From an uncultured Ruminococcus sp. (lineage in GTDB: Bacteria > Bacillota > Clostridia > Oscillospirales > Acutalibacteraceae): a stretch of DNA of 64,000 nucleotides. Position numbers and translations under genes: made by a program. The notes beneath the pieces were generated by a model. That model had not been told where the DNA came from. It did no database searches and saw nothing but the letters and a program-made list of their open reading frames with translations. Numbering within the stretch: the first letter of the stretch is position 1; every line of letters starts with the position of its first letter. Location of the stretch: contig CADBZY010000012.1 of the NCBI GenBank assembly GCA_902799245.1, forward strand, positions 1 to 64,000, in the 5' to 3' direction. Positions 1-64,000 of this stretch are shown here, one piece after another.

Positions 1-164
1 TATGCATCGTTAAATTAAGAAATGCCGTAAATCCCGTGTTGATGCGGTTTCATCGAAATTTACATGCATATAGTCCGATAAAATGAGAAACTTTTATTCA
101 AATGCATTTATTATCTCCGGCGTTTATGCCGTTCGAAATAAAGCTGCAAGTTTCTCAAAACAAA

Positions 165-2531
165 TTACTCGGCTGCGGGAGCTTCAGGTGCAGGCTCAGC
201 GGGAGTCTCTGCCGGTGCTTCGGCGGGAGCTTCGGGAGCGGGTTCCGCTTTCTTAGCCTTGGTTGCTCTCTTCTTGGGAGCGGGCTTCTCGGCTGCTTCG
301 GCTTCGCCCTCCGCCTTCTTAGCCTTAGTCGCTCTCTTCTTGGGAGCGGGCTTTTCGGCTGCTTCGGCTTCGCCATCCGCCTTCTTGGCCTTGGTCGCTC
401 TCTTCTTGGGAGCGGGCTTTTCTGCGGTTTCTTCGGCTGCTTCCTCAGCTACAGGCTCAGCCGCTTTCTTAGCTCTGGTTGTTCTCTTCTTGGGAGCAGG
501 TTTCTCCTCTGTTGCGGCTTCAGCCGTTGCCTCGGTAGCTTCCGCCGATTCCTCAGCCGCTACTTCTGCTGTAGCTTCCGCTGCCTCCTCAGTTGTTTCT
601 TCTTCTTCAACTTCAGGCTCCGGCTTGGGTCTCTTGGGAAGTCTTGCCGAGAGCTGATAGAACTGGACGGAGAGAGAAGGCAGGTTGACAGCAATGGACT
701 GCTCCTGATCGTGTATCGGGAAGTCCTCACTGCTTGCTACGGTACCGTTGTTTTCACCGGTGCCGCCGAACTCAGCAGCGTCGGAGGAGAAGATCTGTGT
801 ATATCTGCCGTGTACCGGAACGCCAATGCGGTAGCCTTCACGTCTCACCGGGCAGAAGTTGCAGATGGCAATAAGCTCATTGCCGAGCTTGTCGATTCTG
901 CGGAAGCTGATGACAGACTGCTGATAGTCGTCAAGGGCAATCCACTGGAAGCCGTGCCATGAATCGTCTACTTCCCACAGCTCCGGATGATCCAGATAGA
1001 ACTTATTCAGCTGCTTGTTGAATTCCTTGAGCTTTGCGTGCATCGGGTACTCAAGCAGGTTCCAGTCGAGCTGCTTCTGGAAATTCCACTCGTCAAACTG
1101 ACCGATTTCAGCGCCCATGAAGGAGAGCTTCTTGCCGGGGTGCGCCATGACATAGGTCATGAATGCTCTCAGTCCGGCGAACTTCTGCCAGTAGTCGCCC
1201 GGCATCTTCTGGAGCATGGAGGCCTTGCCGTAAACCACTTCGTCGTGGGAAAGCGCAAGCACGAAATGCTCGGAGAATGCGTACATCAGCGAGAAGGTCA
1301 GAAGGTTGTGATCGTACGAACGATAGATCGGATCCATCGAGAAGTATCTGATGGAGTCGTTCATCCAGCCCATGTTCCACTTGAAGGTGAAGCCCAGACC
1401 GCCGTCTTCCGGCTTGCCTGTGACCTGCGGCCATGCGGTGGATTCCTCAGCGATCATCATCGCGTTGGGATAATACTCATTGACGACTGTGTTGAGCATC
1501 TTGAGGAACTCAACGGCTTCGAGGTTCTCGTGTCCGCCGTAGATGTTGGGCATCCATTCGCCGTTGTTGCGGTTGTAGTCGAGGTAAAGCATCGAAGCGA
1601 CAGCGTCAACGCGCAGACCGTCGATGTGATACTTGTCGAGCCAGAACAGAGCGTTGGAGATGAGGAAGGAACGGACTTCGTTGCGGCCGAAGTCAAATAC
1701 GCAGGTACCCCATTCCTTGTGCTCGCCCTTGCGCCAGTCGGAATACTCATATGTCGGTGTGCCGTCAAAGCGGTACAGACCGTGCGCGTCCTTCGGGAAG
1801 TGAGCCGGAACCCAGTCCATGATAACGCCGATGCCGTTCTGATGCATGATGTCGACGAACTTCATGAAGTCCTTCGGCTCACCGTAACGCGATGTGGGAG
1901 CGTAGTAACCGCAGACCTGATAGCCCCATGAACCGTCATAGGGGTACTCTGTCATAGGCATAAGCTCCACGTGTGTGTAGTTCATTTCCTTGATGTAGGG
2001 AACAAGCTCTTCCGCCAGCTTGACATAGCCGAAGGGATTGCCGTCGGGATATGTTCTCCATGAACCGGCGTGCATTTCATAGATGTTCATGGGCTTGTCG
2101 AGCTTCTCGGGCGACTGTGCGGCCTGCCAGTCCTGATCGTGCCACTCATAGCCTTCTATGTCATAGAAGCGGGTAGCATTGGAGGGACGTGTCTCAAAAT
2201 GATAGCCATAGGGGTCGCTCTTCTGGGTCATTGTGTTCCAGTTGGACTCGACGCAGTACTTGTAGACACAGAAATCGCCTACACCCTGAATTTCACATTC
2301 CCACACGCCGCCGCTGTTGCACTTGTACATGTAGTTCTCCTGGGGATTCCAGTCGTTGAAATCGCCGACGACAGAAATGGACTTGGCGTTAGGCGCCCAT
2401 GTGCGGAATACTACCGAACCGTCGCTCTGACGGTGCGCACCGAGATATTCGTAAGCGCGCACGTTTTTACCCTCGTAAAAAAGATGCTGTGCCAGATTTC
2501 CTCCCGATGAGATATTGGTTTCATTGCTCAT
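165..2531 (-). CDS. glgB: 1,4-alpha-glucan branching enzyme with repetitive C-terminal tail
   Basis: Makes the alpha-1,6 branches of glycogen in the cytoplasm. The 788-residue product has an N-terminal CBM48-like domain (about residues 30-125) and a GH13 barrel with DGLRVDAV (nucleophile Asp), MMIAEEST (acid/base Glu) and LALSHDEVVYGK (third catalytic Asp). Branching enzymes usually end near residue 640. Here about 150 extra residues follow, rich in Ala, Glu, Lys and Pro and containing four KPAPKKR-type repeats. The ATG is preceded by AGGAG at 10 nt. It is the first gene behind its own promoter and belongs with the nearby glycolytic genes pfkA and pgi. The enzyme call is firm; the role of the tail is unknown. 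Confidence 0.96.
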   Translation of the reverse strand: MSNETNISSGGNLAQHLFYEGKNVRAYEYLGAHRQSDGSVVFRTWAPNAKSISVVGDFNDWNPQENYMYKCNSGGVWECEIQGVGDFCVYKYCVESNWNTMTQKSDPYGYHFETRPSNATRFYDIEGYEWHDQDWQAAQSPEKLDKPMNIYEMHAGSWRTYPDGNPFGYVKLAEELVPYIKEMNYTHVELMPMTEYPYDGSWGYQVCGYYAPTSRYGEPKDFMKFVDIMHQNGIGVIMDWVPAHFPKDAHGLYRFDGTPTYEYSDWRKGEHKEWGTCVFDFGRNEVRSFLISNALFWLDKYHIDGLRVDAVASMLYLDYNRNNGEWMPNIYGGHENLEAVEFLKMLNTVVNEYYPNAMMIAEESTAWPQVTGKPEDGGLGFTFKWNMGWMNDSIRYFSMDPIYRSYDHNLLTFSLMYAFSEHFVLALSHDEVVYGKASMLQKMPGDYWQKFAGLRAFMTYVMAHPGKKLSFMGAEIGQFDEWNFQKQLDWNLLEYPMHAKLKEFNKQLNKFYLDHPELWEVDDSWHGFQWIALDDYQQSVISFRRIDKLGNELIAICNFCPVRREGYRIGVPVHGRYTQIFSSDAAEFGGTGENNGTVASSEDFPIHDQEQSIAVNLPSLSVQFYQLSARLPKRPKPEPEVEEEETTEEAAEATAEVAAEESAEATEATAEAATEEKPAPKKRTTRAKKAAEPVAEEAAEETAEKPAPKKRATKAKKADGEAEAAEKPAPKKRATKAKKAEGEAEAAEKPAPKKRATKAKKAEPAPEAPAEAPAETPAEPAPEAPAAE
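240..510 (-). repeat. 66-nt in-frame tandem repeats in the glgB tail
   Basis: The KPAPKKR coding core recurs at plus-strand positions near 271, 337 and 403, a 66-nt (22-codon) period, with a fourth more divergent copy near 487. Each unit joins a basic KKRATKAKKA segment to an acidic Gly-Glu-Ala spacer, giving a charge-patterned, probably disordered tail. The near identity of the copies suggests recent expansion by slippage or unequal recombination. Confidence 0.85.
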
Positions 2532-2596
2532 TTTGCTTCAACTCCTAATAGAAATAATAACCCGTAATCACCAAAAAAGCATATGGTTACGTGTAT

Positions 2597-2625
2597 ATGA
2601 TACCAAATTATATGCCAAAATGCAA
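2597..2625 (-). promoter_or_regulatory. sigma-A-type promoter for glgB
   Basis: Read on the minus strand: TTGCAT, a 17-nt spacer, then TATCAT, about 65 nt upstream of the glgB start. Both hexamers match consensus at four or five positions. Confidence 0.55.
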
Positions 2626-2842
2626 GCATTTTTAGCAAATTTCTTATAAAAAAATAATATAGCCGAATTCATTTTTGTAAGTAATGCTGATTTTATTGGG
2701 ATTTTCCAAAATATAAGTTGCATTTATTCACATATATTCTCATTTTTGCGACAAATAAGTAAAATTATTGTGCAGATTTACGAATCACTAACAATATTTT
2801 TGTGTCAAAAGGAGAATTTTGCAATACTATAAAAACACTCGG
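2626..2842. other. AT-rich intergenic stretch upstream of glgB
   Basis: Between the glgB promoter and the pfkA terminators lies AT-rich sequence in which I see no gene, RNA motif or repeat. The one open frame crossing it (about 80 codons on the plus strand) runs through the pfkA terminator hairpins and has no family features. Confidence 0.5.
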
Positions 2843-2925
2843 AAAAATCGGCATTTTTGCGCTTTCAGTGTCAAAAATGCCGCTTAAAACTCCGGTCAGG
2901 CGGGAATTGTCCTGCCCGACCGAAG
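2843..2925 (-). terminator. Tandem terminators after pfkA
   Basis: Just past the pfkA stop is a GC-rich hairpin (2893-2922, about 12 bp with one mismatch) with a weak T-run. It is followed by a second hairpin with 11-bp arms (2849-2859 with 2872-2882, CGGCATTTTTG type) and a T5 tract (2843-2847). The second is a clear intrinsic terminator on the minus strand. Confidence 0.8.
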
Positions 2926-2941
2926 CCACTAAAGCAAACCA

Positions 2942-4018
2942 TCAATCGCCGAAGCTCGCGCCGGTCATCTTGGCAGTCCGGATGATCTCGCAGTCCACGG
3001 GGACAAACTTAGTCTTGCCTGCGACCTCGGAAAGCGGGTTGTGACCCACCTTGCCGTCGATCATGGCGACGGTATTGCCGTAATTCTCGTCCTTGATGAG
3101 CATGGCCGCATACGCGCCGAACTGCGTAGCAAGCACTCTGTCATACGCGGAGGGAGAACCGCCTCTCTGGTAATGGCCCGGCACAACCACACGCGCCTCC
3201 ATGCCGGTTGCCTTCTGGATCTGATCGGCAACGCGGTAGCTGACGGAGGTGTAATTCTCGGCGGCGCGTTTTTCAATGCGCTTCTTCTTCTTCATGACCG
3301 ATTCTTCCAGGTCAATGGCGCCCTCGGCAACGCAGATGATGGAGAACTTTCTCTTCTTCTGGGTGCGCTTTTCAACGGTTTCGATAACCTTGTCTATATC
3401 GTAGGGAATTTCAGGCAGAAGGATAACGTCCGCGCCGCCGCCGATACCGGCATACAGCGTGAGCCAGCCTGCCTTGTTGCCCATGATCTCAATGACCATG
3501 ACTCTGCCATGGCTGTTGGCGGTGGTGTGGATTCTGTCAACCACATCGGTGGCAATATCCACCGCGCTGTGGAAACCGAAGGTAACGTCGGTGCCGTAGA
3601 TGTCGTTGTCGATGGTCTTGGGCAGACCGATGACGTTAAGTCCTTCCTCGCTGAGAAGGTTCGCGGTCTTGTGTGTGCCGTTGCCGCCCAATGTCACAAG
3701 GCAGTCGAGCTTCATTTCCTTGTAGTTCTTCTTCATTGCCGCGACCTTATCGACATTGTCCTGCTCGATCACGCGCATGTTGCGATAGGGCTGACGGCTG
3801 GTGCCGAGGATAGTGCCGCCAAGGGTCAGCAAACCCGTGAAATCATCGGGTTTCATCACATGATAAGTGCCGTCAATCAATCCCTTGTATCCGTCGTTGA
3901 TGCCCACAAATTCGACATCCATCAGATTGAATGAGGCATAAGCTACACCTCTGATCGCAGCATTCAGACCCGGACAGTCTCCGCCGCTTGTCAAAATACC
4001 GACTCTGCGTTTTGCCAT
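2942..4018 (-). CDS. pfkA: 6-phosphofructokinase
   Basis: Phosphorylates fructose-6-phosphate in glycolysis. The 358-residue protein shows GGDCPGLNAAIRG (residues 12-24), LGGNGTHKTA (110-119) and PKTIDND (133-139). The Gly at 114 is typical of ATP users, since PPi enzymes have Asp there. The Lys at 134 is shared by PPi enzymes and the actinobacterial-type ATP-PFK clade, so I infer an ATP-dependent enzyme of that mixed clade, with PPi use not excluded. The ATG at 4018 is chosen because GGGAGG sits 9 nt upstream, whereas the in-frame TTG at 4024 is only 3 nt away. It ends at tandem terminators. Confidence 0.95.
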   Translation of the reverse strand: MAKRRVGILTSGGDCPGLNAAIRGVAYASFNLMDVEFVGINDGYKGLIDGTYHVMKPDDFTGLLTLGGTILGTSRQPYRNMRVIEQDNVDKVAAMKKNYKEMKLDCLVTLGGNGTHKTANLLSEEGLNVIGLPKTIDNDIYGTDVTFGFHSAVDIATDVVDRIHTTANSHGRVMVIEIMGNKAGWLTLYAGIGGGADVILLPEIPYDIDKVIETVEKRTQKKRKFSIICVAEGAIDLEESVMKKKKRIEKRAAENYTSVSYRVADQIQKATGMEARVVVPGHYQRGGSPSAYDRVLATQFGAYAAMLIKDENYGNTVAMIDGKVGHNPLSEVAGKTKFVPVDCEIIRTAKMTGASFGD

Positions 4019-4089
4019 AGTCAATTACCTCCCGGTAAATTTTTAATGATTTTTATTTATAAATAATGCTTTTGCAATATTTGCGATGA

Positions 4090-4854
4090 TTACGCGCCGC
4101 CGTCAAGACGCATGGTGTATTCGTAGATATACCCCTGCGGCAGCTCCGGAGGAGTGCTCTGACGAACGAATGTACAGTTTCCGTCACACATGACATACAT
4201 ATTCGCCATGGCGATGCCGACGTCGATCTGCTGGATATTATCGAGATAGTTGTACTTAATGGGTGGCTTTTTCCGGCAGATAAAGATGGCATCGTCCACC
4301 GTAAGGAACCTCACCGGCTGCATATTGACCGCCGAAGGAGCCAGCCTGCCGGCTTCCAGCACGGGAAGGAATTCCGGACGGCTGATTTCACCCAGCAGGT
4401 ATTCATGCAGCTTTTTGCGCGGAACCTCCTCCGCGAGACGGCGGAACGGCGCGTTGTTTCCCCTGCCGAATTCAATCGAAATGACATAGGGCAATTCACC
4501 GCGCGAAGGCTGGGACTTCTGTTTTGCCATTCCCGCCCAGCAAGAGGAAATTCCCTTGTGCGTAAGCCACAGGGCGATCTGCTCGCCGATGAATCCGACG
4601 TTCTGCAAGTATCCCTGAATACTCATCGCGGATCGCAGCACGACAAAATCGGTAGCGCGATACATGGAAGACCTTGCAAATTCCTTCTGAAAGTCCTCCC
4701 GCTCATACAGCATGACATCCACGGGGATATTGTCATGAAGCGGCTTGATGCCTGCAATGAATTCGGCAAGCCCATCGATCAAAAGCTCGTCAAGGGGCTG
4801 ACCTGTATAACTTCTCACGGAACGCCGCGCAATGATCGCATCCTTCATCTCCAC
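4090..4854 (-). CDS. Nitroreductase-family protein
   Basis: A 254-residue protein opening with KDAIIARRSVRSY, the FMN-binding start of the nitroreductase fold, and carrying GRLAPSAVNMQPVRF in its second half, a typical nitroreductase FMN-site segment. Unlike the usual 200-residue enzymes it looks like a fused, rearranged two-half variant. Such proteins use NAD(P)H and FMN to reduce nitro groups, quinones or flavins; the substrate is unknown. The GTG start at 4854 has AGAGG 6 nt upstream; an ATG at 4848 is an alternative. It lies between the HAD gene and pfkA, same strand. Confidence 0.75.
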   Translation of the reverse strand: MEMKDAIIARRSVRSYTGQPLDELLIDGLAEFIAGIKPLHDNIPVDVMLYEREDFQKEFARSSMYRATDFVVLRSAMSIQGYLQNVGFIGEQIALWLTHKGISSCWAGMAKQKSQPSRGELPYVISIEFGRGNNAPFRRLAEEVPRKKLHEYLLGEISRPEFLPVLEAGRLAPSAVNMQPVRFLTVDDAIFICRKKPPIKYNYLDNIQQIDVGIAMANMYVMCDGNCTFVRQSTPPELPQGYIYEYTMRLDGGA

Positions 4855-4952
4855 ACGCTTCACCTCTTGCCAACATTTTTCATATTTTTATATATAAAAT
4901 ATCATACACCATTTCTTCTCTGATTGCAATGAAAATTTTATTAATATTAAAC

Positions 4953-4986
4953 AAAAGCAGTCATGAATCAAACCACAGCTGCTTTT
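4953..4986 (-). terminator. Terminator after the HAD hydrolase
   Basis: AAAAGCAG and CTGCTTTT form an 8-bp stem read on the minus strand, with a T-rich 3' arm, just beyond the stop codon at 4999. Confidence 0.55.
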
Positions 4987-4998
4987 ATCATTCAATTT

Positions 4999-5811
4999 TC
5001 AGTTAGCCAAGAGGAATTTTTCAATGACGGGTACAAGACCGTCGTCATCGCAGGAGCCTGTAATGTAATCGGCGTTCTGTTTGACCACTTGCTGGGCGTT
5101 TCCCATTGCCACGCCCAATCCCGCATACTTGATCATAGAGAGATCGTTGAAGCCGTCGCCGCAGGCGATGAAATCATCTTTGGTCAGACCAAAATGCTTT
5201 GCCAGCACATCCAAGCCGTGTGCCTTATCTATGCCGAAAGGAGAAATATCCAAAAAATACGGTTCGGAACGGCAGACGCTCAACCTTCCTTCAAAGTGAC
5301 GGGATGCAATCTCCTCCAGCCGGGCGAGTTTCTCATCGCTGCCGGTGATAACGCATTTGTAAAACCTCTGGTCAGCGTAATCCGCAAGCGAATCAATTTT
5401 TTCAACCGTCATGCGGTTGAGCCTTGCCTCCAGCTGAATGATTTCATCATCAGGCGTTTCCGAAACAAAAAGGTTCTGCGTGTGCGCCACTACAGGAACG
5501 CCGTATTCCGCCGCAAAAGCAGCAATGTCAGCCGCAATCCCCTCGGGGAGCAATGATTCACTGATGATCTCTCCAGTGGAAATATCAATGATCACGCCTC
5601 CGTTCCATCCCATCACAAAGCCGCCCTTCTCAGCAAATTCCAGCCTGCGGCATACGTCGTCAATGCCCGCAATCGGTCGTCCCGATGCAATGGCAATAAT
5701 TTTTCCCGCATCCCGCGCGCGGAATATCGCCTGTCTGGTGGCTTCTGTGATGCATTTGGCGGAATTGTACAGCGTCCCGTCAATATCCATCACCAATCCC
5801 TTGTACCCCAT
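4999..5811 (-). CDS. HAD-superfamily (Cof-type) phosphatase
   Basis: A 270-residue cytoplasmic hydrolase of the Cof/HAD-IIB type. Motif I is MDIDGTL (nucleophile Asp), motif II is ASGRP, and motif IV is CGDGFNDLSMI, where the paired Asp residues bind Mg2+. The large central cap fits Cof proteins, which dephosphorylate sugar phosphates, FMN or pyridoxal phosphate with loose specificity. The substrate cannot be read from the sequence. It sits downstream of gpsA, separated by a repeat-like intergenic segment, so it may be transcribed separately. Confidence 0.85.
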   Translation of the reverse strand: MGYKGLVMDIDGTLYNSAKCITEATRQAIFRARDAGKIIAIASGRPIAGIDDVCRRLEFAEKGGFVMGWNGGVIIDISTGEIISESLLPEGIAADIAAFAAEYGVPVVAHTQNLFVSETPDDEIIQLEARLNRMTVEKIDSLADYADQRFYKCVITGSDEKLARLEEIASRHFEGRLSVCRSEPYFLDISPFGIDKAHGLDVLAKHFGLTKDDFIACGDGFNDLSMIKYAGLGVAMGNAQQVVKQNADYITGSCDDDGLVPVIEKFLLAN

Positions 5812-5865
5812 CTAAAAATACATCCCCTATTCAAAAAATGCCATAAACAATACAGGAAGCCCTTA

Positions 5866-5950
5866 CGCACCTGAAAAAATCCAAGCGCGCAGCGCTTCCT
5901 CCATTATTCACTATTCACCATTCACTATTCATTTAGCGAACGAACGTGAG
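5866..5950. repeat. Possible dispersed intergenic repeat, copy 1
   Basis: This gap carries GCGCGCAGCGCT, a run of ATTCACTATTCACC-like words, then GAACGTGAGCGCTCT. Related words (GAATGTGAGCGC, GCGCACAGCGCTCC, TTCATTATTC) recur in the gap at 45009-45080, in permuted order. It does not code and may be a degenerate small mobile repeat. Confidence 0.35.
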
Positions 5951-5954
5951 CGCT

Positions 5955-6959
5955 CTAGTCCAGCCATGTTTCATCGTCCTCGTGCTTGGTGGGACGTGTC
6001 ATGAGTTGGCGTACTTCATCAGCGGCATTTCCGCCCTCGTAGCAAACCTTGTAACAGGCGTCCATGATGGGCATATCCACATCGTAGCGGCTTCTCAGCT
6101 CGTGCGCCAACTTTGCGGCGTGATAGCCCTCAACGGTGCCGATCTTCTTGATGGCTTCCTCCACCGGCACGCCCTCGCCAATGAGAATACCGGCGCGGCG
6201 GTTGCGGCTGTGCATACTGGTGCAGGTCACGATCAGATCACCGATGCCGGTGAGTCCGGCGAAGGTCTTTTCATTGCCGCCCATTGCCTTGCCGAGTCTG
6301 CCTATTTCGCTGAGTCCTCTTGTCATGAGCGCAGCCTTGCTGTTGTCGCCCAATCCCAGTCCGTCCACGATACCCGCAGAAAGCGCAATGACGTTCTTGA
6401 TGGCGCCGCCCAGCTCAACGCCGACAACATCCCTGTTGGTGTAAACGCGCAGCTTCGGTGTGGTAAAGGTTTGCTGCAACATGAGAGCGGTTTCTCTGTC
6501 AGTGGAAGCGGCCACCAAAGCGGTGGGAATAAAGCGTGCGACTTCTTCCGCGTGCGAAGGCCCGGACAGCACGGCCACCTTGTTGTTCGGCAAAGCCTCC
6601 TGAATGCTCAGGGAAAGCCTGTTGCAGGTCTTCGGATCAAAGCCCTTGCTGATATTGACCAACACGGTACTCTCGGGAATTCCGACCTCGGCGATCTTCT
6701 GCGCCACGCCTGCGACAGCGAAGGAAGGAACGGCGGTAATGATGATGTCAGCCTGCTTCACCGCGTTTATGTCAGAGGTGAATTTCAGCTCCTCCGGCAT
6801 TTTGATGCCCGGAAGAAGCGGGTTTTCGCCCGTCGAAACGATGCGTTCGATTTCCTCCGGAAAAGCCGACCACACGGTCACGTCGTTACCGGTAGACGCC
6901 GCTGACATAGCCATAGCCGTGCCCCAGCCGCCTGAGCCCATTACGGTTATTTTTTTCAT
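5955..6959 (-). CDS. gpsA: Glycerol-3-phosphate dehydrogenase [NAD(P)+]
   Basis: Reduces dihydroxyacetone phosphate to sn-glycerol-3-phosphate, the phospholipid backbone. The 334-residue protein has the N-terminal Rossmann motif GSGGWGTAMA, SGPSHAEEVAR, and GGAIKNVIALSAGI with the catalytic Lys. The length is normal. Its ATG overlaps the plsY stop by one base (TAATG), so translation is probably coupled. Product and downstream enzyme are thus co-expressed: GpsA makes G3P and PlsY acylates it. Confidence 0.96.
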   Translation of the reverse strand: MKKITVMGSGGWGTAMAMSAASTGNDVTVWSAFPEEIERIVSTGENPLLPGIKMPEELKFTSDINAVKQADIIITAVPSFAVAGVAQKIAEVGIPESTVLVNISKGFDPKTCNRLSLSIQEALPNNKVAVLSGPSHAEEVARFIPTALVAASTDRETALMLQQTFTTPKLRVYTNRDVVGVELGGAIKNVIALSAGIVDGLGLGDNSKAALMTRGLSEIGRLGKAMGGNEKTFAGLTGIGDLIVTCTSMHSRNRRAGILIGEGVPVEEAIKKIGTVEGYHAAKLAHELRSRYDVDMPIMDACYKVCYEGGNAADEVRQLMTRPTKHEDDETWLD

Positions 6960-7789
6960 TATAGATTGCCTCCCTCAGCATTATCAGAGGTCTCGCCCTC
7001 ACCGTCAGCCGATTTTTCCGCTTCCGGCTCTGTGGCAGCCTCATAAGATACGTTGTTTTCGTCTGTGCTCTCTGTCTCCGTTTTGCCGTCAGGATCACGC
7101 GGCGGTTCCGGCGCGCCCTTCTTGCGGGCAATTGTCTTTGGCTCGGTGCCGTCGAGAATACGTCTGATATTGGCGCGATGCATGTAAATAACCACCACTG
7201 CAAAACAAACGGCAATGATCGTCATCGGCAGCCAAGCGGTTGAGCTATACACGAATTTATTGAAGATCAGCGTCATGATCGGATAGAATACAGCCACGGT
7301 CAGTGAACACTTTGAAATCGTCTTGGTAATGGCGAGCGCGATCAGGAATATCACAACCAGCGAAAGGAAGCAAAACGGATCAAGCGCACAGATGATTCCG
7401 GCGCTGATCAGCACGCCCTTGCCGCCCTTGAATCCGAAGTACAGCGGGAAAAGGTGTCCTAACAGAGCGAACAGGCCTGCCACTCCCGCGCCTACCTGCG
7501 CCACATGTTCAATATCCGGCACACTGCCGCACATCACGTTGAAAATCATTTCCCCGATAAAAACCGAACAAATACCCTTGGCGAAATCGCCGATAAAGGT
7601 AATGACTGCCGCCGGAACGCTCACGCATCGCAGCACATTGGTAAAGCCCGCGTTACCGCTGCCCATTGTGCGAATGTCCTTGCCGGTAAACAGCTTCGTC
7701 ACAGGGATGGCAAAACTGATGCTGCCCAGCAGGTAGGCGATTACTGCCGAAATAAGCACCGGCAGTCCGAATGTAGTGATAAGATCCAT
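6959..7789 (-). CDS. plsY: Glycerol-3-phosphate acyltransferase with acidic C-terminal extension
   Basis: Transfers acyl groups from acyl-phosphate to glycerol-3-phosphate, the first membrane step of phospholipid synthesis. The N-terminal 205 residues show the multi-pass PlsY pattern: LGSISFAIPVTKL, GSGNAGFTNVLR and GGKGVLISAG. PlsY is normally about 200 residues. This one is 276, with a hydrophilic tail rich in Glu, Pro and Thr that is probably cytoplasmic and disordered. Members of this run of genes and GlgB share such tails. It lies in the DUF512-der-plsY-gpsA series. Confidence 0.94.
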   Translation of the reverse strand: MDLITTFGLPVLISAVIAYLLGSISFAIPVTKLFTGKDIRTMGSGNAGFTNVLRCVSVPAAVITFIGDFAKGICSVFIGEMIFNVMCGSVPDIEHVAQVGAGVAGLFALLGHLFPLYFGFKGGKGVLISAGIICALDPFCFLSLVVIFLIALAITKTISKCSLTVAVFYPIMTLIFNKFVYSSTAWLPMTIIAVCFAVVVIYMHRANIRRILDGTEPKTIARKKGAPEPPRDPDGKTETESTDENNVSYEAATEPEAEKSADGEGETSDNAEGGNL

Positions 7790-7843
7790 TATTTCAACCT
7801 CCGCAAATCATATTGGGTGCTATATTATTTATCGGGGAAAACA

Positions 7844-9172
7844 TTATTTCCTTGACTCTCCGCGCTCGCGGATAATAAACCTCACAGGCGTACCTTCCAG
7901 TCCGAAGGTCTCGCGTATTTTGTTTTCAAGATAGCGCTGATACGAGAAATGAAACAGATCGGCATTGTTGACAAAGCAGACGAAAGTCGGCGGCTTTGTT
8001 GAGGGCTGTGTAATATAGTAAATCTTGAGCCGTTTGCCCTTGTCGGACGGCGGCTGCACTCTCGCCGTCGCATCTGCGAGCACGTCGTTGAGCATACCCG
8101 TTGAAATGCGGGTGGCATTCTGGTTGGCCACATAGGTAATCAGCTCAAAGAGGCGGTCTATCCTCTGTCCGGTCTTGGCAGAGATAAAGATGATAGGCGC
8201 ATAGGCCATGAAGGAGAAGTCGTTTTCCAGCTTCTTGCGGAAGGTGTTCATGGTGCCGCCGTCCTTTTCGATGGCGTCCCACTTATTGACCGCTATGATG
8301 CAGCCCTTTCCCTTCTCATGCGCTATGCCGGCCACCTTTGAATCCTGCTCTGTGAAGCCCTCGGTCGCGTCTATCATGATAACGCACACATCGGCGCGGT
8401 CAACCGCTGCCTCGGCGCGGATAATGCTGTATTTTTCAACATTATCCTTAATGCGGCTCTTGCGGCGGATTCCCGCCGTGTCAATAAAGACAAATTTGCC
8501 CTTATCGTTTTCTATCACGGTGTCAATCGCGTCACGGGTGGTTCCGGCTATGTCGGAGACAATCACCCTCTCCTCCCCTGCCACCTTGTTGACCAGCGAC
8601 GATTTGCCCGCGTTGGGCTTGCCGATAATGGCGACCTTGATGTATTCGTCGTCCTGCTCCTCGGGAGACTCCGGCGGAAAATACTCAAATATCGCATCCA
8701 GCAAATCGCCTGTTCCGTGACCGTGAACCGCAGAAACGGGATAAGGCTCTCCTAATCCCAAATTATAAAATTCGTAGAATTCCGCCGGCATATTTCCGAC
8801 CGAATCGCATTTGTTGACACACAGCACAACAGGTCTGCCGCTCTTCTGCAGCATCGCGGCGACCTCCATATCGGTGGCGACCACGCCGGAGCGAAGATCA
8901 GTCACCATCACGATCACGTCGGCGGAATCAATGGCAAGCTGCGCCTGATTGCGCATCTGTGACAGAATCACATCATCCGAAGCGGGTTCGATACCGCCCG
9001 TGTCGATCAGCATGAACGGACGGTTGCGCCATTCGCTGTCGCCGTAAATTCTATCCCGTGTGACGCCCGGCGTGTCCTCCACAATAGAGAGCCTGCGTCC
9101 CACCAGTTTATTGAACAGCGTGGATTTGCCCACGTTCGGGCGACCCACCACTGCAACTATCGGTTTTGACAT
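7844..9172 (-). CDS. der: Ribosome biogenesis GTPase Der (EngA)
   Basis: Tandem GTPase needed for maturation of the 50S subunit. The 442-residue protein has two G domains: GRPNVGKST with DTPGVTR and NKCD in the first half, and GKPNAGKSS with DIAGTTRD and NKWD in the second. A C-terminal KH-like domain follows. Length and order match the family. It starts 16 nt after the DUF512 stop and precedes plsY by 54 nt, an arrangement common in Clostridia. Confidence 0.97.
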   Translation of the reverse strand: MSKPIVAVVGRPNVGKSTLFNKLVGRRLSIVEDTPGVTRDRIYGDSEWRNRPFMLIDTGGIEPASDDVILSQMRNQAQLAIDSADVIVMVTDLRSGVVATDMEVAAMLQKSGRPVVLCVNKCDSVGNMPAEFYEFYNLGLGEPYPVSAVHGHGTGDLLDAIFEYFPPESPEEQDDEYIKVAIIGKPNAGKSSLVNKVAGEERVIVSDIAGTTRDAIDTVIENDKGKFVFIDTAGIRRKSRIKDNVEKYSIIRAEAAVDRADVCVIMIDATEGFTEQDSKVAGIAHEKGKGCIIAVNKWDAIEKDGGTMNTFRKKLENDFSFMAYAPIIFISAKTGQRIDRLFELITYVANQNATRISTGMLNDVLADATARVQPPSDKGKRLKIYYITQPSTKPPTFVCFVNNADLFHFSYQRYLENKIRETFGLEGTPVRFIIRERGESRK

Positions 9173-9188
9173 TTTTTATATCCTTTCT

Positions 9189-10499
9189 TTACTTTCCAAG
9201 CAAAGCGTCAAGCAATTCGTATCCGTCGCTGCTGACCACGTTGACCTGAACATCGAGAGCCTTCTGCACATCTTCCAGCGTCAGATCATCCAGGAACACC
9301 GTTCCCGAGCTGTCGAGCATCGTGGACGAAATCAGCAGCCTGTCCCCCAGCGCCTTCCCTCGAAGTTGATCTATCAGATCATGTCCCGTAATAAGGCCGG
9401 AAACCGTTATCTTTTCGCCAAAAAAGTGGTTAACTATCGGATAAACCTTCCAATTAGCATTATGCCATTTTTTTTGCGCCGGGTCAAGGTTTTTTTTCAA
9501 AATCGGCGCAATACTTGTACCGCAGGCAATCGACGCGCTGTAATGCACGTCGTCGCCCTGCTCGTCCTCCACGGCCGACAGGAATTCGCTGGTCAGCAGC
9601 GACACCATTCCCACGCCGTTTTCAAGCTGCGCGTAATCCTCATAGAATTCGTCTCCCCGGATTTCGCGTCCCGCGTTAAGGTAAAATTCATCGGAAGGGT
9701 AGACGATTCTGCTCCCGAATTGCTCCACGCACATGTCGCCGAATTGCTCTATCTGATCTATCACATACCCGCATTCCTCTGCGGTAAACATGCGCAGTTT
9801 TTCCAGTCCTTCGCGGTGCCTGGTAAGCCCTACGGGTACGACCGCCACCGACTGCACGGCGGGACAGAGGGCAGTCAGATCGCGAAGCGTGCGGTCAAGC
9901 TCCGCCCCGTCGTTCCATTCGGGACAGAGCACGATCTGGCAATTGAGGCTGATTCCACCGTCGGCAAGCATTTTGATAAAGCGCAGCGCCTCACCGGCGT
10001 GAGGATTCTTCATCATCCTGACACGAAGTTCGGGATTGGTCGTGTGCACCGAAATATTCACAGGAGAAATTCTCATTTTGATGATGCGCTCTATCTCCCG
10101 TTCGTCAATGTTGGTCAGGGTGATGTAATTGCCGAAGAGGAACGAAAGCCTGTCGTCGTCGTCCTTGAAATAGAGCGATTTTCGCATTCCCTTGGGAAGC
10201 TGGTCGATAAAGCAGAAAACACATTTGTTGCGGCAGGAACGCTGTCTGTCCATCAGATAGGTGCCGCATTCCACCCCGAGGGAATCATACTGTCCCTTGC
10301 GCACGGTGATCTCGCACCTGACGCCGTCGCTTTTTTCCAGAAGGATATGCAGCCTGCGGTCGGTCTCATAAAAGCGGTAATCCAGTATATCGTTGATCTC
10401 GTTGCCGTTGATGGAGATTATTTTATCCCCTACCTCGACGCCGTGCTTCTGCGCCAGACCTCCGCGCTGCGTGCTGCTCACGGTTACCGGCATGTCCAT
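9189..10499 (-). CDS. DUF512-family radical SAM protein with PDZ domain
   Basis: A 436-residue protein with an N-terminal PDZ-like segment (residues 10-60, GGLAQKHGVEVGDKI) and then a CRNKCVFCFIDQLP motif. Its three Cys have the CxxxCxxC spacing that ligates the radical-SAM 4Fe-4S cluster. The C-terminal half matches DUF512. The family is conserved in Firmicutes and clusters with der, but I know of no assigned reaction. The Cys motif predicts oxygen-sensitive SAM chemistry; a link to translation or ribosome modification is only an inference from context. Confidence 0.88.
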   Translation of the reverse strand: MDMPVTVSSTQRGGLAQKHGVEVGDKIISINGNEINDILDYRFYETDRRLHILLEKSDGVRCEITVRKGQYDSLGVECGTYLMDRQRSCRNKCVFCFIDQLPKGMRKSLYFKDDDDRLSFLFGNYITLTNIDEREIERIIKMRISPVNISVHTTNPELRVRMMKNPHAGEALRFIKMLADGGISLNCQIVLCPEWNDGAELDRTLRDLTALCPAVQSVAVVPVGLTRHREGLEKLRMFTAEECGYVIDQIEQFGDMCVEQFGSRIVYPSDEFYLNAGREIRGDEFYEDYAQLENGVGMVSLLTSEFLSAVEDEQGDDVHYSASIACGTSIAPILKKNLDPAQKKWHNANWKVYPIVNHFFGEKITVSGLITGHDLIDQLRGKALGDRLLISSTMLDSSGTVFLDDLTLEDVQKALDVQVNVVSSDGYELLDALLGK

Positions 10500-10523
10500 T
10501 CACTCCCTTCAGCGCATTTTGAA

Positions 10524-10584
10524 ATAAAAAAGCGGCTGTGTCATACAACAGACGGAAAAACCGACGTTGAACTCTCAGCCGCTT
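10524..10584 (-). terminator. Terminator after rpmF
   Basis: On the minus strand AAGCGGCTG pairs with CAGCCGCTT around an inner GTCGG/CCGTC hairpin, followed by a T-run. It ends the DUF177-rpmF transcript before the DUF512 gene. Confidence 0.8.
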
Positions 10585-10609
10585 CTTTCGATTGCAAAGT
10601 CAGAAGAAA

Positions 10610-10798
10610 TTATTTGTCTTCGCCCATTTTTATAACTTCACGACCCTTGTAATAGCCGCAGTTACTGCAAATGCGGTGAGGTCTCTTGTACTCGCCGCAG
10701 TTAGGACACTTCATAAGGGTAGGAGCGTCGAGCTTCCATACGCTGGAGCGTCTGCTGTTTCTTCTTGCCTTGGAAGTTTTTCTCTTTGGTACCGCCAT
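10610..10798 (-). CDS. rpmF: 50S ribosomal protein L32
   Basis: A 62-residue basic protein beginning [16 protein letters not shown], with a zinc ribbon of two CxxC pairs (CPNC and CSNC). Having all four Cys makes it the zinc-binding form rather than the zinc-free paralogue. It follows DUF177 by 32 nt, the standard gene order, and AGGAGG-like sequence precedes the ATG. Confidence 0.97.
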
Positions 10799-10830
10799 TC
10801 TTCAGCACCTCCTTGATTAGAATAAAGCCA

Positions 10831-11328
10831 TCAGTCTTGTAACAGCTGATCTAAAACCGCCATTCTCGGATCGACAGCTTCCTTTTTGCAGCCGCAGCTG
10901 CCCTCGTTGAGATTCTGCCCGCAAGTCGGACAAAGCCCGAGACAATCCTCGGAACAGAGGTGCTTGATAGGCATTTCAAGAAGTATGTCGTCTCTTACCA
11001 GACTGAAAAGATCGAGAGTGTATCCCGCAACGATTATAATGTCGTCATTGTCCTCGTTCTCGGCGGAAAGCGCAAGCGTATGCACAAACTCCTGCTTCAC
11101 CGATTTTTCGGCGATCGCAAGGCATCTGTCGCACGGCTTGGAATAGCTGAACTCTGCTGTATAGCAAAGCTCCACCAACCCGCCGGTATTTCTGACCTGT
11201 CCTTTTACCTGAACCGGCGAAACAGTCAATTGCTCGCCCTCGGCGGACAAATCGTCATACACAAAGCACTCGTCAACTGCGAGACTGCTGTCAGGAGTGA
11301 CAAATATATCATTTAATTCAAGCGGCAT
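10831..11328 (-). CDS. DUF177 (YceD) family protein
   Basis: A 165-residue protein of the YceD/DUF177 family, almost always located next to rpmF. The family has been linked to 23S rRNA stability or accumulation. The C-terminus has a Cys-rich cluster (CSEDCLGLCPTCG, then CGC) that probably binds zinc. I chose the ATG at 11328 over the GTG at 11343, because PLELNDIF is the usual family start; the ribosome site GAGGTG allows either. A consensus promoter lies just upstream. Confidence 0.9.
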   Translation of the reverse strand: MPLELNDIFVTPDSSLAVDECFVYDDLSAEGEQLTVSPVQVKGQVRNTGGLVELCYTAEFSYSKPCDRCLAIAEKSVKQEFVHTLALSAENEDNDDIIIVAGYTLDLFSLVRDDILLEMPIKHLCSEDCLGLCPTCGQNLNEGSCGCKKEAVDPRMAVLDQLLQD

Positions 11329-11372
11329 AATAAAACAATACACCTCGTATATAATTATACACTCGATAATAT

Positions 11373-11401
11373 ATTATAAAGAATCAAGTCGGCTTTGTCA
11401 A
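11373..11401 (-). promoter_or_regulatory. Consensus sigma-A promoter for DUF177-rpmF
   Basis: Minus strand TTGACA, 17-nt spacer, TATAAT: a perfect match. It lies between the P-loop gene stop and the DUF177 start, and predicts transcription starting near 11366. Confidence 0.9.
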
Positions 11402-11421
11402 TAGATTTTTTAAATTTATAA

Positions 11422-11838
11422 TTACTTAATTTCAGCCAGCTTGAAGATCTCCTCCGGGAAATCCGAAGAATCAGCGGAAACCGAGAAGGTGATGTTGACC
11501 TTTGCGGAATCGGTGAGCATCTTGATTCTGGCGAGGAAGCCGGTGAGCTGATTGAGATCGCTGCCGCCGATTTTGAGAGTAGAGTCAACCAGAATATCGG
11601 TAATATCGTAGTTGCCCGCGCAAAGACCGCTGATAAAGCCGTAGAAGCTGTCAAAACCCGAAATGCTGTAGCCCTCGATATTGACAAGTCTTGCGTTGTG
11701 GTCAACATCAAATGTGAGAGTGTCGCCCTTTTCGATGCAGACAACGTTGCCCTTGGATTTGACTACCGCCTCATGTGTAAGGTCGATGAGCTTCTTTGTC
11801 TTGCCGGAGCCTTTTTTGCCTGTGAGAAGTGTGATCAT
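11422..11838 (-). CDS. Small P-loop ATPase-like protein, function unknown
   Basis: A 138-residue protein beginning with a Walker A motif (TGKKGSGKTKK, residues 6-16) and with a Walker-B-like ITDILVDS strand near the middle. It is far shorter than PilT or RecA-type ATPases and lacks their other domains. It resembles a minimal single-domain P-loop NTPase, which I do not recognise as a named family. AGGAGG stands 9 nt before the ATG. It follows pgi by 37 nt on the same strand, so the two are likely co-transcribed. Confidence 0.7.
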   Translation of the reverse strand: MITLLTGKKGSGKTKKLIDLTHEAVVKSKGNVVCIEKGDTLTFDVDHNARLVNIEGYSISGFDSFYGFISGLCAGNYDITDILVDSTLKIGGSDLNQLTGFLARIKMLTDSAKVNITFSVSADSSDFPEEIFKLAEIK

Positions 11839-11875
11839 TGTAAATGACCTCCTGTAAAAAATATAGTGTTAATCA

Positions 11876-13216
11876 TTACTCGCCGAGTCTTGCCTCGAGA
11901 GCTGCCTTCTGTTCTTCATAGCCGGGCTTGCCGAGCAGAGCGAACATGTTCTTCTTGTATGCTTCCACGCCGGGCTGATTGAAAGGATTGACGCCGAGAG
12001 TGTAACCCGAAATGGCACATGCCTTCTCAAAGAAGTAAATCAGCCAGCCGAGTTCAAACTCGTTCGCCTCGGGAATGGAGAGGACAACATTCGGCACGCC
12101 GCCGTCGTTGTGAGCGAGGACAGTTCCCTGAAACGCCTTCTTATTGATGAAGTCCATTGTCTTGCCCGCGAGGAAGTTCAGACCGTCGCCGTTGTTTTCT
12201 TCTTCATTGAGAACCAGTTCGCTCTTTGCCTTCTCTATCTGCATGACGGTCTCAAAGAGGTTGCGCTGTCCCTCCTGGATATACTGACCGAGAGAATGAA
12301 GGTCGGTGGAGAAGATGACGGAATCGGGCAGAAGTCCTTTATTGTCCTTGCCCTCGCTCTCACCGTAGAGCTGCTTCCACCACTCGCTCATCATCTGGAA
12401 GTAAGGCTCGTAGCTCACTAAAAGCTCTGCGACATATCCCTTGCGGTAGAGGATATTTCTGACAGCCGCATACTTGTAGGCGGGATTCTGCTCAAGATCG
12501 GTGGAGCAAAGACTGTCCTGCGCAGCCTTGGCGCCTTCCATGAGCTTGTCAATATCGCATCCGGCCACAGCGATGGGAAGCAGACCCACAGCAGTCAGCA
12601 CAGAGAAACGACCGCCCACCTCGTCCGGCACGACAAATGTCTCGTAGCCTTCCTCAGTGGCGAGTTTTTTCAGCGTACCCTTTTCCTTGTCGGTGGTGCA
12701 GAAGATTCTCTCCCTTGCGCCTTCCTTGCCGTATTTCTCCTCCAGAATGCCGCGCAGCACACGGAACGCGATCGCCGGCTCGGTGGTGGTGCCGGATTTG
12801 GAGATCATATTGATGGAAACGTCCTTGTCCTTGCAAAGAGCGATTACCTCATTGAGCGAAGTCGAGCTGATGGAATTGCCCGTAAAGAAAATCTGAGGCG
12901 TATCCTTGCAGAGAAGGTTGTAATTGGGAGACTTCAGAAATTCGATGGCAGCTCTCGCGCCCAGGTAGGAACCACCGATGCCGATAACAATAAAGACGTC
13001 GCTGTTCTTTTTGATCTTGTCAGCGGCAGCCTTGATACGGGCAAATTCGTCCTTGTCATAATCGGTGGGAAGGGTCAGCCAGCCGAGCTTGTCGTTGCCA
13101 AGTCCGCTCCCGTCGTGAAGAGTATTATGTGAGGCGGCAATTTCAGGAGCAATCGCCTTCAATTCCTCCGCCGACACGAAGCCGGCGATATGTTTACAGT
13201 TTATTGATACAGCCAT
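11876..13216 (-). CDS. pgi: Glucose-6-phosphate isomerase
   Basis: Interconverts glucose-6-phosphate and fructose-6-phosphate. The 446-residue protein has [15 protein letters not shown] near the start, [10 protein letters not shown] for sugar phosphate binding, and the Bacillus-type short length. The ATG at 13216 has a perfect AGGAGG 9 nt upstream; the 14 codons before it are probably untranslated. With glgB and pfkA this puts three glycogen or glycolysis genes in 13 kb, though not in one operon. Confidence 0.96.
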
Positions 13217-13432
13217 ATAAAATAGCCTCCTAAATTTAGATACACCAATACTATACATTATATCTTCCGACTTTGCAAGTGACAGGTTGTAAAATTTGAG
13301 TATTTTTCATGTTTTTAATAATTTGTTCAAAAATAAAAAGAATCTTTACCATTTTTCCCCCTTCTCTTAACCTTTTCTAAACCTTTTGGGGTTAATCTAT
13401 AGCCATGATCAACGAAAGGAACGGTGAGCCTC

Positions 13433-14344
<912 letters not shown>

Positions 14345-14406
14345 AACTTTTGCAAGAGAACCATTTCACATTACACAATTCACAATCTCAAAGGGAGGAC
14401 ATAACA

Positions 14407-15210
14407 ATGATCAATCTCATCAAGGCTGATTTTTATAAAATTCACAGATCCGCTATCTACAAGGTACTTTTCCTGATTCTGACGGCATGCGCCGTCGCAA
14501 CCACACTGGTTTCCCACTTCGTCAGCACGGGCGACATCGGCTTTGAAACCGCCGGCACGGCGGCCCTTCTCACCGACGTTGTCATGATGAACTTAGCGAG
14601 CTGCATTATCGCGGGTCAGCTTGTATGCGGCGATTTTGAAAACAAGCTCATTCAGTCGGCTCTCACCGGCACCAACGGCAGATTCACCGTGGTCTGCGGC
14701 AAAATGATCACCTACACGCTGCTTGTCGGAATCATGACCCTTCCCTACGCGCTGTCCGCCATCATCGGCTATGTGCTGGACGCGGGATTCTGCAATCCCT
14801 ACTCCGCTTCGGTTTATCTCAAAATACTCTTTGAATCAACCACCGTCGATTTTTCTGTAGCAGCTCTCTTGAAATACATTGTCATTACTGCTATAATGGC
14901 ATTGGCATACGCGGCTCAGACGGCGTTTGTATTTATGCTGGCGTTCCTGTTCAAGAACAAGGCCCTGATTGTCACCACCATCGGATTTATTGCCTGCGTA
15001 TTTTTCGGCATGACAAGCTCGATGATCGCCGGCATCAGCGATACGGCAAACGAACTCATCTCATGGACGCCATTCAGCGCGGATGCCTACAACATGGGCA
15101 ACGACACCGAGATCGGCACCATGATCAAGGTGATTGGCATTTCTCTCGCGTTCATTGCGGCGTTTACCTATATCACCTACCTTACCTTCAAAAAGAGCGA
15201 AATCAAGTAA
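14407..15210 (+). CDS. ABC-2-type permease
   Basis: A 267-residue membrane partner of the upstream ATPase. It has about six hydrophobic segments: near residue 20, 65, 105, 160, 190 and the C-terminus. The start MINLIKADFYKI is the usual BcrB/LanE-like opening, with a cytoplasmic amphipathic stretch. The ATG at 14407 has GGGAGG upstream, better supported than an earlier in-frame codon at 14350. The gene follows the ATPase by 62 nt. Confidence 0.85.
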   Translation: MINLIKADFYKIHRSAIYKVLFLILTACAVATTLVSHFVSTGDIGFETAGTAALLTDVVMMNLASCIIAGQLVCGDFENKLIQSALTGTNGRFTVVCGKMITYTLLVGIMTLPYALSAIIGYVLDAGFCNPYSASVYLKILFESTTVDFSVAALLKYIVITAIMALAYAAQTAFVFMLAFLFKNKALIVTTIGFIACVFFGMTSSMIAGISDTANELISWTPFSADAYNMGNDTEIGTMIKVIGISLAFIAAFTYITYLTFKKSEIK

Positions 15211-15239
15211 ACTTTTCCGTAACATTTCATATCACATCA

Positions 15240-15287
15240 CACAAAAGCAGAAGCCGCGGAGCAGCATCCGGGCTTCTGCCATTTGTG
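15240..15287 (+). promoter_or_regulatory. Long intercistronic hairpin before the sensor kinase
   Basis: CACAAA/TTTGTG and GCAGAAGCC/GGCTTCTGC form a two-part stem of about 15 bp in the permease-kinase gap, 25 nt before the kinase ribosome site. There is no T-run, so it is more likely an mRNA-stability or processing element than a terminator. Confidence 0.5.
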
Positions 15288-15316
15288 TTATTATCTATTG
15301 TGTGGAGGATTCCCAG

Positions 15317-16234
15317 ATGAAGTATCTTGTCGCGGCGCTGTGCCTTGCGCTTTTGGTCGTCATTCTTCTGCTCATTCACATCAAAATGCAGCTTCGCTCC
15401 CTCACAGGGCAATTGAAGAAGCGCCTGAAAGACGACACACGCAATTATGTTCATGTGTCGCTGCTCGATGGCTCCGTGTCGCGTTTAGCTGCCGAAATAA
15501 ACAAGTGCTTCGTGCAGGACGACCAGACAAAGCAGGCCATCGAAGGGGAGGAAAAGCAGTTCCGTGAAACAATAGCCAATATCTCACACGACCTGCGCAC
15601 GCCGCTGACCTCTATAAAAGGATTCCTGCAACTATTGGAGCGGGAGAATCCCACCGAGGCCCAGCGCAAGCGGCTTGCCGTCATCAGAAAGCACTCCAAT
15701 GAGCTTGGCGACCTGATAGAACATTTCTTTGAATACTCCTATCTGCTGAGCAACGACGCCGAGCTGCATTACGAGCGCTTCTGCCTGACCGATGAAACAG
15801 CAGAATGTATAGCCGCCGCTGTTTTGCAGCTGGAGGAAAAAGGCATCAATGTGAATATCGGGCAATTCGACAGAGTGCTTCTGACAGCAGACCGCGAAAA
15901 GACAACCCGCATCATACAGAACCTGATCCGCAACTGCATTCAGCACTCCGGCGGGGACATCACGGTAGACGTATCCGAAGAAAACGGCACAGCGAGACTG
16001 ACCATTTCCAATCCCGTCATCGACTCTTCTGCCATTGAACCGGAAAGGCTCTTTGATCGCTTCTACACCGCCGAAAAATCCCGCCGGAAGTCAACCGGAC
16101 TGGGTCTTTCCATTGTCCGGATGCTCGCCGAACAGATGAACGGCAAGGCATACGCGGCACTTGACGGGAATCGACTCTCGATCACAGTCGAGCTGCCCGC
16201 AAGCGCTCCCATACAAGGGATAACTGAATTTTGA
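15317..16234 (+). CDS. Membrane sensor histidine kinase
   Basis: A 305-residue kinase: one N-terminal membrane helix (residues 3-22), a short linker, an H-box ANISHDLRTP with phospho-acceptor His91, an N-box LIRNCIQHSGG and a G-box STGLGLSIV. There is only one membrane segment and no extracellular domain, as in the intramembrane-type kinases that sense through an adjacent ABC transporter. It starts at ATG 15317 with GGAGG upstream. No response regulator gene is next to it; the opposite neighbour is convergent. Terminated by a strong hairpin. Confidence 0.9.
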   Translation: MKYLVAALCLALLVVILLLIHIKMQLRSLTGQLKKRLKDDTRNYVHVSLLDGSVSRLAAEINKCFVQDDQTKQAIEGEEKQFRETIANISHDLRTPLTSIKGFLQLLERENPTEAQRKRLAVIRKHSNELGDLIEHFFEYSYLLSNDAELHYERFCLTDETAECIAAAVLQLEEKGINVNIGQFDRVLLTADREKTTRIIQNLIRNCIQHSGGDITVDVSEENGTARLTISNPVIDSSAIEPERLFDRFYTAEKSRRKSTGLGLSIVRMLAEQMNGKAYAALDGNRLSITVELPASAPIQGITEF

Positions 16235-16254
16235 ATACTGCATAGTATAAGAAA

Positions 16255-16298
16255 GGCTTCGCTGTGGAATTCTTTTCCCGTGGCGAAGCCCGTTTTTT
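16255..16298 (+). terminator. Terminator after the kinase operon
   Basis: GGCTTCGC and GCGAAGCC form an 8-bp GC-rich stem followed by CG and six T. The T-run overlaps the stop codon of the convergent hydrolase gene. Confidence 0.85.
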
Positions 16299-17874
16299 AT
16301 TTCTGTTTATCAATCAGATCCGCGTAGCACTGCTGGGTAATCTTCTGGCAGACTGTGTAGAAGTGGTTGTCATCAAAGGTTCCCCATGCGCCGCTGGTCA
16401 TAACCACCACGCCGCTCTTCTGCTTTTCGTCGTAGCAGACGCTGGCGTAAACGCCGTAGGCGTTGCCACCGTGGTAATACATGTCGTGTCCGGGAACATA
16501 ATTGGTGCTTTTCTTGAAGCCGAGGCAATAGCGGAATTTGTCGTCTTTCATGTATTCCTTTTCGACTTCCTTCACTGCTTCTTTTGACAGAACCCGTATG
16601 TTTCCATACATGCCATCGTTGACAAATATCGTAATCAGCTTGGCGTAATCCTTCGGACTGATGAGCAGACTTCCCTGCGCCAGAATATAGGTATCTCCCG
16701 GCGCACGAATCAGTCTGTCCTTTACAAGAGTTCCGCGGGAACGGGCGATCTTGCCCACCTTGTAGCACTCGGCGACATTATTCTTGTCATTGAGGCTCTG
16801 ACCGCCGAATGCCGCATCCAGTCCTAAGCGGTCAAACAGCACAGAGTCGGTGAAGTAGATATAATGCAGGTTGGTAACCTTTTCATCGAGAGAGCCGACG
16901 ATACCGAAACCGGAATTGCTGTAGGCGAATTCCTGACCCGGCTTCTGGTTATTGTAGCTTTTGAGGTCTACCACCAGATCTTTCAGACGTGTGCCTGCGT
17001 TGCTGCCGGTGTAAATGATGTATTCATCGGCGAGAGAAGACGAATGGTTGAGCAGCATACGGGGCGTTATCTCCACTTCCGGAAACAGCGGATTGCGAAA
17101 ACGGAAACCGAAATAATCCTCCACGTTGCGGTCAAGATCGATTCTTCCCGCGTCCACAAGTGTCATGGTGGACAGCGTCGAAATGATTTTGGAGAGCGAC
17201 GCGGGACGGAATTTGGTATCGGCATTGATCTTCTTGCGCTGTGCCTTGTTGGCGTAACCGTAGCAATAGGTATAGGAAACTTTTCCGTCCTTGATGACGG
17301 CAGCGCCAACGCCCATGGCACTGTAATCCTGGCAGATCTTTTTGAGGGCCGTCGCGGTTTCGCCTTTAATTTCCACCGGATTGTGCGGGTCTTCTACCTT
17401 GGGTTCCTCCTGTCCTTCTTTTTCCACAAAATACTTGTCTATCCATCCGAAGCGGTTCTGTAGATATTCTATGCGGTAAAAATCGCCGCTTGTTTCCAAC
17501 ACTTCAAATTTCTGTCCCTTAGTGACAGTGTTCTGCACCTTCTTTTTGAAATTAGGCTCGGAGCAGATGGTTCCGTAGGTGAATTTTACAATGACATTGA
17601 ATCCGCTCTCCGGTTCCTCAGAAGAAACGTCAGCTTCATCAACCACGCTGTTTTTGCTTTTGAACAACGAGGATATTACCTCAATGTAATCAATCCGTGA
17701 GCGTTTGAACGCAATCACCATACTCACCGGAATAATCAGACACAACCCGACCGTGCCTATTCCCCGAATACGGTTGCGGCGGTAGAATTTCAGATACCTT
17801 TTCCAAAGGCTTGCGCCGTATGCGCCAAGCTCCGCCTTTACGCCCTTTCCTTTGTATTCTTTTTCGTTGCGCAT
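16297..17874 (-). CDS. Membrane-anchored SH3-domain serine hydrolase (beta-lactamase class C fold)
   Basis: A 525-residue protein: a basic cytoplasmic N-terminus, one membrane helix (about residues 40-62), an SH3b-like domain (about 90-150) and a class-C beta-lactamase/DD-peptidase fold (about 165-520). Catalytic signs are SLSK (SxxK nucleophile), YSN (YxN) and a late HGG replacing KTG. Such proteins cleave or sense peptidoglycan peptides, or act as esterases. The external SH3b suggests wall attachment. ATG 17874 has AAGGAAG upstream; an earlier ATG nine codons back lacks a site. It is a lone gene. Confidence 0.85.
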   Translation of the reverse strand: MRNEKEYKGKGVKAELGAYGASLWKRYLKFYRRNRIRGIGTVGLCLIIPVSMVIAFKRSRIDYIEVISSLFKSKNSVVDEADVSSEEPESGFNVIVKFTYGTICSEPNFKKKVQNTVTKGQKFEVLETSGDFYRIEYLQNRFGWIDKYFVEKEGQEEPKVEDPHNPVEIKGETATALKKICQDYSAMGVGAAVIKDGKVSYTYCYGYANKAQRKKINADTKFRPASLSKIISTLSTMTLVDAGRIDLDRNVEDYFGFRFRNPLFPEVEITPRMLLNHSSSLADEYIIYTGSNAGTRLKDLVVDLKSYNNQKPGQEFAYSNSGFGIVGSLDEKVTNLHYIYFTDSVLFDRLGLDAAFGGQSLNDKNNVAECYKVGKIARSRGTLVKDRLIRAPGDTYILAQGSLLISPKDYAKLITIFVNDGMYGNIRVLSKEAVKEVEKEYMKDDKFRYCLGFKKSTNYVPGHDMYYHGGNAYGVYASVCYDEKQKSGVVVMTSGAWGTFDDNHFYTVCQKITQQCYADLIDKQK

Positions 17875-17965
17875 TTTTCGTATTACTTCCTTCATTTGCA
17901 TGTTTATTCAATATTATAGCAAAGCCACATTCCGATAGCAACACGGAAATTATTAAGAATTTTAT

Positions 17966-18007
17966 AAAAACGCCCGCCTGCCGTAAAATAATAGCGGCAG
18001 ACAGGCG
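17966..18007 (-). terminator. Terminator after htpG
   Basis: Arms of about 13 nt (CGCCTGTCTGCCG type) with one mismatch pair around a 10-nt loop. T5 follows on the minus strand. Confidence 0.85.
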
Positions 18008-18049
18008 TTGCAAATAAATAAGAGAAATGTAATCTTATAGTCGAAAGAA

Positions 18050-19948
18050 TCAATCGGTAATGAGCGAACAAACCGCGTTGGCGTATGCTACCGGATCGTC
18101 CACACCGATACCCTCAATCAGCGAAGCCTGCGCAAACAGCACATCGGTCAGTTTGGCAGCCTTATCCTTGTCCTCGGCATACGCCTTGGTGAGAGCGGCA
18201 AAAATCGGGTGATTGGCGTTGATTTCCAGCACTCTTGCCGCCTTGACCTTCTCGTTATTGGTGGGCATGGCGTTGAGCACCTTCTCCATTTCAAGGGAAA
18301 TGCCGCCGTCAGAGGTCAGGCAGACAGGATGTGTCTTCAGACGTGTGGAAAGACGCACTTCCTTGACATTGTCGCCGAGATGCTCCTTCATGAATTCAAA
18401 CAGGCTCTTGTTATCCTCGGCGGTCTTTTTGATTTCTTCCTTCTCGCCTTCGTCCTCTATGTCAAGCTCCGCGTCGGAAACGGAACGGAATTCCTTTTCC
18501 TTATAGTCGCGCATTGTCTTGAGTGCGAATTCGTCGATCTCGTCAGTGAGATAGAGGATTTCATAACCCTTGTCGCGCAGCATTTCGGTCTGGGGCAGCA
18601 TATCCAGCTTGGCGGTGGATTCGCCGCAGGCGTAGTAGATGTATTTCTGGCTCTCGCGCATTCTGCCGACATATTCTTCCAGGGTGACGGGCTTCTTCTC
18701 GGAAGAAGAATAGTATACCAGCAGGTCTTGCAGCAGGTCTTTCTTCATACCGTAGGAGCTGTAAATGCCGAATTTGATCTGCATGCCGAAGTTCTTGAAG
18801 AACTGTTCGTACTTCTCGCGGTCGTTCTTCTGCATATTGAGAAGCTCGGACTTGATCTTCTTTTCGAGGCTCTGGGCAATGGCTTTGAGCTGGCGGTCGT
18901 GCTGGAGCATTTCGCGGCTGATATTGAGCGACAGGTCGGGAGAATCCACCAATCCCTTGACGAAGCTGAAATAATCCGGCAGCAGATCAGCGCATTTTTC
19001 CATGATCATCACGCCGTTGCTGTAGAGCTGCAAACCTTTCTCGTAATCCTTGCTGTAGTAATTGAAGGGAGTACGCGCCGGAATGAACATCAGCGCGGTG
19101 TAGGTGGCAACACCCTCGACATTCTGATGAATGCAGCGTGCGGGATCTTCGTAGTCGTTGAATTTGTTCTTGTAAAAGTCCTCGTATTCATGTTCGGCCA
19201 GCTCTGCCTTGGTCTTTTTCCACACAGGAACCATGCTGTTGAGCGTTTCGGTTTCGATGTAGGTGGCGTATTCTTTGTCGTCCTTTTCCTCGCCTTCCTC
19301 CCAGTCGCGTGATTTTTCCACGTCCATGGTGATGGGATAGCGGATATAATCGGAATACTTTCTGACCAGGTTGCGCAGGCTGTAGGTTTCGAGATACTCG
19401 TCGTAATTCTCGTCGTCAGTGTTGTCCTTGATATAAAGGGTGATCTCGGTGCCGTGCTCTTCCTTCTGCGCGTCCTCAATCGTGTAGCCGTCGGCGCCGT
19501 CAGACTCCCAGCGGAACGCGGAATCGCCTTCCACTGATCTGGAAACGACAACAATCTTCTTTGACACCATAAACGCAGAATAGAAGCCCACGCCGAACTG
19601 ACCGATGATGTCCACGTCCTCGCCGAGGTCATGCTCCTGCTTGAAGGCAAGTGAACCGCTCTTGGCGATGGTGCCAAGGTTTTCCTCCAGTTCCTCACGG
19701 GTCATGCCGCAGCCCTTGTCGCTGACAGTGAGCGTGCGTGCTTCCTTGTCGGGGGTTATCTTGATGGCAAGATCGTCGCGGCTGAGTCCGGCGTTGCCGG
19801 TCTGCATGGCGTTGTAATAGAGCTTGTCAGTCGCGTCGCTGGCGTTGGAAATCAGCTCGCGCAGGAATATTTCTTTGTGGGTGTAGATCGAGTTGATCAT
19901 CATATCAAGCAGTCGCTTGGATTCGGCTTTGAATTCTTTCTTTTCCAT
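18050..19948 (-). CDS. htpG: Chaperone HtpG (Hsp90)
   Basis: ATP-dependent cytosolic chaperone of 632 residues. The N-terminal GHKL domain shows [20 protein letters not shown] and [13 protein letters not shown]. The middle and C-terminal dimer domains are intact. ATG 19948 follows GAAAGGA; 12 earlier in-frame codons have no ribosome site and overlap the operator. It has its own promoter with a perfect CIRCE element, so HrcA repression and heat induction are expected. Confidence 0.97.
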
Positions 19949-19977
19949 TTTTGTATAGCTTCCTTTCATCAGATGAA

Positions 19978-20004
19978 TTAGCACTCTCGATTGTCGAGTG
20001 CTAA
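19978..20004 (-). promoter_or_regulatory. CIRCE operator (HrcA site) of htpG
   Basis: TTAGCACTC, a 9-nt spacer, then GAGTGCTAA: an exact match to the canonical 9-9-9 CIRCE. It lies in the htpG 5' leader, 30 nt before the start codon and just downstream of the promoter. HrcA binding here would block transcription until heat stress. Confidence 0.96.
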
Positions 20005-20016
20005 TTGATATGACTA

Positions 20017-20045
20017 ATAATAATACGATCGTTACAATATGTCAA
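20017..20045 (-). promoter_or_regulatory. sigma-A promoter of htpG
   Basis: Minus strand TTGACA, 17-nt spacer, TATTAT. It predicts transcription starting near 20010, immediately before the CIRCE element. Confidence 0.85.
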
Positions 20046-20325
20046 GGGGGCAATTGTGAACTTTTTGTTTTGTCTTTTATTTTAGGAAAATATATTCCCA
20101 GATTCCGGTAAAATCACGAAATATCAGGCAGGAATCTCTTCACTCTTTCAACTTAAAATAGTATGTTTATTGTAGCCTTTTTTTGGGATAATATACTGAA
20201 TTTTTATATCTAAAATAGCTATAGACAAATTTATAATTATGTTGTATTATATTGAGTAACTATATTTCAATCAATATATTGTGATATGAAAAAGACATTA
20301 CCCAAAAAAAAGGAGGTTAATTATA
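20046..20325. other. Divergent intergenic region between htpG and the lipoprotein gene
   Basis: AT-rich. Apart from the plus-strand promoter at 20222-20250 and the ribosome site AGGAGG at 20311-20316, nothing recognisable is seen here. Confidence 0.5.
20222..20250 (+). promoter_or_regulatory. Promoter for the lipoprotein gene
   Basis: TAGACA, 17-nt spacer, TATTAT, about 75 nt before the TTG start codon of the lipoprotein. Confidence 0.6.
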
Positions 20326-21087
20326 TTGAGAAGAATGCTGATTATCACCGCCGTGCTGCTGAGTGCCATGACGCTGCTTTGCGCATGTGCCGACGGAGTC
20401 AATGATCCCGATCAGCCACCGCTTGCCAGCAATTCCGTCATTGTAGCGGATGACACCATTCCCGATGGTATCTCTCCCAACATCACCGGCGTAGTCACAA
20501 GCATCTCAGAGGTGCGTGACGGCATTATGATTCTTGTGGAGATACCCGACGCCAAGAACAATTATTCCGACAACAGATATTATGTCACTGTAACGGCCAA
20601 GACAGTCCTTGAAAACAAGGACAAAGCCCGCTGTAAGAGCTACCGTGAACTGACCCCCGGAGATACCGTTTCCGTATGGTTCACAGGCGGTTCAACCGGA
20701 ACCATGCCCGATTACGCAGTCGCCCAGGGCGTAAGAATCACTTCCAAAGTAGACGATCTGCTGATGACGGTTCGACACGGAGAGAGCGTGATTATGGCAT
20801 CACCCACAGCCGGAGAGGTCACATCGACTGACATTAAGCCGCTGCTCTACGGTTCTTATCTGATAACCGACGGCAACGGCAGTCTTGCTCTTAGCTTTGC
20901 CAAAGCGCCCTTAAACGTCACCGCGTCGGCTGTATCGGCAGAAAACGGAGAAACAGTTTATCTGACAGGCGATACCAACGAGTTGGAGCTTCCCGGCACA
21001 GTGAAGGACGGAGAATACACCGTCACCGTCAAGGCAGACAGCGAAGGCGGCGCCGATTATTACATTTTTATACTAAGCGTCAGATAA
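20326..21087 (+). CDS. Putative lipoprotein, DUF3221-like
   Basis: A 253-residue secreted protein of unknown function. The start is TTG, chosen because AGGAGG is 9 nt upstream. The signal peptide (RRMLIITAVLLSAMTLLCAC) ends in a lipobox-like LCAC, predicting a lipid-anchored Cys near residue 20. Residues 45-140 form a beta-rich, OB-like segment (NITGVVTSI, LTPGDTVSVWF) reminiscent of DUF3221. A second beta-rich segment (about 160-250) may be a small Ig-like fold. It precedes glyS by 66 nt and may share its transcript; a functional link is not evident. Confidence 0.65.
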   Translation: MRRMLIITAVLLSAMTLLCACADGVNDPDQPPLASNSVIVADDTIPDGISPNITGVVTSISEVRDGIMILVEIPDAKNNYSDNRYYVTVTAKTVLENKDKARCKSYRELTPGDTVSVWFTGGSTGTMPDYAVAQGVRITSKVDDLLMTVRHGESVIMASPTAGEVTSTDIKPLLYGSYLITDGNGSLALSFAKAPLNVTASAVSAENGETVYLTGDTNELELPGTVKDGEYTVTVKADSEGGADYYIFILSVR

Positions 21088-21153
21088 CAGCGCTTCCGTT
21101 TCAGACGATACCATAACGCAAATTAATATCCAGAAAAAAGGATTGATCTAACT

Positions 21154-22554
21154 ATGAAAAACACCGAAAAAGTAATGGACAAAATAGTCGCTCTCTGTAA
21201 AGGCAGAGGCTTTGTATATCCCGGCTCTGAGATTTACGGAGGCCTTTCCAATACATGGGACTACGGCCCGCTCGGTATGCAGCTTAAGAACAACATCAAG
21301 AACGCGTGGCTCAAAAAATTCGTTCAGCAGAACAAATACAACGTCGGTCTTGACTCTGCCATTCTGATGAACCCGCAGACATGGGTGGCGTCAGGTCACT
21401 TGGGCGGCTTCTCCGACCCGCTGATGGACTGCAAGGAATGCAAGACCCGTCACCGTGCCGACAACCTCATCGAGGACTTCGACGGCACCAACGTCGCCGG
21501 CTGGACCAACGAACAGCTTGTCGATTATATTAATGAAAAGCAGATTCCCTGTCCCAACTGCGGCAAACACAATTTCTCCGACATCAGACAGTTCAATCTG
21601 ATGTTCAAGACCTTCCAGGGCGTCACCGAGGACACCAAGAGCGAGCTTTATCTCCGTCCCGAAACCGCACAGGGTATCTTTGTCAACTTCGCCAACATTC
21701 AGCGCACCACACGCCGCAAGGTTCCCTTCGGCGTGGCACAGATCGGTAAATCCTTCCGCAACGAGATCACCCCCAAGAACTTCATCTTCCGCGTGCGCGA
21801 ATTCGAGCAGATGGAGCTTGAATTCTTCTGCAAACCCGGCACCGACCTCGAATGGTTCGAGTATTGGCGCGCCTTCTGCCGCGACTGGCTCTATTCCCTC
21901 AATATCAAGGAAGAAAACCTTCGTCTGCGCGATCATTCGCAGGAGGAGCTTTGCTTCTACTCCAAGGCTACCACCGACTTTGAATACCTCTTCCCCTTCG
22001 GCTGGGGCGAACTCTGGGGCGTGGCCGACAGAACCGATTACGACCTCACCCAGCACATCAATACCAGCGGCAAGAGCCTTGAATATTTCGACCCGACCAC
22101 CAACGAGAAGTACATTCCCTATGTCATTGAGCCGTCGCTCGGCGTAGAGCGTCTCTTCCTCGCGCTCATCACAGAAGCATACGATGAAGAAGTGGTCGAC
22201 GCGGCCAAGAACGACGTGCGCACCGTACTCAGACTGCATCCGGCGCTTGCGCCCTTCAAGGCAGCCGTTCTGCCGCTCTCCAAGAAGCTGACTCCGGCAG
22301 CCGAGGAAATATTTACCGAGCTGTCCAAGGACTTCATGGTGGACTTCGACGACACAGGCTCCATCGGCAAGAGATACCGCCGCGAAGACGAAATCGGCAC
22401 TCCCTTCTGCATTACCGTTGACTTCCAGACCGTCGGCGACGACAAGACGCCTGCCGACAACTGCGTCACTGTCCGTGACAGAGACACCATGGAACAGGTG
22501 CGCGTTCCGATCGACCAGCTCAGAAGCTACATCGCAGAAAAAATCGCATTCTGA
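21154..22554 (+). CDS. glyS: Glycyl-tRNA synthetase (single-chain, dimeric type)
   Basis: Charges tRNA-Gly. The 466-residue class II enzyme of the alpha2 (eukaryote/Firmicute) type begins [25 protein letters not shown]. It has motif 2 around [21 protein letters not shown] and motif 3 around [14 protein letters not shown], plus an anticodon-binding C-terminal domain. A CPNC pair (near residue 130) may bind zinc. No T-box leader is present in the 66-nt upstream gap, unlike many Firmicute synthetase genes. A tRNA-Gly gene follows directly. Confidence 0.97.
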
Positions 22555-22563
22555 TGATCAATT

Positions 22564-22602
22564 CTCTGTTGCCGACAGCTGTCGGCAGCAGAGAGTTTTT
22601 TA
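22564..22602 (+). terminator. Terminator after glyS
   Basis: CTCTG..GCCGACAG and CTGTCGGC..CAGAG form a long stem followed by a T6 tract. Confidence 0.85.
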
Positions 22603-22612
22603 TAAAAAATAC

Positions 22613-22641
22613 TTGACATTTACCCGCAGAGGGCATATAAT
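22613..22641 (+). promoter_or_regulatory. Consensus promoter of tRNA-Gly
   Basis: TTGACA, 17-nt spacer, TATAAT: a perfect match 13 nt before the mature tRNA 5' end. Confidence 0.93.
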
Positions 22642-22654
22642 AAAAAAGCCTTTT

Positions 22655-22728
22655 GCGGGAGTAGTTTAGTGGCAGAACCTCAGCTTCCCAAGCTGATGGT
22701 GTGGGTTCGATTCCCATCTTCCGCTCCA
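22655..22728 (+). tRNA. tRNA-Gly (CCC anticodon)
   Basis: A full cloverleaf: acceptor GCGGGAG pairs with CTTCCGC (one G-T), the anticodon stem TCAGC/GCTGA encloses loop TTCCCAA with anticodon CCC, and the T-arm contains GGTTCGATTCC. The discriminator is T and the 3' CCA is encoded. It lies 100 nt downstream of the glycyl-tRNA synthetase gene, with its own promoter and terminator. Confidence 0.95.
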
Positions 22729-22737
22729 GTTGACAGA

Positions 22738-22771
22738 AACATCCGATGTATTTGTAATCGGATGTTTTTTT
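22738..22771 (+). terminator. Terminator after tRNA-Gly
   Basis: AACATCCGAT and ATCGGATGTT form a perfect 10-bp stem with T7 following. Confidence 0.9.
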
Positions 22772-22814
22772 GTTCCCGTTATTCTGTAATAAAATCAAAA
22801 ACAAAGCTCACTTC

Positions 22815-22852
22815 AAAAAAGGACCCGCATTGATTTCTTCAATACGAGTCCC
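22815..22852 (-). terminator. Terminator after the SH3-repeat gene
   Basis: Read on the minus strand, 13-nt arms (GGACTCGTATTGA with TCAATGCGGGTCC, including G-U pairs) enclose a short loop and are followed by T6. Confidence 0.85.
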
Positions 22853-22898
22853 ATTTTTATATCAATACGAAATGATAAGAAACTAAACTGTAAAAATA

Positions 22899-24455
22899 TT
22901 ACACAACTTTGCAGAAGGTGCCAAGCACCCAACCTTTTTTGTCGGTTTTATACTGTATCTGGTACCATGTTCTGTCCTTTTCGTCCTTCTTGGTGGCAAG
23001 ATACACATACTTCTTCCCCTCAGAAGTACTTCCGATTTTTTTGGAGGACGTGCTCGCCGATTCACGGACGTTGACAGGGCTTTCAATGATTTCCACCTGC
23101 TTGGAAACAGCCTTTGTCGTCGCTGTAGTGGCTGTTGTCGTGGCCTTCGTTCCTGTCGTGACAAGCTCGCTGAGCGAAGCCATCACCCAGCCCTTTTGCT
23201 TGGAAGTGTACTGAATCTGATACCATTTGTTGCCCTTTGCGTCCTTCTTGGCGGCAAGATACTGAAAGGTCTTGCCCTTCGTGACCTTACCAAGGTACTT
23301 ACCGCTCTTGCTCGCCGAGGCACGGACAACAACCTTCGAGCCGGTGATGCGAACCTTCTTATCAGCCGCCTTGGTCGCGGGGGTCGTTGAAACTGTCGTC
23401 TCTGTGAGCTTGGCGTAATCCGAGTGAATCCAGCCCTTCTTGCCGGATTTGTACTCTATCTGATACCACGTTTTGCCGTCGGAATCCTTCTTGGAAGAAA
23501 TGTAAGCAAACTTCTTTCCGTTTTTGACGGTGGTAAGTATCTTGCCCTTTATGTCCGCCTTGTCACGGACGTGAAGGGCATTCGCTGTGATCTGAACCTG
23601 CTTTGCCGTAACTTTGGCCGTGGCAGTGGTTGTAGTTGTGGTTGTGGTCTTGGAGGTCGTAGAAGTATCCGTCGTGCCACCGTCATTTACGATCTTGCTC
23701 AGCGAAGCGAGTACCCAGCCGGATTTGCCTGATGTATAGCTGATCTTGTACCACAGCCTGCCCTTTTCGTCGGTATCGGACGCAAGGAATTCGTAGCGCT
23801 TCCCCTTGGAGACAGTGCCAAGCTTGCTGCCGTTCAGACTGGCCTTGGAACGCACGTTGACAGGAGAAGCCGTAATTTCAACCGTTTTGCCTTTGGTCTT
23901 GGTATCTGTTTTGGTATCTGTCTTGGTATCCGATTTGCCCTGCTCCTTCACCACTTCGCAGTAGGTGCCGAGAAGCCACGCCTGCATGTCGTCCCCGTAA
24001 TGCACGCGATACCAGAGTTGGTCGCTGCTGTCCTTTTTAACGGAGAAGTAGTCAAACTGGGCGCCTTTTTTCGCGATACCGAGAACCTCACTCGTCAGAC
24101 TCGCCTTTTCGCGGACGTTAAGCAGCTTGGTGGTGACTTCTACCTTGCCAATTTCCTTACTGTCCACCGTCTCCGCGTAAGCGGATGTTACCCATCCCTT
24201 TTTGTCATCCGACAGCTTGATCTGATACCAGCGGACACCCTTTTTGTCATTCTTCTCGCCGCAATAAACAAGCTGATCGCCGTAATGCACTTTCTGCATA
24301 TACCTTGCGGAGGTACCAGGTTCTTCCCTTACAGCAACCGGTTCACCCGTGATATTGACATATTTCGGCGCAGCAAACACATTAAACGCAGCCATACATG
24401 AAAAAGAGGCAGTCACCAGTACTGCGGAAATGATTTTTTTTATGTTCTTATTCAC
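22899..24455 (-). CDS. Secreted protein with six SH3b repeats
   Basis: A 518-residue exported protein: an N-terminal signal peptide cut after FNVFAA, then six bacterial SH3 (SH3b) domains of about 65 residues. Each has a VNVREKAS-like start and a WYQI..GWV end, and they are joined by Thr-rich linkers. No enzyme domain is seen. SH3b domains bind peptidoglycan, so this is probably a wall-associated binding or spacing protein. The GTG start at 24455 has AAAGGA 8 nt upstream; the ATG at 24464 is too close to that site. It is divergent from the phosphopolymer operon, sharing a 243-nt promoter region. Confidence 0.85.
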   Translation of the reverse strand: MNKNIKKIISAVLVTASFSCMAAFNVFAAPKYVNITGEPVAVREEPGTSARYMQKVHYGDQLVYCGEKNDKKGVRWYQIKLSDDKKGWVTSAYAETVDSKEIGKVEVTTKLLNVREKASLTSEVLGIAKKGAQFDYFSVKKDSSDQLWYRVHYGDDMQAWLLGTYCEVVKEQGKSDTKTDTKTDTKTKGKTVEITASPVNVRSKASLNGSKLGTVSKGKRYEFLASDTDEKGRLWYKISYTSGKSGWVLASLSKIVNDGGTTDTSTTSKTTTTTTTTATAKVTAKQVQITANALHVRDKADIKGKILTTVKNGKKFAYISSKKDSDGKTWYQIEYKSGKKGWIHSDYAKLTETTVSTTPATKAADKKVRITGSKVVVRASASKSGKYLGKVTKGKTFQYLAAKKDAKGNKWYQIQYTSKQKGWVMASLSELVTTGTKATTTATTATTKAVSKQVEIIESPVNVRESASTSSKKIGSTSEGKKYVYLATKKDEKDRTWYQIQYKTDKKGWVLGTFCKVV

Positions 24456-24506
24456 ACAAATCATCCTTTCAAACTTACAGAACAATAATAAACCATCATC
24501 AATTTA

Positions 24507-24534
24507 ATTATAGCAACTATTTAAAAAAAAGCAA
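24507..24534 (-). promoter_or_regulatory. Promoter of the SH3-repeat gene
   Basis: Minus strand TTGCTT, 16-nt spacer, TATAAT. It lies back to back with the promoter of the divergent operon. Confidence 0.65.
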
Positions 24535-24590
24535 CATCAAAACTATTACAACTTGTCTGCTTGTTAAAAAAGTTAATATCAAAAATGATA

Positions 24591-24620
24591 TTGACATATC
24601 TGACTGTTAAATGATATAAT
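24591..24620 (+). promoter_or_regulatory. Promoter of the envelope-phosphopolymer operon
   Basis: TTGACA, 18-nt spacer, TATAAT. It predicts a transcript starting near 24627 that covers the nucleotidyltransferase, both YidC-like fusions and the TagF-like gene. Confidence 0.85.
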
Positions 24621-24624
24621 GATA

Positions 24625-24680
24625 GTTGATTTTGTAAAAACAGTTCAATTGCCAAACGCCTGATGTTTGGCAAAATCAAC
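24625..24680 (+). promoter_or_regulatory. Structured 5' leader of the envelope operon
   Basis: GTTGATTTTG (24625-24634) is exactly complementary to CAAAATCAAC (24671-24680). An inner hairpin pairs TTGCCAAAC (24649-24657) with GTTTGGCAA (24665-24673), sharing three bases with the outer arm. The structure ends just before the ribosome site AGAAGGA. There is no T-run, so control of stability or initiation is likelier than termination. Confidence 0.6.
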
Positions 24681-24698
24681 CAGAAGGATGATGTTTTT

Positions 24699-26507
24699 AT
24701 GCAAGCGATAATATTAGCGGCGGGAATGGGAAAACGTCTGAAAGAATTGACAAAAAACAACACAAAATGCATGGTAAAGGTCAACGGAATATCCCTTATT
24801 GACCGTATGCTTCATCAGATAGAAGCGCTCCGTCTTTCCCGCATTATCATCGTTGTGGGATACGAGGGGCAGAAGCTGATAGATTACATATCCACCCTTT
24901 CTATCAGCACCCCGATAGAATTTATCGAAAATCCCATCTACGACAAGACCAACAACATCTACTCTCTCTCCCTGGCGAAGGAAAGACTGCGCAGTGATGA
25001 CACACTGCTCTTTGAATCCGACCTGATATTTGAGGATTCAGTGCTGCAAGAGCTTGTCTCCGACCCGAGGGACACGCTCGCGCTGGTGGACAAGTATGAG
25101 AGCTGGATGGACGGCACCTGCGTCAAGCTCGGTCAGGACGACCGAATCGAGGCATTTGTACCCGGCAAGCGTTTTGTGTTTGACGAAAAGGACGAATACT
25201 TCAAGACGGTCAATATCTATAAATTCAGCAAACACTTTTCCGAAACGCACTATGTTCCGTTTCTGGAGGCATACCAGTGCGCCCTTGGTCAGAATGAATA
25301 TTATGAGCAGGTGCTTCGCGTCATTGCGCTGCTCGACGACCCAGGCATTTCCGCAAAACGTCTGAACGGGCAGCTCTGGTACGAAATTGATGACATTCAG
25401 GATCTCGATATTGCGGAGTCCATGTTCTCCCCCGACGACGACGAAAAGATCGCATTGCTGCAGGGGAGATACGGCGGCTACTGGCGTTATCCGAAGCTGA
25501 TTGATTTCTGCTATCTGGTGAATCCCTACTTTCCTTCCGAACGCATGAAGAATGAAATAAAAGCCAATTTCGATACACTGCTGACGCAGTACCCCTCTGG
25601 AATGCACATCAACAGTCTGCTCGCGGCGAAGAATTTCAGCGTCCGCGAGGAAAACATCATCGTCGGCAATGGCGCGGCGGAGCTTATCAAAAGCCTCATG
25701 GGTACACTCAGCGGAAGGACGGGCTTTATCAGACCTACTTTTGAGGAATACCCCAATCGGTATTCTCCCGCTGAGCAAGTGATTTTCACCCCCGGCAATC
25801 AAGATTTTTCCTACACAGCCGATGATATAATGAAATACTTTGAAGGCAGGAATATCGATAATCTGGTAGTGATAAACCCCGACAATCCCAGCGGCAACTA
25901 CATCCCCAAGAAGGACATGCTCCGCCTGATCAAATGGTGCGGAGAGCAGGGAATCAAGGCTGTTATCGATGAATCCTTCGTCGATTTTGCCGACAAAGAA
26001 GACAGCACCATCATAGATCAGGAGATTCTGAACGCAAATCCCAGCCTCTACGTGATGAAGAGCATATCAAAATCCTACGGCGTGCCCGGACTCAGACTGG
26101 GTGTGCTTGCTTCCGGCGATGTCAGGACAATTGCCGCCATGAAAAAGGACGTTGCCATCTGGAACATCAATTCCTTTGCGGAGTTTTACATGCAGATTTC
26201 AGAGAAATACAAAAAAGATTACGCTGAAGCTCTCATAAAACTCAGAGCCGAACGAGCGAGATTTGAGAGCGAGCTTGCAAAGATACCGGGTCTGCGTGTG
26301 ATCCCGTCGCAAGCAAATTTCGTGATGGTGGAAACATCTGACAGCATTTCGCCCAAGGGACTGCTGAAAACACTGATGATCAATCACGGTCTGCTCATTA
26401 AAGATCTCGTGGCCAAGACAGGCGGTGGAAATTACCTGCGCATCGCAGTGAGAGATACGAAGGACAATGACGCACTTCTGAGCGCCCTCAGAGCCGAGCT
26501 TCTCTGA
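24699..26507 (+). CDS. Nucleotidyltransferase-aminotransferase fusion (LicC/PntC-like)
   Basis: A 602-residue two-domain cytoplasmic protein. Residues 1-235 form a sugar-nucleotidyltransferase fold of the LicC choline-phosphate cytidylyltransferase type, with ILAAGMGKRLKELT and LFESDLIFED as metal site. Residues 270-600 are a class I/II, HisC-like PLP aminotransferase with NPDNPSGNY, VIDESFVDF and the PLP Lys near 458 in SISKSYG. This order matches the published PntC-type fusions that make CDP-aminoethylphosphonate. No PEP mutase or phosphonopyruvate decarboxylase gene is nearby, so another amino-alcohol phosphate is possible. ATG 24699 follows AGAAGGA at 10 nt. It is the first gene of the operon. 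Confidence 0.85.
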   Translation: MQAIILAAGMGKRLKELTKNNTKCMVKVNGISLIDRMLHQIEALRLSRIIIVVGYEGQKLIDYISTLSISTPIEFIENPIYDKTNNIYSLSLAKERLRSDDTLLFESDLIFEDSVLQELVSDPRDTLALVDKYESWMDGTCVKLGQDDRIEAFVPGKRFVFDEKDEYFKTVNIYKFSKHFSETHYVPFLEAYQCALGQNEYYEQVLRVIALLDDPGISAKRLNGQLWYEIDDIQDLDIAESMFSPDDDEKIALLQGRYGGYWRYPKLIDFCYLVNPYFPSERMKNEIKANFDTLLTQYPSGMHINSLLAAKNFSVREENIIVGNGAAELIKSLMGTLSGRTGFIRPTFEEYPNRYSPAEQVIFTPGNQDFSYTADDIMKYFEGRNIDNLVVINPDNPSGNYIPKKDMLRLIKWCGEQGIKAVIDESFVDFADKEDSTIIDQEILNANPSLYVMKSISKSYGVPGLRLGVLASGDVRTIAAMKKDVAIWNINSFAEFYMQISEKYKKDYAEALIKLRAERARFESELAKIPGLRVIPSQANFVMVETSDSISPKGLLKTLMINHGLLIKDLVAKTGGGNYLRIAVRDTKDNDALLSALRAELL

Positions 26508-26559
26508 CAGATCACTCTGCACAGAACCATCAACTTACATTCAATCGAGGTAACGTTAC

Positions 26560-29388
26560 ATGACCTTTCTTTCTTTTGTGTACAATCTAATAATCGGCCC
26601 GATCGTATTGATTTTTGAAACGATATTTGCCACCTTTTACACTTCCACTTATCGCGTCGGCGCATCCATCGTCGCTCTCAGCGTTGCGGTAAACCTGCTG
26701 GTACTCCCCCTTTACCGAAGAGCAGACGCGATGCAGGAGGAAGAGCGGTGCAGACTTGAGAAATTAAAGCCCGGTGTTGACCACATAAAAAAGGTGTTCA
26801 AAGGCGACGAGCGCTTTATGATGCTACAGACCTATTACAGACAGAATAATTATAAACCCTATTATTCGCTGAAAGGCTCCCTTTCACTGCTGCTTGAAAT
26901 ACCGTTTTTTATCGCCGCTTACAACTTTCTGTCAAATCTGTATCTCCTAAACGGCACACCCTTTAAATTCATTCCGGATCTCGGGCAACCGGACGGTTTG
27001 CTGCATTTCTTCGGGTATCACGTAAATCTTATGCCGATACTCATGACGGTGATCAATATTGTTTCCGGAGTAATCTACACCAAAGGAGCGCCGCTGAAAA
27101 GCAAGCTGCAGCTTTATGGAATGGCGCTGATATTCCTTGTGCTGCTCTACGACTCGCCGTCCGGACTGGTTGTCTACTGGACACTCAACAATCTTTTTTC
27201 ACTCGGCAAAAACATTTACTATAAGCTGAAGAAACCAATGCTGACACTCGGAATCGTATGCTTTGCGATTGGCTGTATTCTAATGCCCTATGTGATTATC
27301 AAGCCTATGTTAACAATGAAAAAGCAGTTGTTTGTTATCATCTGTCTGACACCGCTCTTCCTGATCCTTCCGGGGTACCTGCTGAAAAACAAGTACGGAA
27401 AAAGAATCCGAAAGGAATCCGCGACCGTTATTTCCGACAGATCGAACAATGTCTTGTTCATCACTTGCGGTGTTTTTCTTACCGTTCTTACTGGTGTGCT
27501 GATACCGTCAGCCATCATTAACGCCTCTCCGGGTGAATTTGTCAACAGACTGTATTTTCAAAATCCTCTGAATTACGTTGCCACCGCCTTTTCCATTGCT
27601 GCCGGAACCTTTATGATATGGATGAACATTTTCTATTTTCTCTCGTCGCAAAAAGTGAGAAGGGTGTTCGGCCTTGTTGCCTCCGTACTTTCCGTATGGG
27701 CAGCGGTAGATTATTTGTTTTTCGGAAAGAATTACGGCAATATGTCCTCCCGGCTGCAATATGACAACATCATCAATTCCGCCTCGATTGACTATCTGCT
27801 CAACACAGCTGTACTGACGGCATTGACTGCCATCGTGTATGTATTATGGAAGAAAACCCCCGTGTTTCTTCGCTCCGTCACATTTGCCATGTCAGCCGCC
27901 GTTCTGATCATGTCATGCATGAATGTGTTGTCTATCAACAAACAAATCAAGAAAATCCGTACATCCCTGGACACATTATCCAATACCGAGGGCGTCGAAA
28001 TACCGCTTGACCAAAGCGGCAAAAATGTCATTGTGATCATGATGGACAGAGCAATCTGTGAGTTTTTTCCGTATATAATAGAAGAAAAGCCGGAGCTGAA
28101 AGAGCAGCTGGCGGGTTTCACCTATTATCCAAACACCATTTCATTCGGAAGCACCACTCTGTTAGCTGCTCCTGGTCTGTTCGGCGGATATGAATACACA
28201 CCCGAAAGCATGAATCAAAAAGACAATATATCACTGAAACAAAAGCACACAGAAGCGCTTAAGCTGATGCCTGTTGTTTTTTCGGAAAACGGCTACGAAG
28301 TGACGGTTTGTGACCCGCCGTTTGCTGGATTCAGCGTGTTTTCCGATCTGAATATTTATAACGATTATCCGCAGATTAACAGGTATATAACCAAAAATCT
28401 GTTTTCCGACGGAACTGACCTCCAGATGACCCAAGAACTGCTCAACCGCAATTTCTTTGCCTACAGCATCATGCGCATATCGCCGGTTCTGCTCCATTTA
28501 GGTTTATACAATAACGGTTTGTACTATCATCTGTCCCGATCGTCGGAGCAGGTTTGTGACGGATTGTATACCGCGCAAGGAGGAACAACATCCAAAACTT
28601 CAACATTCATCGGTTCCTATAATGTTCTGAAAAAGCTTCCCGAACTGACAAATGTAACCGACACCGGAAAAAACACCTTCTGTATGCTGACCAACGACAG
28701 CACTCACGACACAATCATGCTGCAGGAGCCCGCCTACGAGCCTTCGGAAAAGGTGGACAATACAGCCTACGAGTCGGAACACGGAACACGTCTTTCGGCT
28801 GACAGCAAAGAAATGAACCTCACCACGAGAAAGCAGATTAAGCATTATCAGTGCAATGTGGCTTCCATGCTCCGACTGGGTGAATGGATGGATTATCTCC
28901 GGGAAAACGGTCTTTACGACAACACCCGGATCATAATCGTTTCCGATCACGGAAAGGACCTGGATTTTCTGTTCGGAGATAAAATTACAGACGGCGATGA
29001 CAAAATCCCTTCCGACGACAACAGAATCAATTTCTCTGATATTATGGCATATAAGCCGCTTCTTCTGGTTAAGGATTTCGGCAGTGACAACACCGAACCG
29101 GTTACAGATCATACCTTTATGACCAACGCCGACACACCGACTCTCGTATTCAAAGGACTTATTGACAACCCTGTCAACCCCTTTACCGGCAACAAGATCT
29201 GCTCCGATGAAAAGAATAACAAAAAGGAATTCCATATCGCCGGTACAAACACCTGGAATCCCACCGATTACAGCGACAGCGAAACGACCCTGAAGGATCT
29301 CATATGGGTCGAATTTACCGGGAATGATACAGCGGACCTCAGTTCTTGGCGTGGTATCGGAACCAGTCTCGACCAATTGTCCCATTGA
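26560..29388 (+). CDS. YidC-like membrane domain fused to sulfatase-fold phosphotransferase, copy 1
   Basis: A 942-residue membrane protein. Residues 1-225 resemble the core of YidC/Oxa1 insertases: a membrane helix, the LVLPLYRRADAMQ turn, a charged cytoplasmic hairpin (LEKLKPGVDHIKKVF), LLEIPFFIAAYNFL and a DSPSGLVVYWTLNNLFSL end. About seven more helices follow (225-460), then an external alkaline-phosphatase/sulfatase-fold domain (about 485-930). Its metal and nucleophile motifs are IMMDR (Asp496), GSTTLLAAPG (Thr532/533), STHD (His716) and SDHG (Asp796, His797), the pattern of LtaS and phosphoethanolamine transferases. It starts 53 nt after the fusion enzyme gene. A transferase role on an exported polymer is inferred. 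Confidence 0.85.
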   Translation: MTFLSFVYNLIIGPIVLIFETIFATFYTSTYRVGASIVALSVAVNLLVLPLYRRADAMQEEERCRLEKLKPGVDHIKKVFKGDERFMMLQTYYRQNNYKPYYSLKGSLSLLLEIPFFIAAYNFLSNLYLLNGTPFKFIPDLGQPDGLLHFFGYHVNLMPILMTVINIVSGVIYTKGAPLKSKLQLYGMALIFLVLLYDSPSGLVVYWTLNNLFSLGKNIYYKLKKPMLTLGIVCFAIGCILMPYVIIKPMLTMKKQLFVIICLTPLFLILPGYLLKNKYGKRIRKESATVISDRSNNVLFITCGVFLTVLTGVLIPSAIINASPGEFVNRLYFQNPLNYVATAFSIAAGTFMIWMNIFYFLSSQKVRRVFGLVASVLSVWAAVDYLFFGKNYGNMSSRLQYDNIINSASIDYLLNTAVLTALTAIVYVLWKKTPVFLRSVTFAMSAAVLIMSCMNVLSINKQIKKIRTSLDTLSNTEGVEIPLDQSGKNVIVIMMDRAICEFFPYIIEEKPELKEQLAGFTYYPNTISFGSTTLLAAPGLFGGYEYTPESMNQKDNISLKQKHTEALKLMPVVFSENGYEVTVCDPPFAGFSVFSDLNIYNDYPQINRYITKNLFSDGTDLQMTQELLNRNFFAYSIMRISPVLLHLGLYNNGLYYHLSRSSEQVCDGLYTAQGGTTSKTSTFIGSYNVLKKLPELTNVTDTGKNTFCMLTNDSTHDTIMLQEPAYEPSEKVDNTAYESEHGTRLSADSKEMNLTTRKQIKHYQCNVASMLRLGEWMDYLRENGLYDNTRIIIVSDHGKDLDFLFGDKITDGDDKIPSDDNRINFSDIMAYKPLLLVKDFGSDNTEPVTDHTFMTNADTPTLVFKGLIDNPVNPFTGNKICSDEKNNKKEFHIAGTNTWNPTDYSDSETTLKDLIWVEFTGNDTADLSSWRGIGTSLDQLSH

Positions 29389-29437
29389 ATAGCAGCAGCA
29401 GACCATATAGAAAATAATATTCACAGGAGTGTAACAA

Positions 29438-30721
29438 ATGTTTCAGATTCATTTTGCCTATATCGATCCCGGTACGGGAAGTATGCTTTTCACCATTCTT
29501 ATCGGTGTACTGAGTGCGGCGGCGTATTTTCTGCGTAATTCCTTCATGAAGCTGCGTTTTATTTTCAGTCTGGGCAAGAAGGAAAAAGTCGAAAACGATG
29601 ACAGCGTTCCGTTTGCTATCTTCACCGACAGCAAACGCTACTGGAACATCTTCAAGCCGATCTGCGACGAATTCGAAAAACGCGGACAACAGGCAGTCTA
29701 TCTCACGGCGTCGCCTGACGATCCGGCGCTTGACGAGCATTACGAGCATGTTTCGACCCAATTCATCGGCGAGGGAAACAGGGCATTTGCGCGCATGAAT
29801 ATGCTGAAGGCGGATGTGGTGCTGTCCAGCACACCCGGCGTAGACGTTTACCAATGGAAGCGCTCACGCAACGTAAAGTGGTATGCGCACATTCTTCATG
29901 CCGCCAATGACGTAACCGCCTACAGAATGTTTGGCATCGATTATTATGACGCGATCATGACCTCGGGAGATTTTCAGGCGAAGCAGGTGCGTCAGTTGGA
30001 AGAACTGCGCCATTTGCCCGAAAAGGAGCTTCCCATGATAGGACTCCCCCATATGGATGAGCTGAGAAAGAGGCTGTTAAGCTCAAAAGAAGCCTCCGCG
30101 ACGGCGGAAGAGGATTCGCATCCCATAACCGTGCTGCTTGCTCCTTCATGGGGACCGAGCAGCATCCTGAATAGATACGGCTCCAAAATGATTGATGCTC
30201 TCCTAAAAACAGGCTATCATATCATCATTCGTCCTCATCCCCAGTCCTACACTTCCGAAAAAGAAATGCTCGATGAACTGATGAGTAAATACCCATCCGA
30301 CGACAGAATAGAATGGGACAAAAGCAACGACAATTTTGAAGTACTTCGTCGTTCAGACATACTCATCTCGGATTACTCCGGCGTCATCTTTGACTTTTCG
30401 CTGGTATTTGACAAGCCAATTATTTATGCCGACACCACCTTTGACAAAGGCCCCTACGACGCATGGTGGCTCAACGATGAAATGTGGACCTTCGATATTC
30501 TCCCCAAGATCGGCAGACAACTGACTGCGGAAAACTTCGGGGATGTCGGAGAGCTGATTGACAGCTGTCTGCATTCTTCTGAGCTGGCGGAAGGCAGAGA
30601 ACTGGCACGTTCCCAGTCATGGGCCAACATCGGCAATTCCGTCCCGCTTGCTGTGGACTACCTTATCCATAAAAGGCAGGAACTGCAATGCGCAAGTGAT
30701 TCAGCAGAAGCAAAAGCGTAA
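29438..30721 (+). CDS. TagB/TagF-like glycerophosphotransferase with N-terminal membrane segment
   Basis: A 427-residue protein. The N-terminus AYIDPGTGSMLFTILIG is a membrane segment of a type usually seen as a separate small protein; here it is fused. The rest matches CDP-glycerol glycerophosphotransferases: GVDVYQWKR and HILHAANDV in the first half, then IIIRPHPQSYTS and LISDYSGVIFDF, the conserved acceptor/CDP motifs. These enzymes add glycerol- or ribitol-phosphate units to lipid-linked teichoic acid at the inner membrane face. AGGAG lies 8 nt before the ATG. It is placed between two paralogous phosphotransferase genes, 49 nt after the first and 12 nt before the second. Confidence 0.87.
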   Translation: MFQIHFAYIDPGTGSMLFTILIGVLSAAAYFLRNSFMKLRFIFSLGKKEKVENDDSVPFAIFTDSKRYWNIFKPICDEFEKRGQQAVYLTASPDDPALDEHYEHVSTQFIGEGNRAFARMNMLKADVVLSSTPGVDVYQWKRSRNVKWYAHILHAANDVTAYRMFGIDYYDAIMTSGDFQAKQVRQLEELRHLPEKELPMIGLPHMDELRKRLLSSKEASATAEEDSHPITVLLAPSWGPSSILNRYGSKMIDALLKTGYHIIIRPHPQSYTSEKEMLDELMSKYPSDDRIEWDKSNDNFEVLRRSDILISDYSGVIFDFSLVFDKPIIYADTTFDKGPYDAWWLNDEMWTFDILPKIGRQLTAENFGDVGELIDSCLHSSELAEGRELARSQSWANIGNSVPLAVDYLIHKRQELQCASDSAEAKA

Positions 30722-30733
30722 CGGTGAAAAAAT

Positions 30734-33508
30734 ATGAGCTTTTTTACAATCTTATACAATTTGATTCTCGGTCCCCTTGTATTGCTTTTTGACGCGGTGT
30801 ACGCGATGATGTACCGCATGACCGATAATGAAGGACTTTCAATAATTGCCCTCAGCCTTGCGATCAATTTTCTGATACTTCCTCTTTACCGACGTGCCGA
30901 CGCAATGCAGGAAGAGGAACGGATACGGCTTGAACGGCTCAAGCCGGGTGTTGACCATATCAAGAAGGTGTTTAAGAGCGACGAACGCTTTATGATGTTG
31001 CAGACCTACTACCGCCAGAATCACTATAAGCCCTATTACGCACTGAGCGGTTCGGTATCTCTGCTGCTTGAAATTCCGTTTTTCATCGCGGCATTCCGCT
31101 TTCTCTCGGAGCTTGATTTGTTAATCGGTGCTTCGTTCGGTCCGATTGCCGACCTCAGTCAGCCCGACCGGCTGCTGCCTGTTGCCGGACATCACATAAA
31201 TCTCCTTCCGATACTTATGACACTGATCAACATAGTATCGGGCGTGATTTACACCCGCGGTATGCCGCTGAAAAGCAAGATTCAGCTTTACGGCATGGCT
31301 CTGATCTTCCTCGTCCTGCTCTATTCCTCCCCCTCCGGACTGGTGTTTTACTGGACTCTCAACAATCTTTTTTCTCTGGTAAAGAACATCTTCTACAGAA
31401 TAAAGGATCCAAAATTGGTGCTTAGCGTTATGTGCGCTGTTTTCGCTGTCATACTGCTGCCATTTATTCTCCTGGCCAATCCTATTGCTTCACCGAGAAT
31501 AAGCCGGTTTGCGGTGGCAGGAACTGCGCTTCTGCTTCTTCCTCTGCCTGCCATCCTGATTCTCAGAAGGTTCAAAATATCCTTTAACACAGCCGAAGCA
31601 TCCAGAGCCGATAACTATGTATTTTACGTTTGCTGTGCGCTGATGACCATTCTCACCGGTCTGCTGATTCCCTCCGCCGTCATCGCGGCGTCACCGGAAG
31701 AATTTTTTGATCCCGCGCAGATGCGCTCCCCCATCGGCTATTTGCTGAGCGCCTTTGTCACTGCTATCGGCACATTCATTGTTTGGATGGGAATTTTTTA
31801 CAACCTGGCCTCCTCTAGGGTGAAGAGAATCCTCAGCCTGTCCTCCGTGATTTTCGCAGGTACATCCATCATCAATTACATGTTCTTCGGAAACAAATAC
31901 GGGAATATGTCGTCCATGCTGCAGTACGATGATTTATTTTCAAATAAGACATCGGAATACCTCACCAATTTTGCGGTGCTGCTTCCGGCAGCAGCCCTGC
32001 TTTATCTGATATGGAAAATGCGGCAGGCTGCCATCAGGATTATCAGCACAGCGGTCTGCGCCGCTCTCCTGATAATGTCCTGCATGAATATCTTTTCCAT
32101 TCAATCGGTGTACAGCCATTTTGACAATTCCACTGTTAACAAATCCACCTCGGGAATACAATGGACAATGGACAAAAAAGGCAAGAACGTCGTTGTCATT
32201 ATGATGGACAGAGCGATCAGTGGCTTCGTCCCGTATATGATCGAGGAAAAACCGATACTGAAAAAGCAATTGGCAGGCTTTACCTATTATCCCAACACCA
32301 TTTCTTACGGCAATACGACAATGGTTGGCGCGCCGGGAATTTACGGCGGCTATGAATACACTCCCGAAGAAATGAACCGACGGGATAACCAGTCCATTAT
32401 GAAAAAACAGGACGAGGCACTCAAACTGATGCCGGTGCTCTTTTCAGGCGCCGGATACGAAACCACCGTCTGTGACCCACCCTACGCGGGAATGCAGTGG
32501 TACCCGGATCTCAGTATCTACAACGAATACCCTGCAATCAACACTTATATTACCAAAGGCGTCTTTGCCATCGGATGCGATGATGACACCGCAGACGAAA
32601 TTCTGAACCGGAACTTTTTCGCTTACAGCCTGTTCCGCATTTCGCCTGTGCTTCTTCACCAATCGCTTTATAACCGCGGAGAATACAATCGCGCTTCAAG
32701 ATCCTTCGCAGTGCAGGTTGTCAGTGACATGTACACGGCCTCCGGAGGCACAGACAGGAAAAACACCCAATTTGCCCAAGCCTACAGCGTTCTGCAAAAG
32801 CTCCCTGATCTCACGAAGGTCAGCGATGAAGGGAAAAACACATTTCTCATCATCGACAACGATACCACTCACGACGTAATGATGCTGCAGGAGCCTGCGT
32901 ATGCTCCGTCTGACTTTGTGGATAACCGTGCTTATGAAGAAGAATGCGGCCCACGCAAAGCGGCGGACGGCAGCGAGCTGGAGTTTTCATCCATTTCGCA
33001 GTTAATGCATTACCAGTGCAATATGGCAGCGATGCTCAGACTCGGCGAGTGGATGGATTACCTCCGTGAAAACAACATGTATGACAACACAAGAATCATC
33101 ATCGTATCTGATCATGGAAGATCTCTGAATAGTCTGATGGATCTCCGATTTGATAACGGGAGCGAAGAATCCGAATCAGGAGCAGACAACACATTGCTGT
33201 ACAGATCGCTCCTTCTGGTCAAGGATTTCGGAAGCAGCACACTCTCTCAGGACCCGACTTTCATGACAAACGCCGACACGCCTCTCCTGGCGCTGGATGG
33301 CATCATCGATGAACCGGTCAATCCCTTCACCGGAAATAAGCTCTCCTCAGCCATAAAGGAGGCACCTGAGCACCGGATCGCTTACTGTGAAAACGACGCC
33401 ACAGAATTATACAGAGGCGGCAGAAATGACTATATTGTCAAGGAATGGGTCACCATGAAAGGGAACGATACTTTCGATCTCAGTGCGTGGCGAATAGTGG
33501 ACGATTAA
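30734..33508 (+). CDS. YidC-like membrane domain fused to sulfatase-fold phosphotransferase, copy 2
   Basis: A 924-residue paralogue of the protein at 26560-29388, similar from end to end. The YidC-like part (residues 1-225) keeps LILPLYRRADAMQ, KPGVDHIKKVF, LLEIPFFIAAFRFL and SSPSGLVFYWTLNNLFSL. The external domain keeps IMMDR (Asp492), GNTTMVGAPG (Thr528/529), TTHD and SDHG (Asp793, His794). All metal and nucleophile positions are retained in both copies, so neither looks like a pseudogene. They may handle different donors or acceptors. The gene begins 12 nt after the TagF-like gene and ends the operon at a bidirectional hairpin. Confidence 0.85.
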   Translation: MSFFTILYNLILGPLVLLFDAVYAMMYRMTDNEGLSIIALSLAINFLILPLYRRADAMQEEERIRLERLKPGVDHIKKVFKSDERFMMLQTYYRQNHYKPYYALSGSVSLLLEIPFFIAAFRFLSELDLLIGASFGPIADLSQPDRLLPVAGHHINLLPILMTLINIVSGVIYTRGMPLKSKIQLYGMALIFLVLLYSSPSGLVFYWTLNNLFSLVKNIFYRIKDPKLVLSVMCAVFAVILLPFILLANPIASPRISRFAVAGTALLLLPLPAILILRRFKISFNTAEASRADNYVFYVCCALMTILTGLLIPSAVIAASPEEFFDPAQMRSPIGYLLSAFVTAIGTFIVWMGIFYNLASSRVKRILSLSSVIFAGTSIINYMFFGNKYGNMSSMLQYDDLFSNKTSEYLTNFAVLLPAAALLYLIWKMRQAAIRIISTAVCAALLIMSCMNIFSIQSVYSHFDNSTVNKSTSGIQWTMDKKGKNVVVIMMDRAISGFVPYMIEEKPILKKQLAGFTYYPNTISYGNTTMVGAPGIYGGYEYTPEEMNRRDNQSIMKKQDEALKLMPVLFSGAGYETTVCDPPYAGMQWYPDLSIYNEYPAINTYITKGVFAIGCDDDTADEILNRNFFAYSLFRISPVLLHQSLYNRGEYNRASRSFAVQVVSDMYTASGGTDRKNTQFAQAYSVLQKLPDLTKVSDEGKNTFLIIDNDTTHDVMMLQEPAYAPSDFVDNRAYEEECGPRKAADGSELEFSSISQLMHYQCNMAAMLRLGEWMDYLRENNMYDNTRIIIVSDHGRSLNSLMDLRFDNGSEESESGADNTLLYRSLLLVKDFGSSTLSQDPTFMTNADTPLLALDGIIDEPVNPFTGNKLSSAIKEAPEHRIAYCENDATELYRGGRNDYIVKEWVTMKGNDTFDLSAWRIVDD

Positions 33509-33560
33509 TGCGCCCTCACTATGCGCTGCCAGTAATCTGCTTTCCGTGAACTTCCAAAAC

Positions 33561-33605
33561 AAAAAGGTGTACGGTATCCATTTGGGTACGGTACACCTTT
33601 TATTA
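33561..33605. terminator. Bidirectional terminator between the envelope operon and the transpeptidase gene
   Basis: AAAGGTGTAC (33563-33572) pairs with GTACACCTTT (33591-33600), with further inner pairs. A-rich and T-rich flanks on the two sides allow termination from both strands. Confidence 0.8.
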
Positions 33606-33622
33606 TTTGAAATGAATTTCTG

Positions 33623-35281
33623 TCAAGGGTTTTCCGGTTGAGACTCACTCGTGGTGGAGGCAGTCTCTTGCGAGTAGACTTCTTGTGATGTATCGTCTTG
33701 TGAGGAGGCGTCCTGCGAGGAAATATCCTGCGAAGAAACATCCAACGACGCAACCTCCTGCGAGGAAACATCTACAGAGGATACGTCAACTGGCAGAGTT
33801 GAAGATATGTCATCCGATTCGGTCGAAGAATCCTCCTGTGAGGAAATATCCTCAGATTCCTCGGAGAGAACCGTCACCGTGAATGATGCGGTGTATCCTC
33901 CGTCTATCGAACAAGCTGTTATGACGGCACTTCCCGCTTTCAGAGCAGATAACGTACAGTTTTCGCCGTCGCCTCTGACCGAAACCACACCGGGATTGGT
34001 GCAAGACCATGTGCAATCCTTATTGCTTGCTGTTGAAGGAGTGAAGTCAGCGGTAACTCTGATCGAATCACCCACATTCATTGTCTTACTGTCGAATCCG
34101 AATGATATTCCGGCGGCAGGAACAAGATTCGTAGCTGGATCAACATACTGCGTCCAGTACGAAGGCAAATTTGCACTTCTGCCAAGAGGTGAACCGTTTA
34201 CAATCTTTACATTAGTGCCGACCCAGCAGAACTGGTAAATGAAATAGGCCGCCTGCACTGTGGTTCTCATACATCCGGAAGAAGCGTTCGTGCCGATCTG
34301 GAATACACTGTTGATCGACAGAGTGCCGAAATTCTTCTGTCCGTAAATCGGCCCGTGGAAAAAGAGATTGCCGTAATACTTACAGCAATAGGGCGAATAG
34401 GACTTGCCCCAAAAGTGCCATTTTTCCTTGCCAAGAATGGTGAAATCACCGACGGGAGTGAGCGAAGCGGTGCGCCCGGTGGCCGTCAGAAAGGTCTTGC
34501 GCGGAACGGTATATTTACCGTTTGCATCTTTACCAAATATCGTGATCGTATGCGAACCTTTCTCCACATAAATGAAGTACGGGGAAGCATTGACCGGGAA
34601 ATCCTCAGGGTTAACCGTCGTGCTCGTTATTTTAGAAGAAGGCTTTTCTGTTCCTATCACTCTGCCTGTAGCGTCATCGACAAATTCCGCTTCCGCGTCG
34701 GGATTGCCAAGGTCAATATTGCCGGTATTGACCTTTTCTTTCAAAACATAGCCTTCCACGTTTTTTTCCGCGTCGCTTACCTTGTAATAATCCCCCTCCG
34801 CGGAATAAATCAGTACATCCGTTCCGCCGGCGAGTCTTCCCTCGACCGCCGAGCCTTCCTCCGGACGTGTGAGAATATCGCAGTCCTCAAACAGCATACC
34901 GGTACCAAGTACATTTTCAGAAATCAGATCTATTCCCGGGCGGTCGCTGTCCGTGACAAACACCGTCTCCTCAAGATCGTAATTACCGTCAAATTCTTCA
35001 TCCTGTCCATTCCGGAATAGGCCCAGAATCAACGCTGCCGCTCCTGCTATCAACAGCACACCTATCAATGAAATAGCAAGGGCTATTTTTTTGATCTTAT
35101 TAACCTCTGAGTCGATCTGTTCTTTATGAAGATCGTCTGAATTTGTATCATTGACAGAAACGTTCTCAGAATAAACAGAAGTCTTCTCCGACTGATTCTT
35201 CGATTGCCTGTATACATTCTTGTCCATTTCAATCGAATGTGTCGAGTCAAGCTCATTCATCTCAAAAAATTCTTTTTTCAA
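33623..35281 (-). CDS. Membrane-anchored L,D-transpeptidase with SH3-like and Ig-like domains
   Basis: A 552-residue protein: a cytoplasmic polar N-terminus (1-70), a membrane helix (IALAISLIGVLLIAGAAALI), an SH3-like domain (about 125-185), a YkuD L,D-transpeptidase domain (about 225-375) with FFHGPIYG and SSGCMR (nucleophile Cys337), a BIG2-like Ig domain (about 395-470) and a Ser/Gln/Asp-rich tail (SSQDISSQ type). It forms 3-3 cross-links or attaches proteins to peptidoglycan. The TTG start has GGGAG 9 nt upstream. It is convergent with the phosphopolymer operon, consistent with an envelope island. Confidence 0.88.
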   Translation of the reverse strand: MKKEFFEMNELDSTHSIEMDKNVYRQSKNQSEKTSVYSENVSVNDTNSDDLHKEQIDSEVNKIKKIALAISLIGVLLIAGAAALILGLFRNGQDEEFDGNYDLEETVFVTDSDRPGIDLISENVLGTGMLFEDCDILTRPEEGSAVEGRLAGGTDVLIYSAEGDYYKVSDAEKNVEGYVLKEKVNTGNIDLGNPDAEAEFVDDATGRVIGTEKPSSKITSTTVNPEDFPVNASPYFIYVEKGSHTITIFGKDANGKYTVPRKTFLTATGRTASLTPVGDFTILGKEKWHFWGKSYSPYCCKYYGNLFFHGPIYGQKNFGTLSINSVFQIGTNASSGCMRTTVQAAYFIYQFCWVGTNVKIVNGSPLGRSANLPSYWTQYVDPATNLVPAAGISFGFDSKTMNVGDSIRVTADFTPSTASNKDCTWSCTNPGVVSVRGDGENCTLSALKAGSAVITACSIDGGYTASFTVTVLSEESEDISSQEDSSTESDDISSTLPVDVSSVDVSSQEVASLDVSSQDISSQDASSQDDTSQEVYSQETASTTSESQPENP

Positions 35282-35341
35282 GTTCTTTCACTCCCTGCAA
35301 TTGAATGTATCATACACCTTTGACGAAAAAAATCAAATCGT

Positions 35342-35395
35342 AAATAAAAAACAAAAACCCCAAAAGCGACTGAAAAATCAGACCTTCAGGGGTTT
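35342..35395 (-). terminator. Terminator after the tRNA-Thr gene
   Basis: Minus strand AAACCCC pairs with GGGGTTT around an inner CTGA/TCAG hairpin. T-rich sequence follows. Confidence 0.75.
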
Positions 35396-35398
35396 AAA

Positions 35399-35474
35399 TG
35401 GAGCTGTTAACCAGATTCGAACTGGTGACCTCTTCCTTACCAAGGAAGTGCTCTGCCTACTGAGCTATAACAGC
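35399..35474 (-). tRNA. tRNA-Thr (GGT anticodon)
   Basis: Acceptor GCTGTTA pairs with TAACAGC. The anticodon stem CTTCC/GGAAG encloses TTGGTAA with anticodon GGT. The T-arm is GGTTCGAATC-like (CCAGTTCGAATCTGG), and the 3' CCA is encoded. It is co-transcribed with tRNA-Asp, 5 nt apart. Confidence 0.95.
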
Positions 35475-35479
35475 AAAAG

Positions 35480-35556
35480 TGGCGACCCGGAACGGGCTCG
35501 AACCGTCGACCTCTAGCGTGACAGGCTAGCGTTCTAACCAGCTGAACTACCGGGCC
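35480..35556 (-). tRNA. tRNA-Asp (GTC anticodon)
   Basis: Acceptor GGCCCGG pairs with CCGGGTC (one G-T). The anticodon arm GCTAG..CTAGC type holds loop CTGTCAC with anticodon GTC. A canonical T-arm and encoded CCA are present. It is first in a two-tRNA transcript. Confidence 0.95.
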
Positions 35557-35588
35557 ATCCCAGCTGCATTCTTTGTGACAGCTTCATT

Positions 35589-35617
35589 ATTATATCAGCT
35601 TATTCGCGATTTGTCAA
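35589..35617 (-). promoter_or_regulatory. Consensus promoter of the tRNA-Asp/tRNA-Thr pair
   Basis: Minus strand TTGACA, 17-nt spacer, TATAAT, 33 nt before the tRNA-Asp 5' end. Confidence 0.92.
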
Positions 35618-35674
35618 GGATTTTTTTCATTTTTTTGCATTTAATTTTATCTTTAATTTTATCCGACTTCCGTG

Positions 35675-35703
35675 TTGCCAATTTCACCGGAAAATGATAT
35701 AAT
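35675..35703 (+). promoter_or_regulatory. Promoter of nagA
   Basis: TTGCCA, 17-nt spacer, TATAAT. The predicted start near 35710 leaves a very short leader that begins almost at the ribosome site. Confidence 0.75.
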
Positions 35704-35726
35704 TCTATAGCAGGAGGGCGATGGCA

Positions 35727-36851
35727 ATGCTATACAAAAACGGTTATATCGTTACACGGAATTTCACTGTGGAACGCGCAGACGTTCGCGTATCCAAGGG
35801 AATCATAACGGATATTCTTCCGCCGGGGGCGCTATCCGACAGCGAGGGAGAGTTTGACCTTGCGGGCGACGTACTTGCGCCGGGACTGGTGGATATGCAT
35901 ATTCACGGCTGCATGGGAGTCGATTTCAGCTCGGCGCCTGATACGCCTTCCTGTCTGGAAATAATGAGCAAATACCTCCATTCACGGGGCGTGGCGGCAT
36001 TCGCTCCCGCCGCTATGACCATGCCTTACGGCGAACTCTGCCGACTGATGGAGCGCTACCGAACCGCGTCGCAGAATCCCCTGAGCGGCGCGGCGCTTGC
36101 GGGCGTGTATCTCGAAGGGCCTTTCCTTTCGGCGAAAAAATGCGCCGCGCAGCCTCCGGAATACATCATTCCTCCCGATATTGCAAAATTAAAGGAGCTT
36201 CACAGACGCAGCGGAGAAAATATCCGCGTCGCCTGTGTCGCTCCCGAAGCGGAGGGCGCTGAGAGTTTCATCAATGAGGCGGCAAAACTGTGTCGCGTTT
36301 CAGCCGCGCATACAGATGCGTCCTACGAAGCCGGCGTGCGAGGAATACAAGCCGGCATCACCAGCGCCACTCATCTTTTCAACGCGATGAATGACATCTC
36401 CCGCCGTGAACCGGGCTGCGCGGCAGCCCTTCTGGAAAGCGACTGCTTCTGCGAGCTTATCTGCGACGGAGTACACATTCACCCCGCGGTCATCCGTCTG
36501 ACCTATCGCATAATTGGCGCCGAAAGGCTTATTATCGTTTCGGACGGCATGGCGGCGATGGGTCTCGGAAACGGCTGTTTCCGTCTCGGCACACAGACTG
36601 TTACCGTCAACGGAAACGAAGCGCGGCTTTCCTGCGGCTCTCTTGCCGGTTCTGTCACGGACATCCGCACTGCTTTCTGCAAGGCGGTGGAATTCGGCAT
36701 TCCGCCGCTCGACGCACTCCGTGCCGTCACGCTCAACCCGGCGAAGGCACTGGGGATTGACAGCACGCTCGGCACCATCGAAGTCGGCAAGGCGGCCAGA
36801 CTGACCGTGATGCGTGCTGCTTTATTGAAAAAAACATCTAAAAAAGTCTAA
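35727..36851 (+). CDS. nagA: N-acetylglucosamine-6-phosphate deacetylase
   Basis: Removes acetate from GlcNAc-6-phosphate, feeding amino sugars to glycolysis or back to wall synthesis. The 374-residue amidohydrolase shows VDMHIHG (metal HxH), GVYLEGPFLS (metal Glu), SAAHTDA and TSATHLFNAM, and IIVSDGM (catalytic Asp). ATG 35727 is 9 nt from AGGAGG; an ATG at 35721 is too close. No nagB follows. Its stop overlaps the stop of the convergent transporter gene with no terminator between them. Confidence 0.95.
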   Translation: MLYKNGYIVTRNFTVERADVRVSKGIITDILPPGALSDSEGEFDLAGDVLAPGLVDMHIHGCMGVDFSSAPDTPSCLEIMSKYLHSRGVAAFAPAAMTMPYGELCRLMERYRTASQNPLSGAALAGVYLEGPFLSAKKCAAQPPEYIIPPDIAKLKELHRRSGENIRVACVAPEAEGAESFINEAAKLCRVSAAHTDASYEAGVRGIQAGITSATHLFNAMNDISRREPGCAAALLESDCFCELICDGVHIHPAVIRLTYRIIGAERLIIVSDGMAAMGLGNGCFRLGTQTVTVNGNEARLSCGSLAGSVTDIRTAFCKAVEFGIPPLDALRAVTLNPAKALGIDSTLGTIEVGKAARLTVMRAALLKKTSKKV

Positions 36852-37777
36852 CCGATAACCCAATAACTGACGACGGAAACAACAACCGGAAGGGTTATCA
36901 TGGAAAAGAGAGTAGACATTGCCACAAGCCGGCTGGCAAGCTCTGAGTCACGTCCGAATTTGGTTGCGAAGAGTGCGCAGGAAGCGGCGACAGGCGCGCC
37001 GAACATCACAGCGAGCGTGATCTTCTGATCACTGTTCAGCCACGGAATGGCAACCACCGCCGACAGAATAACCGTCGGCAGCAGTACGAGTCTGATCAAT
37101 GAAGACGGATAACAGCGAATATCCGTCAGAGTGCTGATAAGATCCGTTTTGGCAAGATGTGAGCCTATGACAATCATGGCCAGCGGTGAATTGAGTGACG
37201 CGAGCATGGAAACGGCATTTCCCACCGGAATCGGCACACTTACCGACAGCATAAATACAGGGAGTCCCGCCAGAAGCCCCAGCACGCAGGGATTAATAAT
37301 CGCCTTTCTGAGCGAAAGCCTTTCACCGGACATCATTGCAAAACCGTATGTCCACTGTATCAGATTGAAAAGCACAACAAAAATCGACGCGTAGAAAGTT
37401 CCTTTTTCACCGCAGACCGCTCCCGCCAGTGGAATACCCATAAATCCGCAGTTGGAAAACACAGCGGAAAACCTCTGTACTGCGCGGGAGTTTTTGTCCT
37501 TGCCACGGTATATGAGCATTCCGGCCAATATGCTAAGAATAAAGAACCCCGCGCTCACTGCCGCGAACACTACAATGGAGCGCGCGGTCGTCGGATCAAA
37601 GGGACGGTTGAAGGCATTGAATACAACACAGGGGGTCACAGCATAAAGCAGAAGATCGGTCATCTGGGATACGCCCGTGTCGGTGATCCGCTTGGCCTTG
37701 TACATGGCGAATCCGACAGCTATCATAATAAACAGCGAGAGCGCCTGTCCGAATACTATTGAAAAACTATGCAGCAA
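36848..37777 (-). CDS. AEC-family (auxin efflux carrier-like) transporter
   Basis: A 309-residue inner-membrane protein with about ten hydrophobic helices in a 5+5 arrangement. The first helix is IVFGQALSLFIMIAVGFAMYK. Mid-protein NCGFMGIPL and late FGAPVAASCALFATKFG are typical of AEC carriers (YwkB/MdcF group), which move small organic acids or related metabolites. The TTG at 37777 is chosen for GGAGGGG just upstream; the longer frame would add 12 codons without a ribosome site. DegV follows upstream on the same strand. Confidence 0.85.
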   Translation of the reverse strand: MLHSFSIVFGQALSLFIMIAVGFAMYKAKRITDTGVSQMTDLLLYAVTPCVVFNAFNRPFDPTTARSIVVFAAVSAGFFILSILAGMLIYRGKDKNSRAVQRFSAVFSNCGFMGIPLAGAVCGEKGTFYASIFVVLFNLIQWTYGFAMMSGERLSLRKAIINPCVLGLLAGLPVFMLSVSVPIPVGNAVSMLASLNSPLAMIVIGSHLAKTDLISTLTDIRCYPSSLIRLVLLPTVILSAVVAIPWLNSDQKITLAVMFGAPVAASCALFATKFGRDSELASRLVAMSTLFSMITLPVVVSVVSYWVIG

Positions 37778-37813
37778 ATTGACCCCTCCGTGCGGATAGA
37801 ATGACAAAAACAC

Positions 37814-38671
37814 TCATCTTTGGAGTACCCCAATTCCGATCAGCCCTGGGCCAGTATGAACGCCCAGCGCCGCGCCGATCTGTCCCGTGACTGTCACGGT
37901 GCCGTTGACGATAAATGCTTCCGCACGCTTGCGGGTGGCAATGCCTTCCTCCTCCGCATAGCCGTTCATCACGGCAAGCTCACTATGAGCAGACTGTAAC
38001 GCAAAATCTTTGGCCAGGTCGAGAACCTTCTGTATGGAACGCGCCCTGCCGATGGCCTTTGCGGCGGTGTAATACACCCCGTCGGGATTGCAGGAAATGA
38101 TAGGCTTCAGGCTCAGAGACATGCCGAGCATTGCAGAGACAAGTCCAATTCTGCCGCCCTTTTGCAGATATTTGAGCGTATCGAGACAGAAAAACACCTT
38201 TGCCTTGGGAACCTCATGCTTGATACGCACCAGAAGCTCGTTCCACTCCATTCCTTCATCATTTACCATCTGCGCGGCGCGAATAGCGATCAGTCCCGAA
38301 CCGATGGAAATATTCCGGGTATCGAGAACGGAGATTTCCAGACCTTCATATTCCTCCGCCGTCAGCCGCACCATGTTGTATGTTCCGCTGAGTCCCGAAG
38401 AAATCGTCACTGCGAGTACTTTCTCGTATCCGTCGGCTTTGATGCGGTCTAAGAGATCAGTCACCATTCCCCGGTCGGGCAGTGAAGTCTTGGGTATTTC
38501 CGTAGGAAGTCTGTCATACATCTCGTGCGGTTGTATGTCCACTCCGTCAAGGTACTGACCGTCCGAATAATTGATCAGCAGCGGCAGCCAGTAAATGTTG
38601 TATTTCTTGCGGTAGTTCGGGGGAACGTCCGTACCCGAATCAGCTAAGATTGCTATTTTCTGCTTGTTCAT
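37814..38671 (-). CDS. DegV-family fatty-acid-binding protein
   Basis: A 285-residue DegV protein with KIAILADSGTDVPP at the start, PKTSLPDRG (the TSxP lipid-head site) and VTISSGLSGTYN. Members hold a bound fatty acid; several paralogues serve as FakB subunits presenting fatty acids to FakA kinase. No fakA is in the window, so the partner is unknown. It precedes the AEC gene by 36 nt and follows DUF1836 by 15 nt on the same strand, a likely operon. Confidence 0.92.
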   Translation of the reverse strand: MNKQKIAILADSGTDVPPNYRKKYNIYWLPLLINYSDGQYLDGVDIQPHEMYDRLPTEIPKTSLPDRGMVTDLLDRIKADGYEKVLAVTISSGLSGTYNMVRLTAEEYEGLEISVLDTRNISIGSGLIAIRAAQMVNDEGMEWNELLVRIKHEVPKAKVFFCLDTLKYLQKGGRIGLVSAMLGMSLSLKPIISCNPDGVYYTAAKAIGRARSIQKVLDLAKDFALQSAHSELAVMNGYAEEEGIATRKRAEAFIVNGTVTVTGQIGAALGVHTGPGLIGIGVLQR

Positions 38672-38686
38672 ATTATTTGATCCTCC

Positions 38687-39283
38687 TTATTGCTTTGATT
38701 CATGTTCGACGTTTTTATCAGTTTGCTTCCCATTGACCTCCCGCATGATGGAAACCATCTTTGCGGTGACAATCTTGGTGGCGAACGAACAGGCAGCCAT
38801 TGTTATCAGCGCATGTTCAGAATTGAAATCAAAATTCATTTTTACATTTTCATCGCTGCTCACGACACTTTTTGCCACAATCCTCACCGAACGTTCTACG
38901 TAATCGCAGAAGCTGTCGTAACTGCTCTGCTTATCGGCGGTTTTAAGCGCGGTGTCTATGCCCAGACGTATATCGCCGATGGCGGTGGACTGCTTTAAAA
39001 CCGTAATCACAATCAGACTGGCAATATGCTCACGGCTGTACTTTTTCTTATCCGGTTTCATTACGATTCCCAGCTTGACGTAATTGTTGATCATAGAAGG
39101 GGTTATTATCGCTTCCTCGTCAAATCCTATCAGCGGATTGAGCACCTGATCAATCACTGTCACCACCTGATCCATGTATAGTCCGAGTGTCGGAATCTGT
39201 TCCCAGCGCGGCAGCCTGAATTTCTCCGCCGTCTCTGCGTACTCCATCATCCGGCTGTCGCTGAAAAGCTGTATGTTTTCCAT
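38687..39283 (-). CDS. DUF1836-family protein
   Basis: A 198-residue cytoplasmic protein with the DUF1836 core: LPRWEQIPTLGLYMDQV, ITPSMINNYVKLGIV and KKYSREHIASLIVI. The last two look like a MerR-like winged helix (naming of axis and recognition helix), so DNA binding is plausible. The family is common beside degV in Firmicutes. ATG 39283 is 9 nt from GGAG; an ATG at 39292 touches it. It probably regulates or accompanies degV, an inference from synteny. Confidence 0.85.
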   Translation of the reverse strand: MENIQLFSDSRMMEYAETAEKFRLPRWEQIPTLGLYMDQVVTVIDQVLNPLIGFDEEAIITPSMINNYVKLGIVMKPDKKKYSREHIASLIVITVLKQSTAIGDIRLGIDTALKTADKQSSYDSFCDYVERSVRIVAKSVVSSDENVKMNFDFNSEHALITMAACSFATKIVTAKMVSIMREVNGKQTDKNVEHESKQ

Positions 39284-39302
39284 GACAATCATCTCCTGAC
39301 AA

Positions 39303-39348
39303 CAAAAAAGATATAATCTGATTCTTACAATTAGATTATATCTTTTTT
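39303..39348 (-). terminator. Terminator after the lytic transglycosylase
   Basis: AAAAAAGATATAATCT and AGATTATATCTTTTTT are near-perfect inverted arms of about 16 nt around a short loop. The 3' arm ends in a T-run on either strand. Confidence 0.75.
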
Positions 39349-39402
39349 TAGTAGAGTTGTCAACTGTATTACATCAATATTATATGTTTATTATCATAAA
39401 AA

Positions 39403-39966
39403 TCAGTATAAAGATTCGTAAATTCGTTTGGTTCGCTCAACTTTTTTGACATAATTATCCGTATCCGCATAAGGAATTGTATGAAGCGAAACACCGTCGT
39501 TTGACAACGCGGCGTCATTCAGCCATGAGCTTACCCTTCCCATTCCCGCGTGGTACGCCGCGATAACCAGACGTTCACTGCCGAATCGCTGCTGTATGAT
39601 CGATAAAAAATACAGTCCGTAACGGATATTTGTCTCCGGGTCGAATATATCGCTGTACAGTTTCCCGCTTTCTTTGTCTTTGGAGCGCAGCCAGCTGAAT
39701 GTCTCCGGCATGAGCTGCATCAGTCCGCACGCGCCCATATGCGAAACGGCTTTGCTGTTGAAACCGCTCTCCGTGTGAATCACGGCATAGGCCAGATTGG
39801 GGTCAACGTCGTATAATACGCAGTATTTTTCCACAAAATCCGAATAAGTGCGAGGGTAAATACTTTTTTTAAGCACTCCGATACCGGCGTATGCGCAGCC
39901 CATCAGAATCCCTATGACAAGCAGCCACGCAACTGCCTTTTTAGCTCTTTGCAAGGAAATCACCAT
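39403..39966 (-). CDS. Membrane-anchored lytic transglycosylase (SLT domain)
   Basis: A 187-residue protein: one N-terminal membrane helix (residues 12-31) and an SLT/Slt70-like domain. It shows AVIHTESGF (catalytic Glu66), SHMGACGLMQLMPETF (the GLMQ signature) and AAYHAGMGRV. It cleaves glycan strands to 1,6-anhydro products and in spore formers often serves division, secretion-complex assembly or sporulation. ATG 39966 has AGGGG 9 nt upstream. It follows coaE by 39 nt on the same strand. Confidence 0.93.
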   Translation of the reverse strand: MVISLQRAKKAVAWLLVIGILMGCAYAGIGVLKKSIYPRTYSDFVEKYCVLYDVDPNLAYAVIHTESGFNSKAVSHMGACGLMQLMPETFSWLRSKDKESGKLYSDIFDPETNIRYGLYFLSIIQQRFGSERLVIAAYHAGMGRVSSWLNDAALSNDGVSLHTIPYADTDNYVKKVERTKRIYESLY

Positions 39967-40005
39967 AAAACACAGCCCCTTTTTCAGAGTATTCTTCCCG
40001 TTCTA

Positions 40006-40596
40006 TCAGCCGACGGCTAAACTGTCCGCGATCGCCTCCGCCTGCTTCTCCAGTTCTTTTAAATCTCCGTTGTTGACTATGGTATAATCGCATTGTGACG
40101 TGTAATAATCGTCGCTTTGCTGACGGCTGAGTCTGTTGTGAATTTCCTGCTGACTTATCCCGTCACGCTCCATCAGACGCGCGATTCGCACATCCTCAGA
40201 CGAAATGACGGCGATACATCTGTCGCACAGCTCTGTCAGTCCCGCTTCAATCAGCAAAGGCGCGTCAAAGAGGCAGTTTTGACCCGATTTTTTGTAATTC
40301 TCTGCAAGAGACTTCATCCGTCTGCATATCTCTCCGTGCATTATTTGGTTCAGCGCCTTGGTTTCCTCCTGGCTGGAAAATGCCCTCTGTGCCAGCAGCC
40401 TTCTGTCGAGAGTGCCGTCGGCTTTGATGATGTCTCCACCGAATCTGTCAGCGAGTGCCGCGAGGACGGGCTGTCCCGGCAAGACCACATCACGGGCTAC
40501 CTGATCGGCATCAATCACCGCAAATCCACGCTGCGCGAAGATCTTTGCCACACAGCCCTTGCCTCCGCCGCTCGGCCCGGTTATTCCTAAAAGCAC
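40006..40596 (-). CDS. coaE: Dephospho-CoA kinase
   Basis: Last step of CoA synthesis: phosphorylates the 3'-OH of dephospho-CoA. The 196-residue protein has the P-loop GITGPSGGGKG, AVIDADQVARDVV (substrate Asp), LFDAPLLIEAG and RLMERDGIS. The P-loop ends in Lys-Gly, where most members have Lys-Ser or Lys-Thr. I start at GTG 40596, since LLGITGP is the usual opening and GGGGTG precedes it; a TTG at 40644 would add 16 residues. Divergent from the Ntn-hydrolase-like gene. Confidence 0.9.
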   Translation of the reverse strand: MLLGITGPSGGGKGCVAKIFAQRGFAVIDADQVARDVVLPGQPVLAALADRFGGDIIKADGTLDRRLLAQRAFSSQEETKALNQIMHGEICRRMKSLAENYKKSGQNCLFDAPLLIEAGLTELCDRCIAVISSEDVRIARLMERDGISQQEIHNRLSRQQSDDYYTSQCDYTIVNNGDLKELEKQAEAIADSLAVG

Positions 40597-40742
40597 GCTG
40601 ACACCCCATTTCACGGTTTTCATTATCATAATAATAGTATGCAAAGACCTCTAATTCAACACGGTTTTTGTAAACAATTCTTTGACACGGCGTCATTCTT
40701 TTGACTAATCAAAAAAAAATTAACTTTTTAATCATATCGATG

Positions 40743-40771
40743 TTGACAATTTTGAGGAAGTATGGTTAAAT
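40743..40771 (+). promoter_or_regulatory. Promoter of the Ntn-hydrolase-like gene
   Basis: TTGACA, 17-nt spacer, TTAAAT. It lies about 40 nt before the start codon of the next gene. Confidence 0.6.
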
Positions 40772-40809
40772 ATATATAAATGATTTAACAGAAACATGGA
40801 GGAATTATA

Positions 40810-41997
40810 ATGAATGTTCAGTTAAACGACAGCGGCGTGCCTATTCTGAGACAAAAGACGTTTGTGCAGAAGGTCAAGACATTTCTGCTCTGGACTATTT
40901 TGGTCATCATGACACTGGCGGCTGCGCTTTTGGTCTATCTTTGCCTGGCCGGCGCAAGTGAAATGGCTGCTCTCACAACACTGAAAAAAGTCAGTGACCA
41001 TCCGTATTACACCATGGAATACGAGAATTTTGATTATTCTGATCTGCTCACCGAGGAGTGCGACAGTAATGACGCGGTCATCAAATTCTACAAGTCCAAG
41101 TTTTTCAAGGGCATATCCGGCGTTTTCCCCGGCGGATATGAAAATGATTATGTCACCAACGGATCTTACGCATTCAGCAGCAGAACCTCCACCTACAGTC
41201 AGGTGAGGGGACGCGTTTACAATTCCTATGATAAGCCTATTCTGATGGTCATTGCCAAGCCGGAAAACGGATACAAATCATGGAATCTTATCGACATGGG
41301 CGACGTCGGACTCCTGAGCGGTCAATCCATCGATCAGTGGTATAATAACGCTTTCCAGACTATAGCAGCGACCTACTGTGTTTCGGAAGGCATCAACACC
41401 GAATTCTTCGGTGTTTCGCTGATTTCCTGCCCTGTCGCGGAATGTGATGAGACTTCAAAAGTGAATATCACTCCGTTCCTCGCTTGCAGACTCCTTCTCG
41501 ACAGAGTTGCCACTGTGGACAGTGCAATCGATCTGCTGAATGATTACGATATTGATTTCAGCTGCGGCTCTTATCATTTCTTTATCTCCGATAAGAACGG
41601 AGAATGTGCCATTATCGAATACATTGACGGCAAGATGTCTGTCACCAATCGTAAGGACGATATGTTCCACCTTGTCTGTACCAACAAGATGGAAGACAAG
41701 ACAGTAAGATCGGCGGAGAAGGATTACAGCAACCGCTACAAAGAGCTTTCCGTCTACACCGACTATGAACGCACACTGTCCTCGCAGTATACGCACGGTT
41801 TTGGCGTTGACCGCACATATGCATTCCTCATGCTGAACGACAGCGCGCAGGATGAAGCCGCAACCGAAGAAGATCATTTCGGTACCAATATGTACGGAAC
41901 GCAGTATGCCGTAATATATCAGATGGACAAAATGCAGATGCGCGTTGTCATCGAAAACGACAGAGAGACACAGATGTTCGATTATGATCTTTCATAA
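40810..41997 (+). CDS. Membrane-anchored Ntn-hydrolase homologue (C45/choloylglycine-hydrolase-like)
   Basis: A 395-residue protein with one N-terminal membrane helix (about residues 26-50) and an outside domain resembling linear-amide C-N hydrolases. The family pattern Cys-Thr-x-Phe..GRN.D..NGY is recognisable as SYAFSSRT..GRVYNSYD..KPENGYKSWNLIDM, with Ser119 where the nucleophilic Cys should be. The later ITPFLACRLLLDRVATVDSAI and ISDKNGECAIIEY also fit. Substrates of relatives are bile salts, N-acyl homoserine lactones or penicillins; here none can be assigned. It may be inactive or use Ser. GGAGG precedes the ATG by 7 nt. Confidence 0.65.
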   Translation: MNVQLNDSGVPILRQKTFVQKVKTFLLWTILVIMTLAAALLVYLCLAGASEMAALTTLKKVSDHPYYTMEYENFDYSDLLTEECDSNDAVIKFYKSKFFKGISGVFPGGYENDYVTNGSYAFSSRTSTYSQVRGRVYNSYDKPILMVIAKPENGYKSWNLIDMGDVGLLSGQSIDQWYNNAFQTIAATYCVSEGINTEFFGVSLISCPVAECDETSKVNITPFLACRLLLDRVATVDSAIDLLNDYDIDFSCGSYHFFISDKNGECAIIEYIDGKMSVTNRKDDMFHLVCTNKMEDKTVRSAEKDYSNRYKELSVYTDYERTLSSQYTHGFGVDRTYAFLMLNDSAQDEAATEEDHFGTNMYGTQYAVIYQMDKMQMRVVIENDRETQMFDYDLS

Positions 41998-42041
41998 GAC
42001 CTCAGCGAACTGACATTTTCAACCGAATATTAGTAAACAAC

Positions 42042-42081
42042 ATCGGCGCCGACCGGGAATTTTATCCCTGTCGGCGCCGAT
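42042..42081. terminator. Bidirectional terminator
   Basis: ATCGGCGCCGAC and GTCGGCGCCGAT form a perfect 12-bp stem around a GGGA..TCCC inner stem. It lies between convergent genes; the T-tracts are weak on both sides. Confidence 0.7.
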
Positions 42082-42094
42082 TTACTTGCCTTGA

Positions 42095-43702
42095 TTATTT
42101 TGAATTGTTTTGTACGCCAAGAATCATCTCGGCGCATTTGATTCCGTCCACGGCGGCGGACATGATTCCTCCGGCAAATCCGGCACCCTCGCCGCAGGGA
42201 TAAAGACCCGCAGCGGCGGGGGACTGAAGCATTTCGTCCCTAAGAATCCGCACGGGTGAACTGCTTCGTGTTTCTGGAGCCGTCAGGATCGCGTCATGTC
42301 GGGCAAATCCGTGCAGCTTTTTGTCCATCAGCAATATGCCGCTTTTCATGGATTCAATGATAAAAGTGGGCAGACAGCAGCCTATTTCACCGAGCGCTAC
42401 GGAAGGCCGGTAGGTGGGAAAGGTGTCCCCCAAACGCGACGACGGTTTTCCCGCAAGAAGGTCGCCCACAAGCTGCGCCGGCGCGGAGCTGCTGTGCGTA
42501 TAAGCGAATGCGGCACGCTCAATCCCGCGCTGGAATTCCACTCCCGCCAGAGGATGTTCGCTCCCGAAGTCGGAAGTATTGACGCCTACCAACAGCGCGC
42601 TGTTCGCGTTGGAACCGTCTCGGGCAAAAAGGCTCATTCCGTTGGTGACAACGCTCTCGGGCTCACTCGCCGCGGCAACCACATGCCCGCCGGGACACAT
42701 GCAGAAGGTGTACACGCCTCTGCCATCCGGCAGGTGAACCGCCAGCTTGTAGTCAGCGGCTCCCAGTTCGGGGTGTCCCGCAGCCTCACCGTATTGCGCC
42801 GAATTGATGACGCTCTGTGGGTGCTCTATTCTCGCACCGACGGCAAAGGGCTTCTGTATCATCGGAATTCCTCTGCGGTAAAGCATTTCAAATGTGTCAC
42901 GCGCGGAATGTCCTGTGGCAAGTATCACGCTGTCGGCGGGTATCTCCTCTTCCTGACCGCCTCGCGAAACTGTCACCGAACGCAGCTTTCCGCCCCTCAC
43001 ACAGAGATCGGTAAGCTGTGTAAAAAATCTGTATTCGCCGCCAAGCGATGTGATCAGAGAGCGCATATTCACAAGCACATTCATCAGCACGTCCGTGCCG
43101 ACATGCGGCTTGGCGTTGTAGAGAATTTCATCGCTGGCCCCTGCACGCACAAATTGTTCGAGAACAAAGCGAATCCGGAAGTCCTTGGTTCCCGTGGTGA
43201 GCTTGCCGTCGGAGAAGGTTCCCGCTCCTCCTTCCCCGAACTGGATATTGCTCACCGTGTCCAGCTCTCCCCCTGAAAAATACCGTTCGACCGAAGCGCG
43301 GCGGCTCTTGACATCCCCTCCGCGTTCCAGTATGATCGGACGCTGACCGCCCATCGCAAGCACCAGCGCCGCAAATAGTCCCGCAGGGCCGCTTCCCACA
43401 ACAATGGGACGGTGCGGCAGCGGGTTTGTCTTTTCCACAAAATAGAAATACGCCCAGGTCTGCGTGACGTTCTTCATCTTACGGGAGAGAATGAGCTTTT
43501 CCGTCGCGGAGCTTTTCAGTTCACATTCCAGCGAACAGACGAAGTGGACGTTATCCTTTTTTCTCGCGTCGACTGACTTTTTGGTAAGTCTGACATTTTT
43601 CAGCTCCGCAGGAGCGATCCTTAGCGTCTTCGCCGCCATCTCCGTAAGGTATTTTTTGTTCATATTCCCCAGCGGGATTTTAATATCTGTAATTTGTATC
43701 AT
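42095..43702 (-). CDS. FAD-dependent oxidoreductase, COG2509 type
   Basis: A 535-residue flavoprotein. An N-terminal alpha-beta region (1-95) with KKSVDARKK precedes the Rossmann FAD motif VVGSGPAGLFAALVLA. FGEGGAGTFSDGKLTTG and the C-terminal YPCGEGAGFAGGIMSAAVDG are hallmarks of this uncharacterised dehydrogenase group, which is widespread in Clostridia and distantly related to thiazole synthase and geranylgeranyl reductase folds. The reaction is unknown. It precedes the next gene, a different FAD protein, on the same strand by 32 nt, so they may be co-transcribed. Confidence 0.85.
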   Translation of the reverse strand: MIQITDIKIPLGNMNKKYLTEMAAKTLRIAPAELKNVRLTKKSVDARKKDNVHFVCSLECELKSSATEKLILSRKMKNVTQTWAYFYFVEKTNPLPHRPIVVGSGPAGLFAALVLAMGGQRPIILERGGDVKSRRASVERYFSGGELDTVSNIQFGEGGAGTFSDGKLTTGTKDFRIRFVLEQFVRAGASDEILYNAKPHVGTDVLMNVLVNMRSLITSLGGEYRFFTQLTDLCVRGGKLRSVTVSRGGQEEEIPADSVILATGHSARDTFEMLYRRGIPMIQKPFAVGARIEHPQSVINSAQYGEAAGHPELGAADYKLAVHLPDGRGVYTFCMCPGGHVVAAASEPESVVTNGMSLFARDGSNANSALLVGVNTSDFGSEHPLAGVEFQRGIERAAFAYTHSSSAPAQLVGDLLAGKPSSRLGDTFPTYRPSVALGEIGCCLPTFIIESMKSGILLMDKKLHGFARHDAILTAPETRSSSPVRILRDEMLQSPAAAGLYPCGEGAGFAGGIMSAAVDGIKCAEMILGVQNNSK

Positions 43703-43734
43703 ATCGTTACTATCTCTTCGCCGTTAATCTTCAT

Positions 43735-44988
43735 TCAGTGAACCAGCGCATGTGCGCAGCTGCGACCCGCAAGTATTCCGCTGCTCCATGCCCATTGCAG
43801 GTTGAATCCGCCGCAGATGCCGTCAACGTTGAGCACTTCACCCGCCGCATATAAGCCCTTGCAGCGCCTTGACTGCATGGTAAGCCCGTCGAATTCCGAA
43901 AGGCGCACACCGCCGCTTGTCACCTGTGCGCTGTTCCAGGGAGCTTTGCCGCTGACAGGGAAACGCCAGCCTTTGATGACAGATGAAATCCTTCGGATGT
44001 CGCTGTCGCTCAGTTCCGACACGGAACGGGAAAGCGGCGTCATTCCCGCCTCTTTCAGAATGCACATTCCCACGCGCTTGTTGAAGACGCCCGTGAGAAA
44101 GTTTTCCAGCGTCAGGTGCGACAGAAGCACCCTTCGGCGGTTCAGCATGGCAATAAGCTCCTCCTTGTCCCTTTCCGGAAGCATATCCAGCTCTACCCGC
44201 AGCTGACCGCTTCGCACGTTGGCGGCCGCTGACGACAGCTGGAACAATACGATTCCCGAAAGTGCCTTGTCTCCGAACTGCACTTCACCGGAATCGGCGT
44301 ATATTTCGCCCCGTTCATCGCGTATGGACGCCCTTGCGTGGGAGCGTATTCCCTTCAGTGAACTGAGATGAGGCGACTGAACAGGAATGGGACAGAGAGA
44401 GGGATTCAGTCCGGTGACGCTGTGACCGAGTGAGCGCAGCAGGTCATAGCCCCAGTCCACGCCGCCGAGATTGGGCGCGGCTTTTCCTCCGCAGGTAATT
44501 ATCACGGATTTTGCATGAATCTCACCGAGCGAACCTGACATCAGAAAACCGTCCTCCGTGCGGCGAATTTTTTCCACACGGCAGCCGCACACCTCAGGGA
44601 TATGAAGCCGAGCAAGCTCCAGACGCAGCAGGTCCAGTACAGCAGAAGCCTGTCCGCAGGAGGGATAGATTCTTCCCTCGTCCTCCTCACGGCAGATAAG
44701 CCCCAGTGTCTCGAAGAAGCTGAGGGTATCATCCACATTCACTCCGCTGAATACACGGCTGAGCGCCTGGACGTCATCCGTGTGGTAGCATGACGGCTTT
44801 GCGGAGCGGTTGGTGAGATTGCAGCGCCCGTTTCCCGTGGCCAGCAGTTTTTTGCCGCACCTCGGCTGCGCGTCAAAGAGAGCGACAGTCCCCCTGCCGC
44901 TAAGCTCCCGTCCGGCAGCCACAGCCGCCGCCAGACCGGCAGCGCCTCCGCCTACAACGGCAATATCAATATCATAAGCAATGTTCAA
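43735..44988 (-). CDS. HI0933-family NAD(P)/FAD-dependent oxidoreductase (BaiN-like)
   Basis: A 417-residue flavoprotein with the dinucleotide motif VVGGGAAGLAAAVAAG, TGNGRCNLTN (family signature) and C-terminal CGGFNLQWAWSSGILAG. HI0933/YhiN relatives include BaiN, proposed to reduce C=C bonds of bile acids in gut clostridia, but most members are unassigned. The TTG at 44988 is picked for GGGGG about 7 nt upstream; a longer frame to 45030 runs into the intergenic repeat. It is downstream of aroK. Confidence 0.87.
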   Translation of the reverse strand: MNIAYDIDIAVVGGGAAGLAAAVAAGRELSGRGTVALFDAQPRCGKKLLATGNGRCNLTNRSAKPSCYHTDDVQALSRVFSGVNVDDTLSFFETLGLICREEDEGRIYPSCGQASAVLDLLRLELARLHIPEVCGCRVEKIRRTEDGFLMSGSLGEIHAKSVIITCGGKAAPNLGGVDWGYDLLRSLGHSVTGLNPSLCPIPVQSPHLSSLKGIRSHARASIRDERGEIYADSGEVQFGDKALSGIVLFQLSSAAANVRSGQLRVELDMLPERDKEELIAMLNRRRVLLSHLTLENFLTGVFNKRVGMCILKEAGMTPLSRSVSELSDSDIRRISSVIKGWRFPVSGKAPWNSAQVTSGGVRLSEFDGLTMQSRRCKGLYAAGEVLNVDGICGGFNLQWAWSSGILAGRSCAHALVH

Positions 44989-45008
44989 TCCTATCCCCCC
45001 CTTATTTT

Positions 45009-45080
45009 TTGAGAGCGAATGTGAGCGCAAATATGCCGGCGCACAGCGCTCCAGAATTATTTACTGTTCATTATTCTTTA
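45009..45080. repeat. Possible dispersed intergenic repeat, copy 2
   Basis: Contains GAGCGAATGTGAGCGC, GCGCACAGCGCTCC and TTTACTGTTCATTATTC. These are the same words, in permuted order, as the gap at 5866-5950. Confidence 0.35.
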
Positions 45081-45107
45081 AACGGGTCTTTTTCCAGAGG
45101 CAAGCGC

Positions 45108-45620
45108 TTACAGTATTCCTACGGCTTTCATTATATCGAGGGCGACAAAGCCGCGGGGCTGGTCGCCGTTTACCGTGTGATCGGCTGCTTCGCGGTAAAT
45201 CGAATCACGGCGCGCGTAAAGATCGCGTATGGCGGCCATTTTATCTTCGCACTGCAAAAGAGGACGTGTCGTATCGTATTTCAACCGTTCATAGATCACC
45301 TCAGGCGGGACGTCTATCAGCACCAGTTCGCAGCCCCTGCGCAGCGCTTCGATATTGCGCCGGAAGGTCAGCGCGCCGCCGCCGGCCGAAATGATCAGTC
45401 TCTCCCGTTCGGCCAGCTGACAGCATATCTCATGCTCGCGGTCGCGGAAGTATTGTTCGCCGTGCTTTGAAAAAATCTCGCTTATGCACATGCCCTCCGA
45501 CTGCTCGATCAGCTTGTCGGTATCTACCATTTCACGGCCTGTATTCGCGGCAAGCTCTGCGCCGACGGTACTCTTGCCGCAGCCCATAAATCCAAAGAGG
45601 ACAATATTTCTGTTCATCAT
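45108..45620 (-). CDS. aroK: Shikimate kinase
   Basis: Phosphorylates shikimate at the 3-OH, using ATP, in aromatic amino-acid synthesis. The 170-residue protein has the P-loop GFMGCGKSTVG, MVDTDKLIE (Mg and substrate Asp), FRDREHE and ISAGGGAL (shikimate-binding GGG), and a lid near RPLL. The length is typical. Its start is 12 nt after the aroE stop, so the pair is an operon. Confidence 0.95.
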   Translation of the reverse strand: MMNRNIVLFGFMGCGKSTVGAELAANTGREMVDTDKLIEQSEGMCISEIFSKHGEQYFRDREHEICCQLAERERLIISAGGGALTFRRNIEALRRGCELVLIDVPPEVIYERLKYDTTRPLLQCEDKMAAIRDLYARRDSIYREAADHTVNGDQPRGFVALDIMKAVGIL

Positions 45621-45632
45621 AGACTGAATTGC

Positions 45633-46496
45633 TCACTTTCCGTTTGACTTGCTTTCGGTAAAATGCTGGTTCATATATCCTGTGGCAGCCGTAATAACCC
45701 GCTCCACATCGGACTGTTCAAAAGTCACATCCAGCCATATCTCCTGCGCCGCTGCCGCCTGCCACACCAGCATAGGCATACCGCCCTGCGCCTTGCATCC
45801 GCACGCACGTGCGGCGGTGATCAGCGCGGTGTTTTCGGGATTGTAAACAGCGTCGAATACAGCCTTGCAATTCTTCAGAAGCTCCTTGGAAACAGGCATC
45901 GCGCCGACTCTCGGGTACATTCCCACGGGAGTGGCATTGACCAGCAGATCAAATTCTCCCTGAAGCGATGATATTTTTTCAATCCTCGCGACAAAATCGG
46001 GGTGATACTTGCGAATATCGGAAATAATCGCTTCGGCGGACGGAATATCGCTCTCCAGCACGCCGAAGGTGACGTCACAACCAGCGCGGGCCGCTTCTCC
46101 GGCGAACACCCTGCACACGCCGCCTGCGCCGAGAACGGCTACTTTGCCGGACAGCGCAATGCCAGCCGCGCCGAGAGCACGCACAAATCCGGTGGGATCG
46201 GTCGTCCTGCCGGAACGGTCGCTGCACCTCACGGTATTGACGGAACCGTATTCCTTCGCAACTCCCTCGACCGAGTCAAGGAAGGGAATGACCGCCGACT
46301 TATAAGGAATCGTCACGTTGAATCCGTCAAGCTCCTGCAGCAGGCGGGGAATCTCCGTACCAAGGGAATCGGGAGAAATATCGACCACCGTGTAATCTCC
46401 GTCGATATGGTTGAGCCTGAAAAGCTCGGCGTGAATGAAGGGGGACATGGTGTGTCCGATGGGATGACCGATGACGGCAAAATGCTTTGTACTCAT
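45633..46496 (-). CDS. aroE: Shikimate dehydrogenase (NADP+)
   Basis: Reduces 3-dehydroshikimate to shikimate. The 287-residue protein shows FAVIGHPIGHTMSPFIH (substrate Ser/Thr), NVTIPYKSAV (catalytic Lys), SVNTV and VLGAGGVCRVFAG for NADP binding; the canonical GAGGAARA is altered to GAGGVCRV. ATG 46496 has AGGAG 10 nt upstream; the 27 codons before it are low complexity and untranslated. With aroK it covers two consecutive pathway steps. Confidence 0.94.
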   Translation of the reverse strand: MSTKHFAVIGHPIGHTMSPFIHAELFRLNHIDGDYTVVDISPDSLGTEIPRLLQELDGFNVTIPYKSAVIPFLDSVEGVAKEYGSVNTVRCSDRSGRTTDPTGFVRALGAAGIALSGKVAVLGAGGVCRVFAGEAARAGCDVTFGVLESDIPSAEAIISDIRKYHPDFVARIEKISSLQGEFDLLVNATPVGMYPRVGAMPVSKELLKNCKAVFDAVYNPENTALITAARACGCKAQGGMPMLVWQAAAAQEIWLDVTFEQSDVERVITAATGYMNQHFTESKSNGK

Positions 46497-46596
46497 AGTT
46501 GATGATCTCCTGTCGTTTCGAGTTGCGAAAGAATATAAATTGAAAAGAAAAAATAAAAAAAATAATGAAAAATCCAAAAAATTTTAAATAAAAATA

Positions 46597-46625
46597 TTGA
46601 CAAATGCGCTTTATGCTAATAATAT
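46597..46625 (+). promoter_or_regulatory. Promoter of acpP
   Basis: TTGACA, 17-nt spacer, TAATAT. It predicts a leader of about 130 nt before the acpP start, in which I see no known riboswitch. Confidence 0.75.
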
Positions 46626-46762
46626 CTTAGTAGTGGCTTTTATCTGAGAGTGAATCGGCCATCGCGCTATACTATGATAACACATGCGGACCGAAAATTC
46701 AACAGATTTTATTTGCTGCATCACGGCAAGGCCCGAATTATCCTCAGAGGGAGGTGTTTTTT

Positions 46763-46990
46763 GTGGTATTTGAAACTGTTAAGAACATCCTTGCAGATCA
46801 ATTTGATGTTGACGAGGATTCCATCACCATGGAAACCGACATATTAGATGACCTCGGTGCCGATTCGCTCGACGTTATGGATCTGATGATGACGCTGGGA
46901 GACGAATTCGATATGCAGGTCGATGAGTCCGAGATCGAGAACATCACCACCGTAGGCGCTCTGGTCAATTTCATTGAAGCCAACACATAA
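46763..46990 (+). CDS. acpP: Acyl carrier protein
   Basis: A 75-residue acidic carrier that holds growing acyl chains on a 4'-phosphopantetheine arm attached to the Ser of GADSLDVMDL. It begins MVFETVKNIL, the classic opening. GTG 46763 is chosen because AGAGGGAGG lies 8 nt upstream; a GTG at 46754 overlaps that site. Monocistronic with its own promoter and terminator. Away from fab genes, so it may be the general ACP or a specialised one. Confidence 0.95.
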   Translation: MVFETVKNILADQFDVDEDSITMETDILDDLGADSLDVMDLMMTLGDEFDMQVDESEIENITTVGALVNFIEANT

Positions 46991-47020
46991 TTTTTTCTCT
47001 GTAGAAAAAATAATAAACAA

Positions 47021-47075
47021 CGGATACCTGCGATCACATTTGAAAAAGTGTGATCAGAGGGTATCCGTTATTTAT
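47021..47075 (+). terminator. Terminator after acpP
   Basis: CGGATACC/GGTATCCG outer and GATCACA/TGTGATC inner stems, followed by TTATTTATTT. Confidence 0.8.
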
Positions 47076-47138
47076 TTGGAAGAGGGTTTATTTTTGAAAT
47101 GTATATATGAAGAATGAAAAAAAGAAATCGACCCAAAA

Positions 47139-47498
47139 TTATGCCCAATAACGCCAGTCAACGTCGTAGGATATGTTAATCCATTCGCCGTTCTCATCTC
47201 TGCGGAACGCGCTGTAGGGAGGTGAGTCGAGCAGAGAAAGCGTATCGGGACAGTAGTTGACTACCGTGTTCAGATCATAGACCCCGTTGCAGCGGGAATT
47301 GGCGAGATAGTCGTCACTCTCGGTACCGGTAAAGAACCGCCATCCGCTGTCATAAAGAGAAGAAGGCATGACGCGGTAAATAAGAGCCACGGGAATGCCG
47401 TCCACCAGCACGGTGTCAGGAGCAATACACATGCCCTTGTTGCGCACAAATGTTTTAAGCTGCTCACGCGGAATCTTAAAATTCTTTGCGATTGCCAA
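47139..47498 (-). CDS. DUF2185-family protein (Imm33-like)
   Basis: A 119-residue soluble protein matching the DUF2185 pattern: MCIAPDTVLVDGIPVALIYR, DSGWRFFTGTESDDY and VYDLNTVVNYCPDTLSLLDSPPYSAF, shown here in parts. Some DUF2185 proteins are listed among immunity-type proteins of polymorphic toxin systems, but most stand alone, as here, and no toxin gene is adjacent. The TTG at 47498 has AGAGGA 9 nt upstream; an upstream ATG gives 15 more residues without a site. Confidence 0.75.
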   Translation of the reverse strand: MAIAKNFKIPREQLKTFVRNKGMCIAPDTVLVDGIPVALIYRVMPSSLYDSGWRFFTGTESDDYLANSRCNGVYDLNTVVNYCPDTLSLLDSPPYSAFRRDENGEWINISYDVDWRYWA

Positions 47499-47628
47499 GC
47501 CATCACGTCCTCTCAAGTTATCCTTGCTTTCAGAATATAGCATAAAAATATATATTTTTACGCATATTTGTAAACTTAATATAAACTTTGAGACTAAAAC
47601 CGGACGGCAAATGACAAACAGCCACCAA

Positions 47629-47913
47629 TTATTTATCGTCGAATTCGGAATTGCGCTCGGCTTTCAGGTTGTTCCAGCTGAGCAGCAGATAGATAAGGAA
47701 AACCACCAGCACACCTCTTGCCGCCCATGAACTGACCGGGCTTTCGGCAAATCCCCTGATGAATTCACGGCAGAGGATGTATATCCCGCCGAGAATGAGG
47801 AGAACGCCGGCGGGATAAGAAACGGCAGCCTGCTGGCGGAATCGCGTAAACATCAGCACCGCACCGACAAAGCAGCCCACCGCAATAATAATGTAATAAG
47901 GCGAAAAGACCAC
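47629..47913 (-). CDS. Small three-helix membrane protein, unknown
   Basis: A 94-residue hydrophobic protein with three membrane segments (residues 6-22, 34-50 and about 66-84) and a charged C-terminal end. No family recognised. GTG 47913 is preferred, since GGGG lies 9 nt upstream. It is in the same direction as, and after, the XRE-DUF2975 pair. Confidence 0.55.
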   Translation of the reverse strand: MVFSPYYIIIAVGCFVGAVLMFTRFRQQAAVSYPAGVLLILGGIYILCREFIRGFAESPVSSWAARGVLVVFLIYLLLSWNNLKAERNSEFDDK

Positions 47914-47985
47914 AGGAATCAACCCCTTTTCTTCAAGACTTCCATTCGCTTTGAGGTGACAGCAAACGGCGGAACATCCGCCCCG

Positions 47986-48216
47986 CTATTCCTCCACTTC
48001 TTCGTCATCGTCGCCGGGGACATATTCGAGAATATCACCGGGCTGGCAGTTCAGCTCCTTGCAAATGGCGAGCAGGGTGGAAAATCGGATGGCTTTTGCC
48101 CTGTTATTTTTTAGTATGGATAGATTGGACAGCGTGATGCCGACTCGTGAGGCCAGCTCGGATGCACCGACCTTCCTCTTGGCCATCATCACGTCGAGAT
48201 TAACAATGATAGGCAA
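47986..48216 (-). CDS. XRE-family HTH regulator (YozG-like)
   Basis: A 76-residue protein that is nearly all one helix-turn-helix domain: GASELASRVGITLSNLSIL covers helices 2-3, followed by RFSTLLAICKELNCQPGDILEY. It is the YozG type that typically pairs with a DUF2975 membrane protein. The tail is acidic (DDDEEVEE). It starts 16 nt after the DUF2975 stop, so the two form an operon and probably one regulatory unit. Confidence 0.88.
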   Translation of the reverse strand: MPIIVNLDVMMAKRKVGASELASRVGITLSNLSILKNNRAKAIRFSTLLAICKELNCQPGDILEYVPGDDDEEVEE

Positions 48217-48232
48217 GGTATTTCCTCCTTAC

Positions 48233-48712
48233 TCATACAGTGAGGTCATTTTCTTCTTTGTATTTGATGGCAGTTTGGAACAGATTGGCAAAAACCGCTG
48301 AGAGCAGAGCCAGCAGCAGGAATATCACGGTAATAATAACCGGGAAAAACGAGGTGAGAAACGTAGAAAAGAACAGAACCATGAAAGCAATGACTACACT
48401 GCATATGCTCACGACTCTGAGATAAGTCACATTTTTCATGATAAATGACTTGCCGCGGCTGATGTTCATGGTGAGCAGCCATGCCATTGCCAGAGTGATG
48501 AAGGTGGGAACGCCAATGGAGTAGAGCATGGAGATCATAACCTTCTGAGAATTGGGGGAGACTTCCACGGCGGAGTTTTCAATGTAAAAATCTATCAGCC
48601 ATGGCAGTGCAACATATACCACCGCAACCACAAGCATGATGATGCTGATGAAGAGACACGCCATATGGCTGAGGTTGAATTTTAAGAATTTTTTGATCTT
48701 GTTCAAATTCAT
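48233..48712 (-). CDS. DUF2975-family membrane protein
   Basis: A 159-residue protein with four predicted membrane helices (about residues 17-38, 60-80, 98-115 and 122-145). The overall pattern matches DUF2975 (YoaS-like), which is encoded beside a small XRE regulator. A role as membrane partner or sensor of the regulator is an inference from conserved pairing. No ligand site is visible. Confidence 0.8.
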   Translation of the reverse strand: MNLNKIKKFLKFNLSHMACLFISIIMLVVAVVYVALPWLIDFYIENSAVEVSPNSQKVMISMLYSIGVPTFITLAMAWLLTMNISRGKSFIMKNVTYLRVVSICSVVIAFMVLFFSTFLTSFFPVIITVIFLLLALLSAVFANLFQTAIKYKEENDLTV

Positions 48713-49226
48713 TCGTTCCTTTCGTTGGCCCGACAGGGCGCTTTATGATGAAATAGTGTCGACAACCCGCGATTGACGGCAATAAGCACGCATACATCAA
48801 CCCAAATTTGGAAGTTTCGCCAAAAATCTCAAAAGGTATGTACTATTGGTTATTTTTGGACTATAATATATCTGAAAGCGGGATGTCATGGTTGATTGCA
48901 GACTGCTGAAATTTCTATTCCGCTATTATAGAATAGCACATATTTGCCGTCTGTTCAAGAGTTATTGATGATTTCTTGAATTAAATTGCATTTTTTCGGT
49001 GTTTTTGCGTGTAAAAAATGATTTCCGCCCAAAAGCCCGGTTGCACAAAATCCAATAAGAATCATTTTGGTTTTGAGGAAATACCCACAAGCATTGCAGC
49101 TTTTTTTCATTTGATTTAAGAGGGATAATGAAAATTCTTGGTGCATATTGCACGAAAAAATGCGATTTTCTTTTACAGAGGTCACTTTTCTTTGGTTCAT
49201 TTGACGAAAAAAATGCTTCCAAACTA
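48713..49226. other. 514-nt non-coding stretch with one arm of an inverted repeat
   Basis: Open frames here are short or overlap the next gene and show no family features. It carries a 20-nt arm (48880-48899) whose near-perfect inverse lies at 49846-49865, and an AGAGGGATAATG word near 49110-49121 that resembles a ribosome site. Nothing else was recognised. Confidence 0.5.
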
Positions 49227-49254
49227 TTGACATTGACGGAAAGTGTGGTATAAT
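49227..49254 (+). promoter_or_regulatory. Strong promoter of the small conserved gene
   Basis: TTGACA, 16-nt spacer, TATAAT. It predicts an RNA start near 49261. Confidence 0.85.
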
Positions 49255-49261
49255 GACAACG

Positions 49262-49378
49262 GTGATTGCGAAGGGAGCAAACACCGGAAAACAAAAATCT
49301 TCCGGCAGATGCGACCCGCAGACTAAACCTGTAATCAGCATTATTCCAAAGGTCATTTTTTGAAAGGATGATTTTATT
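49262..49378 (+). promoter_or_regulatory. Possibly structured leader of the small conserved gene
   Basis: About 117 nt between promoter and start codon. CCGGAA/TTCCGG can form a hairpin, TGATT near 49263 can pair with AATCA near 49337, and a GCGACCCGC segment lies between. It has partial word matches to cobalamin and c-di-GMP-I aptamers but lacks a full set of conserved positions of either, so I assign no class. Confidence 0.45.
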
Positions 49379-49633
49379 ATGAGTACAGTATGGTCACTTA
49401 GCAATGTAGACGTCAACGAATTCCTTGCGATCATTGACAAATGCCAGGGCAACATTTATCTGGTAACAGACGATGGCGACAAGCTCAACCTCAAGAGCAA
49501 GCTTTGCCAGCTGGTCGGTCTCCAGAAGCTCATCGAAGGCGGCATCATCTCCAACGCCACTCTGGTTTGCGACAACATCAAGGACGAGGAGATTCTTGTC
49601 AAGTATAAGCTCTACAAGGTCATCGAGGACTAA
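49379..49633 (+). CDS. Small conserved-looking cytoplasmic protein, unknown
   Basis: An 84-residue protein with no signal peptide or membrane segment, a predicted alpha/beta pattern (VDVNEFLAIIDKCQ helix, NIYLVT strand, GDKLNLKSKL, ISNATLVCD strand) and an acidic charge. I do not recognise a family or function. GAAAGGA lies 9 nt before the ATG. It has a strong promoter and a long leader, so it is probably abundant and regulated. It stands alone. Confidence 0.7.
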   Translation: MSTVWSLSNVDVNEFLAIIDKCQGNIYLVTDDGDKLNLKSKLCQLVGLQKLIEGGIISNATLVCDNIKDEEILVKYKLYKVIED

Positions 49634-49896
49634 TTGTCTTTTCAATAAGTCAACTCGCATACCTGTGCGGTAGTTAATTTCAAAAATCAATTTGCCGGAC
49701 GGCTTGGAGTTTATCTCCACACGCCGTCCCGGTATCACCTGATACAGGACATAATCACCACTTACCGCATGATTGTTCCTGCCGTCAATGCCCTATGGTG
49801 TTGAGGCTTCGATAGATTCAATACAGACTTAAGGCGCAGCCTTGAGCAATTAACCATGACATCCCCTTTTTTCTTTTTTTCATTATAATCCCTCTT
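49634..49896. other. Non-coding stretch with hairpins and a possible minus-strand RNA
   Basis: Contains a hairpin GGACGGC..GGAG/CTCC..GCCGTCC (49696-49731) without a T-run. It also holds the right arm of the inverted repeat, a small AAGGC/GCCTT hairpin near 49830-49842, and T-rich tracts near 49867-49880. No larger gene is seen. Confidence 0.5.
49818..49883 (-). CDS. Possible 21-residue small ORF
   Basis: ATG at 49883 is preceded by AAGAGGG with 6-nt spacing and encodes a short basic-then-hydrophobic peptide beginning MKKRKKGMSWLIA. TATAAT overlaps the ribosome site, so a separate transcript start is unclear. There are no homologues I can name. It may be chance. Confidence 0.22.
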   Translation of the reverse strand: MKKRKKGMSWLIAQGCALSLY

Positions 49897-49945
49897 AAAA
49901 TTTCAGCTCCCGATGGCTTTACCGCGTCGGGAGCTGAAATTTTTG
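49897..49945. terminator. Strong bidirectional terminator
   Basis: AAAATTTCAGCTCCCGA and TCGGGAGCTGAAATTTTT form a stem of about 16 bp with T-runs on the plus strand and A/T-rich flanks on the other. Confidence 0.88.
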
Positions 49946-49963
49946 TTTTTTTCGATATTTCTA

Positions 49964-49992
49964 TACACATGCCTTCTAAAGTATGCTATAAT
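49964..49992 (+). promoter_or_regulatory. Possible promoter of the FMN-binding-like gene
   Basis: TACACA, 17-nt spacer, TATAAT, 33 nt before the TTG start. The -35 is weak. Confidence 0.45.
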
Positions 49993-50025
49993 ACTTTATT
50001 ATATTCGGATGAGGAGGCTTTTTTC

Positions 50026-50466
50026 TTGAAAAAGAAGAAGAATAAAAAAGAGGCCAGCAAAAAGAAACTGGGAAAATTCATCGCAATTTTCGTGATTTCC
50101 GCGCTGGCTGCCGCGTTTATCATACCCAAAATGATCTATCGTATCAACGAGGGTCTTGTGGAACAGGACGCCACGGTGGAAGATATTGATGTGAGCGGTT
50201 TCAGTGAGAAAACCTTCACAGGCTCCTATTCTTCGGGACATATGTACGCGAACGTTGAGGTCACAGTGGTCAACGGACAGTACACCGAAATCATTCTGAC
50301 CGATTATTCGGGAATCAATCCGTCACGCGCCGACAAGGTAATCGAATCCATCATCCGCCGTCAGACCTTGACCCCCGATGAAGGCGACATCGGTGAACAA
50401 TTTACAGATATTATCGTACAGAAGGCAGTCTACTACGCCGTAAGATATAATTACAGCGTCAGTTGA
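50026..50466 (+). CDS. Membrane-anchored FMN-binding-domain-like protein
   Basis: A 146-residue protein: a very basic N-terminus (KKKKNKKEASKKK), one membrane helix (about residues 18-36) and an outside domain. In that domain GSYSSGHMYANVEVTVVNGQ, AVYYAV-type end and spacing follow the FMN_bind fold of NqrC/RnfG. The usual SGATxTS attachment motif is not present (GDIGEQFTD instead), so covalent FMN is doubtful. TTG 50026 has GAGGAGG 8 nt upstream. Stand-alone between terminators. Confidence 0.6.
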   Translation: MKKKKNKKEASKKKLGKFIAIFVISALAAAFIIPKMIYRINEGLVEQDATVEDIDVSGFSEKTFTGSYSSGHMYANVEVTVVNGQYTEIILTDYSGINPSRADKVIESIIRRQTLTPDEGDIGEQFTDIIVQKAVYYAVRYNYSVS

Positions 50467-50672
50467 CCGTTTCGTTTCAACCGAACAAAAAAACTTATTA
50501 AATGTTACGGAAATATTTAAAAAATGTTGATTTTTTTGAGAGATTGAATTATAATTTAAGTTGTAATTGTATAAATCTGTGATAACGGTTAATACAGATC
50601 GCTTTTATCACAATTATGCATGATTATCCGGTTGACGGAAAATGATTCTTTAAGAGGGGAGTTCATTGTTTT

Positions 50673-52991
50673 ATGAAAAATAAAACGCATGGAACCTGCA
50701 AGTTAAAGCTGTTTGTTCTCTTTTCGGGCATTTTGTTGATGCTTTTGCTCACAGGCTGCGCAAATATGGGCACCGAGATCAAACTCGACGGCACCAGCTT
50801 CAGCGGAAGCCGCGTCATGTCGGTGACTTTTGACGTAGACGAGCTCAACACCAAGCTGCCCGGAGGCGTTGTGGATCTCAACGGTTTGATTGACGGCGCT
50901 ATCCCGCAGGAACTGACCTACAAGTACGACGTCAAGGACAATGAGGCCGTGTATGACTTCACGCTTTCCTTTGAGTCCAAGCAGGAGTATATCGACAAAC
51001 TTAAGAACCTGCTCAGTAAGCCTCCGGAGGTAACATTCTCCTACTCCACCGGCGTCTTTACCCGGGGCGTGCTTTATAAGGAAAACTTTGAAAGCCGTGA
51101 GCTTTTCGGCTGGCTGGACAGAGTTATCACCGAAAACGGTCTGACCAACGCTTCACAGACCTATACCTCTGAAAAATTCTGGAAACAGACCGGAGTCAAG
51201 GTGATTCTTGACGGCGAGGAATTCAAGTCTGACGGCGGTCAGGTCAATATTGAATCCGGCGGACAGTCTGTCGTCACCGGCATCAATATTTCTACTGTCC
51301 TCAAAAGCAACGGCGAGATGGAACGCGTCATGCAGGTGGCTATGCCTTCCGCCGTCGAGGCCAAGCAGGTCGAGCTGATCAATAAATTCTTTGACGAAAA
51401 TGTTCCCGACAGCGGAAGATGGTCGAGCAGAAAGCGCGGCGGTGTGATGACCTATACGGTGGAATTCTCCGCCGGCAATCCCTCGCAGATGCAGAGCTAT
51501 ATGGCTGATCTCACCAACAGAACCTCCGCCGTCGGCCTGGGCAGCGTGACGGATCTTTCGCAGCCCCTCGCGCAGAGCACTGAGCTTTCCGAGGATCTGG
51601 ATTTCTCCTACTTCGGCGGTGAGAGCAATGTAACCGTCAGCTATGCCATCAGCTCAGAGGTCGGCACTCCCTACCAGATCAATATCGATGACGGAGAACA
51701 GGAAAGAAGCGCAGACGCCGTATCTGACGCCGGCAAAATGACCGCGACCGGCAGCTTCTCCAATATCAGATTCAAGACCGTGCTGCGCAGGATGGCGCGT
51801 GTTGACGAAATTGACTACAACCTCATCCAGAACGGAGGCAACAGCTTCATCCGTGAAGTCGTCATCTACCTCGAAAAGAACACCGATCCCGTTATTCTCG
51901 ATAATATCTCAGAGTACTACAACGTCAAGGGCGCTTCCAATACCGAAATCAAGGTGGAGAACGAAACCACACCAACCGTAAAAATCTACATCGAAGGCAG
52001 CGCACGCAAAATAGTCGCCGCAGAAACCGTGCTTTTCGGCGGAGTCGGCGCACGCGCACTCGGCTATGACAGCAACTGGGGGCTGTTCAAAATACATCCC
52101 ACCACAAAGCTGATCGACAGCTACGACATAACGTCCCTGATTTCTCTGATGAATGTCAAGGGTTATATCTACACCTACAGCTACGAAGGCAACAATATTA
52201 CCCGTGTAACCTGTACCGTCAACGGAGAGCAGACCTCCAAAACCATGGACAATCAGGAGGACGTCATAGGATTCGGTCTGAGCAACGGCATCCAGACCAT
52301 CACCATAGACGGAAACTACTTCAACGGATGGGCGATATTCTTTATCATTCTGTTCGTGCTGCTGCTCATACTTCTTGTGATCATGGCTGTGATGCTCTAT
52401 CTCTACAAGACAGGCAGAATTGATATTCCCGATCGTTTCAAGAGAAAGCAGCCCGAGCCGATGCCGCAGCAGCCGGTCTACATTCCGATTCCCGTACCTG
52501 CTCAGCCCATGCCGCTTCCTGAACCCGAACCCTATTATGAAGAGCCCGAACCGGAACCGCGTGATCTCACCGCCGAATTCGAGCCGGAAGAGGAATTCGT
52601 TCCGTTCGACTTCAGTCTCCTGTCCGAACCCGAGCCGGAACCGGAGCCAGAACCCGAGCCGGAGCCGGAACCGGAACCTGAACCCGAGCCGGAGCCGATA
52701 CCGATGCCGGTACCCGCGGTGCAGGATATGGATCCTGTCATCAGCTATCCCGAGAAATACCGTCCGACCGACGAATTTGTCGAGAAGGATCCCGATCCCG
52801 AACCGGAGCCGGTAGTGGAGACGCTTCCTGTGGTCGAGCCTGTGGAACGCTACACCCCGCAGGAGTACACCGACGACGACATGATCAGCGACTTTGACGC
52901 TCTCGGAATGCTCGGCGAATACACCCGCCGCGTACAGAAGGTCAAGGTCAAGGTGCGCAAGGTGACAGTTGAAGTGGACGACGACGAATAA
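50673..52991 (+). CDS. Lipoprotein with C-terminal membrane helix and EP-repeat cytoplasmic tail
   Basis: A 772-residue protein of unknown function. The signal peptide ends in lipobox LLTGC (Cys29). An external region of about 520 residues, mostly beta-rich, follows, then a helix (about 550-575, WAIFFIILFVLLLILLVIMA). The tail has about 195 residues rich in Pro and Glu, with a run of EP repeats, and ends in a basic KVKVKVRKV stretch and DDDE. Lipid anchor and C-terminal helix would tether both ends to the membrane, with the EP tail inside. ATG 50673 follows AGAGGGGAG. Single gene with a strong terminator. Confidence 0.75.
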   Translation: MKNKTHGTCKLKLFVLFSGILLMLLLTGCANMGTEIKLDGTSFSGSRVMSVTFDVDELNTKLPGGVVDLNGLIDGAIPQELTYKYDVKDNEAVYDFTLSFESKQEYIDKLKNLLSKPPEVTFSYSTGVFTRGVLYKENFESRELFGWLDRVITENGLTNASQTYTSEKFWKQTGVKVILDGEEFKSDGGQVNIESGGQSVVTGINISTVLKSNGEMERVMQVAMPSAVEAKQVELINKFFDENVPDSGRWSSRKRGGVMTYTVEFSAGNPSQMQSYMADLTNRTSAVGLGSVTDLSQPLAQSTELSEDLDFSYFGGESNVTVSYAISSEVGTPYQINIDDGEQERSADAVSDAGKMTATGSFSNIRFKTVLRRMARVDEIDYNLIQNGGNSFIREVVIYLEKNTDPVILDNISEYYNVKGASNTEIKVENETTPTVKIYIEGSARKIVAAETVLFGGVGARALGYDSNWGLFKIHPTTKLIDSYDITSLISLMNVKGYIYTYSYEGNNITRVTCTVNGEQTSKTMDNQEDVIGFGLSNGIQTITIDGNYFNGWAIFFIILFVLLLILLVIMAVMLYLYKTGRIDIPDRFKRKQPEPMPQQPVYIPIPVPAQPMPLPEPEPYYEEPEPEPRDLTAEFEPEEEFVPFDFSLLSEPEPEPEPEPEPEPEPEPEPEPEPIPMPVPAVQDMDPVISYPEKYRPTDEFVEKDPDPEPEPVVETLPVVEPVERYTPQEYTDDDMISDFDALGMLGEYTRRVQKVKVKVRKVTVEVDDDE
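52625..52699 (+). repeat. Glu-Pro codon repeats
   Basis: Repeats of GAGCCG/GAACCG codons encode an uninterrupted Glu-Pro run in the tail of the lipoprotein. Mixed synonymous codons suggest selection on the peptide rather than simple slippage. Confidence 0.9.
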
Positions 52992-53030
52992 TGGTTCCGC
53001 TTCATGTAAAGTGACAACAAATTATATTAA

Positions 53031-53067
53031 AAACCCGATTCCTGGTCATCAGGCATCGGGTTTTTTT
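53031..53067 (+). terminator. Terminator after the EP-tail lipoprotein gene
   Basis: ACCCGAT..CCTG and CAGG..ATCGGGT pair; T7 follows. Confidence 0.9.
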
Positions 53068-53073
53068 GATGTC

Positions 53074-53109
53074 AAAAAAACCGCGCATTGCAAAAGATGC
53101 AATACGCGG
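53074..53109 (-). terminator. Terminator after the TIR gene
   Basis: Minus strand CCGCGTATTGCA and TGCAATGCGCGG form a 12-bp stem with one G-U pair, followed by T7. It is back to back with the terminator at 53031-53067. Confidence 0.88.
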
Positions 53110-53135
53110 ATAAAAACGCAATGTGCGGAAAAACC

Positions 53136-53939
53136 TTATCGGAATATCCCTGTGAAAACGCTGAAAACGCTGCGAAAAGCCGGAATGAAATTGACCACTC
53201 TGTTTTCTTCGCTCAGCATTTCGCTGATCTGTTCTCCGAAGAAAAGATAAATAAGGAAAGCAATAAGTGCCATGGCTCCGACCACCAGTACAGCATTGAA
53301 GAAGGATCTGCCGTTCTTCTGACGCTTCTGTTTTTTGGCAATAGCCGATGCTTTGGTAGCAGACGCCGCAGCTTTCTTGATCTTATCGCTGTCCTGATCT
53401 GTATTGTTGATAAACGAATCCTTGTTGGCATTCTCCTGATCAGGATAAACCTCGTCAAGCAGCTCTTCGTAAGAAAAAACGCGCTCTTCGATCTTTTCCG
53501 GCTCCTGGCACTCCTTAAGCAGCTGGTCAAAGACTTCCATCAAGTCATTTTCATCGGTTTCGTCCAGCTTAATACCCTTAACATCCTCTCCGAACATACG
53601 AGTTGCACTGTCAGCGGTTTCCTGACCGTCAATGTACACCAGGAAAACATTCGATTCAAGAGCCTGTGCCATTTCAAGCTGATTGAGTACATATGGTGAC
53701 AGCAAAGCTTTCTGAGAAAGGAATGCGAGAAAGACCTCACAGTTTTTGATATTGTGCTTGCGGAGCGCGTCAACCTTGACCTCTTCCTGATTGCATTCAT
53801 CATATCTGATACGGTATCTGTTCTTTTCGAGTTTCACCAGCAGCGGGAAAACAACCTCGCTGTCTTCCAGAGAGTAGCAGACATAAACAAAATTTCCGTC
53901 GCCCTTAAAGGACTTGATCGGCTTTTTCACTATATTCAA
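53136..53939 (-). CDS. TIR-domain protein with C-terminal membrane helix
   Basis: A 267-residue protein. Residues 15-145 resemble bacterial TIR domains: FVYVCYSLEDSEVVFPLL (strand A, box 1), RYRIRYDE, CEVFLAFLSQKAL and SPYVLNQLEMA. The catalytic Glu of NAD-cleaving TIRs aligns here with Gln87. After a charged linker, a membrane helix (about 210-230, NAVLVVGAMALIAFLIYLFF) anchors it. TIR-TM proteins occur in defence and signalling; the Gln argues against NADase activity. TTG 53939 is 8 nt from GGAGG. A membrane protein gene lies upstream on the same strand. Confidence 0.75.
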   Translation of the reverse strand: MNIVKKPIKSFKGDGNFVYVCYSLEDSEVVFPLLVKLEKNRYRIRYDECNQEEVKVDALRKHNIKNCEVFLAFLSQKALLSPYVLNQLEMAQALESNVFLVYIDGQETADSATRMFGEDVKGIKLDETDENDLMEVFDQLLKECQEPEKIEERVFSYEELLDEVYPDQENANKDSFINNTDQDSDKIKKAAASATKASAIAKKQKRQKNGRSFFNAVLVVGAMALIAFLIYLFFGEQISEMLSEENRVVNFIPAFRSVFSVFTGIFR

Positions 53940-54041
53940 TGCTAATACCTCCACATAGTATTTTTATTATATTATACGCTTTCCGATGAAAAAAGTAAAG
54001 GCTTTTATAAAAATTTATGCAAAATCACGGCTAATTTATTA

Positions 54042-54515
54042 TCAGATGTAAATCCATGCAAAGTAGAGATACACAAGAGTAATAATGACCACTGAAACAG
54101 AGGAAAGGATCCTGAAAAGAAGAACAATTCTCTTGGAAGTGACATTTACGTTTGCGCATATGTACTCGGCGCTCTTGGACGAATTCAACACGGCAACCAG
54201 CCCAAGCGATAATACGGTAATCGTGGTAAATGTTCTGATGACTCCCTGCAAAATCTCAGCCCAGCCGAACAGAAGGTGAACCAGTGTAAAAATCGACAGA
54301 TAGTACACCAGCAGGCGATTGAGATAATAAAGTGTTCCGAGATGTGCCTTGCCGCTGACAGGGGTGAAAAACAGACGGTCTGCGGGCTTGCTGCACCGTT
54401 TTCGCAAATACTGTCTGCTGCATACCTTGAGCACCTTACGCTCGACCATCCAGTAGAATTCGATGTAAAAGAGCCAGCAGATAAGCAGAGCGGCTATCTC
54501 TCCGAGGTAAAACAT
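54042..54515 (-). CDS. Four-helix membrane protein, unknown
   Basis: A 157-residue protein with hydrophobic segments near residues 3-22, 66-84, 92-110 and 130-155. A basic, Cys-containing loop (KVCSRQYLRKRCSK) lies between the first two. No family recognised. It lies 27 nt downstream of prfB and about 100 nt upstream of the TIR gene, all on the minus strand. A TIR partner role is possible but unsupported. Confidence 0.6.
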   Translation of the reverse strand: MFYLGEIAALLICWLFYIEFYWMVERKVLKVCSRQYLRKRCSKPADRLFFTPVSGKAHLGTLYYLNRLLVYYLSIFTLVHLLFGWAEILQGVIRTFTTITVLSLGLVAVLNSSKSAEYICANVNVTSKRIVLLFRILSSVSVVIITLVYLYFAWIYI

Positions 54516-54542
54516 ATTGCTGCCACTCCCTTGCGTGAAAGA

Positions 54543-55667
54543 TTATTCATAGTTGCCCAGCGCGTTAAGACTCTGGGCTTTGAGATATGCGTTGATAAAG
54601 CCGTCGATGTCGCCGTCCATCACCGCGTTGATGTTGCCCATCTCGTAACCCGTGCGGTGATCCTTGGCCAGCGTATAGGGCATGAAAACATAGGAACGTA
54701 TCTGGCTGCCCCATGCAATCTCCTTCTGCACGCCTTTAATATCCTCGATCTTTTCAAGGTTCTCGCGCTCCTTGATCTCCATGAGCTTGGATTTCAGCAT
54801 TTTCATCGCCATGGCCTTATTCTGCACCTGGCTGCGTTCGTTCTGGCAGGCGCAGACAATACCTGTGGGAATATGGGTGATTCTGACGGCGGAATCGGTC
54901 TTGTTGATGTGCTGTCCGCCTGCACCGCTGGAACGGTAAGTATCGATATGCAGATCCTCCGGACGAATCTCCACCTCTGTGTCGTCGTCGATCTCCGGCA
55001 TGACTTCCAGCGAAGCGAAGGAGGTGTGTCTGCGTCCCGACGAATCAAAAGGCGAAATACGCACCAGACGGTGCACGCCCATCTCGCATTTCATATAGCC
55101 GTAGGCATTTGTGCCTTCAATCAGGATGGACGCGCTCTTCAGTCCCGCTTCGTCGCCGTCAAGATAATCGATGGTTTTCACCTTGAAGCCGTGGCGCTCA
55201 CCCCAGCGGTTGTACATGCGGAACAGCATTTCCGCCCAGTCCTGCGCCTCGGTGCCGCCTGCGCCGGCGTGGAATGTGAGAATCGCGTTATTGGAATCAT
55301 ATTCGCCCGTGAGCAGCGTGGTCAGGCGAAGCTCGTCTATCGACTTTCTGATGGCGTCCACCTCGGTCTGCGCTTCGTCAAGAAGTTCCAACTCGCCTTC
55401 CTCGTCCCCAAGCTCTATGAGCGTCATTGTATCGTCATACTTGTGCTCTATTGCGTCGAAAGCCGCGACCTTGCCCTTAAGAGTGGCAGTGCGCTTCAAT
55501 ACTTTCTGTGAATTCTCCATATCGTCCCAGAAATCCGGGGCTGCCGACTTCTGCTCCAGCTCGGCAATCTCGGCTGTGAGCTTGTCGTAGCCCAGAGCCT
55601 CCTTCAGATCGTCCATGTCGGGCTTCATATTGCGCAGTGTCAGCATCAGTTCTTCAAATTGCAGCAT
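54543..55667 (-). CDS. prfB: Peptide chain release factor 2
   Basis: Ends translation at UGA and UAA. The 374-residue protein has the codon-reading tripeptide SPF (RISPFDSSG) and the catalytic GGQ (SSGAGGQHINKTDSAVRITH, here shown within its 20-residue core), placed as in RF2. The reading frame is continuous: the programmed +1 frameshift with an in-frame UGA near codon 25, common in RF2 genes, is absent. It has its own promoter inside the upstream hairpin. Confidence 0.96.
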   Translation of the reverse strand: MLQFEELMLTLRNMKPDMDDLKEALGYDKLTAEIAELEQKSAAPDFWDDMENSQKVLKRTATLKGKVAAFDAIEHKYDDTMTLIELGDEEGELELLDEAQTEVDAIRKSIDELRLTTLLTGEYDSNNAILTFHAGAGGTEAQDWAEMLFRMYNRWGERHGFKVKTIDYLDGDEAGLKSASILIEGTNAYGYMKCEMGVHRLVRISPFDSSGRRHTSFASLEVMPEIDDDTEVEIRPEDLHIDTYRSSGAGGQHINKTDSAVRITHIPTGIVCACQNERSQVQNKAMAMKMLKSKLMEIKERENLEKIEDIKGVQKEIAWGSQIRSYVFMPYTLAKDHRTGYEMGNINAVMDGDIDGFINAYLKAQSLNALGNYE

Positions 55668-55710
55668 AATTATCCATTCAGCCTTTCGTTGCTTTGTTCA
55701 TATAAAAATA

Positions 55711-55739
55711 ATTATACGAAATAAATCCCTGTTTGTCAA
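55711..55739 (-). promoter_or_regulatory. Consensus promoter of prfB, overlapping a hairpin
   Basis: Minus strand TTGACA, 17-nt spacer, TATAAT. The -35 box forms the loop region of the hairpin at 55724-55747. Confidence 0.9.
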
Positions 55740-55747
55740 CAGGGATT
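55724..55747 (-). terminator. Hairpin/terminator after the ger operon
   Basis: AATCCCTG and CAGGGATT pair perfectly over 8 bp. TATTTCG-type T-rich sequence follows on the minus strand. A weak terminator. Confidence 0.6.
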
Positions 55748-55755
55748 CTTCCATT

Positions 55756-55956
55756 TCAGCATATGAACTGAATAAAAAACAGTGTTATTGCCGTGAATAA
55801 ACATGCTGTTCCTCCGTATTTTGCGATGGCCCGCTCAAGCTCAAACGGATCGCCCTGCGCAAAGCTGCCGCCCTGCATTCCCCTGTACAGCCGCACCTGT
55901 CCCACCCATGCCGCGAGCAGCAGAATAATGACCGCCGTGGGTAATTCAATCTTCAT
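55756..55956 (-). CDS. Small membrane protein coupled to gerC
   Basis: A 66-residue protein with two membrane helices (residues 6-20 and 44-62) separated by a polar loop (RLYRGMQGGSFAQGDPFELERAI, given only to locate it in shorter form RLYRGMQGG). Its ATG overlaps the gerC stop as ATGA, so translation is coupled. GerD or the small GerAD-like accessory proteins occur near some ger operons, but this is not clearly one. Last gene of the ger operon. Confidence 0.65.
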   Translation of the reverse strand: MKIELPTAVIILLLAAWVGQVRLYRGMQGGSFAQGDPFELERAIAKYGGTACLFTAITLFFIQFIC

Positions 55957-57110
55957 TTTGTGATGCCGCCTCCCGCAGCCGTGCAATGCACTGTAATGAT
56001 AATATCTGATCTCTGAAATACATTTTCCCAGTCGTCACCGTGATCGCGGTACCAGTCCGGTTGCCGCTGCCTTGCGATGTCCTGTAGCCCGGCCAGCGAA
56101 ATGCCAAGAATGCCTCTGCTCTTTTCCGACAATTGATCCAGACGAGTTTGGAGTGTTCGCTCGGCGCTCCGGGAAATATGTCTGATGGAAGCGGCGGTAT
56201 ATCCTCCTCCGTCAATCCCACCGGCATCAAGCGGAACAAGCACAAGCTCCAGTTTCATCCGGAATTCAGGCTTGTCTGCGACGATGCTGCACTTCACCGA
56301 ACAATCCGACTCTCTGACCTGACAGCAGTACCTCTTGCCGAATTTGTCATAAACAGCCAGCGCGCCGCCCGTGCCGGAACCGCAGGTCAGACGCAGCAGT
56401 TCCAGCTCGTCCTCACTGAGAGCGCCGCGGTAATCTCCGCTCTGTCCGTATGCCGAAGCCCCCGATATGCGCAGAACCGATTTTTCAGAGCCTTCCTCGG
56501 AAGCTCCGTCCGTTTTGGCCGGCAAACGGGAAATCACAGGCAGAAAAAAGCCGTCGCGGTTAATCAGCTTTTTGTAGAGCGAGAACAAATCCATCGACAC
56601 GTTCCCGCTTCCGGCATCGTAGCTTTGCAGCGTGCTTGCGGCGTCTATGGCCACCGCCTTATCGGTCGCGGACGATGAGAAAAAATCTTCCGCGCTGCCT
56701 TCGCAAACGGCAATACAGCTCTGCCGGCGCACAGAAGCCCTCCGGAAAAAGTAATCGGTCAGTCCGACAAAGCTCTCACGGGAGAGTGATTCGCCTATCA
56801 CGATCAGGCTGAGCTGTTCAAAATTAATCTCCCGGCCAAGGTTCTTTTCAAGCCTGCGAACGGCTGCCGCCGGGGTTATTTCATTCACTGTCAGGTCCGC
56901 GTAAGAAATGGAACCGGAGGACTCGCTTTCTCCGCTCACGGGAATAGCAAGCTGAAAGGTGAAGCGGTATCCGTCATTTTCGCTGTCGGCTCCGAATCCC
57001 AGCACAAAGGCGCGCCCGTTAATCTCCGCGTCATCCCAGCAGCCCGTCAGAAGCAGCGCACTGCATACGCAGACCGCCAAAAGCAGCAGACACTTGAATT
57101 TACGCAGCAC
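55953..57110 (-). CDS. gerC: Spore germination lipoprotein, Ger(x)C family
   Basis: C-subunit of a nutrient germinant receptor in the spore inner membrane. The 385-residue lipoprotein has LLLTGCWDDAEINGRAFVLG, the family start with lipobox Cys, and the three-domain Ger(x)C length. GTG 57110 is chosen for GGTGG 7 nt upstream; the gerB stop is only 2 nt away, indicating coupling. Likely expressed in the forespore with gerA and gerB. Confidence 0.93.
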   Translation of the reverse strand: MLRKFKCLLLLAVCVCSALLLTGCWDDAEINGRAFVLGFGADSENDGYRFTFQLAIPVSGESESSGSISYADLTVNEITPAAAVRRLEKNLGREINFEQLSLIVIGESLSRESFVGLTDYFFRRASVRRQSCIAVCEGSAEDFFSSSATDKAVAIDAASTLQSYDAGSGNVSMDLFSLYKKLINRDGFFLPVISRLPAKTDGASEEGSEKSVLRISGASAYGQSGDYRGALSEDELELLRLTCGSGTGGALAVYDKFGKRYCCQVRESDCSVKCSIVADKPEFRMKLELVLVPLDAGGIDGGGYTAASIRHISRSAERTLQTRLDQLSEKSRGILGISLAGLQDIARQRQPDWYRDHGDDWENVFQRSDIIITVHCTAAGGGITK

Positions 57111-57112
57111 GA

Positions 57113-58201
57113 TCACACCACCTTCTTTTTTCTCCGTACCATTGCCGCGATATAAACCGCCGGAATCACACCGCACAGAAACAACACCTTTCCCCAATCC
57201 GCAATCAATCCCGCAATACTGTCATCCGACAGGCTCAGATAGGACAGCGTATAGATGACAGGCAGCAGCAGAAAGTTGAATACACTGTGATTCTTTACGT
57301 TAAATACTCCGCAGAGCGAGATGCAGCAGCAATACAGCAGTATCCCAGCGGAAAGCAGCGTGACTGCGTTGTAGATCATGATATACAGAATATCAAACCG
57401 ATGATTCAGCGAGATATTGCCGATGCTCACCACACGCGACAGCTCGGTAAGCGGGAAGGAAAGATGTTTGGTTCCTTCGACCGAAAACACACCGACACAG
57501 CAGGTCAGCACTCCGACACACAGCACCGCCAGTGCCAATGAACCTGAAAGCAGACAGCGGCGCAGCCTTTTCTTTTCATAATAGCCCGCAAAGTAGGCTG
57601 CCGCCGTAATTCCGCCGAGAGGCGAAAACCATTCGGGAAGCGTACTGACCGGAAGCCTGTCAGGGCTGAGAAGAGGCAGCAGTTCACCAAAATCGAGCGA
57701 AAATAATCCCATCGCAAGAATGAAAAGCAAGGGAAGCGCAATCGCCGGAAAAAGCAGCTCAGCGGTTCGCGAAACCTGCCGGATTCCCGAAGTGATGATA
57801 AAACAGACAGTCAGCAGCGTGACCGCCGGAATAACCTGCGGAGGCGTCTTTTCCAGCAGAAACAGGCCTGTCATCTGTGTCTGCTTCACTGTGACGCGGC
57901 AGATTTCCGCCGCAAAATACAAAGCCGCTCCCGCCAGAATAATCTTTGCGGGAATATAGCCAAGGTATTCCCGCAGAAGTCCCGGAAACGACTTGCTTTC
58001 TCCGATGGAAAAACAACGGGCCAGCATTCCCATGGAGAGCAGGGTGAGTGCAATGGAAATAATAAGTGTAATTCCCGACCACCGCCCAAAGCTGTCGGGA
58101 TAGAAATACATCCCGCACATTCCCGAAGTAATGACAAGCACCGTGAGCTGCCACTCGGAAAAGGCAGATTTTCTATTAGCTGATTCGTTCACAGTCATCA
58201 C
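57113..58201 (-). CDS. gerB: Spore germination permease, GerB family
   Basis: B-subunit of the germinant receptor. The 362-residue membrane protein has about ten helices and belongs to the APC-type amino-acid transporter superfamily (endospore germination permease). It begins with NRKSAFSEWQLTVLVITSG and has SRVVSIGNISLNHRFDIL mid-protein. It is thought to bind the germinant, perhaps an amino acid or sugar, which cannot be predicted. Its start overlaps the gerA stop. Confidence 0.92.
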   Translation of the reverse strand: MMTVNESANRKSAFSEWQLTVLVITSGMCGMYFYPDSFGRWSGITLIISIALTLLSMGMLARCFSIGESKSFPGLLREYLGYIPAKIILAGAALYFAAEICRVTVKQTQMTGLFLLEKTPPQVIPAVTLLTVCFIITSGIRQVSRTAELLFPAIALPLLFILAMGLFSLDFGELLPLLSPDRLPVSTLPEWFSPLGGITAAAYFAGYYEKKRLRRCLLSGSLALAVLCVGVLTCCVGVFSVEGTKHLSFPLTELSRVVSIGNISLNHRFDILYIMIYNAVTLLSAGILLYCCCISLCGVFNVKNHSVFNFLLLPVIYTLSYLSLSDDSIAGLIADWGKVLFLCGVIPAVYIAAMVRRKKKVV

Positions 58202-59787
58202 TTCATTCGTATAAGGTCTATAGGCTCATAGTATTCCGGACGGGTATCCCTGCGGAAGATCGGCAGCTCTATCAGGCTTTCGACAAATCCCTTGCTGTAA
58301 GCCGGGGAAAACGGCGCGGTAAATTCCGTACCGTAAGAATAAAGCGCGCAGAGCTGCGACACAAACAGCACCAGTCCCACAGTGAGTCCGAATATTCCAA
58401 ACACAGCGGACAGCGCCAGCAGGAAGTATTTCACCAGCCGCAGCGAAGAAGCCAGCTCGTACGACGGAATGACAAAGGACGTCAGCGAAGTCAGACCGAT
58501 AATAATAATCAGCAGGGGACTGACCAGTCCCGCGCGGATGGCGGCGTCGCCGACAATCAGACCGCCGACAATCGACATGGCCGCGCTGATTCTTCCCGGC
58601 AGCCGGATGCTTGCCTCCCGCAGAAGTTCAATGAAAAACTCCATGATCACCACTTCCGTGACCGCGCTGAAAGGGACATTGATCCTGTTCGCCGCCGTAA
58701 GAAGCAGCAGATCGACGGGCAGCAGTCCGGGATTGTATGCCACCACCGCCACATAGAGCGACGGCGCAGTAATCGAAATCAGGAACGCAACCCAGCGCAG
58801 AATTTTCAGAAATGACGAATATGTCCAGCGCTGATAACGATCCTCTGTCACCTGCATCATAGAGGACATTGTCGCCGGTGCAAGAAGGACATACGGGCTG
58901 CCGTTAACAATAATGGCCACTCTTCCCTGACAGATCTCCGCCGCTGCCGCGTCGGGCTTTTCGGTGCCGTCAATCTGCGGCAGCGGACTGAGCGGATATT
59001 GTTCAATAAGCTGTGCAAGCTCCCCTGAATCATTGATCTGATCGACAGTAACGGCCTGAATACTGCTTCTGAGAGAGTCGGAAAGGGCGGCATTCGTCAC
59101 TCCGTTGATATAGCATATTGCCACGGCTGTATGCGAACGAAGTCCCACCTGCAGCATCTCTATGGTAAGATTCGGGTCGGAGATACGCCTGCGAATGAGC
59201 GCGGTGTTGGTGCGGAGGTTTTCCGTGAACCCCTCATGCGGTCCCACTACAGAACCTGCCGTTTCACTCGGCGATACCGAACGGGATGCAATGCTCCTTG
59301 CGCCAATGACAAAGCCGACGTTCAGCCCTTCAATGCACAGAAATAGATCGCCCGTCAGCGCCGCGATAAAGCCCTTGGATAGACTGGGCTGCTCGGTCAG
59401 CTCCGTATTCAGGATAATGGAGGAAAGCTGCTGCATGGGAGGTATGTTGTCCGGGCTTGTGCTGAGCTTCAGCTGCATGGCCGGAAGAATCAGATTCTGT
59501 TCCGCGCTCTGTTTGGAGCACATGCCGTCCACCAGCAGCAGAAAGCTGCGCCGTCCGTCTGCCAGTGTAAACTCACGTATCAGGAAATCGGCATTCTTCC
59601 CCTTCAATCGGGTGCAATAATCCAAATTGCTTTTGTAATCCGGAGTGACGGGAACATCGTATTCCGGACGAATGTCAAAAAGCGTCGGCTCTGACATCGG
59701 CTGTGCATTTCCGTCCTCCTGCGCATTCTGTACGCAGTCTTTGGGCTGAGAAAAACCGATAAGATCAAAAATCATGTTTCCCGGCAA
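58198..59787 (-). CDS. gerA: Spore germination protein, GerA family
   Basis: A-subunit of the germinant receptor. The 529-residue protein has a hydrophilic N-terminal half and a membrane C-terminal half with four or five helices. Family motifs include QGRVAIIVNGSPYVLLAP and NRINVPFSAVTEVVIMEF, each typical of GerA. TTG 59787 has AGGAG 9 nt upstream; the ATG at 59775 is possible. The overlap with gerB and the tight spacing to gerC make a tricistronic operon. No clear sigma-A promoter precedes it, consistent with a forespore sigma factor. Confidence 0.95.
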   Translation of the reverse strand: MPGNMIFDLIGFSQPKDCVQNAQEDGNAQPMSEPTLFDIRPEYDVPVTPDYKSNLDYCTRLKGKNADFLIREFTLADGRRSFLLLVDGMCSKQSAEQNLILPAMQLKLSTSPDNIPPMQQLSSIILNTELTEQPSLSKGFIAALTGDLFLCIEGLNVGFVIGARSIASRSVSPSETAGSVVGPHEGFTENLRTNTALIRRRISDPNLTIEMLQVGLRSHTAVAICYINGVTNAALSDSLRSSIQAVTVDQINDSGELAQLIEQYPLSPLPQIDGTEKPDAAAAEICQGRVAIIVNGSPYVLLAPATMSSMMQVTEDRYQRWTYSSFLKILRWVAFLISITAPSLYVAVVAYNPGLLPVDLLLLTAANRINVPFSAVTEVVIMEFFIELLREASIRLPGRISAAMSIVGGLIVGDAAIRAGLVSPLLIIIIGLTSLTSFVIPSYELASSLRLVKYFLLALSAVFGIFGLTVGLVLFVSQLCALYSYGTEFTAPFSPAYSKGFVESLIELPIFRRDTRPEYYEPIDLIRMK

Positions 59788-59876
59788 ATCCGAAGTCTCC
59801 TTCGCTGAATTTCTTTCGATTCGGTTATCTGTTACATTTCTATTGTATCCTCTGGCGGTGGAATTATCCGGGAAAA

Positions 59877-59909
59877 ACAAAAAAACCGGAACGCTGTGGG
59901 AGCGTTCCG
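59877..59909 (-). terminator. Terminator after the membrane gene at 59927
   Basis: CCGGAACGCT and AGCGTTCCGG form a perfect 10-bp stem with T7-8 following on the minus strand. It separates this gene from the ger operon. Confidence 0.9.
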
Positions 59910-59926
59910 GCATTCCGTGTGAAAAA

Positions 59927-60730
59927 TCAGTATGGAATACTGTCGGCAGGATTGACCTTTTTGATTAGATGCGTATGCGGCAGATAGTAGAAGGTATATT
60001 TACTCCCCACTTTGAAGGAGCCGCGACCGCCGTTGAATCTGAGAGTAATCTTCTCTCCGCTGGTGCCTTTGACGCGGATGACCGATTTGCCGGGTCCCGT
60101 CAGAAATCCTGTGTAGGACGAAGTGTGTTCCACGGTTGCCGTTATCGGCGAAAGGTCGCTTTCCTTGACGGAAAGATCGCTTAAGGCGGGAATGGCCGCA
60201 CTTATTACCACCAGAGCAATCAATCCAAGGATTCCCGAAGCAATCCACGCGAATCGGCGGCGTATCTTGTGCCTGATCACAGAAAAAAGAAAGATCGTTC
60301 CCGCGATTGCCAGCAGCAGCGCTGCAATGGTCAAAAGTCTTACCGCATACAACGTCACACAGTTGAGCATGATGGCAATTCCGAGTCCGAAGACCGCCAT
60401 ACTCACGAGAACGCCTCCGGCAGCAATGAAGAGCGGGTGTATTCTCATGGAACCAACTGTCACCTTATTGTTATCACTCAAAGTGTTCCCTTCGGAATCG
60501 ACCACACGCGTGCGTGTGAAAAATATGAAAAACCGCAAGATAATGACAGCCGATACCACCGAGAGCAGAAGTCCTATCGCCGTTACCGCAAGCCCGGGAT
60601 ACAGCAGCCCCGTCAGGCTTTCCGGCAGCATCGCCGCGAAAGTCTTGCTGAAAAAAATGATCCCTAAAAACGCGGTAAAAACGATTGTGCCGCATATGAC
60701 CAGCAGGCTTTTTAAAAGCTTGTTGAGCAT
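59927..60730 (-). CDS. Multi-helix membrane protein with C-terminal soluble domain, unknown
   Basis: A 267-residue protein with about six hydrophobic helices in the first 195 residues: two near the start, one pair around 95-140 and two near 140-195. A small beta-rich C-terminal domain (about 200-267) contains TGPGKSVIRVKGTSGEKI. No family recognised. ATG 60730 is preferred over a TTG 7 codons upstream, whose site AAAGGA would then be coding. It has its own promoter and terminator. Confidence 0.6.
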   Translation of the reverse strand: MLNKLLKSLLVICGTIVFTAFLGIIFFSKTFAAMLPESLTGLLYPGLAVTAIGLLLSVVSAVIILRFFIFFTRTRVVDSEGNTLSDNNKVTVGSMRIHPLFIAAGGVLVSMAVFGLGIAIMLNCVTLYAVRLLTIAALLLAIAGTIFLFSVIRHKIRRRFAWIASGILGLIALVVISAAIPALSDLSVKESDLSPITATVEHTSSYTGFLTGPGKSVIRVKGTSGEKITLRFNGGRGSFKVGSKYTFYYLPHTHLIKKVNPADSIPY

Positions 60731-60857
60731 TCCATTCCCAAATCCTTTCAAATTCTACCTATCTTCAAATTTTTACGATAGTTCTATAGTTAATTAGGAA
60801 GTCAATAATTAATCTGATTGCAACAGATTCATTGCTTCATTTCCGCATTACGAATTC

Positions 60858-60886
60858 ATATTAACATATTATTAACGCTTTGTCAA
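60858..60886 (-). promoter_or_regulatory. Promoter of the membrane gene at 59927
   Basis: Minus strand TTGACA, 17-nt spacer, TAATAT. Confidence 0.8.
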
Positions 60887-60964
60887 CAATATTTTTATTT
60901 TTTTATAGAAATCTGAACAGGCATTTGTAGGTATCAACCAACAGTCATTTCGCACAAATCACAC

Positions 60965-60993
60965 TTGATATTTGCCGCCCGATATGCTATTAT
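60965..60993 (+). promoter_or_regulatory. Promoter of the gene at 61035
   Basis: TTGATA, 17-nt spacer, TATTAT, about 40 nt before the start codon. Confidence 0.7.
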
Positions 60994-61034
60994 TGTATAC
61001 ACATCATCATGATTCCGACTGGGAGATGAATAAA

Positions 61035-61775
61035 ATGAATATTGAATTGCTTGATATGAGCCGGATGACGCTGCTGGCAAAATACTATATGAAAAACGGA
61101 CAGGTTGCCTCCTCACTTGTGGAAAGCGCAGATATTGAAATCCGGCGCTTCCGGTTTGCTCCGCTTCAAGCGGAAGGGACTGCCGTCGAAAGCGATTCCT
61201 GCGAGGAGTGGCTGAAAGAACTGTCCCGCAGAGGTGCGACTGATTGCAAGCTCATAGTCCCGCTGGAGCTTGATTCTTTTGACAGACTGAACCGTCCAAA
61301 CGGCATACGCTGCTGTATGATCTGCTTTTACGGTGACAGGGCCACTTCGTGGAACAAGCTCTGGACATATAACCCGATCAAGGGAAAATGGATTGTCCAG
61401 TATGTTGAGATACCTGTCAGACAGACGCATGAAAAACCCGTGTTCCACGATGTTTCCGAAAACATGGCGGTACTTCTGGAGCGTCTCCGCGACTTAGCCC
61501 GTAATCTGAAACTAAGCGAATACTCGTTCCGCTTTGCCGCTGCGCTCAAAGCGCTGCAATCGGATTACATTGCGGCCGAATTCACCGAGCCGACCTACAG
61601 CAGACTGATGAAAGCCGCCACGGAGGCCTATGTATTCGACGGAAAGGAACCGTGGACGGAAACAGCGAAATTCGCCGCCGCCGGAAAGGGACTGTCGGAA
61701 GAATACGATGCGCTGACAAGGGAGCTTTACCGCGGCATCGCCTTATCCGTTATGTACGCTGTCAACGAATGGTGA
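61035..61775 (+). CDS. Soluble protein of unknown function
   Basis: A 246-residue cytoplasmic protein without signal peptide or membrane helices. Mixed alpha/beta, with a Cys pair (RCCMICFYGDRATSWNKLW) and helical C-terminal half rich in Ala, Glu and Tyr. No motif or family recognised. ATG 61035 is 9 nt from GGGAG; the ATG at 61026 overlaps it. Single gene with its own promoter, upstream of glnA. Confidence 0.65.
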   Translation: MNIELLDMSRMTLLAKYYMKNGQVASSLVESADIEIRRFRFAPLQAEGTAVESDSCEEWLKELSRRGATDCKLIVPLELDSFDRLNRPNGIRCCMICFYGDRATSWNKLWTYNPIKGKWIVQYVEIPVRQTHEKPVFHDVSENMAVLLERLRDLARNLKLSEYSFRFAAALKALQSDYIAAEFTEPTYSRLMKAATEAYVFDGKEPWTETAKFAAAGKGLSEEYDALTRELYRGIALSVMYAVNEW

Positions 61776-61859
61776 TATTGTAATTAGCGCCAAAAATATA
61801 CGCCCTGCACATTCCTTTTGGTTCAATCGGCAGAATTTGCCGGATTTGTGATGAACCGA

Positions 61860-61888
61860 TTGACAGAACGGATCGTTTGTGGTACAAT
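61860..61888 (+). promoter_or_regulatory. Promoter of glnA
   Basis: TTGACA, 17-nt spacer, TACAAT. It predicts a start near 61895 and a 73-nt leader. Confidence 0.85.
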
Positions 61889-61901
61889 CAAAACATGCTT
61901 T

Positions 61902-61948
61902 GGAGAACAATGGCGTTCGGGAAAGTTGTTTTTCCTGCACGCCTTTTT
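61902..61948 (+). promoter_or_regulatory. Transcription attenuator in the glnA leader
   Basis: Terminator form: GGCGT (61912-61916) pairs with ACGCC (61939-61943), and GGGAAA (61919-61924) with TTTTCC (61930-61935), followed by T5 (61944-61948). It lies between promoter and start codon. A competing helix is possible: GGAGAACAA (61902-61910) with TTGTT-T-TTCC (61926-61935). The loop AGTTGT fits the AGNNGN rule of ANTAR-protein targets, although only one such loop is seen. Confidence 0.65.
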
Positions 61949-61967
61949 CTAATTTTGGGAGGTTGAT

Positions 61968-63314
61968 ATGTTTATGGCAAAGTACACCAGAGAGGACATT
62001 GTCAGGATCGTCAAGGAAGAGGACGTAAAATTCATTCGTCTTCAGTTCACCGACACATTCGGTCACATGAAGAACGTCGCTATCACCGTCAGCCAGCTCG
62101 AAAAATGCCTGGATAACCAGTGCATGTTCGACGGCTCGTCCATCGAGGGCTTCGTGCGTATCGAGGAATCCGACATGTACTTAAGACCCGACATCGATTC
62201 CTTTGTAATTTTCCCGTGGAGACCCCAGAACGGCAAGGTCGCCAGATTCATCTGCGACGTCTACAAGCCGGACGGAACTCCCTTTGAAGGCGACCCGAGA
62301 TTTGTGCTCAAGCGCGTCCTGAAGGAAGCCGAGGAAATGGGCTACACGGTCAACATCGGACCCGAGGCGGAATTCTTCCTCTTTGACACAGACGAGCACG
62401 GTCACGCCACCACCAACAGCTACGACGAAGCAAGCTACTTCGATCTCGCTCCCACCGACATGGGCGAGGATTGCCGCCGCGACATCTGCACGACGCTCGG
62501 TCAGATGGGCTTTGAAATTGAAGCCTCTCACCACGAAGTCGCCGAGGCGCAGCACGAGGTCGATTTCAAATATGACGACGCTCTTACCACCGCCGACAAT
62601 ATCATGACTTTCAAGCTAACCGTCAAGGCAGTCGCTTACCGTCACGGTCTTTATGCCACCTTCATGCCCAAGCCGCGCTACGGCGTATGCGGTTCCGGTA
62701 TGCACACCAATATCTCCCTTTGCACGCTCGACGGCAAGAACGCCTTCTGCGACGCCAGCGATCCCAACGGTCTGGGACTTTCCCACGTGGCATACAACTT
62801 CATCGCCGGTCTTATGAAGCACGTCAAGGGCATGGCCGCCATCACCAATCCGCTTGTCAACTCCTACAAGCGCCTTGTCCCCGGCTATGAAGCTCCCTGC
62901 TACATCGCGTGGTCGGCAAGCAACCGCTCGGCGCTCATCCGTATTCCCGCATCCAGAGGCGCGGGGACCCGTGTAGAGCTCCGCAATCCCGATCCGGCCT
63001 GCAATCCCTATCTTGAACTTGCGGTCTGCATCGCGGCAGGTCTTGACGGCATCAAGAACGACATGACCCCTGTGGAGCAGATCAGCGACGATATTTACGC
63101 CATGACCAAACAGGACAGAAAGGCCGTCGGCATCGAGAGCCTTCCCGGAAACCTCAAGGAAGCGCTTGACGCTCTTGAAGCCGACGAATACATCAAGAAC
63201 GTTCTCGGCGAGCACGTTTACAAAAGCTATGTCGCGGGCAAGAAGGCGGAGTGGAACAGCTTCCGCACAGCCGTCACCGAATGGGAGATAGACAGATACC
63301 TTTCCATTTATTAA
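61968..63314 (+). CDS. glnA: Glutamine synthetase, type I
   Basis: Joins ammonia and glutamate with ATP to make glutamine, the entry point of nitrogen assimilation. The 448-residue protein has [55 protein letters not shown] (in part) and the GSI fold. The short length and absence of the NLYDLPPEE adenylylation motif mark the Gram-positive GSI-alpha type, controlled by feedback rather than adenylylation. GGGAGG stands 5 nt before ATG 61968; a second ATG at 61974 is also possible. Upstream is a promoter and attenuator. Confidence 0.97.
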
Positions 63315-63353
63315 TTTGTTTTCAAATCATCAAAATAAAGGAGATAAAACATC

Positions 63354-64000
63354 ATGGAGAAAAAAGAACAGCTTTACGAAGGCAAGGCAAAGAAGGTCTT
63401 TGCCACAGAAGATCCCGATTACTGCATTGTTTCCTACAAGGACGACGCAACCGCATTCAACGGCGAAAAGAAGGGCACCATCGCAGGCAAGGGCGTAGTC
63501 AACAACAGAATGTCCAACATGCTCTGCAAGCTGCTTGAGCAAAAGGGCGTTACCAACCACTTTGTCGAGGAGCTTAACGACAGAGAAACACTCGTCAAGA
63601 AGGTGCAGATCGTTCCGCTGGAAGTCATCATCAGAAACACCGCTGCCGGCAGCTTCTCCAAGCGCTTCGGCGTGGCAGAGGGAACCAAGCTCAACAATCC
63701 GACGCTCGAATACTGCCTGAAAGATGACGCTCTGGGCGATCCTATGATCAACGACAGCCAGATTCTCGCCATCGGCGCAGCCACACAGGAAGAGCTTGAC
63801 AAGATCGCTGCCATGGCTTACAAGGTAAACGAAGTCCTGATCGAGTTCTTCAAGACCATCGGCATCGAGCTGATCGACTTCAAGATCGAGTTCGGCAGAT
63901 TCCACGGCGACATCATCCTTGCCGACGAAATTTCTCCCGACACCTGCCGTCTCTGGGACGTCGAGACACACCAGAAGCTCGATAAGGACAGATTCAGACG
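63354..64000 (+). CDS. purC: SAICAR synthetase, partial (cut by window end)
   Basis: Purine synthesis step joining CAIR and aspartate. The visible 215 residues include [15 protein letters not shown] (ATP-site start), [29 protein letters not shown] and [11 protein letters not shown], all family motifs. The reading frame is open to the last base, so about 20 C-terminal residues are missing. ATG 63354 has AAGGAG 10 nt upstream. It follows glnA by 39 nt with no terminator visible, so it may share the glnA transcript; glutamine is the nitrogen donor in purine synthesis. Confidence 0.95.

Follow-up and report, generated by a model that had tools for sequence, protein, structure and literature searches.

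How does a YidC fold come to be joined to an extracytoplasmic phosphotransferase, twice in one gene cluster, and what could such a protein do? The question arose from a 64,000-nucleotide stretch of DNA from an uncultured Ruminococcus sp. (the window), in which two neighbouring genes encode such fusions. In our reading, to which we give a probability of about one half, the products of the operon form a membrane machine that places small charged phospho-groups on a cell surface polymer, using CDP or CMP donors. Judging from the genes involved, the groups moved would be phosphoethanolamine-like or an aminoalkylphosphonate in the source organism, and phosphocholine or phosphonate in its relatives.

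Table 1. The apparent transcription unit under study, in positions of the window.
Feature	Position	Strand	Basis
Promoter, sigma-70-type, TTGACA-18-TATAAT, TG before the -10	24591..24620	+	perfect consensus match, 12/12; consensus only, by itself no evidence of function
LicC-CobD fusion: LicC-like cytidylyltransferase, about aa 13-260, then CobD/HisC-like PLP enzyme, about aa 275-610	24663..26507	+	profile searches
YS1, YidC-phosphotransferase fusion 1, 942 aa	26560..29388	+	ORF, Pfam, AlphaFold2 model, fold search
TagF-like transferase, 427 aa, N-terminal membrane helix with invariant YIDPGTGS-LF	29438..30721	+	PF04464, motif alignment
YS2, YidC-phosphotransferase fusion 2, 924 aa	30734..33508	+	ORF, Pfam
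Strong hairpin with a T-rich stretch behind it, end of unit after YS2	33562..33601		-25.6 kcal/mol, z -7.5

A YidC core precedes an outside domain of the alkaline phosphatase superfamily

Both open reading frames described by the initial annotation, of 942 and 924 residues, were present (Table 1). YS1 consists of a YidC core (aa 1-225), two linker helices (226-283), five further helices (293-471), and a domain of the alkaline phosphatase (AlkP) superfamily (485-942). The Pfam family 60KD_IMP matched aa 34-221 of YS1 and YS2 above its cut-off (E 1.8e-24 and 2.9e-24, respectively), and Sulfatase matched aa 488-801 of YS1 and 484-806 of YS2, in both cases above cut-off (E 1.1e-8).

A full-length model of YS1 was built with AlphaFold2 from 59 homologues (mean pLDDT 88). 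Because the outside domain fills the fold-library matches of the whole model, the YidC part (aa 1-250) was modelled by AlphaFold2 (pLDDT 83) and searched alone. Its best matches were solved YidC structures, headed by 3wo7 from B. halodurans (Z 18.5, rmsd 2.9 over 209 residues), and it matched E. coli YidC (6al2) with Z 18.1. The YidC core fold that had been proposed for residues 1-225 was thus borne out. The model of residues 485-942 matched members of the AlkP superfamily with Z 18-21, namely phosphonate monoester hydrolase (4uph, Z 21.4), choline sulfatase (6fny, Z 20.8), YejM/PbgA, MCR-1, EptA, and LtaS (2w5q, Z 18.4). The alignment of YejM/PbgA to the YS1 model begins at residue 286, indicating that helices 293-471 correspond to the membrane part that enzymes of this kind usually have, and that residues 226-283 link this part to the YidC core.

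Five residues of the outside domain (D496, T533, H716, D796, and H797 in YS1) were invariant in all 59 homologues. The initial annotation had listed an Asp, a pair of Thr, a His, and an Asp-His as key residues; T532 was unconserved among the same homologues, indicating a single Thr nucleophile and no pair, and the other residues stood. Fold match and conserved residues together predict an active site with an LtaS/EptA-type Thr nucleophile and Asp and Asp-His metal ligands, in agreement with the phosphotransferase-like external domain proposed earlier. The presence of 4uph and 6fny among the top fold matches would also suit a hydrolase that removes or trims a phospho-group during remodelling, rather than a transferase. 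We consider this improbable, given that the nucleophile is an unmodified Thr in 59/59 homologues, as in the EptA/LtaS transferases, that the five-helix part aligns with YejM/PbgA, and that a hydrolase would not need the tight partnership with TagF described below.

The YidC groove has lost its arginine

N45 of YS1 aligns with R366 of E. coli YidC. This position lies in the centre of the hydrophilic groove, where insertases have a positively charged residue; it is Asn in every one of the 59 homologues, whereas the ordinary YidC of the source genome has Arg there. The groove Arg has been described as strictly conserved in insertases, but in some backgrounds E. coli YidC inserts proteins without it (PMC8920935), so its replacement by Asn is no proof of lost insertase function. 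W207, also in the groove, was invariant among the 59 homologues. Within the fusion, conservation is highest in the YidC domain, with a mean of 72% among the source genome's four paralogues, versus 58% for the catalytic part. With the groove Arg lost, the YidC domain of the fusion may serve to carry lipids and not to insert proteins.

Alternatively, the domain could have kept its insertase job, serving the fusion's own helices or those of TagF, with no lipid carrying. The intact core fold, the 60KD_IMP match, the invariant W207, and the dispensability of the Arg in some backgrounds are all consistent with such a role, which we nevertheless find doubtful: the genome already has an ordinary YidC, the Arg is replaced by Asn throughout the family, and the domain is conserved beyond what a mere insertion aid would need. 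An insertase role would touch only the membrane-crossing step of the mechanism proposed below, and is compatible with the rest of it.

The fusion genes appear to share a transcription unit with donor and transferase genes

The LicC-CobD, YS1, TagF, and YS2 genes lie on one strand, separated by gaps of 52, 49, and 12 bp, and appear to form one transcription unit. The promoter match sits about 43 bp upstream of the first gene. The hairpin at the end of the unit is also positioned to terminate a convergent gene (33623-35281, -), which encodes an L,D-transpeptidase (YkuD) with a Big_2 domain.

In the initial annotation, the first gene of the unit had been taken for a CDP-sugar-type nucleotidyltransferase. 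A nucleotidyltransferase was indeed found, but the sugar type was dropped, since its profile matches are LicC-like and CobD/HisC-like: a threonine-phosphate-decarboxylase-like protein (6oux, E 9e-48), LicC (1jyk, E 3.6e-12), and a PntC-type enzyme (6pd1, E 3.6e-12). The protein also matched TIGR01140 with E 1.8e-51, below the cut-off of that model. From these matches, LicC-CobD probably makes a CDP-aminoalcohol or a CMP-aminoalkylphosphonate, and its domain composition suggests a CDP-ethanolamine-like product in the source organism. We infer that CDP-ethanolamine could arise via CobD-type phosphoserine decarboxylation; our literature search found no paper on such a fusion. LicC-CobD is also present in three related genomes without a YidC-phosphotransferase fusion (G017, G024, and G058).

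The transferase noted earlier between YS1 and YS2 proved real, as its protein matched PF04464 with E 1.1e-13 (51.4 bits; cut-off 22.1). The RPHP and SD(Y/F)SG motifs are kept in the family alignment. Against the NCBI equivalog models for TarF, TarL, and TarB, the same protein scored 17.4, 16, and 11.5 bits, respectively (cut-offs 550, 1000, and 500). The normal donor of TagF-like enzymes is CDP-glycerol, a point against the head-group reading given below.

Directly upstream of the operon lies a gene for a secreted-looking protein with six SH3_3 repeats (22899-24485, -), and a similar protein is encoded in a relative (G013, at L028:1456-3009, -). By analogy with the choline-binding repeats of pneumococcus, this protein could bind the wall polymer. 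Elsewhere in the window, a serine-hydrolase (beta-lactamase family) domain is joined to an SH3_3 domain (16297-17901, -). A TIR-domain protein (53136-53954, -) is encoded near a 772-aa open reading frame (50673-52991) that had no Pfam match; both are close to a lower-GC stretch at 48-50 kb.

The fusion recurs in Clostridia, always with its TagF in the related genomes compared

The source genome has four YidC-phosphotransferase fusions (two in the window, a third on contig C8, and a fourth on C9), together with a single ordinary YidC and a single TagF of the fusion-partner kind. Among the roughly 85,000 species genomes that were scanned, relatives were encoded at 307 loci, mostly in rumen or gut Clostridia, and the combination thus occurs beyond the source genome. 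The 77 loci kept come from Lachnospiraceae, among them cultured Butyrivibrio and Mediterraneibacter agrestimuris, from Oscillospiraceae/Ruminococcus, from other Clostridia, and from Eggerthellaceae MAGs. Chance or misassembly was ruled out by the four fusions in one genome and by the 307 loci, which include cultured isolates. Among 60 related genomes, the source genome included, the fusion was found in 10, and its specific TagF in the same 10 and no others (Fisher p 1e-11, without correction for kinship). In a sample of the class, the fusion was found in 9 of 291 genomes. The largest array seen, in G013:C19 (L028:5098-17659), has one TagF followed by four tandem fusions.

A search of the open-access full-text literature gave no description of a YidC-phosphotransferase fusion, in keeping with the initial annotation, which knew of none. 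The fusion constitutes a genuine and widespread enzyme family, apparently undescribed so far.

Domains are exchanged in distant relatives

At four more distant loci (L162, L163, L164, and L193), the YidC domain has TagF rather than a sulfatase as its fusion partner; at L162, L163, and L164, the gene next to YidC-TagF encodes a free-standing transmembrane sulfatase. Profile comparison showed that these halves are homologous to those of the window (TagF, E 6e-39; transmembrane sulfatase, E 8e-19). The YIDP helix is carried by TagF in the window and by the sulfatase in L163. Domains that are fused in varying combinations usually work together. TagF, YidC, and the AlkP enzyme, being fused in different combinations, are therefore best read as one machine.

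In a first tree, YidC seemed to have been fused to TagF and to the sulfatase independently, which we do not claim. When one long row was removed from the tree, the fusion-type YidC domains were possibly one clade, with weak support (57/46).

Neighbouring genes point to choline-, ethanolamine-, and phosphonate-type head groups

Gene neighbourhoods were counted at the 49 loci having at least 3.5 kb on both sides. TagF was found on the same strand and within 400 bp of the fusion at 41 of them. A donor gene (LicA, LicB, LicC, LicC-CobD, a BCCT choline-type transporter, or PEP mutase) lay within 6.5 kb at 27 loci, and none lay within that distance at the other 22. LicD was present at only 2 of the 49. 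In the class sample, LicA occurred in 5/9 genomes with the fusion versus 14/282 others, counts that are uncorrected for kinship.

Phosphonate genes were found at several loci. PEP mutase (398 bits; cut-off 320) and phosphonopyruvate decarboxylase (457 bits; cut-off 313) are encoded at L197, with two fusions and two TagF genes on their flanks. In L200 (G709:C27:36001-50475), a complete 2-aminoethylphosphonate (AEP) operon, comprising PEP mutase, phosphonopyruvate decarboxylase, and AEP transaminase, is followed by separate TagF-like and sulfatase genes with no YidC (3693-12723), indicating that YidC is not strictly needed. From their position, the TagF-like protein and sulfatase of L200 are candidate transfer enzymes for a phosphonate-decorated surface. 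The gene after this sulfatase resembles it at its start. In the phosphonate operons of L193 (5443-11646) and L197 (5851-9975), an iron-containing alcohol dehydrogenase replaces the AEP transaminase, suggesting that the product is hydroxyethylphosphonate rather than AEP. Together, the neighbours LicA/LicB/LicC, BCCT, LicC-CobD, and PEP mutase/phosphonopyruvate decarboxylase suggest that head groups of the phosphocholine, phosphoethanolamine, or aminoethylphosphonate type are attached.

In the source genome, no match to LicA was found at E 1e-20. Two PS decarboxylase homologues are encoded in this genome, and PE is probably made in this organism, as judged from these genes. PEP mutase and phosphonopyruvate decarboxylase, present in L197 and L200, are absent from the window. 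A cytidylyltransferase-PEP mutase fusion is encoded on another contig (G000:C1:183539-184855; L202:9539-10855, +), with 53% to the Butyrivibrio one, and stands alone, without an adjoining phosphonopyruvate decarboxylase. A phosphonate donor is therefore possible in the source organism, unsupported by gene order. As a counter-point to decoration by the fusions, two LicD-family genes, on contigs other than that of the window, and two other sulfatases elsewhere in the genome could do this work.

The same genes could be arranged into another pathway, in which TagF and the fusion build a polyol- or glycerol-phosphate backbone of teichoic-acid type, TagF extending it from CDP-glycerol inside the cell and the fusion acting like LtaS outside, and the donor genes serve later decoration by LicD. 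The PF04464 domain, the LtaS-like fold, and the LicD genes of the source genome and of the two fusion loci would fit such a pathway. We judge it unlikely, as the TagF-like protein had no TarF/TarL equivalog match (17 bits versus a cut-off of 550), the genes that recur beside the system are of the choline, ethanolamine, and phosphonate type, and TagF stands directly behind phosphonate synthesis in L200 and L197. The initial annotation had proposed an uncharacterised, teichoic-acid-like polymer system; an uncharacterised surface-polymer system remains, and a teichoic-acid-like polymer made from a CDP-sugar is disfavoured by the donor-gene neighbours.

A proposed route for phospho-groups to the cell surface

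In the machine that we favour, LicC-CobD would make the CDP- or CMP-activated group in the cytoplasm, as homology and gene order suggest. The membrane-tethered TagF-like enzyme would pass the phospho-group of the nucleotide on to an acceptor in the membrane, a step modelled on the TagF family and on L200. The YidC-fold domain might be the part by which the charged lipid or head group crosses the membrane; this step is speculative and the least certain of the four. On the outside, the LtaS/EptA-type domain would take the phospho-group, probably through a Thr-phosphate intermediate as fold and invariant residues predict, and place it on the surface polymer. Several fusion paralogues per single TagF would then mean one donor route with different acceptors.

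A lipid-carrying role of the YidC domain is suggested by the fusion itself, by the changed groove, by the high conservation, and by the scrambling of phospholipids by YidC/Oxa1 proteins in vitro (PMC10491306). A further reading, somewhat less likely than not, is that the YidC fold has been turned from an insertase into a scramblase-like, lipid-carrying subunit of a TagF-YidC-AlkP machine, which would offer gut bacteria a second route, independent of LicD, to the display of phosphocholine, phosphoethanolamine, or phosphonate. Since YidC is here fused to a lipid-type phosphotransferase, is the best-conserved part, and lacks the insertase residue described as strictly conserved, the fusion offers a natural test of whether the YidC fold acts on lipids.

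Bacterial display of phosphocholine and related groups bears on host mimicry and on immune recognition, and is usually traced via LicD or PptA/EptA. With its hundreds of loci, the TagF-YidC-AlkP trio could serve as a marker for the display of phosphocholine, phosphoethanolamine, or phosphonate where surveys based on LicD overlook it.

Comparison with known systems

Like YidC/Oxa1/Alb3 proteins, the fusion has the five-helix core fold and a 60KD_IMP match above cut-off. Unlike them, it is joined to a phosphotransferase, has Asn in place of the groove Arg/Lys, and falls just under the cut-off of TIGR03592 (84.1 for YS1 and 82.6 for YS2, versus 84.3). With LtaS/EptA/MCR enzymes it shares the outside fold (Z 18-19), the predicted Thr nucleophile with Asp and Asp-His ligands, and, in the model, a bundle of five membrane helices immediately ahead of the outside domain. 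It differs from these enzymes in having a YidC core and a pair of linker helices before this shared part, and in its near-constant TagF partner.

The nearest known donor pathways are Lic-1 and Pnt (PMC10434233, PMC6697681). As in Lic-1 (LicA choline kinase, LicB, LicC cytidylyltransferase, and LicD transferase), the LicA, LicB, and LicC genes stand beside the fusion in many relatives. By contrast, LicD is rare at fusion loci, where TagF and the fusion stand in its place, and the source genome has no LicA match, has LicC only as the CobD fusion, and has LicD on other contigs. As in Pnt tailoring (Ppm, Ppd, PntC, and AEPT), a fusion (L197), a YidC-TagF (L193), or a TagF (L200) is found beside Ppm and Ppd. 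LicD-like phosphotransferases or glycosyltransferases have been noted in Pnt clusters (PMC6697681), whereas the TagF/sulfatase pair fills that slot in the fusion-related loci.

The TagF-like protein of the window resembles TagF/TarF/TarL in its PF04464 domain and motifs, but is short and single-domain, has the conserved YIDPGTGS helix, and scores far below the TarF and TarL equivalog cut-offs. Because of the changed groove charge and these low equivalog scores, we set the fusion system outside the insertase and TarF/TarL families, and treat it as a distinct form of phospho-group transfer at the cell surface.
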